Positions 1 through 64,000 of a stretch of DNA of 64,000 nt are shown here, in pieces (within the stretch, counting starts at the first letter, position 1; the number at the start of each line of letters is the position of its first letter). The DNA is taken from positions 7,733,358 through 7,797,357 of the forward strand of contig JAJEKV010000052.1 in assembly GCA_021234155.1 (NCBI GenBank). The letters run 5' to 3'. The stretch is from Isoetes taiwanensis. Its lineage: Eukaryota > Streptophyta > Lycopodiopsida > Isoetales > Isoetaceae. Made by a program: the position numbers and the translations under genes. The notes under the pieces were generated by a model. It was not told the DNA's origin. It saw only the letters and a program-made list of their open reading frames with translations, and searched no databases.

Positions 1-1263
1 GAACCGTAGTTCTGCATCATGTAAGGTCATACAAATACTTGAGAAGATCATCCATGTCTAGCAGCAAGTGAAAATACCAAACGCATGTTATGCATCTGCA
101 TCTTAAACATATGGTTTGAAGGATTAGGGATAATTTTAGTCTTGGAAAAGTACAGAACGGAATCAAAGCTTACCAGTAAAGAGAAAGATGGAATCCAAAA
201 TAAATCCAAAGAGAGTACCACAAAAAGATTCCCTCGTATTATTGTTACATTTTAAAATTCTGCACTATGCGAGGAAGGCTGACTAATTTATCCAATTTCA
301 GAAATTATGCAAAAGAAACTTACACATCTTATAATATGGTAGTGCCAGTTGGAAAAAACTCTAAATGTCAACTGTGTCCTGCTTTATCATTGTCTAGTAC
401 GTATACATTGCCACAGGAAAGAGTTAAAATAATGGCAAAAGTAGACAGATTAAAGAAGCGTCTTACAGATGGTGGACCGTGTACATGCTAGATTAATCTA
501 AAAAGCATAAAGAGGGAAACAACATACATATGCTCCAAGATTTACCTCAGAGAAGTTTCTCAAAATTTTGTTGGCCCATTTATTGACAAATATATTGCTC
601 AACAACATAGGCAGCTACCTAAGCCATAGGATCTGAGTTTTAATTCTCCATCATGATAAGGCCATAAAAATACTTGAGAAGATCCTCCAAGTCCAGCAGC
701 AAGTGAAAATACCAAGCCCATGTCAAATCAAATATTATATGCATTTGCATCTTAAACATACAATTTGAAGGATTAGGGATAATTTTAGTTTTGGAAAAGT
801 ACTTACCAGTAAAGAGAAAGATGGAATCCAAAATAAATCCAAAGAGAGCACCACAAAAAAATTCCCTCATATTATTATTACATTCTAAAATTCTGCACTA
901 TGTGAGGAAGGATGACTAATTTATCCAATTTCAGAACTTATGCAAAAGAAACTTACACATCTTATAATATGGCAGTGCCAGTTGGAAAAAACTCTAAATG
1001 TCATCTGGGTCTTGCTTTATCATTGTCTAGTACGTATACATTGCCACAGGAAAGAGTTAAAATAATGGCAAAAGTAGACAGATTAAAGAAGCGTCTTACA
1101 GATGGTGGACCGTGTACATGCTAGATTAATCTAAAAAGCATAAAAAGGGAAACAACATACATATGCTCCAAGATTTACCTCAGAGAACTTCTTGAAAATT
1201 TTGTTGGCCCATTTATTGACAAATATATTGCTCAACAACATAGGCAGCTACCTCAGCCATAGG
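1..1263 (+). repeat. Family A: two tandem copies of a ~0.63-kb repeat
   Basis: Copy 1 covers about 1-625 and may begin before the window; copy 2 covers about 626-1263. They share long identical stretches, for example around 267-491 and 912-1124. A partial third copy lies at 11541-11690. Three more tandem copies lie in inverted orientation at about 47270-49215. The plus-strand reading frames at 267-491 and 912-1124 are near-identical, but they are probably antisense to the better exon-like signals on the minus strand (separate entry). Copy 2 ends where the LTR-like sequence starts at 1264. The repeat is not recognised as a named family. Confidence 0.85.
626..870 (-). pseudogene. Minus-strand two-exon gene fragment in family A
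   Basis: Exon 1 (870-807) opens with ATG and encodes a short hydrophobic stretch beginning MREFFCGALFGFILD. It ends at a consensus donor, CTG then GTAAGT (806-801). About 80 bases further, a second open stretch from 721 encodes MGLVFSLAAGLGG followed by SSQVFLWPYHDGELKL. It ends near a possible second donor, AG then GTAGCT. The same exon 2 recurs at 11541-11670 and, inverted, three times in 47270-49215. The family is not recognised. The hydrophobic glycine-rich sequence suggests a small membrane protein, but this is only inference. The repeated, truncated context argues for a captured gene fragment rather than a working gene. Confidence 0.4.
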
Positions 1264-3300
1264 TGTTGCCTGGCTATAGCAGGCAACATGTACAAGGCTC
1301 CTGAGCAATATCACAGGCAAACAACTTGAAGACCAAGAATACTGAGACCAAAAGACTTGAAGACAAAGATGCTGATGAAGAACCCAAAGGATGACTTTAA
1401 GTCAAGACACAAGTTCACAACTCAAGCTCCAAGGATTGAATGCATTTTCTAGCTCTGAAGGCACTTATGAGGTTTGGAAGACCCCTGTGAAGATGGCAAG
1501 CTATGATATGGTACTTATCCTTCTCATATTCTAAAGATTCTCTATTTGCTTTTTGTGCCATCACACCATCATCCTTATCCTATTTTTTTTCACCCTCATT
1601 GCCTTTTCACATCCTATACCATCATGTATTTCATGTATAACCATTTGTTTCATAGTTGACCTACCATGACCTAGGGCACATTTCCCAAGGAAGTTGTCAA
1701 GTCTAAAAGTTGCCTAGCATCGAACTCTATATCACCATTCTCATCTCATGCCTTGCCATTCCATTGTCACACACTCCATACCAAGTAGCTAAAGCAAAAC
1801 ATATGTGCTAAGCACAAAAAATACAAAAAACACAAAGATGCCTAGTCACATCTCCAAGTGACATGACATGATGACTAGATGTACATGTCATCACCTCCAA
1901 AGCTACTTTGGTCCACTCATCATTTGCTACCTTCATGTCTCATTCATCATGTTGCCACCTAAGCACCAAATTTCCACATCATCACATCACTCCACATCAT
2001 CAAATGATGACTAGGCGAGTTTTAACCAAACTCAAAAATTGGTCAACCAAATGATCAAACTACCTTGGGAAGTGAACCTACTAGCCTTGTTTACCCTAGT
2101 TGACCTATTTTCTATCCTTCCACTACATTTTCACCTATTGTCACATCATCATCCATTAGGGCAAAAATACCTTGTTTGACCAACACATATCACATTGACC
2201 TTGCCCAGTCATTCATCTTTTTAACAAAAAAATCAAAATATTATTTTCCAAAATTTGGCCTTGCCATCTTGAAGCTCCCTTGAAAGTATGCCACCTGGCA
2301 CAAAAAATCTCAAAAAAAGACCCTATATAGACCTTCAAATTTCATTTCTTGGGAACCGTGCCCATGCCAAAAAATGCAAAAATTTTCCTATTCTACCCCC
2401 CATCTATCTACCCTCTTATCCCTCGCCAAGTGGCGTCCCCCCGGCATGCCAAGTCGAAACACGAGCCGAGCTTGGCGTGGGAGGAGACCACGTAATCAGG
2501 AGAAAGGAAAATAGCTCCCTATTTATACCTTGTCCCACTTTTTGATCTGTGCCTGTGGGATATATCATGCCGAACCCTAAAATTTGAATTTTCCAAGAAA
2601 CCACCTTTCTGTTGAGCCCAACGGGGTGATCATGGCATCTGTTGGCCGGTTTTGTCCTACTCCACTGAAAGAACAACCCAATTAAACCAAAACCGTGGCA
2701 TTGATTACGAATTTGCCAAGAACTGACCGTAGACAGGGGACTTTAAAAAAAGGGGTTTGTTCTACTGAATTTTTTCGAGGGCCACAAGCGGATTTGAAGA
2801 CCAGGAACGTGAAGTCGTGACGTCTACAGAGCTTGCAGAAGATCCTCCTGCTTCGGAAATCAAAGTCCGAGGCACATGTGATGAGATATCCTTGAATCTT
2901 TTGAAACTTGAAGTTTATTTTGATTGAGTTGTTCTTGAATGATCCAGTCGGGCATTCTTGAATAATCTGTATTGTGAATTTGCTATTTTGACTTAATGAA
3001 AATCGGAATTTGGGAAAAGAGTGCGTGAAAGTATGATTGAAATCATTTTGCTATGCTTTGTCATTTACACTTGAGCAAAAGGGAATTGAGCAGAGCATAC
3101 GTCCTTTAAGAAAAACTAAAAAAATAGATCTTTTCTTTAAATCATCTATTAGTCTGGAGGCATCTCTAGTATCCAGGCAACCATCAGAGGCATCAGTAGT
3201 GAATATTGAGAGCAGAGAAAACGAGAGAAAGGGAATTGAGAATTAGATTGTAAGAACTGTTACAGGCATTGCCATTGAAACTCGGGCAATGCATGTTACA
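1264..3300 (+). repeat. 5' LTR-like region of a Tat/Ogre-like Ty3/gypsy element
   Basis: The block opens with TGTTGCCTG and has a small inverted repeat (GTTGCCTG, then CAGGCAAC) at its edge. Positions 1264-1828 recur at 10984-11540, after the integrase region, which is the placement expected of an LTR pair. A TATA-like TATTTATACC lies near 2518-2528. The 3' edge is uncertain: I find no clear tRNA-complementary primer site and place the edge only roughly, before gag. No purine tract directly abuts the downstream copy, so the LTR assignment rests on the repeat pair and the coding context. Confidence 0.55.
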
Positions 3301-3821
3301 GTAAGAATTTAGGCTTTGTTTGAACCATGTGAGCATATGCACGTGACCTACAGGAGCATACCTAGATGTGGGAATTTGTTTCTACCACAAAAGATCATTG
3401 CTTAGCATTTGGCAGAATCGAGCTCACTGTCTAGGCCATTGACCAAAAATTGACCCAGTCAGGAAGTTGATTTGTGAGAAATCTGTAAACACTTGGCTTG
3501 TAGGCTTTTCACAGCAGTTTCCTGGTGTTGGCTAGTACACTTTGGTAAAGAATTCAAGTGCTTTTGAAATACATGCATGGTCTGGTGAATGTTTGAATGC
3601 TGCTAGTTTCTTTTGCTTTAGGGACTCTAGTGGATTTGGTATTTCCTTGCAAAGTCAGAGATGTTTTGCAGTACAGATTGATCACCTCAAGTGATCTGGA
3701 GGTCCTGACCATCAAAACAGGCCCCAGTTGGAGACCACCCAGGATAATCTCCAACATTTTGGAGGTCCTACCGAGATATCCCTCCTGGAAATCAAGAACT
3801 CACCTGGAAGTAGGAAAAAAC

Positions 3822-4720
3822 ATGCCTCCAAGTAGGAGAAGTGAGCAGACTGAAGCTCCAGAACCTACTGATCCCATTGGAATGCCCAGTTCAAGCAATG
3901 TGCCTCCTAATTTGACTCTGCCTCCTATTTTTGAACTGAACCTACCAATTACTCCTCCTATTTTTGAGCCCAGCATGAATGCCAATCAATTCTTGAAGAC
4001 ATTTGAAGACTACTACAAAGATTGTGGTAATAAAAAAGGTTGTAAGTTCTCTGAATTTGTGAAGTGTATGAAATCTAGTGAACCTGAAGCGTGGTGTGAA
4101 CATGTTACTACTGTTATGGGTACTAATACTTATGAGAGTCTTGTAGAACAGTTCTTGAGCAGTGTTTGGAAAGTCTGCCAACACCACAAGAGCTGGCCAA
4201 TGAGCTTCAAACTTTTCTGATTCAAGTGGAGAGAGCATCAACCAATATGTTGAAAGATTCAATGCCTACCTTAGAAAATGCCAAAAGAGTCATATCCCCA
4301 CTCCATCCCTCTTCTTTGTAGCTGCTTTTATCAAAGGTCTAGCTCCTAGGCCAAGAATTCACAAGAAAATGCTTAGGATCCAAAACCAAGAAGGTTTTGA
4401 TTCTATACATAAAGCATTTGCCAAAGCTACCTCTATATCTGCAGAATTATCTTTCCTACCTGACACTTGCCATCCACATGTTTCAGATCCTTTCTATCCT
4501 GATTATGAACAAGAGCCTGTGTATGTTGTGAAGGAAAAGAGGAAAGCCAAGGTTGAGGAAGAAGCTCAATCCAATGAATCAAAAGCTGAGATGGCCAAGA
4601 TGACTGAAACTATAGCAGAGTTGACTAAGCAACTCATGGAGATGAAAAATAACATAAAAACTTATCCACCATGCATTCATTGCACCAAGAATACTCACCC
4701 TAGTGACATTTGTTATTACA
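3822..4720 (+). pseudogene. gag: gag (capsid region) of the Ty3/gypsy element
   Basis: A reading frame from the ATG at 3822 starts MPPSRRSEQTEAPEPTD and runs to 4220. The protein then continues in another frame through 4225-4368 (contains INQYVERFNAYLRKC) into the long frame that holds the zinc knuckles. Such retrotransposon capsid segments often read as 'QYV.RFN.Y...C'. At least one frameshift near 4200-4230 breaks the gene. It lies directly upstream of protease in the same sense. The product would form the retrotransposon particle in the cytoplasm. Confidence 0.7.
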
Positions 4721-4820
4721 GGGCTTGCTTGAAGTGTGGGAAAAAAGGTCATTATGGAAAGGTTTGCCCAGTGTGCAAGTTCTGCAAGGAGATTGGCCAT
4801 TATGAGGATAGGTGCTTGGT
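4720..4820 (+). pseudogene. gag: Gag nucleocapsid with two CCHC zinc knuckles
   Basis: Two CX2CX4HX4C motifs follow each other: CLKCGKKGHYGKVC from about 4725, then CKFCKEIGHYEDRC. All eight metal-binding residues are present. Tandem knuckles of this type bind the element RNA for packaging. They sit in an open frame that runs 4369-6042 and continues into protease, so Gag and Pol are fused here without a stop. A lysine- and arginine-rich segment follows (about 4890-5030). Confidence 0.85.
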
Positions 4821-5199
4821 GAAGGAGTATTTGGAGAAACAAGAACAAGGCAAAAAGGCTGAGACTAGTGCATCCGCGGAGATTCTTGGAAGAAGAAGCA
4901 TTCCAGAAGCGATCATGGCAAGACAAACTAGAGCCATGGTGAGAACAAGAAGGATGCAAACTCAGGTCAGTACCAAGAGAAGGAAATTCAAAAAGAAGAT
5001 CAAGCTTATCGTAATAGCTCCTCGCCTCCTCTTTGAAAGATTTCAGAGAAAAGATAAAGATTTGGATGACTTTGAACATATTCTTAAGAATTCTAAGGTA
5101 ACTTTGGATTTATTGACTCTGCTGAGGATTGCTCCTAGCTATAGGCAGAAAGTGATCAACTCTAGTAATGTAGAAACAGTGTCTTTTGCTTCTGAAATT

Positions 5200-5620
5200 G
5201 TGCTGACTCAGGAAGAGGAAGACCCTGGTGCCTTTACATGTTCAGCAAAAATTGGTACTCATCAACTTCCTAGAGTTTTGTTAGATGGTGGTTCTTCTTT
5301 GAATGTGATGCCCTCAGATATAATGCAAAAATGTGGATTGAAGATCACAAAACCTTCACCAATGGTGTTGAGATCATTTTCTAATGCTAAAATCATGCCT
5401 TTAGGTGTTGTTACAGGTGTACCAGTGGAAACTGAAGGGATTGTGGTTCAAGCTAGTTTTTTTGTAGTTGCTTTCGAGTTTGGCAACAGCACTACTGACA
5501 TCTATGACTTGTTACTTGGCAGGAGATGGATGTCTACAGTTGATGCCAGACCTGTATGGTCAAAAGGAGAGTGTACCATATCTGATGGAGTTAAAAGGAC
5601 AACTCTCTACAACAAGTCAG
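5200..5620 (+). pseudogene. pol: Retropepsin-like protease domain
   Basis: The active-site motif reads VLLDGGSSLNVMPSD at about 5275-5320. Plant Tat- and Athila-type elements commonly carry DGGSS instead of the usual D(S/T)G. A downstream YDLLLGRRWM (about 5506-5530) matches the 'LLGRPW' strand seen in these proteases. The domain is in frame with the zinc knuckles and uninterrupted. Its expected role is cleavage of the Gag-Pol polyprotein. Confidence 0.8.
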
Positions 5621-5754
5621 GGAGTACTAATATCTGTAGTTTTTTGGAAGAAGAAATGCTTGAACAAAGCACCATGGGATTCTACAAACTACCTCTAGCC
5701 CTGGATCTCCTGGATGAATTGGTACCCTCTTACTCTTCTAACTCAGTAGATCAC

Positions 5755-6180
5755 AAGAATTTGGGTGTCATCTGGTTTGATGGTGGAATATCTGTTAAGC
5801 TAGGGGTGGCATCTTCTTCTGCTATAATCAAAGATTGTGCTAACAGATTGCTTTCAAAGGTTGGCAGGATACATGTTGGCATAACCTCCAACATGGCTGA
5901 GTACGAGCCCTTTGGTCTGGCTTTGCGGGAAGCTATTTCATTAGGACCTGATGAAGTAACCATTTATGGTGACTCTCAACTAATATGCAAAAGTGTGTCA
6001 ATGGTGAGTATCAAGCCAAGAACCAAGAAATGCTATTGCTGAAAGAGGAAGCCTTGAGCTGGTTGAGCAAATTTGACAAATGGAGTTTGAATTACATACC
6101 AAGGGATGAAAATTGTGAAGCAGATGCCCTATGCGCGAAGTGTGTGTCGCTAGATTACCTTTGTCAAGGAGCTATCAAAG
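5755..6180 (+). pseudogene. pol: RNase H domain located between protease and RT
   Basis: The four acidic catalytic positions of RNase H can be seen in order: D in IWFDGG (about 5770), E in NMAEYE (about 5895), D in IYGDSQLI (about 5970) and D in CEADAL (about 6120). One frameshift around 5990-6045 splits the domain between two overlapping frames. It resembles the extra 'archaeal/plant-type' RNase H of Tat-lineage elements. In the elements I know, that extra copy normally sits after RT; here it precedes RT. A degenerate classical RNase H remnant remains downstream of RT. Confidence 0.7.
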
Positions 6181-6391
6181 AAGAAGAGTTGGAACATGAA
6201 GAGATTGCACAACTACATCCCATTCTCGTAATAGATGCTCAAGAAGAGAAAGAGGTAAAAAGAACCGACTATTACCAAGAATGATGAGATTAGAACTCGT
6301 TTCTAGGAGATATGTTTAAAACTCTAAAGAAGCATCATTACAAGAATTCTTTGAAGAATGGAAAGATGTATTTGCATGGGATTACACAGAG

Positions 6392-7273
6392 TTGGTAGGT
6401 GTAAAAACTGAGATATGTGAATTTGAAATAAAGATGAAAGAAGGAACCAAACCTGTCATGCAAAAACTGAGAAAGATAAATAGATCCTTGCTAACCTTGA
6501 TCAGAGAAGAATTATTAAAGATGAAAGAAGCTGAAGTTATCACTGAGATAACCAACCCTGAATGGCTGTCATGCATAGTACCTGTTGAAAAAAAGAACAA
6601 AACTATACGCATATGCATAGATTATAGAGACCTTAATAAGGCTACTATAAAAGACTGTTATCCACTTCCCTTTCTAGAAGAGGTGCTTCATGCAACTGCT
6701 GGTAAAGAGATTTATTCATTTCTAGATGGATTTTCAGGTTTTAATCAGATTAAAATCAAGGAAGCAGACCAAGCTAAGACCTCCTTCATAACCCCTTGGG
6801 GAACCTTTGCCATGCAAAAAATGCCCTTTGGATTGATGAATGCATCTGCTACATTCCAGAGGGCTATGGATAAAATCTTTCAAAGCATGCCTCTTGATAA
6901 ATTTAGGGTGTTTCTTGATGACCTTTGCCTAGGAACACTGATAGAGCAACACATGAAACTTCTGACTATGATTATGAGTCTGTGCAGGGAAAGTGGTGTA
7001 TGCTTAAATCCAAAGAAGTGTATCTTTCTATGTTCAAAAGGTGAACTGTTAGGACATGAAGTATCTGCTCAAGGAATCAAAGTCTCAGAGGGTAAGATGG
7101 AAGCACTCAAGAAAGTAGTGCCACCTAAAACTCTGAGGCAAGTAAAGAGCTTTATGGGACTTACTAGTTTTTTAAGAATCTATGTACCTAATTTCTCACA
7201 TATTATGGGTCCTATAGCAACCGACAAGAGTAGGCAAGTACAAACAAACATGAGAGCAAACATATGGAAGTAA
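6392..7273 (+). pseudogene. pol: Reverse transcriptase domain
   Basis: A continuous 293-residue frame holds the RT fingers and palm: RICIDYRDLNKAT (about 6608), FLDGFSGFNQI, the MPFGLMNASATFQRAMD motif (about 6820) and the polymerase box VFLDD (about 6908-6922). FLDD is the YXDD-type site with Phe in the first position, as in many gypsy elements. After the RT thumb (SFMGLTSFLRIYVPNF) the frame degenerates at about 7225. The domain itself is intact, but the frame upstream carries stops near 6285 and 6304, so no full polyprotein is made from this copy. Confidence 0.9.
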
Positions 7274-7389
7274 ATTGACACCGTGAGTGCCAGTCGCTTT
7301 TGAGTTACTCATCACCGAATTTTTCAATCAAGCTTTAAAACCACCTGATCATAGTCTTCCTTTTTAAAGCTTATATAAGTATCACTAAC

Positions 7390-7690
7390 AAGGTGTTGGC
7401 ATTTCTCTACTACAGGATCATGGCATAATAGCCTTTACAAGCAAGATATGGTCGGAACCACGTAAATGAGATATGCTAGATTGGAAAAAAGTGCTTTGCA
7501 GAATAATGTGGTTCCTACAAAGACTTGGACATATTGTCCAACACAATGAGGTAAAGGTGCTCATGCACCAAAATCCCCTTCCATTATTATTTCAGTAAAA
7601 AGTCAAAGCAAAGCCAAATTATGCGGTGGGCCTCGCAAAATTCAAGATTATAATCTTAGTGTCAAAACAGTCAAAACCATTAAGAGCCCT
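7390..7690 (+). pseudogene. pol: Degenerate classical RNase H remnant
   Basis: Short in-frame stretches, broken by stops and frame changes, recall the gypsy RNase H that normally follows RT: AFTSKIWSEP, a Lys-Ala segment followed by PTKTWTY, HNEVKVLMHQNPLP, and an RWAL segment near 7622. About 100 bases around 7275-7390 show no similarity to anything I recognise. The call is weak and rests on residue order and position between RT and integrase. Confidence 0.35.
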
Positions 7691-7738
7691 AGTGATTATC
7701 TTACAGAGAGAGCTTTTGAATTTGAGGATTTTGAAGGA

Positions 7739-8141
7739 TTGCAGGACATGGGAACACCTCAGGAGACTGGAGATTCTACCAACCTTGTTTTGTCTAGCAA
7801 GATGAATGAGGATTGGCAGTTTGACCTTATTGAATTTCTGCAGAATGGAGAGCTGCCTAAAAACATGGATACTAAGCAAACCAGAAGATTTAGAGCTAAA
7901 GCTAAAACATTCAAGATGGTAGGAGATGTGTTGTGCAAGATTGATTATAATGGAGTGCTGTTGAGATGTGTCAACAGATCTGAAGCTGAGATGATTGTGG
8001 AAGCATGCCATGAAGGCATTTGTGGTGGGCATTTTGCAGCTGAAACCACTGCAAAGAAGATCATCAGGTCAGGCTACTTCTGGCCAAGTTTGTTCAAAGA
8101 TTGTTATGAGACAATCAAAAGATGCCATAAATGTCAAATTC
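7739..8141 (+). pseudogene. pol: Integrase N-terminal HHCC zinc-binding region
   Basis: The frame contains the linker (MVGDVLCKIDYNGVLLRCV) and the zinc-binding H and C residues in EACHEGICGGHFAAETTAKK and RCHKCQ (about 8005-8133). The H-X3/4-H and CX2C pattern is complete. The frame is cut exactly after CHKC by a poly(T)-flanked insertion at 8142. Coding resumes after 9261. Confidence 0.8.
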
Positions 8142-9260
8142 TTTTTTTTTTTTTTTTTGAAGGTAAGAATTTTTTGTATTGAACATATTGGAAGAATTAC
8201 AATACAAAGATCCCTCATGGATCAGATATGAATAAAGTACAAAGGATCCCTCATGGATCTGAATCATGTCTGCAGCTATAGTACTCATACGGCTCTCTCA
8301 ACCTCTTCTTCTATCCAACTAATACTACAGTATGAACATCTTCTTAGCTAAATAGAATACTACAGGAGTTAAATCCGCATTTTCCACAAGTTGTAGACAA
8401 ATCTTGAATGCTTCAAGAACCTCTTGCAAATTTAGAAATGAAGAGAAAAGAGACAAAGGGTAACCTGAACAATCTCCCGTACTGCTCAGAGAAGCTAATA
8501 TGCTTCGAACTATGATCCAATTCTGCAGTTTTGCTACCAAATGTGAGATTGAAAGGAGATGCTGCATTGTCGGGAAGTGCCAGTCGGCCAACCTGCAATA
8601 GGCTAGACACACAGCCCAGCCACCAAAACTCCCCTAAAGTTTGGCTCATGATATCTGGTCTTGATATGGAAGCGTCTTCCTGGACACCATCAGCTCCCTA
8701 GCTCGGCAATATCAAACAATCTGACATCCTGTTTTAAAACTGTAAAATTGTGACCAAGAACTTACACTGGCTCTTTCCAAGAAAACATCCCTAAATCTTC
8801 CCGCTAGCAAGAAAGAGCAAGAGGAGGGGAAGAAAACCATCTGATCAGAGGATCCATCTAAAAAGACTGCCTAAGAAGACCCGAAACTGCTTTCTTTCTA
8901 ATTCCTGCTTAAATCTGCTTCACCTTATAGGCTCCACGCCCTTTCAGTGTGATTTGCTTAAACAAAATCATCATTCTTGTTAAAAGACTGAAAGCAAAAG
9001 GCCACGTTAGTGGCTTACCAACACAAACCAGAAAGACCGCCTTGAAGCTGCTTCTGAATCAAAATCTGCAAATTCTTTCAAAAAAGAAACCCCATGGCCA
9101 TTGGCAAACCCCACTAGCATCAGATTAGGGATTCGGGTCTGCAAGGATGGCTGTAGCAGTGCCGGTCAGAGGAGAAAGAGGGCGGCCTCCTCCCCCTGTT
9201 GCCGCCCTAGCTGCAGGCGCAGGCGCTCCGCCAAGAACCTAACGGCATCCCCAACTTCTC
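8142..9260 (-). mobile_element. 1.1-kb poly(A) retroposon inserted in integrase
   Basis: The insert is bounded by a perfect 17-bp target-site duplication, CCATAAATGTCAAATTC, at 8125-8141 and 9261-9277. It starts on the plus strand with an 18-base T run (8142-8158), so it is a minus-strand element ending in a poly(A) tail. The tail is preceded by CAATACAAAAAATTC. The 5' end (about 9090-9260) is GC-rich. Two copies of a 'GGATCCCTCATGGATC'-like motif lie near 8207-8262. The hallmarks are those of LINE-type target-primed insertion: a 5'-truncated LINE, a SINE, or a retrocopied transcript. I see no reverse transcriptase and no convincing pol III boxes. Confidence 0.85.
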
Positions 9261-9650
9261 CCATAAATGTCAAATTCATGGTAGGAGAATCCTTCAACCT
9301 GCTGCTCTTACTGGTATTGTATCTCCTGGTCCTTTTCAAATTTGGGGATTGGATTTTATGGGGCCTATATTTCCTGAATCTCAAGGTAGGCATGAATACA
9401 TCCTAGTTGCTACAGATTATTTTACTAAATGGGTGGAAGCAACTCCACTTAGACAGGCAAATGCTCTGACAACTGCAAGATTTTTACATGAGCACATATG
9501 CACCAGGTTTGGCATTCCTTTCAAAATTGTATCTGATAGGGGAACACAGTTCATAAATGATGTCATTAGTAATTTACTGAAAGCATTAAAGGTCAAACAT
9601 GTGAAAAGTTCTGCCTATTATCCTCAAGGCGATGGGCAAATTTGAATCAA
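9261..9650 (+). pseudogene. pol: Integrase catalytic core
   Basis: After the second target-site copy the integrase core resumes. Two catalytic Asp positions are visible: D in WILWGLYF/MDFMGP and VATDYFTKW (about 9345-9430), and D in IVSDRGTQF (about 9525). The Glu position should follow YYPQGDGQ. In the read frame this is Ile then a stop at 9643. A one-base frame change restores an E-S-T-N-K order, so the site is lost to a frameshift, not a substitution. A frameshift also separates the 9261 entry frame from the 9349 frame. Confidence 0.8.
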
Positions 9651-10260
9651 CAAACAAAGTGTTGAAGAGCATCCTAAAAAAAAAAAGTTTGAAGTTCATA
9701 AAAAGATTGGCATATTAAACCGCATGATGCATTGTGGGCATATAGGACCATCAGAAAAAAATGCTACTAACCATACACCTTTTAGCCTTGTCTATGGTGT
9801 TGAAGCCGTGGTCCCAGTTGAACTAGAATTGCCATCACCAAAGTTGGCAATGAAGATCCGTGATGCAAACTAGAGGATGCTTACAGAGATGTGTATGAGA
9901 AGTTGCTGATGCTTGAAGAAGAGAGGTCGGAAGCGAGAATGTGAACCCGAGGAAAAAAAGCTAAGGATATAGCATTTTCAAAGCTGCACACACAAGTTAC
10001 AAGGAAGTTTCAAAGTAAATGAATTGGTGCTCAAGTGGAATAAAGCAAAGGAAGATTCAAGCAGTAAATTTGATGGCCTATGGAAGGCCCTTTCAAGATC
10101 CATGCAATTGGTGTACGAAGTTCTTATCTTTTGCAAGAAATTGGTACAGTGGAGATTGCTAGCTAATCCTATAAACACATTGCACTTGAAAAGGTATTGG
10201 GAGCAAAGATGTCCGGCCCGATCTTATTTGAGTAAACATGTTGTAGTGCTTTTTAGTTAG
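9651..10260 (+). pseudogene. pol: Degenerate integrase C-terminal region
   Basis: Stretches resembling the integrase C-terminal half continue in broken frames: PFSLVYGVEAVVPVELE (about 9779-9830), ELVLKWNKAK (about 10020) and LHLKRYW (about 10180-10200). Several frameshifts and an A-rich interruption near 9675 break it. No chromodomain is seen, which fits a non-chromovirus lineage. The 3' untranslated part of the element follows to 10983; I see no further coding there. Confidence 0.6.
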
Positions 10261-10983
10261 GAACTATGTGATAATTCTCAAAGAATAGTTGTCGAATCTT
10301 TGTTAGTATTTCAAGTTTAAAATGATAAAAGACATAAAAAGGAAAAAAGAAAGAAAATCAAACAAAACATAGAGTTCTAAGTAAAGTAGGTTTTGTTATT
10401 TAACAGTTTGCACTTTCAGAGAGAAGATGGTTGCTGACTGAAGGCCAGATTTCAAACAAATGCTGCTTCAGGCCGAAAGCAAGAATTTATCTTGTTGATG
10501 CTAACATTTTGCACCACTTGCCGATCCATCGACCGATCAAACTCATCGGGGATGTGACTTAGCCCGCGCATATACATGAGACTTGTATTCTTTTTCAAAT
10601 GCAGATTCCTATCAAGCAGCTATGCATCCATGGAGAAAAAGCTGTTGCAGAAGATACTAAAAGTTTTTTAAAAGTGTCATTCCAGGTTCATTTGTTTTCC
10701 TTCCATGGCCATCTGATCACTATAGCCTGGAACATATGACCATTGCTTCCAAATCTTCTCAAGCTGCTACCAAAAGTTGCCTCCCATAGTCACTCACCTA
10801 AAGGCAACTCAGAGAGACAAGTTCAAACAAAACAAGAAGAACACTGCTGCTGATCATGTCAATTATTCCAACAGTTTCTGAAGACCACCTGTCAGCCTGT
10901 ATATTCATATTCATAGTCAAATTTTCTAACTGAATATCACAGGCTGAGGGGACCAGCCACATCCTCTCCTTTGTTTAGCATCA

Positions 10984-11540
10984 TGTTGCCTGGCTATAGC
11001 AGGCAACATGTACAAGGCTCCTGAGCAATATCACAGGCAAACAACTTGAAGACCAAGAATACTGAGACCAAAAGACTTGAAGACAAAGATGCTGATGAAG
11101 AACCCAAAGGATGACTTTAAGTCAAGACACAAGTTCACAACTCAAGCTCCAAGGATTGAATGCATTTTCTAGCTCAAGGCACTTATGAGGTTTGAAGACC
11201 CCCCGTGAAGATGGCAAGCTATGATATGGTACTTATCCTTCTCATATTCTAAAGATTCTCTATTTGCTTTTTGTGCCATCACACCATCATCCTTATCCTA
11301 TTTTTTTTCACCCTCATTGCCTTTTCACATCCTATACCATCATGTATTTCATGTATAACCATTTGTTTCATAGTTGACCTACCATGACCTAGGGCACATT
11401 TCCCAAGGAAGTTGTCAAGTCTAAAAGTTGCCTAGCATCGAACTCTATATCACCATTCTCATCTCATGCCTTGCCATTCCATTGTCACACACTCCATACC
11501 AAGTAGCTAAAGCAAAACATATGTGCTAAGCACAAAAAAT
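10984..11540 (+). repeat. Truncated 3' LTR-like copy
   Basis: This is a copy of 1264-1828. Reading the two side by side, they are identical for over 500 bases except at two places (GCTCTGAAGG versus GCTCAAGG, and a GG/CCTGTG versus G/CCCCGTG stretch). Both differences lie at or beside CTG sites. The copy stops abruptly at 11540 and is replaced by a partial family A segment (11541-11690) that also lies beside the 5' copy. This suggests unequal recombination between flanking family A units. Confidence 0.75.
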
Positions 11541-11690
11541 AATAGGATCTGAGCTTTAATTCTCCATCATGATAAGGCCATAAAAATACTTGAGAAGATC
11601 CTCCAAGTCCAGCAGCAAGTGAAAATACCAAGCCCATGTCAAATATTATATGTACCTGCATTTTAAACATATGGGTTCAAGGATTACGCC

Positions 11691-12140
11691 CCTTGAAGAA
11701 CGCTGCTAAGCTCCGATCCTTGAAATTCTATGCTTAATATTCCCACCATTTACCAGTGATTGTGATGGTTCTTTTTGTTTGGAATTGCCATGGTCACCCC
11801 TTGAAGAACGTTGCCAAACTTCTCTTTCTATCTAGACTATGGCAATCCACGCCCTAAGGGGATATTGAAATACGCGCCTAAAGAAATAACTGAATTTTGA
11901 TTGGGACGCCATATGTTAGGATGCATGTGGCTTCAAAGTGCATGCAAAAGTAGAACGTTTCTAACTCTCATGTGATTAATATGAAGTTTTAGCTATAGCC
12001 GAGAGGTAAAAGTCATAACAAATAACAAGGTTGCCTCAAGTGCCAAAACCAAAACGGTGTCAGTTGATTACACCAACCAATTAGACTGCTTTTAAAGTGC
12101 ATGCTAAAGTATAATGTGTTCAATGGTAAATAATTGGAAA
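11691..12140 (+). repeat. Repeat R2, copy a
   Basis: Near-identical to 16018-16527 and, inverted, to 51314-51830; part is also inverted at about 46745-46905. It begins with CGCTGCTAAGCTCCGATCC and ends at the Helitron insertion point at 12140/12141. It is about 80% similar by eye to part of R3 (13140-13260), so R2 and R3 may be ancient tandem relatives. No coding capacity is recognised. Confidence 0.8.
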
Positions 12141-12766
12141 CTAGTAACGGGTGCCCGGCGTTGCCGGGCATAAGTACTGTTGTATTTGCAATACTTGCAA
12201 TACTTAGCTACAGTTGAGAAGGAATGAGAAGAGAAATAGCAGAGATAAGGACTCGGGTGCTTGCGTATTGTTTACTTTAGTTCTTGCTAGACCTCAGAAA
12301 TTTTGCATCATTGACATCTTTCTATGGATGTCATACAGTAAAAATGGTTGTTCTTATATTGTCTAGCTTTGAAGTGTTATAACTTTTCATGTGCCATGAG
12401 GCAACGTTGCTAGTCTTTAGTATGTACAATTGTTTTATGTTGTCTAGATTTAAAGTATCATAAACTTTTTGATGTCCCATGAACATAGCTAGCCTTTAAT
12501 AGTGTTAGTCGTGTTACGTTAATGTTGGCCTAATGAAGCTTCATAAATAACATGTGTCTCTGCAAAGGTATCATAAGAGACCTTTTCTACAATTGTCTAC
12601 ATGCTAGTATCAATTAAATGCAAGGTAACCTTGCTTTTTAAAGGAACCTAATGTTGATCACCTATCTTGACTCTTATTGTGTTGGAGGATATGATCTAGC
12701 ATTTCTCCAACACAACAATGTAGTCGATTGAAGAAGGAATGGGATAATTAATGTTATATTGTGGGA
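12141..12766 (-). mobile_element. Non-autonomous Helitron, 626 bp
   Basis: On the minus strand it starts with TCCCACAATATAAC at 12766. It ends with a GC-rich hairpin (GCCCGGC, AAC, GCCGGGC) followed eight bases later by CTAG at 12141. The flanking host bases are A before TC and T after CTAG, the insertion rule of Helitrons. No Rep/helicase coding is present. A second copy with the same ends lies at 50699-51313. It sits exactly at the R2/R3 junction. Confidence 0.9.
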
Positions 12767-13540
12767 TAGCGTCACACTTCAAAAGCTTGTAATGTGGTTG
12801 GGAAAAACATCACGTGAGTAGCAAAATGGAATTTGTGTGTATGCCGTGTTTGTACATAAACTTAGAAAAGAGGGATGATTTCTCTAGGATGTTATTGATA
12901 AACTATGTAGCAGGTCATAGATCAAACCTTTTGCAACGTTGGAAGTACGATTAAGACTCCGAAAGCTTATAATATGCTTCTTAACACATGAAATGTATTT
13001 GCATGATGAAGTCATAAAGGTGATCATGGATTGCGCACAAGAATCAAGAACTGGTTCAAATTTTGCGTGATTGCATTTTTCCTTACTTCGATGTCTTTTT
13101 CAGTAGCAATTGTGCCAAAACTTCATTACTTCTCTATGCTCCCTAAGAGGACATTGAAACGTGTGCCTAAAGAAACAAGTGAACTTTCATTGGAACGCCG
13201 TATATTAGGATGTATGTTGGCTTCAAAGTGCATGCACAAGCACATGATATCGAGGATTTTAGCTATAACCGTAGGTGTGATAGTTACAAAAATTACAAAA
13301 TGCTTTGAGTGCCTACATTCAATGTTGGGAATATGCAAGCACACGTGCCAACGTCCAATTTAGGAATATGATAGAACATGATAGTATCTTTTACATCCAC
13401 GTAAGAACTCAAATCCAAGACCTATACGGTGTTAAATGATGGGACAAACCTATTAACCCACAACCACAAAATCACAATATAAGTTATGAGGAAAGACAAA
13501 AGACTGCCTTTTGACTCCGTGGATGATCAATGGAGTATAA
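12767..13540 (+). repeat. Repeat R3, copy a
   Basis: Starts TAGCGTCACACTTCAAAAGC. It is near-identical to 16646-17130 and, inverted, to about 45895-46640. The open frame at 13031-13363 (110 residues) recurs in the other copies but in truncated or altered form, so I do not treat it as a gene. The R2-Helitron-R3 order at 11691-13540 parallels R2-spacer-R3 at 16018-17130. The repeat class is unknown. Confidence 0.8.
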
Positions 13541-13564
13541 ACTACATCTCGAAAGGCTTTCACA

Positions 13565-14460
13565 AAGCTGCATCAAAAGTTGCCGAAAAAATGAAACCAT
13601 AAGACATTATTGCCATATTACATATGCATGCATTTCCTATGAATGTTAGAATACCCAAGAAGTTGTTCGTTAGTCCAGCTTTTGTCCCGAACTTTGTATA
13701 ATAGACCGATAGAACCACAAGAGTGTAAGCGCCTCTATAACATGATACATGTTTAAGAAAATGGTTTCTTTCAAAAAACAAAAACAGAGAAACCATATGC
13801 AGATACCTGAGCATCTGAAGATTTTGAAGATGTCAAGTGATCCATAATGATATCTGACCAACTTTAGCCAAGTACTTGTGCTGCTTTGACTACATATTAT
13901 GCAATATTTACATCATCATCACCAACTGCACTGCACAGGATGTGTGTAATTAGAGTCTCTACATCATGCTCTGAATCAAGCACTAATGTATTTTTACATG
14001 GTAACTCATATAGTGAAACAAACTGCATTTATTTCCGCTGGACTCATAGAAGCAAAGAAAATGCCGCAAATTCAAGAAAATGATTTGATTTCACGACTCT
14101 GGGAAAAATAATCTAAGCAGCAATTACAGTGACCATTTAAGAAACCGGTCTCCCTAGAATGGGCAACTTCTCAATCTCACCAGGCTCTGATATGCACTGT
14201 ACAGATGTCTTTTGAAGGACAAGCACAACAATACACAAGGGAGAGGCAGAGTGCTCAATACATCCACATGTACAAGAAGGGAACCCTGTTACATATGTGA
14301 CCCATAAAGTAGCAGCCTATTTAACAGCACGAGATGTCAGCATGGAGTTGCTTCAGTCCAAGATCAACATCCTCTTCACAACGGATAAACACCCAGGACT
14401 GACTCATGTCCAGGTCAAAACATGATAATGAGGTCCAAATATTCACCTGCATAATGCGGG
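13565..14460 (-). repeat. Family C copy 1, with HEAT-like exon remnant
   Basis: This copy lies on the opposite strand to those at 21225, 23486, 44890 and 61190. On the minus strand it keeps pieces of an exon (about 13995-13800) reading as in the 15308-15562 copy, but it lacks a 17-base stretch and is frameshifted. At its 3' side it keeps SSKSSDAQ followed by a GTATCT donor. About 14180-14460 is the segment found in every family C copy (cytosine-poor, containing the palindrome-like CATGTACAAGAAGGG). It appears to be part of a duplicated host gene carried within transposon clusters. Confidence 0.7.
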
Positions 14461-14930
14461 AACAAGCAAATCCAAAAAATTTGCAGCTCGTTCCTCTGCT
14501 AAATTATGCAAAGTATTAATCATGGTACAATCAGATTCAATCACTTCCTAGCATAAATAAAAAGGAAGAAGTTTGTCTGCAAACACCAATGGTTTACCAA
14601 TATAATATACAGTTGCCGAGATGCTCCTAGTCGTACCACACTTGTCCATTCTCACAACTCGCATGTAAGGGATGGAGCAATTGGCCCAGTGACTCCTGCC
14701 AAAAATAATACGTCTAGGAGTTAACGCACATAAAGATCAATTGTTTTAAATAAGAGCGGCATTTTTATACCTGGACTATCATACAACATCCCCTTTGCGG
14801 TCTTCTGATTGATATACACTTTGCATGTTGTACAATCTGAGCATCTATTGCAATCATCTATTTCTGCCTTATGCAAAAACGTGAGCCCTGATATGCTTTT
14901 AAAATGTCTGCCAGCCATGCTCAAGTGATT
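14460..14930 (-). pseudogene. Host gene 3' fragment (cysteine-rich exon)
   Basis: On the minus strand, 14924-14760 reads MSMAGRHFKSISGL, then a cysteine-rich CNRCSDCTTCKVYINQ and KGMLYDSPG. It ends at a GTATAA donor. An acceptor TTTTGGCAG follows at about 14700, then VTGPIAPS. A further acceptor TACTTTGCAG precedes an exon reading ILAEERAANF then LDLLVPALCR in copies at 21180 and 44925. The same fragment is inverted at 20870-21240. The protein is not recognised. Conservation of intron borders between copies indicates duplication of genomic DNA, not of a transcript. Confidence 0.45.
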
Positions 14931-15099
14931 TGCATCTTATCTGATTTTGCAATGTGCAGGAGATTCAAGACTTCAAGCTATTCTTATCGTGATTTTCAAA
15001 AGATTCTGAGCGCTTCAAGCAGAGGTTTTCTTACCATACTGCGTTTGTGAGTAGAATACCCACTCTCGATCATCGATCACCGTGATATCGAAAAGTTGT

Positions 15100-15999
15100 T
15101 GTTTAAAGTATGCGTATGGTACGTACGGTACCATAAAATACGTACCTCTAGAACCTGCTATAAACTTCCACTAAAAATAAACAATATTAGTATAGGTGTT
15201 CAATTTTCAGAGCAGGCAAGAACTTTCAAAACTTTTTACATACCTTGCCCCTTACCTCCCCTATTAGGGATAGATACATTTAACCTAGCCTCTCAAAATG
15301 GTTTCTTTCAAAAAACAAAAACAGAGAAACCATATGCAGATTTTGAAGATGTCAAGTGATCCATAATGATATCTGACCAACTTTGTGGTGAAACATAATA
15401 GCCAAGTACTTGTGCTGCTTTGACTACATATTGTGCAATATTTACATCATCATCACCAACTGCACTGCACAGGATGTGTGTAATTAGAGTCTCTGCATCA
15501 TGCTCTGAATCAAGCACTAATGTAATTTTACATGGTAAATCATATAGTGAAAGAAACTGCATTTATTTCCGTTGGACTCATAGAAGCAAAGAAAATGCAG
15601 CAAATTCAAGAAACTTGATTTGATTTCACCACTCTAGGAAAAGTAATCTAAGCAAAGAATTACAAAGGACTACGAAAATACAAAAGGAGTTCCAGTTCCC
15701 CAAGAAAAAACTGTCTCCCTAGAATGGGCAACTTGCTCAATCTCACTAGGCTCTGATATGCACTGTTCAGATGTTTTTTGAAGGACAAGCACAACAATAC
15801 ACAAGGGAGAGGCAGAGCGCTCAATACATCCACATGTACAAGAAGGGAACACTGTTACATGTGTGACCCGTAAAGTAGCAGCCTATTTAACAGCACGAGA
15901 TGTCAGCATGGAGTTGCTTCAGTCCAAGATCAGCATCCTCTTCACAACGGACACAGACCCAGGGCTGACTCATGTCCAGGTCAAAACATGATAATGAGG
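15100..15999 (-). repeat. Family C copy 2, with flank and junction to U6 tail
   Basis: Positions 15296-15999 repeat family C, and 15100-15295 matches (inverted) 61930-62118. The right edge is sharp: after ATAATGAGG at 15998 the sequence becomes the last bases of U6 snRNA. This copy holds the best-preserved HEAT-like exon (15562-15308). CAG and CTG triplets are intact here, so it is a clean reference for the altered copies. Confidence 0.75.
15308..15562 (-). pseudogene. HEAT-repeat-like exon (possible DNAAF5 fragment)
   Basis: An uninterrupted minus-strand frame of 84 residues contains ITLVLDSEHDAETLITHILC, then a GDDDVNIAQYVVKAAQVLGY segment and VSPQSWSDIIMDHL. The pattern of hydrophobic helices, with V-AQ-LG-YV-P-W-II-HL, is what one sees in HEAT/ARM proteins. 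It recalls axonemal dynein assembly factor 5, but I cannot test this. Copies elsewhere (13800-14000, 23960-24075, 45460-45640, 61690-61900) carry frameshifts. If it is DNAAF5-like, the host would be expected to make flagellated sperm. The HEAT-like call is moderate; the DNAAF5 name is weak. Confidence 0.4.
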
Positions 16000-16018
16000 T
16001 CGAGAAATGGTCCAAATT
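16000..16018 (+). pseudogene. U6 snRNA 3'-end fragment
   Basis: TCGAGAAATGGTCCAAATT equals the last 19 bases before the U-tail of the U6 gene at 51831-51934. It is followed by a short T run and then by repeat R2. This shows that R2 copy b was duplicated together with the end of a U6 gene, and that the breakpoint with family C falls inside U6. Confidence 0.85.
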
Positions 16019-16527
16019 GTTTTTCCAGCGCTCCGATCCTTGAAATTCTATGTTTTTTTGCAAATATGCATAAATTTTTTTTCCAACGCTCCGATCCTTG
16101 AAATTCTATGCTTTTTCGCACATATGCATATTTTAGAATATTCCCACCATTTACCAGTGATTGTGATGGTTCTTTTTGTTTGGAATTGCCATGGTCATCC
16201 CTTGAAGAACGTTGCCAAACTTCTCTTTCTATCTAATCCACGCCCTAAGGGGATATTGAAATACACGCCTAAAGAAATAACTGAATTTTGATTGGGACGC
16301 CATATGTTAGGATGCATGTGGCTTCAAAGTGCATGCAAAAGTAGAACGTTTCTAACTCTCATGTGATTAATATGAAGTTTTAGCTATAGCCAGAGGCCAA
16401 AAGTCATAACAAATAACAAGGTTGCCTCAAGTGCCAAAACCAAAACGGTGTCAGTTGATTACACCAACCAATTAGACTGCTTTTAAAGTGCATGCTAAAG
16501 TATAATGTGTTCAATGGTAAATAATTG
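16018..16527 (+). repeat. Repeat R2, copy b
   Basis: Near-identical to 11691-12140 and to the inverse of 51314-51830. Its first 115 bases hold a tandem duplication of a ~60-bp unit (CGCTCCGATCCTTGAAATTC at about 16028 and 16088) that ends in a T run resembling the U6 tail region. The unit is also present beside the intact U6 at 51740-51838. Confidence 0.8.
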
Positions 16528-16645
16528 GAAATAAAAAGAAAACCATTATTATATGTAAGAATTAGGAATACTAGTGGCTTAGTGACGGTGCCCCGCATTT
16601 GTCAGGAAATATGGAATCTCTTGTAACTTGGGAAATTAGCGTCAC
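16528..16645. mobile_element. Degenerate second Helitron-like terminus
   Basis: Between R2 and R3, where copy a carries the 626-bp Helitron, this copy has 118 other bases. They include, on the minus strand, GGGGCACCGTCACTAAGCCACTAG followed by T, which looks like another Helitron family's 3' end. The imperfect hairpin before it (CCTGACAAATGCGGGG) supports this weakly. The same segment is inverted at about 46640-46760. I cannot place a 5' TC end. Confidence 0.4.
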
Positions 16646-17130
16646 ACTTCAAAAGCTTGTAATGTGGTTGGGAAAAACATCACGTGAGTAGCAAAATGGA
16701 ATTTGTGTGTATGCCGTGTTTGTACATAAACTTAGAAAAGAGGGATGATTTCTCTAGGATGTTATTGATAAACTATGTAGCAGGTCATAGATCAAACCTT
16801 TTGCAACGTTGGAAGTACGATTAAGACTCCGAAAGCTTATACTATGCTTCTTAACACATGAAATGTATTTGCATGATGAAGTCGTAAAGATGATCATGGA
16901 TTGCGCACAAGAATCAAGAACTGGTTCAAATTTTGCGTGATTGCATTTTTCCTTACTTCGATGTCTTTTTCAGTAGCAATTGTGCCAAAACTTCATTACT
17001 TCTCTTTGCTCACTAAGAGGACATTGAAACGTGTGCCTAAAGAAACAAGTGGACTTTCATTGGAACGCCGTATATTAGGATGTATGTTGGCTTCAAAGTG
17101 CATGCATAAGCACATGATATCAAGGATTTT
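16646..17130 (+). repeat. Repeat R3, copy b (truncated)
   Basis: Near-identical to 12767-13255, then diverges at about 17131 after AAGGATTTT. It ends in unique sequence (17131-17940) in which I see no gene; a short open frame at 17519-17704 is not recognised. Confidence 0.75.
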
Positions 17131-18659
17131 CTGAACATATATAATTATTATTGGGTCGATTCTTTGGCATATTCTTCGACGTCGAGGCACTCATTTTGGC
17201 TGTCCATTGAATTACAAATTATTTTTGACCGTCGACATTTTAGAGACGGCCACCGCCATAGCCATCGATGTATGTGGTCGGGCCGGGGTTCAAGCTTCAG
17301 ATAGCGGGCTGCAAATGTGGTCGGATCCAACGTTTGGTGCTTGATTTTTTTGCTGCAACGACCAAGCCTTACCTATTTGTTTGACTCTGTATTGTAGTAT
17401 TCCGGCACAATCTGGAGCGATGCGTCTAAAGCCCTAATATTTTTGCCCGCTTACTCTGTTCCGGCTACACTATTCCGGCTTCTCCATTTGCCCCTGCGCT
17501 CCTGAAAAAAATGTTGCTGTGAAATGCAAAGTAGGCAGGCAATCTGAGGCAAAGAATAAGATGCCTAGGAAGGATTTGAATACTGCCAGAAAAAGTGTCA
17601 CAACAGAAAGAACACCAACACCGCCAAGTGATCGAAGAACACCAATATCGCTGAGCCGATGCAAATGTAAGAGAACCTGCATGCCAAAAACATGGCGATT
17701 CTAGAGGTTTTTTTTCTTAATTATTTGCTGATTTTGATGTGGTTGCAAGTACACAGTTGCAATAAAGTGCATATTTTCAAATAGAACTTCAAAACTCAGA
17801 GTAGTAATGGCCATGGCTTACGGTATCGTGAGATGAAATTAACTAGCATGATGATACCCTTTAATATTTTTAATGGTCTGTGCATAGCCTCTTGATGCCT
17901 ACTTTTTCATAGAACTGCCACATATCACATTTGTTGGACCCTCAAAATTTTATCCGAATTTAGGGACCGCCACATCATAGATATGGGAGACTTCGAATCC
18001 AAGTCCTGAGAATAGAAATCGGCTTCCTTCTTTGCAAGGATTTATTTTTGAAAATCTGTTCGACTCCAAGCTTCTCGTGATCCGTGATTTTCTCGACTTA
18101 GTGGAAGAAAGAAGCATGGTGTATGGTAGTCTATCTTGGCAGTTATATTTTTTTGCTTTGCTGGGTGAAGTCCCACTCATCTAAAGCCTGGAACGAGGCA
18201 TTAGAAAAAATATGGGGTCTTATTGAGTCCTGTTATGAATATTCAAAAAATACACGTCAGACTTTTGAGGCAACCAATAGGAATCTAGTCCTTTTGTTTC
18301 TAATGCATATTATGTGGCAAAAGATGTTTTAGTCTTTGTGAGTTGGCATCCACATGGCCATTTTTCTATGGTCACTTGCTCCAACGCACCCATTCTGTTT
18401 TGGATTGTTGAGCCATAAGATTGCCCAAAATCTAAGGGCCCCTTTCCCGAATTTTTTTTTTATTTTTGGTTTCCAAAATCGTATCCCGATGGTGGAGATA
18501 CGAATTTTTTTGCGGGTCTTTGTTTAGGGCATAGATTGCAATAGCTCCATTTCATTTCCATTGTCGGATTTCATCGAAGCATCTTCATTTGCTAATCGGG
18601 TAGGCAAACCTAGCATTGGCTATTGATTTATCTCTTCTTTTCAGTTTTTTCAAGCTAAC

Positions 18660-19340
18660 AACATTTCTTTTTTAATTTACAGATCATGAGGAAGCTGAGA
18701 TCAGAGACAAAAATAGTTGTTTTACGGAACAAGAAAGACTCCAACGGGGAATGGATTGATCTTCTTGTTTCTATTGGTTCATGGATTACAATGCAACCTA
18801 AATCATCTGGTCAACATAGAGTAAAATGATCCAGAGTGCACGATGTCAATGTCCATTGGAGGGCTCGTATTAAGGAATTCTTTATGGGGCTGGAGGAATG
18901 ACAATACACGAGATTCTCGTAGAGCATGCTTATGATGCTCAAGCTATGGCAAAAGAATCAATATCTAAAAGACCTTCATTTCGGCCCCTTGAAGCAAATT
19001 GTTTATGTTCTTTCGATTTTGTTGATGTGGTTCCCGCAAAAAAGTATAACAAGTGTGCTTCGTGTCTATCATTTTGAAATAGGGAAGGCATTATTTGAAG
19101 ACTACTCAATGTCGAATTGGCGAAAGCAAAGGGTATTTGGTTCCATAGGTATCATTATACAAGATCAACAAGAGAAGTTGGCAAGCTAGTTGAGGTTGGT
19201 CCCCCGAAGTCTCAACTTAATGGGGCTGAGTTAGTAGTGCAAGATCTTAACAAAGATTCAAAGAACAACTTGGAAAAGAGATTTATAAGACATTGACGTA
19301 AAGAGGTGTATGCTTATATGTGCCGGTAAGCTTTTTGTAC
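18660..19340 (+). pseudogene. Unrecognised host gene fragments (exon-like stretches)
   Basis: Open stretches in changing frames read like protein: MRKLRSETKIVVLRNKK then DSNGEWIDLLVSIGSWITMQ (about 18686-18826), DLHFGPLKQIVYVLS (about 18974) and EVGPPKSQL (about 19195). They are interrupted by stops at about 18827 and 18899. No family is recognised. Their position just upstream of well-formed exons (19388-20700) suggests one decayed multi-exon gene on the plus strand. Confidence 0.35.
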
Positions 19341-19380
19341 CAATAAACTTGTTCTCTTCTTATTTCAAAGATGAATCTTC

Positions 19381-19947
19381 GCTAGAAGGACACCACAAAC
19401 ATATGTAATCAGCAAACCATCTAACGAGACACTGGACAATATGTTTTCTAGCAAGTGGAAAAGAAAAGAACATGTTAGTGGTTGTGAAATAACTGAATGC
19501 ACAGTTGCATCTGATGCTCTTATCTTCAGGTAAGAAAACTTGGTTCCTATTTGCTCTCCTAAATTTTTATATTAAAAGTTCTCACAGAGTTATTTGTATT
19601 ACAGGTACAGATTGTCCAAGCAGTTTTTATATTTTAATTACTTTGTGGAGAGGAAAAGGAAAATCAGGGAGGGAGATCATTGGGTTTGGAAAGCAATAGA
19701 GGAGCATCGTACTATATGTTCTTCAATGGAGCTAACTATTGCTTGTGAAAATCTAGGGAATAAGATCATCATTGTTGAAGAAGACTCTACATTGCACGAT
19801 TGCAGAGAACTTCTAAACGCAGCTAGGTTGCATGGAGACTTCCATTTTCTTTTGAATGATAGGAAGGTTGGATACCGCCGAGAGTCTTCAATAAAATGTA
19901 AAGATTGTCAAGCTCCAAGTAAGCTGAGCATTAAAATGTTAAGTTGA
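19381..19947 (+). pseudogene. Two phase-matched exons of an unknown host gene
   Basis: Exon one (about 19382-19529) reads RRTPQTYVISKPSNETLDNM and continues to DALIF. It ends TTCAG before GTAAGAAA. The intron ends TTTGTATTACAG at 19604. Exon two starts in the phase that completes an Arg codon and runs 19605-19947: YRLSKQFLYFNYFVERKRKI, then REGDHWVWKAIEEHRTICSS, then a segment ending HGDFHFLLNDRK. The consistent phase and consensus splice sites make a genuine gene origin likely. The protein family is not recognised. No upstream start is visible, so it is at best a fragment. Confidence 0.5.
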
Positions 19948-20399
19948 TAGGAAAATAAAAAGCTGTTTTTGGTAATTCAGGTTCAATTCTTGAAGCAGTT
20001 ATAGTTGTAGATAGTGTTAATCCAGGTTGTAGCTTTAGCATACAACAGAAGGATGCATTTATATAATATTTGATCTAAATAACTTGTTAGCCACATTACC
20101 TCATCCATGGTATTTAAGTAGACCTTATGATTTTTTTCGCCGTTTTCTGTACGAATTGGCATGTTCTGTACCTGAGAATGTTGCAGACATTGTACATAAC
20201 TTGAATGGTGTAATGCTACATACTCATAAAGTGTAGATACGGTTATAGGAGTCTAATTTTGTACCTCAGGTGTGCTTTACCATATATAATGTTTCTTTAT
20301 GTTTGTCTCTGCACATGTTGGGCATGCTTTTGGTTGGTTCCTCAGGGTGTTTGACCATGTGAACTTATAACTGATGTCTGGATCTCTTGTGCAATGCAG

Positions 20400-20715
20400 G
20401 TAACAGAGTTTTCCATGGTTGCAAGGTACCTTATTGAAGAGCTTCCTTCGTATTATTCCAACCCCACAAAGAACATAGATGATGATGGTATCTATACGAG
20501 TTTTGTTTTGAACCTCTGAGTTCCTGTTTTGTTTAAAGTTTATCTGTTGTATTTCTGCAGAATACGAGGATGATATGGAAATAGACAATAGTAATACGGT
20601 GATACAAGTTCCAGAGCCTGCTTTGGAGGAACAGATTCATCACATTGCAGACATAAAACTACTTGATCACCTTGTAGCTTCAGTTGTCTCACGGTTCATT
20701 AGATGTCAGCACTTT
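20400..20715 (+). pseudogene. Two further phase-matched acidic exons
   Basis: Acceptor TGCAG at 20399 opens an exon reading VTEFSMVARYLIEELPSYY, then SNPTKNIDDD, to a GTATCT donor at 20488. The next acceptor TTTCTGCAG (20560) opens EYEDDMEIDNSNTVIQVPEP then ALEEQIHHIADIKLLDHLVA. The split codon (G plus AA) gives Glu, so the reading frame is kept across the intron. The acidic DDDEYEDDMEID run is a surface-linker feature. It is probably the same gene as 19381-19947. Not recognised. Confidence 0.5.
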
Positions 20716-20869
20716 GTAAAAATACTAGAAAATTAGTATTTCAGGGCATTTTATACTGTTTTACAATCTTTCATGCTTCCCTTTTATATGCAGCTGCTAT
20801 CAGAGAAGAATCTTGAAGAAGATAAGCAATAGAAAGTGCTCATTGGATAATGAGTTCCTCCTTTCTACA

Positions 20870-21224
20870 CCTTTCAAGGGAAGACTGCAAAGGGGATGCT
20901 GTATGATAGTCCAGGTACAAAAATGTCGCTCTTATTTAAAACAATTGATCTTTATGTGCGTTAACTCCTAGACGTATTATTTTTGGCAGGAGTCACCGGG
21001 CCAATTGCTCCATCCCCGCTCGTCTGAAGGCGAGAATGGACAAGTGTGGTACTAACTAGGAGCAGCTCGACAACCGTGATATTATATTGGTAAACCATTG
21101 GTGTTTGCGCACAAACTTCTTCCTTTTTATTTATGCTAGGAAGTGATTGAATCCTCGATTGTACCATGATTAATACTTTGCAGATTTTAGCAGAGGAACG
21201 AAGCTGCAAATTTTTGATTTGCTT
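20870..21224 (+). pseudogene. Inverted copy of the cysteine-rich gene 3' fragment
   Basis: Positions 20880-21224 repeat 14440-14860 in opposite orientation, including the KGMLYDSPG codons, the GTACAAAAATG donor side, the TTTTTGGCAG acceptor (about 20990) and VTGPIAPS. The exon after TACTTTGCAG (21183) should read ILAEERAANF. This copy has a one-base change there that breaks the frame. Altered CAG/CTG sites begin to appear at about 21020 onward. Confidence 0.55.
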
Positions 21225-21600
21225 GTTCCCGCGATTATGCAGGTGAATATTTGGACCTCATTATCATGTTTTGACCTGGACATGAGTCAGCCCCCGGTCT
21301 CAGGTCCATTGTGAAGAGGATGCTGATCTTGGACTGAAGCAACTCCATACGCCGACATCTCGCGGCCGTTAAATAGGTCGCTACTTTATGGGTCACATAT
21401 GTAACAGTTGTTCCCTTCTTGTACATGTGGATGTATTGAGCCTCCGCCTCCCTTTGTGTATTGTTGTGCTTTGTCCTTCAAAAGACATCCTCAGACAAAG
21501 GCATATCGAGCCTCCGGTGAGATTGAGCAAGTTGCCCATTCTAGGGAGACAGCTTTTTCTTGGGGAACTGGAACTCCTTTTGTATTTTCATGGTCACTGT
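21225..21600 (+). repeat. Family C, partial copy 3 (left direct repeat)
   Basis: Starts at CTTGTTCCCGCGATTATGCAGG and ends TCATGGTCACTGT. It matches 23486-23855 and, inverted, 14180-14460. Many sites that are CAG or CTG in the 14-16 kb copies read CG, CCG or TCG here, for example GGCTGCTACTTT versus GGTCGCTACTTT. Together with the copy at 23486 it flanks a 1.88-kb block. Confidence 0.8.
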
Positions 21601-23485
21601 GAAAAGCGTACAAAAACACAAAGAAAACCCCCTGTTATTATGCTACATATTCAACTTTGCAATACAAACTACACTTACAAACCCAAAACATGCACCTCGA
21701 GACCTTGTACTCTACTCGAGCAATATGAGACTTCCCTTGTACTCAAGCAACCTCAAACTCCCTCGCTACCCAAAGCAACCCCACGCTAAAACAAACTCGC
21801 ACCACAAACTAAGCTTAACCCGTAAGAATTGATGTGAGTGAAAAATAAATCTCCTAAATAATCATGATAATCTCAACTTCAAAACTTCGAAAAGCGGCAT
21901 TCCCTAGAAATCTAATCTTCTAGATAATCATGGTAATCTTCAAAAAATAGCAGTCTCTAGAAAACTAGAACACTTCAAACTTAACTTTAGGACTTCCAAA
22001 TTGTAACTAGCTCTAGAAGATGTACAATATATAAATATAAATGCCGCCAAACCAGAAGTTAATCAATCTCGTGTTCCAAACCCAATACCAAAATATCCAA
22101 ACAAAGGTCAATCTAAAACTACATATTTGAAAAGCAAAGAGAAGAGCAAACCCACTCCACGGCTTAAAATGGGAAAGGTTGAAAAGAGCAACGCCCAAGT
22201 TGGAAAATACATTACAAATACCAATCAAAACCCAAAGCCGCAAAAGAGGTATCACTTCAATTTGTACAATGACCATACAATGTAGAACAAGGCCAATTCT
22301 GATTGTAGAAAAGGGTCCACTATCGAAAGCTTGCTGGTGACTAAACTAACTAAAATGTAGAACAAGGCCGCTTATGATTATGAATCAAAGGCCGCTGCAG
22401 AAAGCTTGTCGGCTTAATCAAACTTTAATACGAGACCCACCGGTAAATCTAGGTGCAAGGCTAGCCATAAGCATACTCGGCCCCCGCCCATCAACAATCC
22501 TAGCCGTGGAAAGCTCTTTCCGCCAAAGTATACCATAAACAGATAAACAAGTTCAAATAATATTGTTGAAATAATATTGGAACCAAATCAAACACATATG
22601 CAAATAGCAAATGCCTAAGAAATGTAGTACAAGTAACCAACCAACTAATGAGAACCAACTCTAACGCTTTTAACAAAATGGACCAGAGTGGCCTATTCAA
22701 AATAAGAGGTTAAAAAGTAACTAATGCTTGAATGATGCTTTAGAGAAAGAGTGCAGCTTCACATCAAGTGTATCCAAATATATAATATGAACAACTCTAG
22801 ACATGCAACAAATGAATCTGACCAGCATAAGGAATCTAATATGAAATTCAACATTAAAAGGGTCAACATAAGGACTCAAATATCAAATTCGGACAAGGGA
22901 CTTACCCAGTGCACCAATTTGTAGAAGTAGGAAGTCGCGAAACCAGCTGTAGGAGGTCGGTCAAAGAACCACAAACAATTCCACTCGCCAAAGAAATGCA
23001 TCCTAAAGCAATTTGCAATGCAAAAGGGCTTAACACCTACCCAAAGGCAAACCGACTTAAATAGATCCGGATCATGCAGATATATAAATAAGACCGCTGA
23101 CCGCCTCCCAATGAACCAATAATCTTACCAAGAAGCTTAGATAGAATCTCAACTCATAGAAAGGGGCGCAACTAGCAAACTTTGGTGGATATATGTTCAA
23201 CCCCTACCATCTAAACATGAATTTTCACCACCATAAAAATGAAGCTAGGACAAACATAAATTTATGTCTCAGAGTGGTTGTAGTGTAGAGGAGCTAGGAC
23301 TTAAAGAATAAGGAATGCAATCTTAAGAGAGATCCGCCCGAAGTCTTGCCAAAACCGCAACAAATGCTCCCACTCTTACATTAAGAGAAGGTAGCTTATT
23401 GGACCACAAGGCAAAGCGTAACATAGGAATACTAAAATGCGCTTTGAAGGGCAAGGAAACAAAGTAAAGATCAAGCCAATGCTTG
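21600..23485 (+). repeat. 1.88-kb block repeated at 59.29 kb
   Basis: Near-identical, in direct orientation, to 59292-61190. It starts GTGAAAAGCG and ends AAGATCAAGCCAATG. It is A-rich on the plus strand and has no convincing coding region. Here it is flanked by two family C copies as direct repeats. At 59.29 kb the left family C copy is absent and only the right one is present, so the block edge at about 21600/59292 is a true breakpoint. Confidence 0.85.
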
Positions 23486-24080
23486 TTCCCCGCATTATGC
23501 GTGTGAATACTTGACCTCATTATCATGTTTTGACCTGACATGAGTCAGCCCTCGGTCCGTGGTCCGCTAGAAGAGGATGCTGATCTTGGACCAAGCAACC
23601 CATGCCGACATCTCGCGGCCGTTAAATAGGTCGCTACTTTTATGGGTCACACATGTAAAGTTGTTCCCTTCTTGTACATGTGGATGTATTGAGCGCCCTC
23701 CTCTCCCTTTGTGTATTGTTGTGTTTGTCCTTCAAAAACATCCGAATAAAGGTATATCGAAGTCTAGTGAGATTGAGCAAGTTGCCCATTCTAGGGAGAC
23801 AGCTTTTTTCTTGGGGAACCGAACTCCTTTTGTTTTTTCGTGGTCACTGTAATTGCTGCTTAGATTACTTTTCCTAGAGTGGTGAAATCAAATCAAGTTT
23901 CTTGAATTTGCTGCATTTTCTTTGCTTCTATGAGTCCAACGGAAATAAATGCGCTTCTTTCACTATAATGAAGTTACCATGTAAAATTACATTAGTGCTT
24001 GATTCAGAGCATGATGCAGAGACTCTAATTACACACATCCTGTGCAGTGCAGTTGGTGATGATGATGTAAATATTGTTTT
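23486..24080 (+). repeat. Family C copy 4 (right direct repeat)
   Basis: Begins GCTTGTTCCCCGCATTATGC. It includes the shared segment to 23855, TTGCTGCTTAGATTACTTTT, and then part of the HEAT-like exon (about 23960-24075), which reads LPCKITLVLDSEHDAETLIT in frame. It diverges after AATATTG at about 24078. CAG/CTG alteration is strong in 23486-23850 but absent in 23855-24080. Confidence 0.75.
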
Positions 24081-24611
24081 TTGTACGTAATGCTCAAGAA
24101 TAATCCATATGGTTGCAAGACAAAAACATTTTAGTAAAGGAATGAGGCGTTGGAATCTCTAGTTCTTCCACCTTCGATGTTTGATTCATTTAGATGAGCA
24201 ATATTTGGTCTAGCCTTTTGTCAACCGTGATTTGAAATTTGCCCATTGTGGAGGTTGATAAATAGAATAAACAACGACAAAGACCGTGATAAATTGATGT
24301 GAATATAACTGCCAATGCTCATTGGTTATAACTTGTCAACTCTTGGCTATATGGACCAAGGCACAAAATCAAACGTTTTTGTGAACTTAGCCCATTTTGA
24401 GCAAAAGGCCAATTGCCAAAGTCTCAATAGCTGCCTGAATGCCTTATGAAGCAGGAGGCATTCTCTGAGCAGTTAGGTTGAGGAAATTCCCCATTTGCAT
24501 ATTGGATTCTTGGGTTTATATGATCCTATACACCAAATCAAATCTAGGACTCTAGGTTTCTAAAGTTCTTTGTCTTTTTTTATCATCTCATTGAGAGTTT
24601 TCTTTCCTTAG

Positions 24612-24838
24612 GTGGCTGTTTGATCTGCAAGGAGACTCGTCCCACCTAAAAACTGTGTTCAAAGAAAACTTGTTGCAAGTAAGTTTTTCACTCATTTTAT
24701 CTTTGGCTTTCGAGCCTTGCATGTGATTTCGTGGAGTTTGCAGTTTGTTTTCAGAGGCCGGACAATGGAGGAAGAAATGTTCCTGTCCAAAAGAACAATG
24801 TACGGCCTGGAGCTAATGATAGGAGCGAAACTAAACAG
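24612..24838 (+). pseudogene. Two phase-0 exons of a host gene
   Basis: Acceptor TTCCTTAG (to 24611), exon 24612-24678 reading WLFDLQGDSSHLKTVFKENL then LQ, donor GTAAGTTTT. Acceptor TTTGTTTTCAG (to 24754), exon 24755-24838 reading RPDNGGRNVPVQKNN then VRPGANDRSETKQ, donor GTCCAT. Both exons are open and join in phase 0. They lie 0.5 kb downstream of, and in the same sense as, the HEAT-like exon at 23960, so they may belong to the same gene. No family is recognised from them alone. Confidence 0.5.
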
Positions 24839-24839
24839 G

Positions 24840-26990
24840 TCCATAAGAATAAAATAGAATAGAATATGTATGTAAGAGCTCTTACATAAATATTGTTTAT
24901 TTTATAGTTAGCAATCTATTCGTTAGGCTTAATGTTCAGATTTGAGGGTTTTTCTTATTCATTTCCTTTGTGATTGAGCCAGCGATACGGCTGGCCGGAT
25001 GTTCTGTTTGGAAGATCCGATTAATAGGGTTATCTGATGCTACGTAGATCATAAACAGGCCTAAAAGATTTATTATACTCTATGGCATGGTTGTATGCTT
25101 GATAACATATTTTATCAAGATGTTTACAGTAGGGATTGGGTAAGAGGTAGATTCATTGAAGCTAGCTATAGATTATCATAAACAGTAGCATATGACATAG
25201 TAGCATGCTTGATATATTAATGAGATATATTAATGAGATTGATTTATGTGGGCTTCAGAGTGTAAAATCGTAATATCAAAAGTATCTCCGACATAATGAT
25301 GTTTATACAAAGAAAGATATAATAATGCATGGATATGACTTATGAATAGATAATGCAAATGAGATAGTGGGCTTTTGTAAAATTGGCCATAAGCCTATGC
25401 AGCACTGATACCAAATTTTGGTATATAGCTTTTGGCATTCACCAACTTGATTTAATTACTCTGTTTTCTAGCATCTTGTCTTTCCATTTGTCAATTTTAC
25501 TACTTTGTTTTCTATTTTGTGATTTATAAATATTCTATGACATGAATGGCTAATCTTTGTTCTTTGCATTTGGTAGGTTCTTAAACTGCAGATTCTGGTG
25601 CAATTTATTGTAATATCATCAGAATTGATATTAGAAAGTTCAAAAATTGTTTCTTAGTTTGTTATATGAATCGTGATTTATAATGGAAAAGGAAACAATA
25701 TAGTTTGATGAAGAAACTCATATTGATTGACTGACCACTTAAGTTTGCAAAATGATAATGCTTTCCAAGTTGAGTATGGCTTAGTAAGTGCATTAATATC
25801 AATTACATCGCCCTATGGGGTTTATAGGAAACGATATAGTTAGCTTCATTAGAAAACCATTCCAACAAGGATAATGGTTTAATGCATATGTTACTTATTT
25901 GAACCACATAGTTAAAGTATATCAATAAAATATACTAATTAAATAAATCAAGTAACCATTATAAAGACCCCGTGATCAAGGTCAATGTGTCATGTTTACC
26001 CCAAAACGGATTTAAGTTCAACGTGACCAAGGTCCATGGGGTCCATGCAAGCATATATGTGGCTCTAAATGGAACCTTAGACCTATGTCCTCACAAAAGG
26101 TACAAAGTCGGAAAGGGATTATATAATTTGGAACAACCAATCGTAAATCTATGAATAGAGTCTATAATGTATGTTAATTCGAAAACCCGTATGGTATGGG
26201 TTTTTCTACTCCAAAAAGCCGTGATATTGTGGTTTTTTTTTTCTCGGACCCCTCAAACACACATGCTATCTCTATATATAGAGGTGCACCCCCGCATACA
26301 AACAGACAAACATGGGCATTAGTAAGTCCTCATACGTATTATGACAAAACAGAGCATTGATTCGTCCCCCATATTGGGAAATGCAGAATGTAAGGCATTT
26401 ACTTGAATTAGGATCAATAAAGTCTAAAGATTTCTAAAACATCTATGCTTCCTGCTCATAAAACACAGAAATTCATGCATGCAACTCTAGCTTAGCAATA
26501 GAATACCTTTAAAACCCGAGGAAAAATATGACTATCCGCTTCCTCATCACCGCGAAAAAGAGGGTTGCTATTGATGGAAAACACAAACCGAAGAGCCAAG
26601 CAAACAACTCAAAACACCGAATAGAAATGCCGCTAATGCAAAAAAAAAAAAAGACATAATACTCTTTGAATAATAGAAATACCCAAAATAAGATACGCTT
26701 TTGACTCAAAATGCCTATAGAAAATGTGAAGGATAACAATAGATAAAAAGAAGGCTATGGTGATCCTAAGCTCAAGGATGCTTTGCACGATTTACTCCAA
26801 GCTCCAAACGGATGCAAAACAACAAATAAAAAGAGGGACTCGTGATTTCTACGAATTTTGCACGATTCACTCCATTCTTGCTTCCATAATGGGTCAGAAT
26901 GGCCTCGCGGAAGAAGCCATAACGGCACGTAAACGGACGCCAATGGAGCGCATGCGTTGTAAATTGCAAAGAGCTGCTAAAACCGTGAAA
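24840..26990. other. Anonymous AT-rich sequence
   Basis: No gene, RNA or clear transposon end is seen. Small features: an ATTAATGAGATAT micro-duplication near 25220-25240, a palindromic CTCTATATATAGAG near 26270, and an A run near 26640. Short open frames (25972-26154, 26757-27077) have no recognisable content. Confidence 0.5.
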
Positions 26991-26999
26991 CCCCAAATT

Positions 27000-27837
27000 G
27001 AAAAGAAATACGATAAGACAAAAATCAAACATGAAGAAACTAACGCAAAAAGCCGCTACATTTGTCGAAGCGCTTAGCACCGGGCAAGTGAGGCCTACGA
27101 CCAAAACATTTTAAATAAGTAGATATGCCACCACAAAGGGTGTCCCATCCATCATGAATACGAACATCAATATAACCTCAACATAACATACTCAATGCAT
27201 CATAAATGAGGGTGCTACCCGGGGTTTAAACTCAAAAGGAGGTCGATTAACGGCCAGGATCTCCAAAAAACAATAGATGGAATAATGACAATGGTGTTGG
27301 CTAGCATAGAACATTGGCTAGGGTGGTCCACTCTATCTGCCCCTCATGTGTACACTTTGCAAATAGGCTGAAACATGGCATGATTGTAGCCTTCCGGAGA
27401 TGTAATCTCATGGAATCATCCTATGAGACTACTCCAGGTTGCATCTCCTCGGTCTGATGAGGCGGGAATGGGATAAGCCTCTTCTCGGAACACAATGGTT
27501 CCATGGGTGGCTAGAGGACCCGTGTCCCACTCTAACTTTAACCCTCAAAATGCGTAAGCTGGGCTCACCCATACCTACCGAGCCCGTGACATCCCTTTGG
27601 ATCTGCTCGCGACCTAGGGAGGTGTCGACCTATACTCGAGCCACATGCGGTGACCGACTATAAGCCTAGCACACCATGGGAGCCTTATGATAAGCAAGAC
27701 TCCTACTTCCATATCACCATTGTGTCTGTTGTCTGGTGCTCAATCACGTCATAACATCCACAGCCAGGTGGGCTTTTGTGCACAGGTCGCATTTATTGGC
27801 ATTTATGGGATTCTAGCTAGAAACATCTATAATTAAT
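27000..27837 (-). repeat. Old related LTR, left part
   Basis: From about 27120, and clearly from 27290, the sequence is a diverged version of 28000-28745 in the young LTR. Compare TGGCTAGGGTGGTCCACTC here with TGGCTAGGGTTGACCACTC there. It runs to 27837, where the young element inserted. The other half resumes at 41884 (after the target duplication) and ends at 42726. The outer left edge cannot be fixed. Base composition is less CG-rich than in the young LTR. Confidence 0.75.
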
Positions 27838-29472
27838 TAGACGCCCTCGCTAAATATACGGGCGGCACAGACACTGCAGAAATCCCCCATCCGCCAACAA
27901 CCGCGACAAGCTCTTTCGCCTACCCCCCCAAGACTCTAGGGTGACCCTAGTGCGGGAGGGGACACGAAGGTGTCTTGGCGCGCCCTTCCCCTATGGGCTC
28001 CTATAACAGCGGAAGCGATAAACATGTCAGAACTAGCATCAACAATACAAATACTACCTCGAAGGGTAGTCCATCACATATCCAAAGGTGCAAAGAACAT
28101 AGCCACATACCATAAAACATGAGAGCTCCTACCCGTGGATCTGACACATAAGGAAGTCGACCGATCGATAGGCCTCAAGATAGAGCGTAATCGAAGTCAT
28201 AACAATGGCGGGCTGGCATAAGACAATGGCTAGGGTTGACCACTCCATCCGCCCCTCCCCGGCATACTTTGCGTGATGGGCTAGATCGTGCTCGCACGAC
28301 TCTAACCTTCCAGATACGCAATCCCATGGCATCACCCATCGGGACTACTCCGTGTTGCATCTCCCCCGGGTCCGCCGAGGTAGGAAGGGTTGCATCTCCC
28401 CTTCCCGGGTCTAGAGGCTCCACGGGGCTAGAGAATCGTGGACGACACACACCATTCGCACCGACCGAACCCCCTAAAACAAGAGCCAAGCCGACACTTG
28501 CAACTCTTGAGAGGCAAGGTGGCAACACCTTCGCCCCAGAGGTGTCGGACCCATGCCCGCCCACACCTAAGTGACCGCCATAAGCCTAGCCCACTATGGG
28601 ATCCCCCGAGTCCCCACTCCGGCAGGATCCTCCCTCCATATTGCCTCTAGCCCCCTGCTGTGTAGTGTCGAGTCACATCATAGCCTCCATAGCCTGGTGG
28701 GTTCCTATGCAAAGCCGCAATCTAATAGGAACTAAGGGATCTATACTAGGAACATACTACATATGGCCCTAGGTCTCTACCCCCTTCCCAACACAAGAGG
28801 AACAAACATGATCAACCATCATCTCCTAATCATCATGAACACATCATATGAACATCTTAACCTAATCATACATATCTAACAATTAGTTAGGGTTCATTGT
28901 TTAGGGTTCAAGATGTTCAACAAAGGATCTAGGGTGGCTCTCACGCTAGCTACTTAAATACTAACCCATCCGGAATTCTAACTCCCGTGATGAACTAACA
29001 TGGACTCTACTCAACCTACCTCCTCCGTAAGCGCTTCCTCCCATCCCCGGGCGCCTCCATGCTCTTTGACGTGGCTCAAGACTTGCTCCCTCTACGATCA
29101 TACACACCTTCCGTGGGCTGCCGCCCGTGCTAGGCTACGACGATCCATGCTCTAAAACGGAGTTTCGGGCTGTGGGATGAGGGTTTAGGTGCTAGGTCGG
29201 GAAAAAAAGGTCTAGGGTTAGGGTTAGAGCTAATATAGGTGTGGGTCCACATGGGATGCCACGTGGCACCACTAGGATGAGGCCGCGGTGGCGTGTTGCC
29301 CAATAGGATAAGGCCATGTGGAAATGGGTCTTATCCTAAGGTTATCTAAGTTAAACAATTAACTTAGATGTGCACCCCTTGCCACTTCCCAATGCATACA
29401 AGGCTACCGTAGACTTGTATGGTGACGGGTCCAGAATATACGTATATAGCGATATTCCCCTCGAACGCCACA
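27838..29472 (-). repeat. 3' LTR of the chromovirus
   Basis: On the plus strand it should open TGTGACGCC, but reads TAGACGCC here, and it closes with GCCACA. It is about 1.63 kb. It matches 40244-41878 throughout. The differences cluster at sites such as TCAGAAC/TCGTAAC, TCTGACAC/TCTCGGACAC and GATCGTGCTC/GATCAGGCTC, all CAG or CTG in at least one reading. A TTAGGG-like doublet near 29216 is part of the LTR, not a telomere. Confidence 0.9.
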
Positions 29473-29483
29473 TTCTCCCCTTA
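29473..29483 (-). other. Polypurine tract of the chromovirus
   Basis: Directly beside the 3' LTR, the minus strand reads TAAGGGGAGAA and then TGTGG. An all-purine run abutting the LTR is the plus-strand primer site for reverse transcription. Confidence 0.85.
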
Positions 29484-30256
29484 GAACAATGCCGCCCTCA
29501 AGATTGGCGCTTAAGGTGACAAGGCTACCGATCCCGCAAAACAAGACAACATATACTTAAATTCAACCATCAACTTGTTATTAAAGAGTTAAATGTCAAA
29601 ATTTAGGCTATATTTGTACTTATACAAAATTATATAGCCTTAACATCTGTTACTTTTACAATAATTCAAAACATTATTATAAGAGTTATTAGGGTTCATA
29701 ATCTAAATTATGGTTCCCCATCCTCCTCGTAATGCACTCCACCTCGCCGCCTTCTTCTCACTTGCCCGCACATGGAGCACATTACGCTAGTCTAATTAAT
29801 AAAATTGTGGTTTTAGGGGACCACCCCTTACCAATACCTTTGCACTCGATCATGGCCCTTCCGGATTTGAGCTTAAGGACCATTTAAGATGATCCCATCA
29901 TTGCCCATGATCAAGTGCTACTTTGTACTCTGTTACCCTGCCGAAAGTACCCCTAGTGCATCATGCCCCAAGGGTTTCAAGCTAGGGAACGCCTCAATTT
30001 CCATCCCATCATCGCAAGATGATCACTTTGACCTTCACCATGACCCCTACGCCAGTGTGCGACTTCACCCCACATCGCGGGCATAGGGAGCATCCGACCG
30101 ATGTCCCATTATCGCCAAGACCATGCCTTTCCTTCTTCTCTCTCACATGACCCTATTGGTCATGCGCACCTCTTGGTGCATGTTGGCCTAGAGAACGCCT
30201 TTAAAGGCTTATCTCGCTATCGCCCAAGACGTTTCCAAGATTCTCGCACATGTATT
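29484..30256 (-). other. 3' untranslated part of the chromovirus
   Basis: Between the chromodomain region and the PPT I find no conserved coding. Plus-strand frames here (29889-30086, 30101-30283) are antisense and carry no domain. AT-rich around 29540-29720. Confidence 0.5.
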
Positions 30257-30706
30257 CTACCAACTAGAGGACATGAGCCGTAACTTAAGGTTAACTAAGA
30301 AGCATACTAAGCTAACCTCCCCGGGCGAAGTCGGGTCCACCAGGTCGGAGACCACTCGCCCATCAAACTCCTTCATGAACTCGGGTATTGCTTCTCCAAA
30401 TCTTGCTTTAATACCCACGCCAAGGTTTTCCACCGGCAAGTGTTTCCACTTGACCAAACACCGGAGGAACCGAGACCTCCTAGTCTTCTTGAATGACTTA
30501 TCAAGAAGTAACTCGTGCACCATTTCCACTTGCTCTTCCTCGGCCATTTCCAACAAAGTTGGAGTATCCAAAACCTCCTCGTGGTTAGGATTGTGCCTTT
30601 TAATAAACTTACGTGGAAAACCTTGTGAACTTTGAGATGGGCCTGAAGATCCAACTTGTAGGCTTGGGAGCCCACTCTCTCCAAAATCTTGAACGGACCA
30701 GCCCAC
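30257..30706 (-). pseudogene. pol: Integrase C-terminus with chromodomain
   Basis: The minus-strand frame 30706-30257 ends in a segment VEMVHELLLDKSFKKTRRSR followed by LVKWKHLPVEN (about 30530-30400) and IPEFMKEFD. The L-V-K-W-K-x-L-P order with a closing acidic helix is that of chromoviral integrase chromodomains, which bind histone H3 tails to direct insertion. The usual TWE after PVEN reads LGVGI here, probably through a local sequence error. The preceding integrase C-terminus is in another frame, 30771-30600, with LAPRWAGPFKILERVG and HKVFHVSLLK, both typical of the GPF/Y module. A frameshift between them is probably artefactual. Confidence 0.85.
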
Positions 30707-31850
30707 CTAGGGGCAAGCTTTGCAACTCCCAACCGAAGCTTAGCTTGCTTGACCTTGATCTTCAACCACACGCTTATCGCTTACTTTGAACTCTCTTACT
30801 TTGCCCCCGTGCTTGTGGCCACACTCTTCTCACGACTTTTTGCCGCTAGGAGGTAACCTCACTTCTTCCACCAACCGCCGTGATATCTCCTAGCATTTGT
30901 TGGGACACCTCAACCTTTGACACGGATTGTGCCAAGTGTCGGGGGTTAAATCGGGTAACCCGTAATTTACCATGAAAGGAGACATCCGGGATGACTCCTC
31001 GCTTGGCACTATTGTAGGTTTAATTCCACCAAGTGGATGTACTCCTCCCACTTGACCGCTTATTCCACACAAAGCTTCTAAGCATATCTTCAATGATTCG
31101 ATTCGCCCCCTCCGCCTGACCATCCTGCTTGGGGATGATAAGTCGTGGCTCATGGAGAGCTTCGCGTGAATGGTGTGAAGAGATCCCGCCAAAAGGCACT
31201 CATAAACTTGGAATCTCTATCAGATATTATCTCCCCGAGGCATGCCATGGAGCCTAAAAATCTCCTTCACAAATAGCTTGGCAAGATCTAATGCCGTCGG
31301 TCAAGAGTTCTACAAGGCACAAAATGTGCCATCTTAGATAATTTGTCTACTACGACCATCAATGCATCCTTGCCTCAAGAGTCTTGGGGAGTCCCGTGAT
31401 AAAATCCATACTTACCACTTCCCACTTCGATTCGGCACCGCTAGAGGTTCCAAGGCACCTGAATCAAGTCGCCCGCTTTGGTTTGCGGGCACAACCGACA
31501 CTCGCGAATATATCTTGCTATTCGCTTCTTCATTCCCGCCGTAAGTAGCTACTTCGAATCTTGAAGTAGGGCTTCATAAACCCCTGCATGCCCCGCTATT
31601 GGGCTGTTGTGTGTGTCATGGAGGATTAGCTTTCTTACCCCGATGATTCGGCACACACAACTTATGCTTATGATACAACAAGTTGCCTTCCTTCTTATAA
31701 TGCTTGAAGGCTTCTCGCTCCTTATCCTGTTCTAGCCTCTCTAGAAAGGCTTTCCCATACCTCCTTGAAATCACCATCTGATGGTAAAGTCTCCTCAATT
31801 CTCTTGCCATACCCGGCCGAAAAGAGTTGATATAGCATTACAATGAATTT
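30707..31850 (-). pseudogene. pol: Integrase (zinc-binding and catalytic regions)
   Basis: On the minus strand, 31810-31616 reads ARELRRLYHQMVISRR and then FKHYKKEGNLLYHKHKLCVP, the linker before the integrase zinc finger. Further on, recognisable pieces of the core occur in several frames down to about 30890 (FMVNYG near 30970). The DDE residues cannot be read reliably because the frame is broken every 50-150 bases. Length and position match a complete integrase. Confidence 0.7.
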
Positions 31851-33160
31851 GGTTTCAAGAGGTCTTCTAGAAAGAGCATCGGGCGCACCACATTCGACTT
31901 ACCGGCTTATAAGCAATCTCAAAGTCATACTCTTTCTAGGAATTCCATCCACCCCTTTGCCTCGCATTCGAGTGGTTGGGTAAAATGTATTGAGGCTCGT
32001 GATCAAGATCTAACTCAAACTTCCTCCCAAGCAAATAATGCCTCCAAATACTAAGAGCCCCCGACAATCGCTAGAAGTTCCCCGATCATGGGTTGATAGC
32101 CGCTTCGCGGGTGTCGCTCAACTTCTTGGAATCATAAGCTATTACCCTTCCTTCTTGCATAAGGACTCCACCTGCTATCTTACTTGCAGACCGCTGCTAC
32201 TATCTTGTCCTTGTCCCGATCTCGCGTAACTAGCACCGGTGTGTCGTTGTTAAGGCCTTCTTAAGCTTTTCAAATGAAGCTTGAACATTTTCTAACCAAT
32301 GTGTTCTCCAATCTTTCACCTTAACACTCTTAGTGAGGTCCGCCAAAGGGGACGTTTCACTTAGCTAAGTCCTTCACTAACTTTTCAGAATAACCCGCTG
32401 CACCTAGAAAGCTTCTTACTTCGGGCCACATTCTTTGAGCTGGCCAATCTACTACCGCTTCGATCTTTTATGGGTCGGTGGAGATTCCTTCCGGCCGATA
32501 TGACATGGCCCAAGTACTCCACTCTTTCAAGTAGCAAAGTGGCATTTGGAGAGCTTGCCATACAATCGATGGCGCCTCAGCCAACTTTTCCAAGACTTTC
32601 CTCAAATGCCGATCATGATCTTCCATGGACTTGTCAGACTAGAATGTCGCCGAAGAAAACAATGACAAACTCATCTAGAAAATCCCCTCAAGACGCCGCT
32701 CATGAGGCGATAAAAGTTGCCGGAGCTGCTCGACAATCCAAAGGGCATTATCAGAACTCAAAGTGACCATACCGCTGCTCAAGGGGTCTTATGGATATCC
32801 TCTTCTTTTTATTCTTATTTGGTGGTACCCCCGACCTCAAATCAATCTTGAGAATACCTTTGCTCCTTGGAGCTAGTCCATTAAATCATCTCGCCTTTGG
32901 CAAAGCATACTTGTTCTTTATCGCCCTGCTTGTTGAGTCGGGCGATAGTCTATGCACATTCTTAAACCGCCATCTTTCTTCTTCACGAAGAGTATGGGTG
33001 CTCCAAAAGGAGACACACTTGCTCTAATAAAACCGAAGCTCAAGCAATTCCCTCGAGTTGCTTCTTGAGCTCAATCAACTCCCGTGTGCTCATCCCGTAT
33101 GGTGCCTTGTGGTAGGCTTAGCATCCGGGTGCTAATGTGATCTCACACTCCACACCCCTA
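31851..33160 (-). pseudogene. pol: Reverse transcriptase and RNase H
   Basis: Minus-strand pieces in changing frames follow RT order: [15 protein letters not shown] (about 33105-33060), an ILFVKKDGGL-like segment near 32990, a GHFEF/PFGL region near 32770-32740, and the polymerase box, which reads EFVIVF then FGDILV near 32670-32650 instead of the usual LDD. RNase H-like text follows to about 31900. The damaged box sits where a CTG would stand in a normal gene, so the loss may be artefactual. Confidence 0.75.
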
Positions 33161-33730
33161 TAGGTGGTAGTCGCCGGATCTCATCCGAAATACATCCTTG
33201 AATTCTAAAATAAGCCTAGCTACCGCTTGGGCAATTGATTTCCCTTTGATCGCTTCCTCCCGCTTATTGGGCTCAATTGCCTCCAATCTCAAGATGTAAT
33301 CCACCTTATTTCTTTCTATACTTTTCCTTAACCGCTTCAAAGAAATACACCGCATAGAAGAAGAAGTCAGTTTTTCTTACCTCTCACTATGAATTTGGTG
33401 CCGTCCGGGTGCTGCCATGGCTTAATTTCATTAAGGTCGCAATGATCATGGCTTTTGCTGGCTTTAGGAACTCCATTCCTACTATAAGGTCATACCTTCC
33501 AATCTCCATGACCTGCCCCCATCGGCCACTTACTTCCACTCAAGGTCTATGTCGAATGTGATCCTCCTCCTCTTAGTGTGCCGAATGGCCGCTTTTATTA
33601 TAGCAACCGGCCTTGGCTTAGACTTCAATACCTTGTTCTTCATTAGGGCAGCCAGCCTAGGAGAGGCAAAGTTATGAGAGCTACCCGTATCTATCAATAC
33701 TAGATATGGACTGCTATCTATGATCCCTCA
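33161..33730 (-). pseudogene. pol: Protease and protease-RT linker
   Basis: The retropepsin active site reads YLVLIDTGSSHNFAS on the minus strand at about 33712-33665, with intact D-T-G. The frame 33355-33158 (IEPNKREEAIKGKSIAQAVA then EFKDVF) matches the linker that precedes RT in Ty3/gypsy Pol. Confidence 0.8.
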
Positions 33731-33769
33731 CCGCAATGACTGCTGGATCGACTTTCAATGTCATCCGAC

Positions 33770-35175
33770 TCAATGTTTGCACATATGTGGCACTCCACCA
33801 TCTATGAAGTCCCGGGCCTCATGCTGGTCGCCGCCTTCATCCGCTTCGCTGAATCCCCAATCCATAAGTTCCCGCCAAGGTCGCCTCGCATGATTTAATG
33901 GGCAATCATGGGTTCGTGCCCCTCGGCCGGAAGCACTCAAACAAAGCTTCTTCTCAATACATTCCGCCTCTTCTTTCGCCAGCCGTCTAGAATACGCTTT
34001 AACATGCTGCCCCCCGATGCATTCTCGGCGGCTTACGGTCCCCAAAGTTCTTACCCCGAAGCTCTCCCTTTGCCGCTGGCCTCCCGATGGCGTGGTTGCC
34101 GATTGCTTACTTTGCTGTCGCCCTTGGTATCTGTCCCCGCTGACCTTCCTTTGAAGGCCGATTGTCTCACCGGGCGCTGTCGGAGCTTCTTCCAAACTTA
34201 TGGCTTTATCCTCGCTTCCGCCATCGAATTTAGGGTTGATTGCTCTGGACTAGCCTTTTGATATTGCCGCTCAATCCCTCAATGTAAGTCTCGACCGCTT
34301 TTTTTCCGACACTCCCAGAACATGGAGTCTAAGTCGCATAAATTCCTCTCAGATACTTTGCAACCGACAATGTACCCCTCGTTCAATCTATAGAACCTGC
34401 GGATTCGCGCTCGCTAGTATGTGACCTAGGCACATAATGTTCAACCGCTAAAAGCCTTGTGAAGGTCTTGAATCAGAACCGCCTTTTGAGCTTGTTAGAC
34501 TTCTCGTGATAGCCTTTCCACCGCATTCTAGTCTGCCCTATCAAGTTTGTCTGTAGCAACTTTCCCTATGTCCTTATCCTTCATGCCATAAGAGTTGCCG
34601 AACTCTTCCATCTCGCTGCCAGGCTTCGCCTCCATACCCGACCGGTCCTTCCCGAACTCCACCCAACTTCCTAGTCTTCCACACATTGCTCATAGCGCCG
34701 CAACTTTCTTTTTGATAATCATCTTCCTTCCTTGCCCCGCTCTTACCGCGGGAGTGCCTGACTCACTTTCTTCGAGCTAGAACCGCCACGACCGGTCTGG
34801 GTGTCCATGAGCTGGAGCTAGGTGGTGTTGGAGATCTTCTATTTTTCCTTTTTCCTCTTCCCCGCCTCCTCGACATTTCCCCGGGTTGTCTTGCCCCTCC
34901 TCGCTGTGGACCTTCCTCAATGCCTTGCCGAGGTAGTGGTGGAGGTGGAGGTGGTGCGTGTGCATATTCTGGGCATTCATCAATGGGTGGCCCAATGGAT
35001 CAGCTGATGCATCCGATTCCTCATCCGTACCAGCCCTTGCGCTGATTGCCTCCGCGCCATTTCCTCGTTGTTGTCATCCCCGACACGTCCGAATAGGTTC
35101 CTTGGTATCCATCGATGCCGCCGGCCCCGCCTTGGGAACCCGAGCCGGTGTTCCTTGTCGCAAGGATTGATCATC
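33770..35175 (-). pseudogene. gag: gag region with zinc knuckle
   Basis: Minus-strand frames read through a proline/arginine-rich part (about 34990-34820) and a nucleocapsid-like zinc motif near 33950-33890: LC, then G-x-G, then THDCPLNH. Its cysteine spacing is disturbed by likely base errors. EHYVPRSHTSE near 34440 is in the capsid position. The assignment rests mainly on location directly upstream of protease. Confidence 0.55.
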
Positions 35176-35449
35176 AATGCTTGTTATTTGTTTTACATAT
35201 CAATTATATCCGCTTACAATTAATTCATTGTTAGATACAAAAGAAATCATGTGAAATTTCCACTTACAAGTCAAGATGATACTAAGTCATTAATATATAG
35301 AAGTACATTACATGATAATATCAAAGAGATTACTCAATACAATTTAAAACTTAAAAGGAAATCTTATAGCTGATCAATGGCCTCCCCGAAAGCCTAAAGA
35401 AATTCTTCACATCTCTGAATCGGAGGCCTTTGCCGAGGTTGCGCAGATG

Positions 35450-36880
35450 TTCCTTGTCGATCTTCCCCGAGTGCTCGCGCCATTTCCGGGCCTCGAGTTC
35501 TCGTGCGCTTGTCGCTACTACGTAAAGTGATGCATCCCCTGAGGTGGCCCCTAGCTAAGTCGAGGCAATGGAGCGCTATGCACTCTTTGAAAAGGATGAC
35601 GGATCTTCACGGGCGTATATCTTCGAACGCTGCCCGGCCCGAGAGTGCTAAGGAGAAGTGCCACCGATTCTTCCCCTTTGGACTGAACTCCTTGTGGAAG
35701 ACTACCATTTGCCCTTGGCCGAGGGCTGGAAGATAGTAGCGTAGTGCCATACCCTTACCGTGCCTCGCTGATCCCGTGCCTTTCCTTTGAGCCGCCCCGC
35801 CAGAGGCATCTAACCGCCATAAGGTCTTCATGGTCTCTCCACATGCTGGTTGCATTGTCCAAGTTGATGCTATCGACCTTCCCTCATGCTCCCCGGCTCG
35901 AATCGCTCGCTTGAGCTTGGGCCCCTCCCTCGGCTTGTACAAGCAGGCTCAGATCCGCTGGAACTCCTCCTCTCAAATAATGTTCCCGGGCTGCCGATAG
36001 ATTTCCTTTATCCGGCCTGATAGGCCGCTATGTCGACATTGTCTCCCCAAAGATAAGAATGTCTCTCCGCCAGCCCCTTTGGAATCTCCCCGGGTATGAA
36101 TAGTCGATGAGGTCCCGGCTTTTCCCATGTGCTATCATGCCTAGAAGCTCGCCGATTCAAGTCCCCGCTCCTCGGCAAGATGACAAGTTGAGGATGTCAC
36201 TTGCTAGAATGTACTCCTCTCCGCCGATGACTATCGGCGACAGAGCCGCGGATGCCGACCCGGTGGCTCGGGTGGCTTTTTCTCGATGTCGCCGCCATGC
36301 CTCGACATGTACCTCTCGCATTCTTGTCGCCTTTCTGCTCTCCCACTGGGTTTTGCCCCTAGCTACCAGAGTCTTCATGGATCTCGCAGAGATGGTGTCC
36401 CCCGGGCCGCGGCCATAGTATTCGTGAGGTGGAGGACTCTATATTCGTGATTTGATCCCTGGCCCCACGGTATCAAGTGGAGCTAAGTCTAAGGGCTGAA
36501 CGGAAGGTTCCCCTACTTTGTTGATTGGCTTATAATGCATGAAGAGGGCAAGGGCTGTCTGAGATGAAAGGTACCTATGCCTATTATGTCCGCAGTCATG
36601 TAACCTGGCATGGTCCTAGTCCTATCCCATAGCCGCTTCTTGCCTTGGATCCCGCCATCTCGACCTAAGGCTTGGGGTGAGTGTCTCAAGAGAAACCCAC
36701 CCCTCCCCCTGGGGGTAGTCTAACTTCCCAAGGTAGGACCCGTTGGTCATATTGGCACATGATATCAGATAGTATGGTGTTCTAGACAGAGTTGCATGAA
36801 GATCAAACAAGTGGTCAAACACGTAGAAGGCTTGGTCACAGGAGTCGATGGATATGGCTTGCAAAGATTGTACCATCTCT
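35450..36880 (-). CDS. Unidentified coding region upstream of gag
   Basis: Between the tandem repeats and gag, the minus strand is GC-rich and has long open stretches. One is 36876-36622 (starts MVQSLQAISIDSCDQAFYVF). Another is 36378-36157 (contains REVHVEAWRRHREKATRATG). A third is 35942-35607 (contains YYLPALGQGQMVVFHKEF then SPKGKNRWHFSLAL). They differ in frame but show protein-like composition. About 35180-35400 is AT-rich and non-coding, separating them from gag. They could be the true N-terminal part of Gag or an extra gene. No family is recognised. Confidence 0.35.
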
Positions 36881-37215
36881 CAAAGTTGCCGGGCCCATTG
36901 AGCAAGGAAGGGTGCGTAAAAATGGCTTGCAAGGATCAGTGAGGAGTTAGAAAATCGCCTAAGTGGCTGGGAGCAGTTCTGTGGAAGGGAAAATGACAAA
37001 TGAGGCCGAAATCACACTACGCCTTCAATTAAATACGGGCAAGTTTAGGCAGGTGTTTAGCCCCAAATAACATTCTCGCCACTACTGACATCACACTATC
37101 GCGGCCTAAATTATTCAAAAGTCTTCCATGTCATCCGGCCGTGATAAGCGCAAAAAACTGCGATGTAAGAACCCGATGAATTTTATAGAGCTTTTCGCGG
37201 ATCGCTTTTTTTTCC

Positions 37216-37640
37216 TTCCGATCTCGCTATTCTTCATGAAAATCAGCTTTATTTCTACAATCTAGACCGAATGGCTTCCTCGCGACATGTGTATGGCAAA
37301 AGCCCCATCCATATTACCCAAATCTGATAGAAATCATAGTTCCAAGATGCTATTCTTCATGAAAATCAGCTTTATTTCTTCATGAAAATCAGCTTTATTT
37401 CTACTATAATCTAGACCGAATGGTTTCCCTCGATCATGTGTATGGCAAAAGCCCCATCCATATTAACCTAAATCCGACAAGATTGAAAAGCTTTGATCGC
37501 TTCCCCGACGCTTCCTCCCCGATGGTTTCTTCCGCTTTGATCCGCCTTTCACGATTTCCGCGACGATTTGCGCACTACATGCAACGGATTTGCGTGACGC
37601 ATTTTGCAAACGGATTTGCGTGACGCATTTTCCGTAAAAG
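37216..37640 (-). repeat. Tandem repeats in the chromovirus leader
   Basis: A unit of about 150 bp containing CTAGACCGAATGG and GCAAAAGCCCCATCC occurs at about 37225 and 37400. TTCATGAAAATCAGCTTTAT occurs three times (about 37233, 37355, 37378). A separate 24-bp unit with TTTGCGTGACGCATTTT repeats at about 37585 and 37612. A basic minus-strand frame (37765-37463, with KGGSKRKKPSGRKRRG) overlaps; whether it is coding is unclear. Confidence 0.75.
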
Positions 37641-38083
37641 TCCCGCCGGATTGCAAGAATAGGTAATTTTAGGCTCTCCCACCGAATTGCACGAAAGTAG
37701 GTGTATGGACGTACAGCCAAAGTTGAGACAGGAAGATCCCCCGTCCAAAAATATATGGGTGCCAAAAGTCTGACTAGGCATTTGGCACTCTAGATGTGAT
37801 ATGTGGTGCATGCCTAAACTCCACGTGTAATATTTTTGTTGGTTCTTCTTTTGAAATTTTTGAGTTTGGCCTTTAGTGTGATTTCGCCCTGAGGCCCTTT
37901 TTATAGACTATGGTTGACCTCGGGATTCGTGCAAAAGGTTCCTAGATGGGGAAGACCTTGGTTCTACGGCTCTGGGTGTCCAATTGAGCTACCATGAAGT
38001 GCAAGTCTAAGCAAAGCAAAGCAAGCAACACTACATGGCAGTTTGTTTGGTCGAATTTGGCTAATTTGGTCAAAATAAGTTGA

Positions 38084-38152
38084 CCCGGTGAGTCCGCTGA
38101 TGATGGCCTCTGCGCCGGGACGCAGACGCGTTTGGCGCGGTCTCACCCGGTT
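38084..38152. repeat. Hairpin repeat, unit 1
   Basis: GGTGAGTCCGC and GCGGTCTCACC form the outer arms with one mismatch. TCTGCG and CGCAGA form an inner stem. The whole 69-bp core recurs about 200 bp away. It lies between the H3-like region and gag. Confidence 0.8.
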
Positions 38153-38286
38153 AGCCTATTTTGGGCCAATTTTTGGTCATTTTTGGGAATTCCAAATGCT
38201 AACATGGCTAATTGGGCCGATTCTAAGCTAACTAGCAACTTATTTTGAGCAAAACTGACATCTAAAAGCATGTTTTTGGGGGCAGT

Positions 38287-38354
38287 CGGGTGAGTCCGCG
38301 CGGATGGCCTCTGCGTCGCGAACGCAGACGCGTTTGGCGCGGTCTCACCCGGTT
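38287..38354. repeat. Hairpin repeat, unit 2
   Basis: The same design as unit 1: outer arms GGGTGAGTCCGCGC and GCGCGGTCTCACCC (13 of 14 paired), inner TCTGCGTCGCGAACGCAGA. Sequence identity with unit 1 is high across the stems and the CGCGTTTGG spacer. The DNA between the two units is not repeated. Confidence 0.8.
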
Positions 38355-38534
38355 GGGTCAAATTTTGCTTTTTTTGATGATTTTTTTTTTTTTTTTTTGC
38401 CAAAATTTTGTTGTAGTCATGATTTCTAGGATATTTCTGAGGGTGCTATGAAGAATTCTACTACAATTGGGTTCTATTTCCTAAATTTCAAGCATACAAC
38501 ATTTTTCTAATTACAGAGGGGAAATACTTTTATA

Positions 38535-39680
38535 TTAATAAGAAAACATAGTACATGAAAATTTAAACTTTCTAACAAAATTTACAAAAATTAGGCCTAG
38601 GGCCTCCCCCCCTAATCCTCCGCGGCTAAGTGAATGTCCTTTGGCATAAGGGTGACTCTCTTAGCATGGATGGCATGTAGATTTCCTTCCTCAAAGAGCT
38701 GCACCAGCTCGCTTCTGGGCCGCCTCTTGCGTGGCCCGGACGCTAGAGGAGTGATCCTATAATCGGCCCGAACTCCCCGTGATGACTTCCTAAGGAGACG
38801 CCAAGGGCTTCTTCCTTATGAGGAGATTTGTGCACATTTGGAAGTGCTTGATCCCCTAAACACCCGGCGCATACATCGCTCGCCCGTGGTGAACCCTTTT
38901 GGGTTTTTCCGGCCTAGGTGGGGGTGGCTTCGCTGATTTTTCTTCGGCTGCCGCCTCCACGCCCGGCCTGCACCTCTTGACGACAATACCAATCGCTGTA
39001 CTCGGCCCAACGACGGAGGTACCCTTGTACGCCGCCATCTTCCGCTAAAACTCTGGGCCCGGCCGGAGCGAATGCCCGCCTCCCCTACCTTCTCGCTTTT
39101 CACCACCTTTGGTGGCTCGCCACTTCGGTAGGGTGGCCGCGATCGGGTTTGAAGCCCGACGGCTTCGTCCCTTCCTCTTCTTCTTTCCTCCACCTCCTCA
39201 TGTTGGTGCCGGGAGGCTCTTTCTATGACCCACTGGCCCTCGGGCGAGGCTCGCTGCTTCTTCCTCTTCCTTCTTTTCCTCGGCCGCCTCCGGGCCGGGC
39301 CCTCTTCTTCCTAGCAGCCTTCTTCCGCCACCAAGAATCCCTTTTTCCTTTGCCCTTCTTCTTAGGCACCGGCTGGGCCCGGGCTTGGTGCTGCTCCCTC
39401 CACGCTTCTTCGGACCTCGCTTCTTCCACCGGGTGTCCGAGGCCCCAAGTGGCAGGACTCGCCCGCCTTCTTTCGTTGCCTCCCGATGAGGAGCTGCCGC
39501 CGGGGCTCCCTCAAGATCATGGAAGCTCGTCCGTCGCCGCTGGCCACCGGGTGGGAAGCCCTCTTCCCTCTTGGGTCGAAGCGGGTGCCCTCGATCTTCT
39601 TCGGTATGGCCCCACGCCACCGGGCCATCGAGAGGGTGGGTCGCCGCCAAACTTCCTAGCTGTTTGTTTTGCGCGCCATG
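38535..39680 (-). CDS. Histone H3-like protein with long basic tail, carried by the chromovirus
   Basis: The ATG at 39680 gives Met-Ala-Arg. After a codon that lacks two bases, the sequence continues Lys-Gln-Thr-Ala-Arg-Lys, which is the H3 N-terminus including the Lys9 position. The other end of the region reads as the H3 histone fold: HFQMCTNLLIRKKPLA (about 38850-38800), then QEAA (about 38710), then FEEGNLHAIHAKRVTLMPKD (about 38690-38630) and RRIRGE (about 38603-38620), and a stop at 38537-38535. Between these lie about 260 codons of Lys/Arg/Gly/Pro/Glu-rich tail, for example KKKGKGKRDSWW and EEKSAKPPPPRPEKPKR. Canonical H3 has 136 residues, so the tail is greatly expanded. The region is in gag-pol sense and starts about 550 bases after the PBS. 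Several frame changes break it. Many coincide with probable CAG/CTG errors; the two-base loss in the Thr codon does not. Role unknown; H3-like identity is strong for the two ends and inferred for the middle. Confidence 0.75.
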
Positions 39681-40230
39681 TCTTGTGGCTCAAGAAATGG
39701 GTGACGAAGGCTGATCAAGAGAGAGATGAAGGTGAAGGGTTGGAGAGAGAGAATGAGGTGTCGATATTTAAAAAGGAGGGTCCCTAGGAATATTCTCCCA
39801 CCATAATTATCCCTATTTATTATAGCCTCCCTTATTAATTGCAAAGATATTTTAATTATTAATGTATATATTAACTTTGTATTAATTTTGTATTATACTT
39901 TAAATTTTCGAATTTCCTAATGGTTTGATGTGCTAATTATGGATTCAAGGCCATTTTTCACTGGTCTCCGATTGGCATGATTCTTCGAATCCATTTTATG
40001 TGAAATTTGATGCGCATACATAATCTCCACACCAATTTACTAGAGGATGAATTGACTCATTCATTTCTTCGCCTAATACTTAAGCTAATTTCGACCCACT
40101 ACCTAAGAGAAAAATTTTTTCCCTTATTTTCGAGGTTCAATGGTGGAAATTTTTATTTCACACCCCTATAAGCTTGTTAGACTACTTTCAAGGTTATGGT
40201 CGTGCTAGTTCCTGGTCAACCAAGAACATC

Positions 40231-40242
40231 GCCTCGATACCA
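40231..40242 (-). other. Primer-binding site (Met-initiator tRNA type)
   Basis: Just inside the 5' LTR the minus strand reads TGGTATCGAGGC. Plant gypsy elements use TGGTATCAGAGC, complementary to the 3' end of initiator tRNA-Met. The difference is the loss of the CAG, the same change seen throughout the altered blocks. One base (40243) separates it from the LTR. Confidence 0.8.
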
Positions 40243-40243
40243 T

Positions 40244-41878
40244 TGTGACGCCCTCGCTAAATATACGGGCTACCGCACACTCGGCAGAAATCCCCCATCC
40301 CGCTCAACAGCCAAGACAAAGTTCTCTCCGTCTACCCCCAAGACTCTAGGGTGACCCTAGTGCGGGGAGGGGACACGAAGGTGTCTTATGCGCCTTTCCC
40401 TATGGGCTCCTATAAAGCTTGGAAGTTTATAAACATGTCGTAACTAGCATCAACAATACAAATACTACCTCAAGGGTAGTCCATCACATATCCAAAGGTG
40501 CAAAGAACATAGCCACATACCATAAACGGAGAGCTCCTACCCGTGGATCTCGGACACATAAGGAAGTCGAATCGATCGGATAGGCCTCAAGATAGAGCAG
40601 TAATCGAAAGTCATAACAATGGCGGGCTGGCATAAGACAATGGCTAGGGTTGACCACTCCATCCCCCCGGCATACTTTGCGCATGGGCTAGATCAGGCTC
40701 GCACCACTCTAACCTTCCGGACACGCAATCCCATGGCATCACCCATCGGGACTACCCGTGTTGCATCTCCCCGGGTCCGGCCGAGGTAGGAAGGGTTGCA
40801 TCTCCCTTCCCGGGTCTAGAGGCTCCACGGGCGGCTAGAGAATCGCGGACGACACACCATCGCTGCACTAATTAAACCCCCAAAACAAGAGCCAAGCCGA
40901 CACTTGCAACTCTTGAGAGGCAGTGGCAACACCTTCGCCCCCAGAGGTGTCGGACCCATGCCCGCCCACACCTAAGTGACCGCCATAAGCCTAGCCCACT
41001 ATGGGATCCCCCAGAAGTCCCCACTCGGCAGGGATCCTCCCTCCATATTGCCTCTAGCCCCGCTGTGTAGTGCTGAGTCACATCATAGCCTCCATAGCCT
41101 GGGTGGGTTCCTATGCACAGCCGCAATCTAATAGGAACTAAGGGATCTATACTAGAACATACTACATATGGCCCTAGGTCTCTACCCCTTCCCAACACAA
41201 GAGGAACAAACATGATCAACCATCATCTCCTAATCATCATGAACAATATCATATGAACATCTTAACCTAATCATACATATCTAACTATTAGTTAGGGTTC
41301 ATTGTTTAGGGTTCAAGATGTTCAACAAAGGATCTAGGGTGGCTCTACGCTAGCTACTTAAATACTAACCCATCCGAGTGCTAACTCCCGTGATGAACTA
41401 ACATGGACTCTACTCAACCTACCTCCTCCGTAAGCTTTTCCTCCCATCCCCGGGCGCCTCCATGCTCTTTGATGTGGCTCAAGACTTGCTCCCTCTACGA
41501 TCATACACACCTTCCGTGGGCTGCCGCCCGTGCTAGGCTACGATTTAATCCATGCTCAAACGGAGTTTCGCGCGCGGGATGAGGGTTTAGGTGCTAGGTC
41601 AGGGAAAAAGGTCTAGGGTTAGGGTTAGAGCTAATATAGGTGTGGGTCCACATGGGATGCCACGTGGCACCACTAGATGAGGCCGTGGTGGCTGCTGCCC
41701 AATAGGATAAGGCCATGTGGAAATGGGTCTTATCCTAAGGTTATCTAAGTTAAACAATTAACTTAGATGTGCACCCCTTGCCACTTCCCAATGCATACAA
41801 GGCTACTCAGGTAGACTTGTATGGTGACGGGTCCAGGAATATACGTGTATATAGCGTATATTCCCCCGTAATGTCACA
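40244..41878 (-). repeat. 5' LTR of the chromovirus
   Basis: On the plus strand it opens TGTGACGCCC and closes AATGTCACA, so the ends are inverted repeats with TG...CA. It is 1,635 bp long and matches the other LTR, apart from small clustered differences, mainly at CAG/CTG-like sites. Transcription would start in this copy and run leftward. Confidence 0.9.
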
Positions 41879-41883
41879 TTAAT

Positions 41884-42726
41884 CCTACTAGCTTTTTACG
41901 CCTCTCCCTCCCTTAGCCAACAAGCACAAGAGGTGCAAAGCAAAGGAACTACCATAAATAATAAATCCATTCATAGCTTCAAATAAAGCATCAATATAAG
42001 ATTATACATTCATCTAAGCAAACAAGGTTTAATCCCTAACTAGAATCTCAAGCTAGCTAAGCCTACTAACTGGTATCTTGGATAGATCCACTATCTCCCA
42101 AGTTCTCCATTCTCTTATGGTTGAATAGTCTCTTCCTCCTTCAATTAATGCCCCTAAATTGATTTGGGACAAATTGAGGGTGAAGTCCCAATTTGGCTAG
42201 ATCATATTTGGCAGTTCCACCTTTCCCAATCAACTTGGGGCAGGTAGCAACCTCTAAACTAAATTTTTAATAACTAGTTAACATAGCTAATTACTAATTA
42301 TTAACTAAATTAGCATCTCAAGCTAGCTAAGCCTACTAACCGCATCTTGATAGATCCACTATCTCCCAAGTTCTCCATTCTCTTCTGGTTGAATAGTCTC
42401 TTCCTCCACCTAATGCCCGGAAATCGATTTGGGGCAAATTGGAGGTGAAGTCCCAATTTGGCTAGACCATATTTGGCAGTTCGACCTTTCCCAATCAACT
42501 TGGGGCAGGTAGCAACCTCTCAACTAAATTTTTAATAACTAGTTAACATAGCTAATTACTAATTATTAACTAAATTAGCATATTTGGCTTTTAATTTATA
42601 TTTAACTCTAACATACCTAACCTTACCTTGTTAACTAATCACATTAATAATTAATATGCCATTAAGTATTCATGGTGACGTGTCATGTATTCATATGTAT
42701 TACGTGTAAAATACGTGGAATGTCAC
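41884..42726 (-). repeat. Old related LTR, right part, with internal tandem duplication
   Basis: The sequence joins 27837 across the insertion: CTAGAAACATCTATAATTAAT on the left and CCTACTAGCTTTTTACGCC on the right line up with CTAGGAACATACTACATATG plus GCCCTAGGTCTCTACCCCC in the young LTR. It ends at GGAATGTCACA (42726), like the young LTR end. A 270-bp unit starting ATCTCAAGCTAGCTAAGCC is tandemly duplicated at 42045 and 42315. I see no PPT directly outside, so this may be a solo LTR. Confidence 0.75.
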
Positions 42727-44143
42727 AAGAGACGACAAGATGCTCATTTTTCCTGCTGAGAAGCTGGTTTATGCTATATCCAAAGCATTAACAAATTTGA
42801 ACAGGGCTGAACACAAAGTAAATCGAAACTAGAAGAATCTTATAATAGAATTTGGGATAGTTATTATTTTAGGAAGACTTGCGCTGGCAGTAGAACAATT
42901 TTGAATAACTGCTAATACGAGAAAGAAAGAAAATGCCTAACCTAACGAAGAACTTTTGCATTGAGTGGATATTGTCCATTTAGCGTATAGTTCTCTATTC
43001 TCTCGACAATCCATATGCAAAACAACCATCCACCTCTATTGTAACAGATACATATAAAGCATCCTTTTGAAGCCAAAGTTGTTTAACTTTCCTATATTCT
43101 AACCAACCTGGAGAGTTAGTGTGAATTCAATATTAGTTGGGAACTTTTGTGAAGTCTTAAGGTCAACCTAGGACTATCGGATCCTTTCGATTCCATAAAC
43201 CTTGGATTAGTGAGGCTTAGCCCAGGTATGACAAGTTTCTCAGAGAGAAGTGTCGGTTCAAAATAATTGCAAAACTAGCGAAGGAGAAGTGGCAATTCAA
43301 AATAGTTGCAAAATTGAGGTGGACTTTATGTATAGGAAAAAAGATGCAGGCATGCCATGGAAGGAAAATGGGACATCTAATTCTGATGCATATTTTGAAC
43401 TGACAGCTAACTCTGATGCATATCATCTCGCATGTAATTATGGCATCTAATAGCAACTTGCGTTTTAAGTGGATGGCATTTTCCCTTTCGAGATTATCTT
43501 ACTTTTGTGTGTGTCTATGGTTAAAACTGGGTAGTATTCTGTAAATGTCAATTGATGACCTACCCATCATAACTTATAGCATACCAATGGTTTCTGAAAA
43601 ATGGTTCAAGATAAATCTGCCTTTACTATAGCATACAAATAACTTTACGCCATAACAAAATGATGAAGGCAGATTTACAAGACAATCAATATATTAGAGA
43701 CGTATAGGAAAAGAATAATATAAAACACTCTAGTCATGACTCTAGTTAGATCGGGCTTAGAAGCTTTGACAACCGAGATAAGTTTGTCTTTAATAGGATT
43801 GTTTCTGAGATTTTAGGGCCGAGCTGTGTGAGTGCTATGGGAGTGCTAGGATCAAAAGTATTTGTGCGAGCTCAACTTTGTGATTGGGCAAAGATAATTG
43901 TTTAGGATTGTTTTGTGTTACTAGTCCGGTCGGTGCCGCCAAAGGTCGTGGTCTTTGAGTGCCATCCTTTCGCGTTTTGCCATAGCCATCTTGATCGTGG
44001 TTTGCTGAGCTAAGTTCATGGTTTTCATGGATATTTCTGAGGACGCATTCGAGTTACTTGAATTTGCCCGAGATTCCTTGTTCGTAGTTGTAACCAGAGA
44101 TTTTGGTCAAAACATGGTTGTTATATGCTATGGACGCCCCAGA
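42727..44143. other. Anonymous sequence
   Basis: No gene or transposon end recognised. A short duplicated motif, TTCAAAATAATTGCAAAACT and TTCAAAATAGTTGCAAAATT, lies at 43257-43316. Confidence 0.5.
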
Positions 44144-44574
44144 TTTAGAGTACCGGATGTGGTATTTCCTGACTTTCTTGGTGGTATTTCGACATCCGCT
44201 ATCGCCTAAGTGGTATTTCCACCAAAAAGTGGTATTTCCGCGCCAAAAGGGTGGTATTTCGCCAAAAGTGGTATTTTCGCCAAAACCAAGCTAAAATCAA
44301 GACGGGCGGAGCTGAAATCTTTGGTCGGATCGTTCTTACAGCTCCGTGGATGGCCTGAACTGCTTCAAAAGCCCTTCTAATCACTTTGTCTGCCTCTTTA
44401 ACGTTAGTTTGATGAAGAGAGGAAGCGATTTGAGCCCAGATAGAGCCGGATTGATCCAAAAATGCCCCAAAACAGTTGATTCTGGGCTTGAAACTGTGAA
44501 GTTACAGTGGCTGATAACGGGTGGCCGGAAATACCCCAAAAAAAGTCCGGAAATACCATATCCCGGACTCTAAA
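44144..44574. mobile_element. MITE-like element with ~33-bp terminal inverted repeats
   Basis: Left end TTTAGAGTACCGGATGTGG then TATTTCCTGACTTT. The inverse of the right end reads TTTAGAGTCCGGGATATGG then TATTTCCGGACTTT. Inside, the motif GTGGTATTTC is repeated about five times near the left end. At 431 bp with no coding it fits a non-autonomous DNA transposon. The target duplication is not clear, so the superfamily is undetermined. Confidence 0.65.
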
Positions 44575-44889
44575 TACGGCGGTCCGTTATATGCATTCTC
44601 GTTCTTGAAGTTAATGACGTCTATGGCAGATCGAACTTTTGCCTCCTTAGTCTCTTGACATGTTTTTTGCTTTTATGGGATTTGTACATGGTCCACAAGA
44701 AGAGACCCAATGTTTATGATCCTAGATCGTAGTCTGTGCTCAACGTTTTCTCATTTTCACTTAGATCATGCTTGTTGTCTTCCTTTCTTCCAGTTAAGTA
44801 TTATCTTATAAGGCTAGTATAGGAGGTTGTAGGAGGTTGGGTCTCTTAGGTTTGTTTCTTCCACAAGGTGTTTCTCTGTTTGATTGAAT

Positions 44890-45900
44890 CCTGATTGTAC
44901 CATGATTAATACTTTGCAGATTTTAACAGAGGAACGAGCTGCAAATTTTTTGGATTTGCTTATTCTCGCATTATGCAGGTGAATATTTGGACCTCATTAT
45001 CATGTTTTGACTCGACATGAGTCAGCCCCGGTCCTGCGGTCCATTGTGAAGAGGATGCTAATCTTTGACCTGAAGCAACCCATGCCGACATCTCGCGGTC
45101 GCTAAATAGGTCGCTACTTTATGGGTCACATATGTAAATGTTGTTCCCTTCTCTTGTACATGTGGATGTATTGAGCACTCGCCTCCCTTGTGTATTGTTG
45201 TGCTTGTCCTTCAAAAGACATCCAGACAAAGGCATATCGAGCCCGGGTGAGATTGAGAAGTTGCCCATTCTAGGGAGACAGCTTTTCTTGGGGAACCGAA
45301 CTCCTTTTGTATTTTCGTGGTCATTGTAATCGCCGCTTAGATTATTTTTCCCGTGAGTCGGAAATCAAATCAATTTCTTTGAATTTGTCGATTTTCTTTG
45401 CTTCTATGAGTCCAAATGAAATAAATGCTTTTTTGTTTCACTATATGAGTTACCATGTAAAATTACATTAGTGCTTCATTCGAGCATGATGTAGAGACTC
45501 TAATTACACACATCCCCGGCAAAGGCAGCTTGGTGATGATGATGTAAATATTGCACAATATGTAGTCAAAGCAAAGACAAGTACTTGGCTAAAGTTGGTC
45601 GATATCATTATGGATCACTTGACATCTTCAAAATCTTCGATGCTCGTATCTCGTGATATGGTTTCTCCTCTTTTTTTGTTTTTGAAAGAAACCATTTTCT
45701 TAAACACGATCATGTTATAGAGAGCATTAATTTTGTGGTTCTATCCGGTCTATTATACAAAGTTCGTGACAAAAGTCGGACTAACTAACAACTTCTTTCG
45801 TATTCTAACATTCATAGGAAATGCATGCATATGTAATATGGCAATAATGTCTTATGGTTTCATTTTTCTCGGCAACTTTTGATGCAGCTTTGTGAAAGCC
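44890..45900 (+). repeat. Family C copy 5
   Basis: Inverse of 13565-14500. It includes the exon after TACTTTGCAG reading ILTEERAANF then LDLLIL (about 44925), the shared segment, and a frameshifted HEAT-like exon (45460-45640). CAG/CTG sites are heavily altered: CCTGTGCAGTGCAG in the clean copies reads CCCCGGCAAAGGCAG here, and TTCAGATGCTCAGG reads TTCGATGCTCG. Confidence 0.8.
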
Positions 45901-46905
45901 TTCCTAATGTAGTTTATACTCCATTGATCATTCCGAGTCAAAAGATGTGTCTTTTGTCTTTCCTCATAACTTATATTGTGATTTTGTGGTTGTGGGTTAA
46001 TAGGTTTGTCCCATCATTTAACACCGTATAGGTCTTGGATTTGAGTTCTTACGTGGATGTAAAAGATACTATCATGTTCTATCATATTCCTAAATTGGAC
46101 GTTGGCACGTGTGCTTGCATATTCCCAACATTGAATGTAGGCACTCAAAGCATTTTGTAATTTTTGTAACTATCACACCTACGGTTATAGCTAAAATCCT
46201 CGATATCATGTGCTTGTGCATGCACTTTGAAGCCAACATACATCCTAATGAAAGTTCACTTGTTTCTTTAGGCACACGTTTCAATGTCCTCTTAGGGAGC
46301 AAAGAGAAGTAATGAAGTTTTGGCACAATTGCTACTGAAAAAGACATCGAAGTAAGGAAAAATGCAATCACGCAAAATTTGAACCATGCGCAATCCATGA
46401 TCACCTTTACGACTTCATCATGCAAATACATTTCATGTGTTAAGAAGCATATTATAAGCTTTCGGAGTCTTAATCGTACTTCCAACGTTGCAAAAGGTTT
46501 GATCTATGACCTGCTACATAGTTTATCAATAACATCCTAGAGAAATCATCCCTCTTTTCTAAGTTTATGTACAAACACGGCATACACACAAATTCCATTT
46601 TGCTACTCACGTGATGTTTTTCCCAACCACATTACAAGCTTTTGAAGTGTGACGCTAATTTCCCAAGTTACAAGAGATTCCATATTTCCTGACAAATGCG
46701 GGGCACCGTCACTAAGCCACTAGTATTCCTAATTCTTACATATAATAATGGTTTTCTTTTTATTTCCAATTATTTACCATTGACCACATTATACTTTAGC
46801 ATGCACTTTAAAAGCAGTCTAATTGGTTGGTGTAATCAACTGACACCGTTTTGGTTTTGGCACTTGAGGCAACCGTGTTATTTGTTATGACTTTCGGCCT
46901 CTGGC
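45895..46905 (-). repeat. Inverted R3, Helitron remnant and R2 end
   Basis: 45895-46640 is the inverse of R3, 46640-46760 the inverse of the 16528-16645 remnant, and 46745-46905 the inverse of the end of R2. The order therefore matches copy b (16.4-17.1 kb) for the remnant, but its R3 part is as long as in copy a, so it descends from an ancestor longer than either direct copy. Confidence 0.75.
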
Positions 46906-47269
46906 TATAGCTAATACGAGCAATACGATCATCGCCTTATTATTGCTTTTGTATGTGTCTTCAAGAATCCATCGAGACTTAAGCCTACCTCTATTCAATG
47001 CTTGAGTAAAAAGAACTAAACATGTAGGCAAATGCAAGCTAACATGGTAAGCTTCCAGTTCGAGGTAAGTTTACTCTTTTTTCTATTGATCCACATTGAA
47101 GTGTTGCACCTTTTTCTGAAGCCAATGAAGCCATATTGTAGGCCCTTTTTTTCCAAGCTTACAAGCATCGAACAATCCGTGGAACACTAATTATATGTAT
47201 GTGTTTGAAGCTCTTCTCTTTGTCATGCATAAACGGTTTTTTTTAGCAAGAAATTGTTAGTTCAATGCA

Positions 47270-49215
47270 TTTTTATCCTTTATTTAATCTATTGCAATTG
47301 ATTCCATCTTTCTTTACCGGTAAGCCTTCATTCGATTCCGCTTTTTCCAAAATTAAAATTATGCGTAATCCTTGAACCCATATGTTTAAAATGCGTGTAC
47401 ATATAATATTTGACATGGGCTTGGTATTTTCACTTGTGCCGGACTTGGAGGATCTTCTCAAGTATTTTTATGGCCTTATCATGATGGAGAATTAAAGCTC
47501 GATCCTATGGTCGAGGTAGTCGCCTATGTTGTTGAGCAATATATTTGTCAATAAATGGGCCAACAAAATTTTCAAGAAGTTCTCTCGAGGTAAATCTTGG
47601 AGCATATGTATGTTGTTTCCCTTTTATGCTTTTTAGATTAATCTAGCATGTACACGGGTCCACCATCCGTAAGACGCTTTTTTAACTGCCTACTTTTGCC
47701 ATTATTTTAACTCTTTCCCCGCGGGCAATGTATACGCATTTTAGACAATGATAAAGCAGACCCGTGATGACATTTAGAGTTTTTTCCAATCGCACCGCCA
47801 TATTATAAGATGTGTAAGTTTCTTTTGCATAAGTTTCAAATTGATAAATTAGTCATCCTTCCTCACATAGTGCGTAATTTTAGAATGTAATAATAATATG
47901 AGGGAATTTTTTGTGGTGCTCTTTGGATTTATTTTGGATTCTATCTTTACCGTAAGCTTTCATTCCATTCTCAGACTTTTCCAAAACTAAAATTATCCCT
48001 AATCCTTCAAATTGTATGTTTAAGATGCAAATGCATATAATATTTGATTTGACATGGGCTTGGTATTTTCACTTGTCACTGGACTTGGAGGATCTTCTCA
48101 AGTATTTTTATGGCCTTATCATGATGGAGAATTAAAACTCGTGATCCTATGGCTTAGGTAGTCGCCTATGTTGTTGAGCAATATATTTGTCAATAAATGG
48201 GCCAACAAAATTTTGAGAAACTTCTCCGAGGTAAATCTTGGAGCATATGTATGTTGTTTCCCTCTTTATGCTTTTTTAGATTAATCTAGCATGTACACGG
48301 GCCCACCATCCGAAGACGCTTTTTTTAACTGGCCTACTTTTGCCATTATTTTAACTCTTTCCCCGTGGCAATGTATACGTATTTAGACAATGATAAAGCA
48401 GACACAGCTTGACATTTAGAGTTTTTTCCAATCGGGTAATCGCCATATTATAAGATGTGTAAGTTTCTTTTGCATAATTTCTGAAATTGATAAATTAGTC
48501 ACCTTTCCTCGTGATAGTGCGTAATTTTAAAATGTAACAATAATACGAGGGAATCTTTTTGTGGTACTCTCTTTGGATTTATTTTGATTCTATCTTTTCT
48601 TTTACCGGTAAGCTTTGATTCCGCTCAGACTTTTCCAAGACTAAAATTATCCCTAATCCTTCAAACCATATGTTTAAGATGCGCATGCATAACATGCGCT
48701 TTGGTATTTTCACTTGTCGCTAGACATGGATGATCTTCTCAAGTATTTGTATGACCTTACATGATGCGTAACCACGGTTCGGGGCTTGTGGTCGATGTGG
48801 TCGAGGTAGTCGCTATGTTATTGAGCTACATATTTGTTAATAAATGGGCCGAGAAAATTTTTAAAGCTCTCTAAGGTAAATCATAGAGCATATGCGTTGT
48901 TGTTGCTCTTTATGCTTTTCGATTAATCTAGCATGTAGCAAACCCATCCAGAAGATGCTTTTTTCAAACCGTCTACTCTTGCCACTATTTCAAGTTTTTC
49001 AATTTTCTTCGCCTCTGTGGTAATTTATAGGTAATGATAAAGGTGACCCGCTTTTACATTTGGTGTTTTTTCCAACCGGCACTTGGCACCGCTTAACGCC
49101 ACATTATAAGATATGTAAGTTTCTTTTGCATAAGTTATGAATTTGTTTGGATAAATTAGTCTTCCTTCCTCACATAGTGCGTAATTTTAAAATGTAATAA
49201 TAATACAAGGGAATC
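47270..49215 (-). repeat. Family A: three inverted tandem copies
   Basis: Units at about 47270-47880, 47881-48535 and 48536-49215 each repeat the 1-1263 units in inverse. The third is the most diverged. The minus-strand gene fragment described at 626-870 is on the plus strand here. CAG/CTG changes recur: CACTTGCTGCTGGACTTGG in the clean copies reads CACTTGTGCCGGACTTGG and CACTTGTCACTGGACTTGG in the first two units here. Confidence 0.8.
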
Positions 49216-50300
49216 TTTTTACCATAGAAACAAATATCGCCTAATGTTCAATTAGAAGCAGATGTTTGAAAAGGTCAGAGTCCCCTATTATCTTCCATGC
49301 TTCTTAGCGTAGTACATATGTTACTAAGATATGTCCAATCTGCCTCATGGTAAAGGAACTACAAAAGTTGTGTACATATGATAAAATAAATGACCAAATT
49401 TTGCAAGTTATTTGCTCTCCAATTTTAATTATGATTTCTTTTTTCTCCGGAAGCAAGTTTAAAGTCCGCAGATGTGTAATTTGGCACATGCTTTAGATTA
49501 TTGTCCATACATGTTGTCATGAACCTAATGATGGTCGCCGACTGCCTTCTATACTAATCTAAAAGTTTTATTTCAAAGAAGAACTACTTTTTATCTCCGA
49601 TCGAACATGTAAACTCGGTAACAAGAACCTTCCGTAAGGCAAGCCATTTCAAATGTGCCGCCATTAGTATCAATATCTGAATTTATTGTTTCAGATCACG
49701 CCTATACTTAAGGTCCATATATAAGAGGGTATGCTCTTCACATGACATAAATTTATAGTCTTATATTTCAGATTCTCGCCTAATTTCATGTGCATGATAG
49801 CAAAGGACATTAAGATGATGTGCAACGTGGTTGTCTTATGCTTAATGTTTTCAATTATCAAAGCTTTGCAAAGTTTACATCTACTTAGCAAAGAAAACTT
49901 GGAAATGCATCCGACTTATTATGTAAATTGATTTTAGCATGTTCTATGATATGCTTGGCTTTGAATGAGTGCTATAACGTTGTAAACTTTGGAACGCCTT
50001 TCATGACTTAAGCCTTCACCATGTCTCACGACAAGATTAAAGTGCTTTTTATCTATTAGTAATCAACCGCCTCTGTCTATCATTGCTCCATGATTACTTA
50101 GATCAGCCATAATACATTAATTTTCGTGCCACTATGAATTGTTTCTTTCCCACATCTTCGCTTTCTCCCCGCTTTGATTGATTGTTTTAATCATATTAAG
50201 TCGGTGATTTCAGAACTTATCAATTTTTGAACGCCTAGTGATCTTAGAATCCAACAATTTGTAGTGAAGATCCCCCCATGTGTGCTAATTAATAGTGTGC
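49216..50300. other. Anonymous AT-rich sequence
   Basis: No gene, RNA or repeat recognised. Short frames at 49304-49489 and 49691-49891 (minus) are not convincing. Confidence 0.5.
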
Positions 50301-50304
50301 AACA

Positions 50305-50515
50305 TCAAGAGTATGCAAATGGTGCTGCAATGTACTTGCAAATTAGGGTCGTGATATTGCAATTGCATTGTAGCATTAAACCATCCAGTAGGTTGAACAT
50401 TAATAGGTAGGTTGAACATTCAAATATGCAAATGGTGCCGCAATGTACTTGCAAAGATAGGGTCGTGGATATTGCAATTGCATTGTAGCATTAAACCATC
50501 GGAACAAAGGTGTGT
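50305..50515 (+). repeat. ~120-bp tandem duplication
   Basis: TATGCAAATGGTG-TGCAATGTACTTGC at 50315 and its near copy at 50425 repeat up to CATTGTAGCATTAAACCATC. The pair differs as GTGCTGCAATG versus GTGCCGCAATG, again at a CTG. Confidence 0.75.
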
Positions 50516-50517
50516 GT

Positions 50518-50698
50518 TGAACAATATAACATTAATGATCCCATTCCTTCTTCAATCGACTACATTGTGTGTTGGAAAAATGTTAGATCATCGACTACAT
50601 TGTGTGTTGGAAAAATGTTAGATCATATCCTCCAACACAATAAGAGTCAACATAGGTGATCAACATTAGGTTCCTTTAAAAGCAATATACATTAGGTA
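50518..50698 (+). mobile_element. Truncated Helitron head in tandem with a full copy
   Basis: Contains the first ~180 bases of the Helitron (ACAATATAACATTAATGATC through CAACATTAGGTTCCTTT), with an internal 40-bp duplication near 50540-50620. The complete copy begins directly after it at 50699. Confidence 0.75.
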
Positions 50699-51313
50699 TC
50701 CCACAATATAACATTAATTATCCCATTCCTTCTTCAATCGACTACATTGTGTGTTGGAGAAATGCTAGATCATATCCTCCAACACAATAAGAGTCAAGAT
50801 AGGTGATCAACATTAGGTTCCTTTAAAAAGCAAGGTTACCTATACTAGCATGTAGACAATTGTAGAAAAGGTCTCTTATGATACCTTTGCAGAGACACAT
50901 GTTATTTATGAAGCTTCATTAGGCCAACATTAACGTAACACGACTAACACTATTAAAGCCTAGCTATGTTCATGGGACATCAAAAAGTTTATGATACTTT
51001 AAATCTAGACAACATAAAACAATTGTACATACTAAAGACTAGCAACGTTGCCTCATGGCACATGAAAAGTTATAACACTTCAAAGCTAGACAATATAAGA
51101 ACAACTGCTTTTTATCAGATGACATCCATAGAAAGATGTCAATGATGCAAAATTTTCGAGGTCTAGCAAGAACTAAAGTAAACAATACGCAAGCACCCCG
51201 AGTCCTTATATCTCGCTATTTTCTTCTCATTCCTTCTCAACTGTAGCTAAGTATTGCAAGTATTGCAAATACAACAGTACTTATGCCCGGCAACGCCGGG
51301 CACCCGTTACTAG
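50699..51313 (+). mobile_element. Non-autonomous Helitron, 615 bp
   Basis: Starts TCCCACAATATAAC after a host A, and ends with hairpin GCCCGGC-AAC-GCCGGGC, ACCCGTTA and CTAG at 51310-51313 before a host T. Same family and ends as 12141-12766. The right flank is inverted R2, as in the other copy, but the left flank is the truncated head rather than R3. Confidence 0.9.
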
Positions 51314-51830
51314 TTTCCAATTATTTACCATTGAACACATTATACTTTAGCATGCACTTTAAAAGCAAATTTTAATTGGTTGGTGTAATCAACCGACACC
51401 GCTTTTGGTTTTGGCACTTGAGGCAACCTTGTTATTTGTTATGACTTTCTACGGGCTATAGCTAAAACTTCATATTAATCACATGAGAGTTAGAAACGTT
51501 CTACTTTTTGCATGCACTTTGAAGCCACATGCATCCTAACATATGGCGTCCCAATCAAAATTCAGCTTATTTCTTTAGGCGCAGTATTTCAATATCCCCT
51601 TAGGGCGTGGATTGCCATAGTCTAGATAGAAAGAGAAGTTTGGCAACGTTCTTCAAGGGTGACCATGGCAATTCCAAACAAAAAGAACCATCACAATCAT
51701 CGGTAAATGGTGGGAATATTCTAAAATATGCATACAAAAAAAAAGCATAGAATTTCAAGGATCGGAGCGTTGAAAAAAAATTTATGCATATTTGCAAAAA
51801 AACATAGAATTTCAAGGATCGGAGCGCTGG
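51314..51830 (-). repeat. Inverted R2 beside U6
   Basis: Inverse of 11691-12140 and 16018-16527, including the duplicated CGCTCCGATCC units next to the U6 terminator. This copy keeps the U6 gene attached and is therefore the likely source arrangement of the R2 family. Confidence 0.8.
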
Positions 51831-51884
51831 AAAAAAAATTTGGACCATTTCTCGATTTATGCGTGTCATCCTTGCGCAGGGGCC

Positions 51885-51916
<32 letters not shown>

Positions 51917-51934
51917 TCGGATGTCCCGAAGGAC
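51831..51934 (-). ncRNA. U6: U6 spliceosomal snRNA gene
   Basis: The minus strand from 51934 reads GTCCTTCGGGACATCCGATA and then a full U6 body. It includes the invariant ATACAGAGAAGATTAGCATG (spliceosome core, with the ACAGAGA box and AGC triad) and the 3' CGAGAAATGGTCCAAA, followed by an eight-T pol III terminator. The 5' hairpin is one pair shorter than the common GTCCCTTCGGGGAC. U6 pairs with U4 and U2 and forms the catalytic RNA of the spliceosome. Promoter elements with pol III spacing lie upstream (next entry), so the gene may be functional. It could also be one of many dispersed copies. Confidence 0.95.
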
Positions 51935-51956
51935 ATTAGAGTTTGCTAAATTGTGC

Positions 51957-51998
51957 CTTTTATATGCTTTTCAATTAGAAATGCATTCCAGTGGGATA
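51957..51998 (-). promoter_or_regulatory. U6 promoter: USE-like element and TATA box
   Basis: On the minus strand, CATATAAAA lies 24-31 bases before the U6 start. ATCCCACTGG, close to the plant upstream sequence element RTCCCACATCG, lies about 22 bases further upstream. The short USE-TATA spacing is that of plant pol III-transcribed snRNA genes. Confidence 0.75.
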
Positions 51999-51999
51999 T

Positions 52000-53860
52000 A
52001 GTGTTTGGAGCCAGCCTCTCTTTAGGGTTTTCCATTTGTGGTCCGATGGATCAGTCTTTTTTTCGTTCTTGTGCTGACGCGTCTGGGGATGCTTTGTTCT
52101 TGGAGGACCTTATTAGAATTTTGTCGGATCCTTCCACTCCGTTGCTCATGCAAAGTGTTGTAAAGAGCTTGTCTCCGTTGCTCATGCTTAAGCTTCTCTG
52201 AAACATCACTCCATTGCGGCAGGCTAATAGCAGCCTTTCGATGCACTGTTTGCCCCTTAGACAGACGTGAGAATTGAACGGCTAATAGCAGACCATTCTT
52301 AGGGCTGCCATTACTAGTGTTGTCTTCCATTTCTGCCAGCAATCAAAACCATCGTTTACTAGTGTTGTCTTCCATTTCTGCTGTCTATCAGGTCAGCTTT
52401 CTGGTTTTATCATCATAATGTAATTTAATTTAATTGATAGTTCTTCCAGCTTTCAGTACCTTAGATAAACGAGCACCCAACCCAACATTATCTTATATGT
52501 AATAATTTCTTATTAGAATGCTTTCGTGGAACTTACCTAACCTCCGCTGCTTTCCTCAGCAAGTTTACCAAGGGCAATATTTATTGGAGATGGTTCCTCA
52601 GATTAATGTCTATAGAAAGCACCATTCGTGTTATTCCACATAAAATGGTTTCTTTGTTAAAGGCCTCAGCGTAAGGAAGGAAGCCATGCCGCTTTTTTTC
52701 TCTGCGCATCACTATTACACCTAAGGGATATATGAGGTTATGTAATTTACAATCAGATGCTTAAACATTATATTTGACAGGGTACCTTAGGCAAAATGCT
52801 GTCTGTGCTTCATCTGGTCAGTGCTCTTGTGTTTCATTTTGGTAAAGAAAACAAGGAATTTGGAATAGGTAGTAATTCAGGCCAAAGGATATTTGTGGTA
52901 TGGTTCCATGGCCAAAGGTCTTTTAAATACCAGCTAGTATTCTTAAATGGCCTTTCTGTATGGGGAGGCATATACACATTCTGATGCTCGAGGCTTTTAT
53001 TTTGTTTCAAGGTATAGAGCAGGCTGCCCAGATCAATGTATGTTTTACTTAGAAATGGAGAACTTGCTTTCAGAAGCTCGCGGAAGTTTTTGAGAGGCTT
53101 CCTATATATTGACACTTCCACTCGGGCGGTAAAACTTCCATCCCTTCTGAGCGAATGCAATTGAGTGTGGCACTGCAGATGCTCTCACACTGAAGATGGA
53201 ATGATTTCTTTAGCATAATGGTCCTGCTTACTTTTTTTCGCGGCGGTACTGCAGATGCTCTCACGCTGAAGCTGCAATGATTTCTTTAGCTAATGGTCCT
53301 GCTCTCTTTTCGCGGCACTGTTAAAGGTCTTGCATTCCAAAGGTGACACCTAGATAATTGGTTTGAGCAGAATGATATGCTTGCAAAAGGACTGAAGTAG
53401 AGCTAGAGCTAGAGCGTAGTAAATTCTTGGGGTACAGGTCATGGCAGCTTATATGATTACAAGATACTTCAGACACTTTGCACCAGATGCCAAGTTAAAA
53501 GCAAGCAATGAAGGAACAAATGCAAGTAATCTGTTTTAGTGGTTGGAGCATCCCATACAATATATTGTGTTGTAAAATGTCCTTGTTAACAGAACAATTA
53601 TGCTAAACAGTTATGCTCGGCACACATTTTCCAGAAATGCCACACCTACCTTCTAGAGCCTAGTTGCACTCAACCAACACCAGGAAACAACATGCTGAGC
53701 CATGTGGCCCTCCCCTTTATTTCCAAAATAGTAGTACAATAATTTTTTACTTCTAATAATCCCTCATGCACACCGGCCTTTTTGGGCATACAAAAAGTGT
53801 CAAAGTACCATAAAGGATTCAAAACTCAATAAGATCATAAAGATTTACAGGCCTCCGTTG
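52000..53860. other. Anonymous sequence with a 76-bp tandem duplication
   Basis: No recognised gene; open frames at 52022-52342 (minus) and 52796-52984 (plus) lack domains. ACTGCAGATGCTCTCAC-CTGAAG at 53172 recurs at 53248, giving two units of about 76 bp (53169-53325). Confidence 0.5.
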
Positions 53861-53862
53861 CT

Positions 53863-54020
53863 AATGTCCAATATGACCCAACATGCCAAGATTCTCGCAA
53901 AACTCGCAAAGGCCGTTGCCACATTCATCTTGAGCAAATCTAATGTCCAATATGACCCAACATGCCAAGATTCTCGCAAAACTCGCAAAGGCCGTTGCCA
54001 CATCCATCTTGAGCAAATCT
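53863..54020 (+). repeat. 79-bp tandem duplication
   Basis: AATGTCCAATATGACCCAAC begins at 53863 and again at 53942. The two 79-bp units differ at one base that I can see (CACATTCATC/CACATCCATC). Frames across it on both strands look repetitive for this reason; I do not call a gene. Confidence 0.9.
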
Positions 54021-56644
54021 GCAAAAGGAACAAAGAAACCCTTGGTACGAGGACCCCAATCTTGGCACAATGGCCGCCACATCTTCGCACACGAGGGCCC
54101 ACCACCATGGCGCTAAGGGCCCTCAACATCGCCCCACTTAAATCCCAACATTCAAGACATAAGAGTTGCCCCAACAACAATGCTCTAAGATGAGAGTCTC
54201 CAGCCCATTGTACAAGATACCATCGCAAGATCAAGAAGTCAAACAATGAGCCAATCAACATGAAAAACTAAGACATTGACTACAAGAAAACTTCAATAAT
54301 GCAAGGTTATAACGCAGGGCTAAAACTAAAGGGTGGAGGGGAGGGTGGGGCAAGCCACCACAAAGGGGAAGGCTCAAAGACTACTGATGAAACCGAGAGG
54401 GATGCAACAAGGCTATAAATACCTGTTGGGATTCTTCAACTAGCTCAAGAAGCTGGATTCATCCGCTAATCTCAAAACGCAGATAAATCGTGACTTCTAG
54501 AGCCTAGTTGCACTCAACCAACACCGTGAAACAACATGCTGAAAATAGAGGTAGAAAAACAGGAAACTAAATGTCTAAGATAATTAAGGGTACAATGTCA
54601 CCACTCAAGAACCACAAAGGAAAAGAAAATGAGCAGGCGATGGGGAGCAAGAGACCAGGGCACATCCAAACTACCAAGATGACTAAAAGAATACTACGAC
54701 ACCCTGCTAAGCTCCTAAGCTTAACAACTCAAAACTTTGCTGAAAAGAACCAATCCTAGAGCATCTCACAAAAATGAAATAAAAGTGCAAGGGAAGGAAC
54801 AACAAACCAGAAAAGATCATGATGCAGGAAAAAACTATAAAAGGAGGAGAGAGGTGAACAAACACAACAAGGAAAGCCAAGGGAGTAATACAAAACCTAA
54901 TCAAGGGAGCTAATAGAAGAGCTAGAAGGATAGCAAACAAGACAAGATTACAAAGAACTAAAAAAAACACAACATATCAAGGCATAAGGGCCAATGATGC
55001 AAATCTAGATTCTCTAAGGACATAAGCACCTAGAAAGCCCAACATATCTAGGCACAAACGTTTGATTCAAATTTAAACTAAATCCACTTGATGGTCAACA
55101 AGCACTATAGCAACCTCTACATCTAATTCCCCATCCAAAACATAAGGCAATTGTTAAACCTCCCTTGTGTCAGCCCATGAACTATAGCAAACTTTACAAC
55201 TACTAATGTTGCACCTATAATATATAATAATCATGGATTAGTAATTTCAGATAAGCTCAACTAGATACATCCTACTCAATCAAATAGTAATTAAACCCAT
55301 ACAGCCTACCACCAACTCAAGATGCTTGTAAAAAGATACATTGTAAAACTTCCAAAAGTTCAAAGATACCGCCATCTAAACAACTATGAAACTTGCACAA
55401 GGATTAAAGTGTGATGTACAATGTAGAATACTAAGGCGCAAGTAGATCCTCGAGATGAACTGTTAGGACTCCAAATGTTATGAACTATCGAAAAAAAAAC
55501 ATACTCCCATTTCAATAGAAACTACAAGACTATGCATTCTTGGTTGCGAGGTTATAACTAACCACTAGATCGAAGAAGCAAATCAAACCCCACAAGAAAA
55601 TGGGCAAACCACGCACATTGATAGTTGGAAAGAAAGTAGGAATAGAATGAAAAGCAAATGTCTCCAATGGCATGATTAATTGATGTCAACTCGCATTGCA
55701 AATGGTGGGGACCCATAACCGTGCAAGGACAAATAAAGACACGTACAACTCTAGGGGAGCTACGAGTAAATACAACCTCAATGTTGGGGTTAGAGGATGT
55801 ATTGCTAGCAAACAATCCAAAATGAACCCGCCTTTGACTATAACTCAAATAAACGTATGCCTTCATAAACCACCAAGCCGTAACTCACCAAACCTAACTA
55901 AGCCACTAGAGTAGACATAATGCAACTAAGGGCACAAAGCTAGCAATTAGCAATCCACAACTTATACAGGTTCGCACACCACAAACTAAACTTGAGAACC
56001 CTCGACAACAAGTTGCATGTCCAATCATATATCTCAAACATTGCTAGAAGAAGCAACTACCCCAAACTAGCATGACAAGCTAACCAAATATCATGAAATT
56101 TTGAAATCCCAAACGAACGATATTGACGAAAAGATATTGAATGTGTATCAACGATCAAATACCAAATAGATGGTATAACTCTCACAAACTCTAAACTAGG
56201 AAATCAAACTCATTTGCCTTTTAATACAAATGATTATGAAAGGATTAGGGTCTTTTTTTAAAGATGCATATTGAAAGGCCTCCTAAAGACGAGGGTTGTC
56301 ATGAGCCCATATGACTGACAAGCTAGCAGCTCAAACATTATAACAAACTCAAAAGAAACAGTAGACAACGTCCATGAAAAGGAGCAAGGAACTCTTAAGA
56401 GGGCAACAACTATTAGGAAGAAAAATGCACTAACGCAAATAGCTAAATGGCTCTTTAGAAACCATCACAAAACAAAATTGAGCATGCACAAAATGCTTGA
56501 AATGACGAGCTAATCTAGAAAATACTTGATACATTAATGTAGACTTAAATGGGAACTATGAGCATAAGGTGGAAATCCAAGAAACTCAAATAGCACCACC
56601 CCTATGCCTAAAAATCAAGCAACCACAATCTTCTACAGCACAAC
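54021..56644. other. A-rich, strand-asymmetric anonymous sequence
   Basis: The plus strand is rich in A and C and poor in T over about 54200-57500, similar in style to 21600-23480 and 59290-61190. A 45-bp segment with AGAGCCTAGTTGCACTCAAC at 54498 repeats 53656. No coding or LTR ends recognised. Confidence 0.4.
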
Positions 56645-56948
56645 TTAAACCCCTTTTTTTTGGTTTGGGTGCATATTCACAATGTGGGGACTCCGGCATC
56701 GAGAGCTGTTGGATGAGCATATATGCCTTTTATTCCTCGATCTAGACCGCATATAGAGATCCTCGCTTGTGGGGTATGCCCTGCATAAGTTTTGGTATGT
56801 TGTATAACACAATTTGTAAAATACTATAAGATTTAAGACAATGTACTTTATGGTGTTGATTTTGTACATGCGTAACATGATTTTAGGGGCTCTCGCCGCC
56901 CGGAGTCACCCCCTGTGTGAATATGCACCCAAACCAAAGGGGGTTTAA
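56645..56948. mobile_element. MITE with ~35-bp terminal inverted repeats
   Basis: Left end TTAAACCCC, a T run, then GGTTTGGGTGCATATTCACA. The inverse of the right end reads TTAAACCCCCTTTGGTTTGG then GTGCATATTCACA. The 304-bp length and lack of coding fit a MITE. TTAA at both edges may be the target duplication. The superfamily is not settled. Confidence 0.8.
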
Positions 56949-59290
56949 GGGGGAATTTTATTTTTAAGTGTGGAATGCAATGGTTTGTATTAATTAATGT
57001 TAATGGTAGTTATGTGTTGGTAGTTATACTAAAATTTTATTCTTCGGCCATAATAAAAGAAAACAAAACCAAATAAATAAACAAGCAATTTATAACAATA
57101 CAACATATACACAGTCCAACTCCCTTGAGTGAATATCTAGCATCTAAACCAAAAAGGTCATATAATCATTGTTTGTTATTATATATTGTTATATGTTTGT
57201 GAGATCCGTGGAAGAACAAAAAGTTTAGAGCCTATAGAATATAAAAAATCATAAAACAATGCAAATGAAAAACGGTACACAAACCAGCATAAGGGGGTTT
57301 TGATGGGATGAAATGGGAATTTCTAGCATAAAACAAAGGGACAAATTAGTACCGCAGCCTCTTGGCTTACATAATTAGTCCTCAATTGCCTCAATGTAAC
57401 AAGCCTAGAAAGATCCTATAGGAGAGGCAACACCACCTCACATACATTTAGACAAAACACAAAGATATCAATATTGATGGAACAAAGAAAGATCACAATT
57501 TGGTCTACCCGAACTTGATAACTCCAAAGATTCCCTATTTAACTCTTCAGTGAGTGATATATAGTTCAGAAGAGAGAATAGAATGGACCATTTTTATACA
57601 AAGGGCCTCCTACACCGCCTCGCTTTTTGAGATAGAATAAGACATTGGTTAAGCATAGACAAGGCGACTCCAAGGGCACAAACAATAGTAGAATGCTCAT
57701 TGGGAAGGTGAAATCCAATAACTCCTCTTCTTTCTCCCCGTGCCTAAACAACTTCATGAACTCAAACCTCAAACCCAAGCTCCACAAGCCGCACACCTGA
57801 GTAGTCACATTTTAGAATATGTAGGAACTCGTTTCATTTATCTAAAATGCCATACCATTTTGGCCAATATTCTAAAAATCTCCAACCGATCCTCCAAATT
57901 TTATATAGATTATTCAATAAAAACCGACATCTTCTAATTATAATGTCTGGGTCTATCAACAAAGATCAGTAATATAAGCATTCCATTTAAAGTGCTAGGC
58001 TTGATGCACATCAAGGCTTTCATGCTAAAAATCCTCAAATCCATGTTATGAATTCAAGAAGCAACTTAAAGACACCAAACCAAGACCTTAGCTTTGAACC
58101 CACAAAGATCAAAAAAATTTCAGTTCTCAAGTATAAGATCTTAACTTGCAAGCCTAATAATACAACCAAACTCCACTCTGATGGTTGAAAATCCAAGGTG
58201 AAAGCCAAGTTCGTACCAAAGGTTACCCAGCAATAGGCTGCTAGCCCTTTAGGGGTAAGGTTTTTAATTCCTGTGACCAGAATGCCAGATATCAGAGCAA
58301 AGGTCAGCCTAAGAGCCTGATGTTCTGGATTTGGGACCTTGATGAAGAGAAAAAATAACAGAGCATTGGAATCAATATTGTGCTTGGACGAAAAATCCAG
58401 TTCACAAGCTTCATACTCCGTATAGCTTAAACAAACTATCCTAACATTTCTAAGCACAGGGCTTTACCCAAATGGATCCAGAGCAATAAAAGTCTTTATT
58501 TCAAATAGGGTAGTATCATGACAGAGAAAGACAGGGTACCTGGTCACTGCAATGAACTGAATGACAAAACACACAAGCTCAAGCTCAGGATTGCTGATAA
58601 ATCACGGATCTGAGAAGAAATTCAAGCATTAAGTCCAGCAGATTCATTTGCATGTATATCGCCAAGCTATCCCACAAAGTGCTCTGCCTGCGAGCCTTTG
58701 CAAGCAAAACAGAAACTGACAAAGGGGAAAAACAGGGGAGGAATCAAATGGGTCTACATCTACTCCTTTCTTCCCAATCGATGCTCGGTAATCACAAAGA
58801 GTGAAGGTAATAAGAGACGATGATCTAAAAAGAGCCCAAATTATTCACCATCAAGCATCGGGCCATACCTTAGAACTGAACGAAACCTGAACCGATGTGG
58901 CCCTAACCTTTTCCTAGAATCCGGATTTTTAGCCGAGGACGAAAGAGCAATGCCCAGGTACACCCATTCTATCGGATTAGCTTTTATGCCCCCGCGGTTC
59001 TACATGCCTAAGCATATTCACAAAGGTAATCTTAGCATATTCACAAAGTTGTAATCTTATCTTGCTAATCCCCTGTTGTTGCAGATTTCCAAGCCCCTGC
59101 TTCGCGGCCCTAAAATGCTATCACGAGGCTTGCATGCTCAGCCCTAAAATAAAAAAGAGGGTTTTGTTGTGAGCCCTTGGATGTTGGACCATTGAAAAAA
59201 AAAAGTTAAATCAACGACTAAGAAATGGTGCACTCTAGATGTACGCATTAGTACATCCATTCGAATACGCCATGAAATCTTAGGAAAACC
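56949..59290. other. Anonymous sequence
   Basis: No gene recognised. A minus-strand frame of 140 residues at 58457-58035 has no known domain; the surrounding sequence reads like intron or UTR. A TTGTTGTTGCAG acceptor-like site lies near 59084. Confidence 0.4.
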
Positions 59291-59291
59291 T

Positions 59292-61190
59292 TTGTGAAAA
59301 GCGCATAAAAACAAAGAAAACCCCCGCTATTATGCTACATATTCAACTTTGCAATACAAACTACACTTACAAACCCAAAACATGCACCTCGAGACCTTGT
59401 ACTTTTACTCGAAAGCAATATGAGACTTCCCTTTGTACTCAAGCAACCTCAAACTCCTCGCTACCCAAAGAACCCCACGCTTAAAACAAACTCGCACCAC
59501 AAACTAAGCTTAACCCGTAAGAATTGATGTGAGTGAAAAATAAATCTCCTAAATAATCATGATAATCTCAACTTCAAAAACTTCTAAAAAGCTGCATTCC
59601 CTAGAAATCTAATCTTCTAGATAATCATGGTAATCTTCAAAAAATAGCAGTCTCTAGAAAACTAGAACACCTCAAACTTAACTTCGTGGACTTCCAAATT
59701 GTAACTAGCTCTAGAAGATGTACAATATATAAATATAAATGCCGCCAACCGAAGTTAATCAATCTCGTGTTCCAAACCCAATACCAAAATATCCAAACAA
59801 AGGCCACCCAAAAACTACATATTTGAAAAGCAAAGAGAAGAGCAAACTCCACTCCACGGCTTAAAATGGGAAAGGTTGAAAAGAGCAACGCCCCAAGTTG
59901 GAAAATACATTACAAATACCAATCAAAACCCAAAGCCAGAAAGAGGTATCACTTCAATTTGTACAATGACCATACAATGTAGAACAAGGCCAATTCTGAT
60001 TGTAGAAAAGGGTCCACTATCGAAAGCTTGCTGGTGACTAAACTAACTAAAATGTAGAACAAGGCCAGTTATGATTATGAATCAGGCCGCAAGTAGTAAA
60101 GCTTGTCGGGCTAATCAAACTTAATACGAGACCCACTGGTAAATCTAGGTGCAAGGCTAGCCATAAGCATACTCTGTCCCTGGCCCATCAACAATCCTAG
60201 CTGTGAAAGCTCTTCCGCCAAAGTATACCATAAACAGATAAACAAGTTCAAATAATATTGTTGAAATAATATTGGAACCAAATCAAACACATATGCAAAT
60301 AGCAAATGCCTAAGAAATGTAGTACAAGTAACCAACCAACTAATGAGAACCAACTCAGAACGTTTTAACAAAATGGACCAGAGTGGCCTATTCAAAATAA
60401 GAGGTTAAAAAGTAACGAATGCTTGAATGATGCTTTAGAGAAAGAGTGCAGCTTCACATCAAGTGTATCCAAATATATAATATGAACAACTCTAGACATG
60501 CAACAAATGAATCTGACCAGCATAAGGAATCTAATATGAAATTCAACATTAAAAGGGTCAACATAAGGACTCAAATATCAAATCTGACAAGGGACTTACC
60601 CAAAGGCACCAATTTGTAGAAGTAGGAAGTCGCAAAACCAGCCGTAGGAGGTCGGTCAAAGAACCACAAACAATTCCAGCTCGCCAAAGAAATGCATCCT
60701 AAAGCAATTTGCAATGCAAAGGGCTTAACACCTACCCAAAGGCAAACCGACTTAAATAGATCCGATCATGCAGATATATAAAATAAGACTGCTGCACCTG
60801 CCTCCCAATGAACCAATAATCTTACCGGAAGAAGCTTAGATAGAATCTCAACTCATAGAAAGGGGCTGCGAACTAGCAAACTTTGGTGGATATATGTTCA
60901 ACCCCTACCATCTAAACATGAATTTTCACCACCATAAAAATGAAGCTAGGACAAACATAAATTTATGTCTCAGAGTGGTTGTAGTGTAGAGGAGCTAGGA
61001 CTTAAAGAATAAGGAATGCAATCACGCCAAGAGAGATCGCCCCGAAGTCTTGCCAAAATCGCAACAAATGCTCCAAACTCTTACATTAAGAGAAGGTAGC
61101 TTATTGGACCACAAGGCAAAAAGCGTAACATAGGAATACTAAAATGCTTTTGAAGGGCAAGGAAACAAAGTAAAGATCAAGCCAATGCTT
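59292..61190 (+). repeat. 1.9-kb block, second copy
   Basis: Direct copy of 21600-23485. It shows few substitutions; differences include GACCGCTGACC/GACTGCTGCACCTG, again at CTG sites. Unlike the first copy it has no family C sequence on its left. Confidence 0.85.
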
Positions 61191-62118
61191 GTTCCCAAGA
61201 TTATGCGGTGTGAATACTTGGACCTCATTATCATGTTTTGACTCGACATGAGTCAGCCCCGGTCCGTGGTCCGCTGTGAAGAGGATGTCGATCTTGGACC
61301 AAGCAACCCATGCCGACATCTCGTCAAGTTAAATAGGTCAAGCACTTTATGGGTCACACATGTATGTTGTTCCCCTTCTTGTACATGTGGATGTATTGAG
61401 CGCCCGCTTCTCCCTTTGTGTATTGTTGTGCTTGTCCTTCAAAAACATCCGAACAAAGGCATATCGAAGTTCAGTGAGATTGAGCAAGTTGCCCATTCTA
61501 GGGAGACAGCTTTTTTCTTGGGGAACCGAACTCCTTTTTGTTTTTTTCGTGGTCACCGTGAATTGCCGCTTAGATTACTTTTCCTAGAGTGGTGAAATCA
61601 AATCAAGTTTCTTGAATTTGTCGATTTTCTTTGCTTCTATGAGTCCAACGGAAATAAATGCATTTTTTTCACTATATGATTTACCATGTAAAATTACATT
61701 AGTGCTTGATTCAGAGCATGATGCAGAGACTCTAATTTACACACATCCCGCGGCAAAGGCAAGCTTGGTGATGATGATGTAAATATTGCACAATATGTAG
61801 TCAAAGCAAAGACAAGTACTTGGCTATTATGTTTCACCACAAAGTTGGTCGATATCATTATGGATCACTTGACATCTTCAAAATCTTCGATGCTCGTATC
61901 CGCATGTGGTTTCTCTGCTTTTTTTGTTTTTGAAAGAAACCATTTTGAGAGGCTAGGTTAAATGTATCTATCCCTAATAGGGGAGGTAAGGGCAAGGTAT
62001 GTAAAAAGTTTTGAAAGTTCTTGCCCGCTCGAAAAATTGAACACGATACTAATATTGTTTATTTTAGTGGAAGTTTATAGCGTGTTCTAGAGGTAATGAT
62101 TTTATGGCACCGCACGCA
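61190..62118 (+). repeat. Family C copy 6, interrupted by CACTA
   Basis: Inverse of 15125-15999, with the shared segment, the HEAT-like exon (61690-61900, frameshifted) and the flank to TTTTATGGCACCGCACGCA. Similarity to 15125 stops at 62118/62119, where the CACTA end begins. TGCTCTGAAAATTG and AGCAGGTTCTAG in the clean copy read CGCTCGAAAAATTG and AGCGTGTTCTAG here. Confidence 0.8.
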
Positions 62119-62199
62119 CACAACAAGAAAAGGGGCATTTAGCGACGTTAATAGCGCCTCAAGGCTGACGCCTACGCTGACGCCCGACGGCATGGCCGC

Positions 62200-62645
62200 C
62201 CCCGACGCCGCGACGACGTTGCAGGCAGACATCGCCGCGATGCGACGCGGCGCCGCGATGCGACGCTGGCGCGGCCGCGCAGACGCCGCGCAGACGCGGG
62301 ATACGCAGACGCCGCGGCAGACGCCGTGATGGCACGCGGACACGCGGAAATATACACGGAATATACACGCGGAATATACACGCGGAACATCACCAAAATC
62401 CACGCCGCGTCGTAAAAGCCACGCGGTATACGCCGCGATGCGACGCGACACGGAACGACACGCGGTATATACACGCGGTATATACACGCGGGCATATACA
62501 CGGAATATACACGCGTAATATACACGCAGGAAAAGACGCGGTCACGCCGCGATGCGACGCGGACACGCGGAATTTACACGGAAAATTCAAAACCACAGAT
62601 AGAAAAGCCACGCGGCAAAAAAAAAGTCACGCGGATACGCCGCGA
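62200..62645. repeat. CG-rich subterminal repeat array
   Basis: Two motifs alternate: GCCGCGATGCGACGCG (about 62234, 62251, 62430, 62546) and ATATACACGCGG (five to seven times, 62350-62525). Such arrays bind the transposase of CACTA elements. Open frames on both strands here (up to 142 codons) are low-complexity by-products. Confidence 0.8.
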
Positions 62646-62654
62646 TGACGGTAG

Positions 62655-62845
62655 GAAAAAAAAAAAAAAAAAAAAAATAAAAAATATTTATATAAAAAAT
62701 ATAAATATAAAAAATATTTTTAAATAATCACAAAAGTGTTTTTATATTCATATTTTTAAATAGTCACAAAATTATTTTTATATTTATATTTTTAAATAAT
62801 CACAAAAGTGAATTGTATTTATATTTTTAAATAATCACAAAAGAC
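62655..62845 (+). repeat. AT-rich array after the CG-rich region
   Basis: An A run at 62656-62676 is followed by a unit with TATTTTTAAATAATCACAAAA at about 62715, 62753 (variant), 62790 and 62828. Units are about 38 bp. Confidence 0.8.
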
Positions 62846-64000
62846 TCAAGTAAGAGGAGTATCCACCCTTTTAGCCTAGAGCTACTCTCTCTCGATTCTG
62901 GAGTAGTCATCCGAGTACGAAGTTAGAGAACCGAACCGCCAACCAAGACCGCTATGATTGATGGCTCTCCAAATGACGCATGCATCCCCCTCGCCCCGAG
63001 CCCCATGTCATGCTCTATAGCTTCATTCATATCCGCCAATCGCTTCCTATAAAACCAAAAGAATATGGCGCTAATGTAGTTCATAGAATTATAATAATTT
63101 TCTACAACGCACTCTCGCGATTCCCGCCGAATTGGGAGAGTTCCCTCGTCAGATAACCGTGGATACAGATAAACAAATTTCCACGCCCGCGGGCTACTTG
63201 TACCGCCGCTTGTTAGGGCAAACCCGTGATAGATATTCCTATGACAATATAAACTAGTATTAGCTAGTGACATTTAAAGTTCTTATTAAAATTAATGTGA
63301 ACTAATATAGCTCTTACTTAATCTATAATGAAACCCTTCCGATCACGGAGTCCAAATGAGACTCGGGCCGCGGCTTTTTAGTTGCTTTGTTTGGCCCCGA
63401 GCTCTATGTTTTTTTTCCGATCCTTTGCACGCTCAATGCAAACCGATTGCAAGGCACACAACATTATCACAAGTTAAAGTGAACTAATGACAAAAAAAAA
63501 ATAAGAAATACCTTGATATCTTCCTTGTGGAGATTAAGTGGTTTAGGACTTTTGACCAATCGCCTCCTTCTTTTTCAAAGTCCGCTTCCGCCCTTGACCA
63601 CATTGTGCCTTTGACATACATCGATAGATCAACGCAATATCAAAATAATAAAACAAGACTATGACTAGGTCATGTACCTCCTCTTTTCGTGAGATAAGCT
63701 CGCCCATCATCAAGTGAGCTTCTTCCAGCTTAAACGCCTTTGCTTTTTCTATCTCCGGGAAACTCGCTTCATTTTATTTTTGACGCCTCTATTTTCGCTG
63801 GTCATAAGCACTGTGCCACTCCCCTATACCGCTGGGAGGCCATAAACGAGATATTATTTGTGACCGCTGGCCCCTCGTAGTAGTATAAAAGACACTTCCC
63901 TCATCATCCTTCTTAGGAAGAGCGCCCCCAAGCATAAAATGGTGGGTATATAAAAGCTTGTTTATGTCACCGCCAATATACATATCCCTATCCCCGATTA

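What the first reader, a model, noticed from the sequence alone, without database searches (positions are those of the whole stretch)
38535..39680. A chromovirus carries a histone H3-like gene between its primer site and gag
Seen: in gag-pol sense, the region opens Met-Ala-Arg, then Lys-Gln-Thr-Ala-Arg-Lys, and closes with an H3 histone fold (FEEGNLHAIHAKRVTLMPKD and RRIRGE), with a long Lys/Arg/Pro tail between. Both ends of H3 are present in the right order and strand, inside an element with LTRs, TSD, PBS and PPT. Known: H3 has 136 residues, and gene capture by plant LTR elements occurs. Inference: the element has captured and reshaped a host H3 gene. The region could form variant nucleosomes at the element, mimic H3 tails, or divert the silencing machinery. 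I know of no described element of this kind.
Basis: partly seen in the sequence, partly recalled or inferred. Interest (0 to 1): 0.95.

Follow-up and report, generated by a model that had tools for sequence, protein, structure and literature searches.

The report
Quillwort retrotransposons encode a histone H3
A large family of jumping genes in a plant that is probably a quillwort carries its own altered copy of histone H3, a DNA-packaging protein, kept intact in many copies, which suggests that these elements use a private histone in their dealings with the host's chromatin.

Summary
On the minus strand, 38596-39679 is a frame-broken copy of an H3-like gene inside a Ty3-type element: two 1635-bp LTRs, ATTAA target duplications, primer site, then H3-like gene, a second unknown gene (ORF-X), gag-pol, LTR. 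The genome, which matches Isoetes taiwanensis in size, holds at least 447 places with the family's own H3 motif. Intact copies encode 362-378 aa: an H3 N-terminus (MARTKQT-x-RK), a long charged tail and a full H3 fold (Pfam 8e-30). Median dN/dS of the fold is 0.049 among 24 intact copies, which were chosen by protein likeness. Twelve DNA-contact and H3-H3 interface residues are kept in 24 of 24, while the patch that sorts H3 to chaperones is replaced. A sister family of chromoviruses carries another H3-fold ORF and a homologous ORF-X at the same place. The only described TE carriers of H3 that my searches found are fungal hAT DNA transposons. I read it as a conserved accessory histone of a retroelement lineage. 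Capture, conservation and anatomy are shown; incorporation into nucleosomes, and why, are inferred. Expression is untested.

The parts
41879..41883 (-). target-site duplication, 5' side (ATTAA)
   Evidence: sequence
40244..41878 (-). 5' LTR, 1635 bp, TG...CA
   Evidence: LTR pair
40225..40242 (-). primer binding site, TGGTATC..., initiator-Met tRNA type (tRNA name recalled)
   Evidence: same word at the right place in 33 of 35 family loci scanned
39680..40235 (-). untranslated leader; 560-582 nt from primer site to ATG in 23 intact copies
39765..39772 (-). TATA-like TTTAAATA about 86 nt before the ATG, followed by a CT-rich stretch; present in 23 of 24 intact copies; possible internal promoter (inference)
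38596..39679 (-). H3-like gene (this copy broken; intact relatives 362-378 aa)
38612..38815 (-). open piece with the C-terminal part of the H3 fold
   Evidence: Pfam PF00125 1.6e-9; PDB H3 5e-11
35393..36837 (-). ORF-X, second accessory gene, no known family; homologous in sister family B; broken here
   Evidence: tblastn 2e-56 with L077 ORF; A/B comparison
33309..35123 (-). gag and aspartyl protease, frame-broken
   Evidence: tblastn with L074 ORF 1e-87; Pfam on L074
32390..33285 (-). reverse transcriptase, frame-broken
   Evidence: tblastn with L075, 6e-45
30314..32413 (-). RNase H, integrase and chromodomain region, frame-broken
   Evidence: tblastn with L072; SH3_Tf2-1 6e-20 in 30373-30780
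29473..29482 (-). polypurine tract AAGGGGAGAA
27838..29472 (-). 3' LTR, 1635 bp, ends in TA
27833..27837 (-). target-site duplication, 3' side (ATTAA)

Best explanation
A lineage of chromodomain-bearing Ty3 retrotransposons in a quillwort took up a histone H3 gene and has kept it as an accessory gene between the primer site and gag, next to a second accessory gene, ORF-X. Shown: multi-copy, conserved position, open frames, purifying selection, and a kept H3 fold; in the window's family also a kept H3 N-terminus. Inferred: the protein is made (from the LTR transcript or from the conserved TATA-like site before its ATG), enters the nucleus, pairs with host H4 through the kept H3 helices, and is built into nucleosomes or tetrasomes on the element's own cDNA, new insertions or its integration sites. 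In the window's family it would be loaded by a route other than the usual H3 chaperones, because residues 87-90 are replaced, and would carry an intact H3K4-type tail end but changed surroundings of K9 and no K56 or K79. The most likely benefit is chromatin at the element that is harder to silence or better for integration.
For: Histone fold in intact copies: Pfam 8.4e-30, PDB H3 1.6e-31. Family size: 40 candidates scored of 805 from the first look, the window's own included, all matching; 447 exact motif matches, 0 for the reversed control; 80 of the 111 best protein matches have no stop in the matched stretch (counted by me from its table). Position: primer site at the right place in 33 of 35 loci scanned. 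Selection: 24 intact copies, median dN/dS 0.105 whole (276 pairs), 0.049 fold (275 pairs); second codon positions of the fold differ by 2.2% against mean noncoding distances of 0.146 (LTR), 0.09 (leader) and 0.18 (downstream). Residues: R49, R63, R69, R72, R83, R116, T118, C110, H113, A114, D123, L126 kept in 24 of 24; positions 87-90 replaced in 24 of 24; K56 and K79 absent in 24 of 24. N-terminus MARTK-x-T-x-RK in 24 of 24, Q5 in 23; residue 10 no longer S in 24 of 24, residue 7 Y in 16 and A in 8. Sister family B repeats the plan with its own H3-fold ORF and a homologous ORF-X.
Against: No expression, localisation or binding data. The intact copies were picked by protein likeness to one copy, which lowers dN/dS; synonymous sites are more diverged (0.60) than noncoding parts (0.09-0.18), so the ratio itself may be too low. 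Family B does not share the changes that I lean on: it keeps K56 and K79 in 14 of 14 and differs from host H3 only at 87 and 89 within the chaperone patch, and it does not start with the H3 tail. In family A, F84 is lost in 24 of 24, and V117 and R129 are each changed in one copy. The AlphaFold model is weak (mean pLDDT 49.5) and its two H3 matches (best E 5.7e-5) have poor TM-scores. A long, partly acidic tail is unlike a nucleosomal H3. Roles of numbered residues are recalled, not measured here.
Confidence: 0.5

Rival explanations
1. Replication factor: the H3-like protein is part of the virus-like particle or pre-integration complex, compacting cDNA, carrying it into the nucleus or tethering integrase to chromatin, without forming true nucleosomes.
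For: It lies on the gag-pol strand upstream of ORF-X and gag in two families; charged tail and DNA-contact arginines kept.
Against: Conservation of the H3-H3 interface (C110, H113, A114, D123, L126 in 24 of 24) and, in family A, of the H3 N-terminus goes beyond what a generic DNA-binding protein needs.
Confidence: 0.22
2. Decoy: the protein occupies H3-tail readers, writers or chaperones (for example K4 or K9 enzymes) and so weakens silencing, without entering chromatin.
For: MARTK-x-T-x-RK kept in 24 of 24 although the rest of the tail was rebuilt; AARKK, like the H3 K27 context, in 23 of 24 (the four letters AARK arise in 21 of 2000 shuffles of one tail).
Against: A decoy would not need the whole fold, which is the most constrained part. 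Sister family B does not begin with the H3 tail.
Confidence: 0.18
3. Passive cargo: a captured gene that is copied along with the element and has no role for it.
For: TE-borne H3 in Mycosphaerellaceae is mostly dead (PMC6710886); the window copy is broken; copies for dN/dS were chosen by protein likeness.
Against: Median dN/dS 0.05-0.11 by segment over 24 copies at mean dS 0.63, open frames of 362-378 codons, two families with the same plan.
Confidence: 0.05
4. Two independent captures (compatible with each of the other readings): families A and B each took up H3 at the same site.
For: H3 fold identity A-B 55% is below A-host 62% and B-host 83% (25 A rows with one duplicate, 3 B rows), while RT is 78% identical; the N-terminal parts differ completely.
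Against: ORF-X beside it is homologous (E 3e-13); the tree puts A and B on one side against host and public H3, but weakly (87/71).
Confidence: 0.3

Closest known systems
hAT DNA transposons with a histone H3-like gene, Pyrenophora tritici-repentis (PMC3538342, passages read)
   Same: A transposable element carries an H3-like gene plus an ORF of unknown function; multi-copy; ESTs for the H3-like gene reported.
   Different: DNA transposon with terminal inverted repeats in a fungus; 26 very similar copies; not a retroelement; in the passages read no long rebuilt tail and no long-term selection is described.
hAT elements with H3-like sequence, Pseudocercospora fijiensis and five relatives (PMC6710886, passages read)
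   Same: Hundreds of TE-borne H3-like sequences (784 in P. fijiensis).
   Different: DNA transposon; 90% of the P. fijiensis sequences truncated, copies inactivated by RIP.
Plant LTR retrotransposons with additional ORFs (review PMC7264820, passages read)
   Same: Extra ORFs present in most copies of a family.
   Different: Described as mostly between pol and 3' LTR, env-like or unknown; the word histone does not occur in its main text.
Plant chromoviruses (Ty3, chromodomain integrase)
   Same: LTRs, primer site, gag-PR-RT-RH-IN-chromodomain order.
   Different: H3-fold ORF and ORF-X between primer site and gag; the clade within chromoviruses was not determined here.
Core histone H3 and its variants
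   Same: Fold, DNA-contact arginines, H3-H3 interface; in family A the N-terminus.
   Different: 362-378 aa instead of 135-136; tail of about 260 aa; in family A residues 87-90, K56 and K79 replaced; encoded by a retroelement.
Virus-encoded histones (Medusavirus and other large DNA viruses, bracovirus H4; recalled; a Medusavirus nucleosome appears only as a non-significant fold match)
   Same: A mobile or viral genome encodes its own core histone.
   Different: Those are DNA viruses; here it is an H3-like gene in an LTR retrotransposon.

Membership tests
Chromovirus (Ty3 LTR retrotransposon) | two LTRs with TSD, PBS and PPT | tested here: met
Chromovirus (Ty3 LTR retrotransposon) | gag-PR-RT-RH-IN order | tested here: met
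   window by tblastn; Pfam gag, protease and RT on family A stretches L074-L076, RT to integrase on family B L072
Chromovirus (Ty3 LTR retrotransposon) | chromodomain at the integrase end | tested here: inconclusive
   Pfam Chromo 6.3e-8 in family B element L072; a tblastn match of L072 to the window reaches past its chromodomain, but the window piece alone gave no Pfam Chromo match; no family A integrase end was fetched
Core histone H3 | PF00125 over the whole fold | tested here: met
   L006 ORF residues 264-365, 8.4e-30; window piece partial
Core histone H3 | DNA-contact and H3-H3 interface residues (numbering and roles recalled) | tested here: met
   24 of 24 at 12 positions; V117 and R129 23 of 24; F84 0 of 24
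Core histone H3 | about 135 residues, short basic tail | tested here: not met
   362-378 aa; so it is H3-like, not a canonical H3
Core histone H3 | is built into nucleosomes | not testable with these tools
   needs reconstitution or ChIP
Centromeric H3 (CENH3) | longer loop 1 and divergent C-terminus (recalled) | tested here: not met
   fold aligns to H3 without an insert between helices and nearly all intact copies end LARRIRRERP; no CENH3 sequence was at hand for direct comparison
hAT-borne H3 (fungi) | hAT transposase and terminal inverted repeats | tested here: not met
   LTR element with Ty3 gag-pol
Passive gene capture | no selection on the captured gene | tested here: not met
   median dN/dS 0.049-0.113 by segment; sampling caveat stated

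The most novel reading that the evidence does not exclude
A retroelement lineage runs its own chromatin system: an element-encoded H3 variant forms private nucleosomes with host H4 on the element's DNA, loaded by its own partner (ORF-X as a dedicated chaperone or loader) instead of host chaperones, and read by the element's own chromodomain integrase to guide integration or block silencing.
Probability: 0.15. Interest if true: 0.97.

Novelty: new variant of a known kind. Interest (0 to 1): 0.88.

Why it matters
Host plants silence transposons largely through marks on histone H3 (established knowledge). An element that has kept its own H3 through many rounds of transposition, with the K4 end kept and, in the window's family, the surroundings of K9 changed and K56 and K79 gone, would be the first retroelement known to me to enter that contest with a histone of its own. 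It offers a natural H3 variant with an altered chaperone patch and a rebuilt tail, in hundreds of divergent copies, and so a directly testable system for how histones are sorted and how silencing recognises its target.

Tried and rejected
A water-lily origin was first suspected from P0001 and dropped: it is a tandem canonical H3. Public-protein searches with the parts outside the fold found nothing: 0 of 76 candidates for residues 175-280 of family A, 0 of 1691 for residues 1-325 of family B. ORF-X gave no Pfam match and a useless model (pLDDT 38); my idea that its end looks like a histone helix is supported by no search. The AlphaFold model of the H3-like protein is weak. A host plastid marker search (PF01824, matK) never ran: the machine was busy. 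A search to learn what share of RT copies carry the H3-like gene never ran either. That dS is larger than noncoding divergence is unexplained; the codon-position comparison is given so that the claim of selection does not rest on dS alone. The single-capture tree is weak (87/71).

Full report
WHAT IS THERE. On the minus strand the window holds a Ty3-type retrotransposon from 41878 down to 27838: LTRs of 1635 bp each (40244-41878 and 27838-29472; 113 mismatches in 1608 aligned bases and 35 gap runs), ATTAA on both outer sides, TGGTATC at 40242 right after the 5' LTR, and AAGGGGAGAA before the 3' LTR, which ends in TA instead of CA. The H3-like stretch starts with ATG at 39679 and ends near 38596. 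Its last open piece, 67 aa, hits Pfam Histone at 1.6e-9 and H3 chains of the PDB at 5e-11; the start spells MAR then KQTARK across a frame break. tblastn with natural relatives places ORF-X at 35393-36837, gag-protease at 33309-35123, RT at 32390-33285 and RNaseH-integrase at 30314-32413, all on the same strand. The genes of this copy are broken; against three intact relatives the H3-like gene shows 24, 24 and 28 gaps that break the frame. The assembly of the presumed host rests on Nanopore reads polished with Illumina (PMC8566536, passages), so decay and base-calling error cannot be told apart here.

HOST. The window lies in G000:C1059, an assembly of 1,658,258,908 bases in 1110 contigs. Isoetes taiwanensis was published with 1658.30 Mb in 204 scaffolds plus 909 contigs (PMC8566536). 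I take the host to be this lycophyte; it is an inference. The main text of that paper has 0 occurrences of 'histone' and gives LTR elements 15.72% of the assembly.

A FAMILY, NOT A ONE-OFF. Searching the genome with the DNA of the region gave 805 first-look candidates; 40 were scored, the window's own included, and all 40 matched, the others at 72-87% identity in their main matches. A 32-base degenerate pattern for the family's own VTLMPKDIHLA motif (host H3 reads VTIMPKDIQLA) occurs 447 times exactly and 0 times in the reversed control; some family members, such as L037 and L038, vary in this motif and are not counted. A search with one intact protein scored 111 of 21,545 first-look candidates; 80 of the 111 have no stop in the matched stretch (my count from its table; these are the best-scoring, so the share is not that of the family, and some match only part of the query). 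Of 37 family loci fetched (L002-L038, of which L009 and L020 repeat L006 and L003), 35 were scanned for LTR and primer site (L037 and L038 fell out because their motif varies): 33 of 35 have TGGTATC in the right place and 34 of 35 have LTR sequence; L024 has neither in the flank held and L036 lacks the word. From primer site to ATG there are 560-582 nt in the 23 of 24 intact copies that have the word. A TTTAAATA box about 86 nt before the ATG, followed by CT-rich sequence, is present in 23 of 24 intact copies and may be an internal promoter.

THE PROTEIN. Twenty-four distinct intact copies code for 362-378 aa. They begin MARTK-x-T-x-RK in 24 of 24, with Q5 in 23, Y or A at position 7 (16 and 8), and no longer S at position 10 in 24 of 24. 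A Ser/Glu/Lys/Arg-rich tail of about 260 residues follows, with AARKK, like the surroundings of H3 K27, in 23 of 24 (AARK arises in 21 of 2000 shuffles of one tail). The last 100 residues are an H3 fold (Pfam 8.4e-30 in L006; PDB H3 1.6e-31 for L010), 62% identical to host H3. Mapped on H3 numbering, R49, R63, R69, R72, R83, R116, T118 (DNA contacts) and C110, H113, A114, D123, L126 (H3-H3 interface) are kept in 24 of 24; V117 and R129 in 23 of 24; F84 in 0 of 24. Positions 87, 88, 89 and 90, which sort H3 to its chaperones, are L, M/T, T/S and R/Q, all different from host H3, in 24 of 24; K56 is M or Q and K79 is R or V (the roles are recalled). AlphaFold2 gave helices in the order of a histone fold plus a long helix at 206-248, with low confidence (mean pLDDT 49.5); Foldseek's two matches with E below 0.001 are nucleosome entries (5.7e-5 and 6.4e-4) with poor TM-scores.

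SELECTION. Pairwise dN/dS (Nei-Gojobori, 24 copies): median 0.105 whole and 0.113 tail (276 pairs each), 0.083 central and 0.049 fold (275 pairs each); for comparison family B fold 0.055 (84 pairs, 15 loci), the 3 fully open family B ORFs 0.174 (3 pairs), host H3 0.011 (98 pairs). Two cautions. The family A copies were found by protein likeness, which favours low values. And dS (0.60) exceeds the mean distance of LTR (0.146), leader (0.09) and downstream noncoding DNA (0.18) among 21 of the 24 copies (L028, L035 and L036 left out); ORF-X shows the same (dS 0.54 in the 7 of 21 copies with an open frame in the stretch held), so this is not special to the H3-like gene. I cannot explain it. The case for selection therefore leans on codon positions: in the fold, positions 1, 2 and 3 differ by 5.3, 2.2 and 21.4%, so second positions change far less than the noncoding parts.

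A SISTER FAMILY WITH THE SAME PLAN. A search for PF00125 in the genome scored 150 of 8705 candidates; the first 15 are canonical H3 genes (L039-L053). The next 15, L054-L068, are a second kind, family B: an N-terminal part MPRFKLT..., a Gln-rich stretch and an H3 fold. Three of the 15 (L056, L060, L064) are open throughout, 434-459 aa; their fold is 83% identical to host H3. Family B keeps K56 and K79 and, in the patch, differs from host H3 at 87 and 89 only (14 loci with a complete fold, L059 dropped). So the changed marks are a trait of family A, not of the whole lineage. In one such place (L071, L064, L072, read separately) LTR, TGGTATCAGAGC, H3-fold ORF, gag, protease, RT, RNase H, integrase and chromodomain follow each other, and the second LTR is 90% like the first. 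In 12 of the 15 B loci ORF-X sequence follows the H3-fold ORF; L064 and L065 go straight to gag, and L058 shows something else, perhaps an insertion (my reading of its ORF list). Beyond ORF-X, gag was read in one of the 12 (L060 with L070). ORF-X of A and B align over 454 residues at 22% (3e-13). RT of A and B is 78% identical, gag 46-49%, the H3 fold 55%. So the two accessory genes are old companions in one chromovirus lineage and change much faster than RT. Whether the histone was captured once or twice is open: A and B fall on one side of the tree against host and public H3, with weak support (87/71; 43 rows: 8 of 24 A, 13 distinct B, 4 host, 18 public). Host H3 has E at position 77 in 15 of 15, against D in 241 of 241 H3 stretches found by the same pattern in the 120 public proteins held (animals and plants); family B has E in 13 of 15, family A Q in 17 and E in 7 of 24. 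That fits capture from the host's own lineage, weakly.

HOW IT MOST LIKELY WORKS. What is kept is what an H3 needs to pair with H4, to form the H3-H3 bundle and to hold DNA; what family A has lost is the chaperone patch and several modification sites. The simplest reading is an element-encoded H3 variant that enters nucleosomes, loaded by another route, on the element's DNA or at its target sites. Replication-complex and decoy roles remain (odds in the rivals). Nothing here shows that the protein is made.

WHAT IS KNOWN. Fungal hAT DNA transposons with H3-like genes: 26 very similar copies in Pyrenophora, the longer form with an extra ORF of unknown function (PMC3538342, passages), and 784 mostly truncated sequences in Pseudocercospora fijiensis with relatives in five other species, inactivated by RIP (PMC6710886, passages). 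Reviews of additional ORFs in plant LTR elements (PMC7264820) and of gene capture in plants (PMC13317346), a paper on additional ORFs in rotifer LTR elements (PMC5408684) and the Isoetes sinensis genome paper (PMC10541799) have 0 occurrences of 'histone' in their main texts; of each I saw passages only. In ten literature searches of open-licence PubMed Central papers, the papers listed, judged by title and start of abstract, showed no retroelement with a histone gene; several lists were cut (one search listed 25 of 9,930), and subscription journals and most preprints are outside that library. A protein database of 5.8 billion sequences gave no relative of the parts outside the fold, within that search's sensitivity.

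VERDICT. Real, multi-copy, conserved, and of high interest. I file it as a new variant of a known kind because a transposable element carrying H3 is in print for fungi; I found no report of a retroelement that keeps an H3 variant as a selected accessory gene.

Noticed in passing
35393-36837 (minus); L077:286-1797: ORF-X, about 500 aa, no Pfam family and no confident model, conserved beside the H3-like gene in both families; a possible partner or chaperone.
   Followed up: partly
family A loci L006-L038 (21 intact copies used): Synonymous sites of the H3-like gene and ORF-X are several times more diverged than LTR, leader and downstream noncoding DNA of the same copies; cause unknown (CpG decay, LTR exchange or constraint on the leader are candidates).
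   Followed up: partly
G000:C907:18377829 and 18381138: Two H3 motifs 3.3 kb apart on one strand, perhaps an element with two H3-like genes or a nested copy.
   Followed up: no
window 6419-9846 (plus): Another Ty3-type RT and integrase region, only 33-36% identical to the RT of the H3-bearing relatives L072 and L075.
   Followed up: no
G000:C1059:7649217-7650287: A second copy of the H3-like family about 83 kb before the window's start (L004).
   Followed up: no
L064, L065: Family B copies that go from the H3-fold ORF straight to gag, so ORF-X is not strictly needed or is supplied in trans.
   Followed up: no
L058:1977-3330: After the H3-fold ORF of this family B copy comes a frame ending like a LINE-type reverse transcriptase (my reading), perhaps an insertion.
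   Followed up: no
window 12767-17061 and 44881-46917; 21598-24076 and 59293-61788: Long near-identical repeats in direct and inverted order, probably repeats of other families.
   Followed up: no
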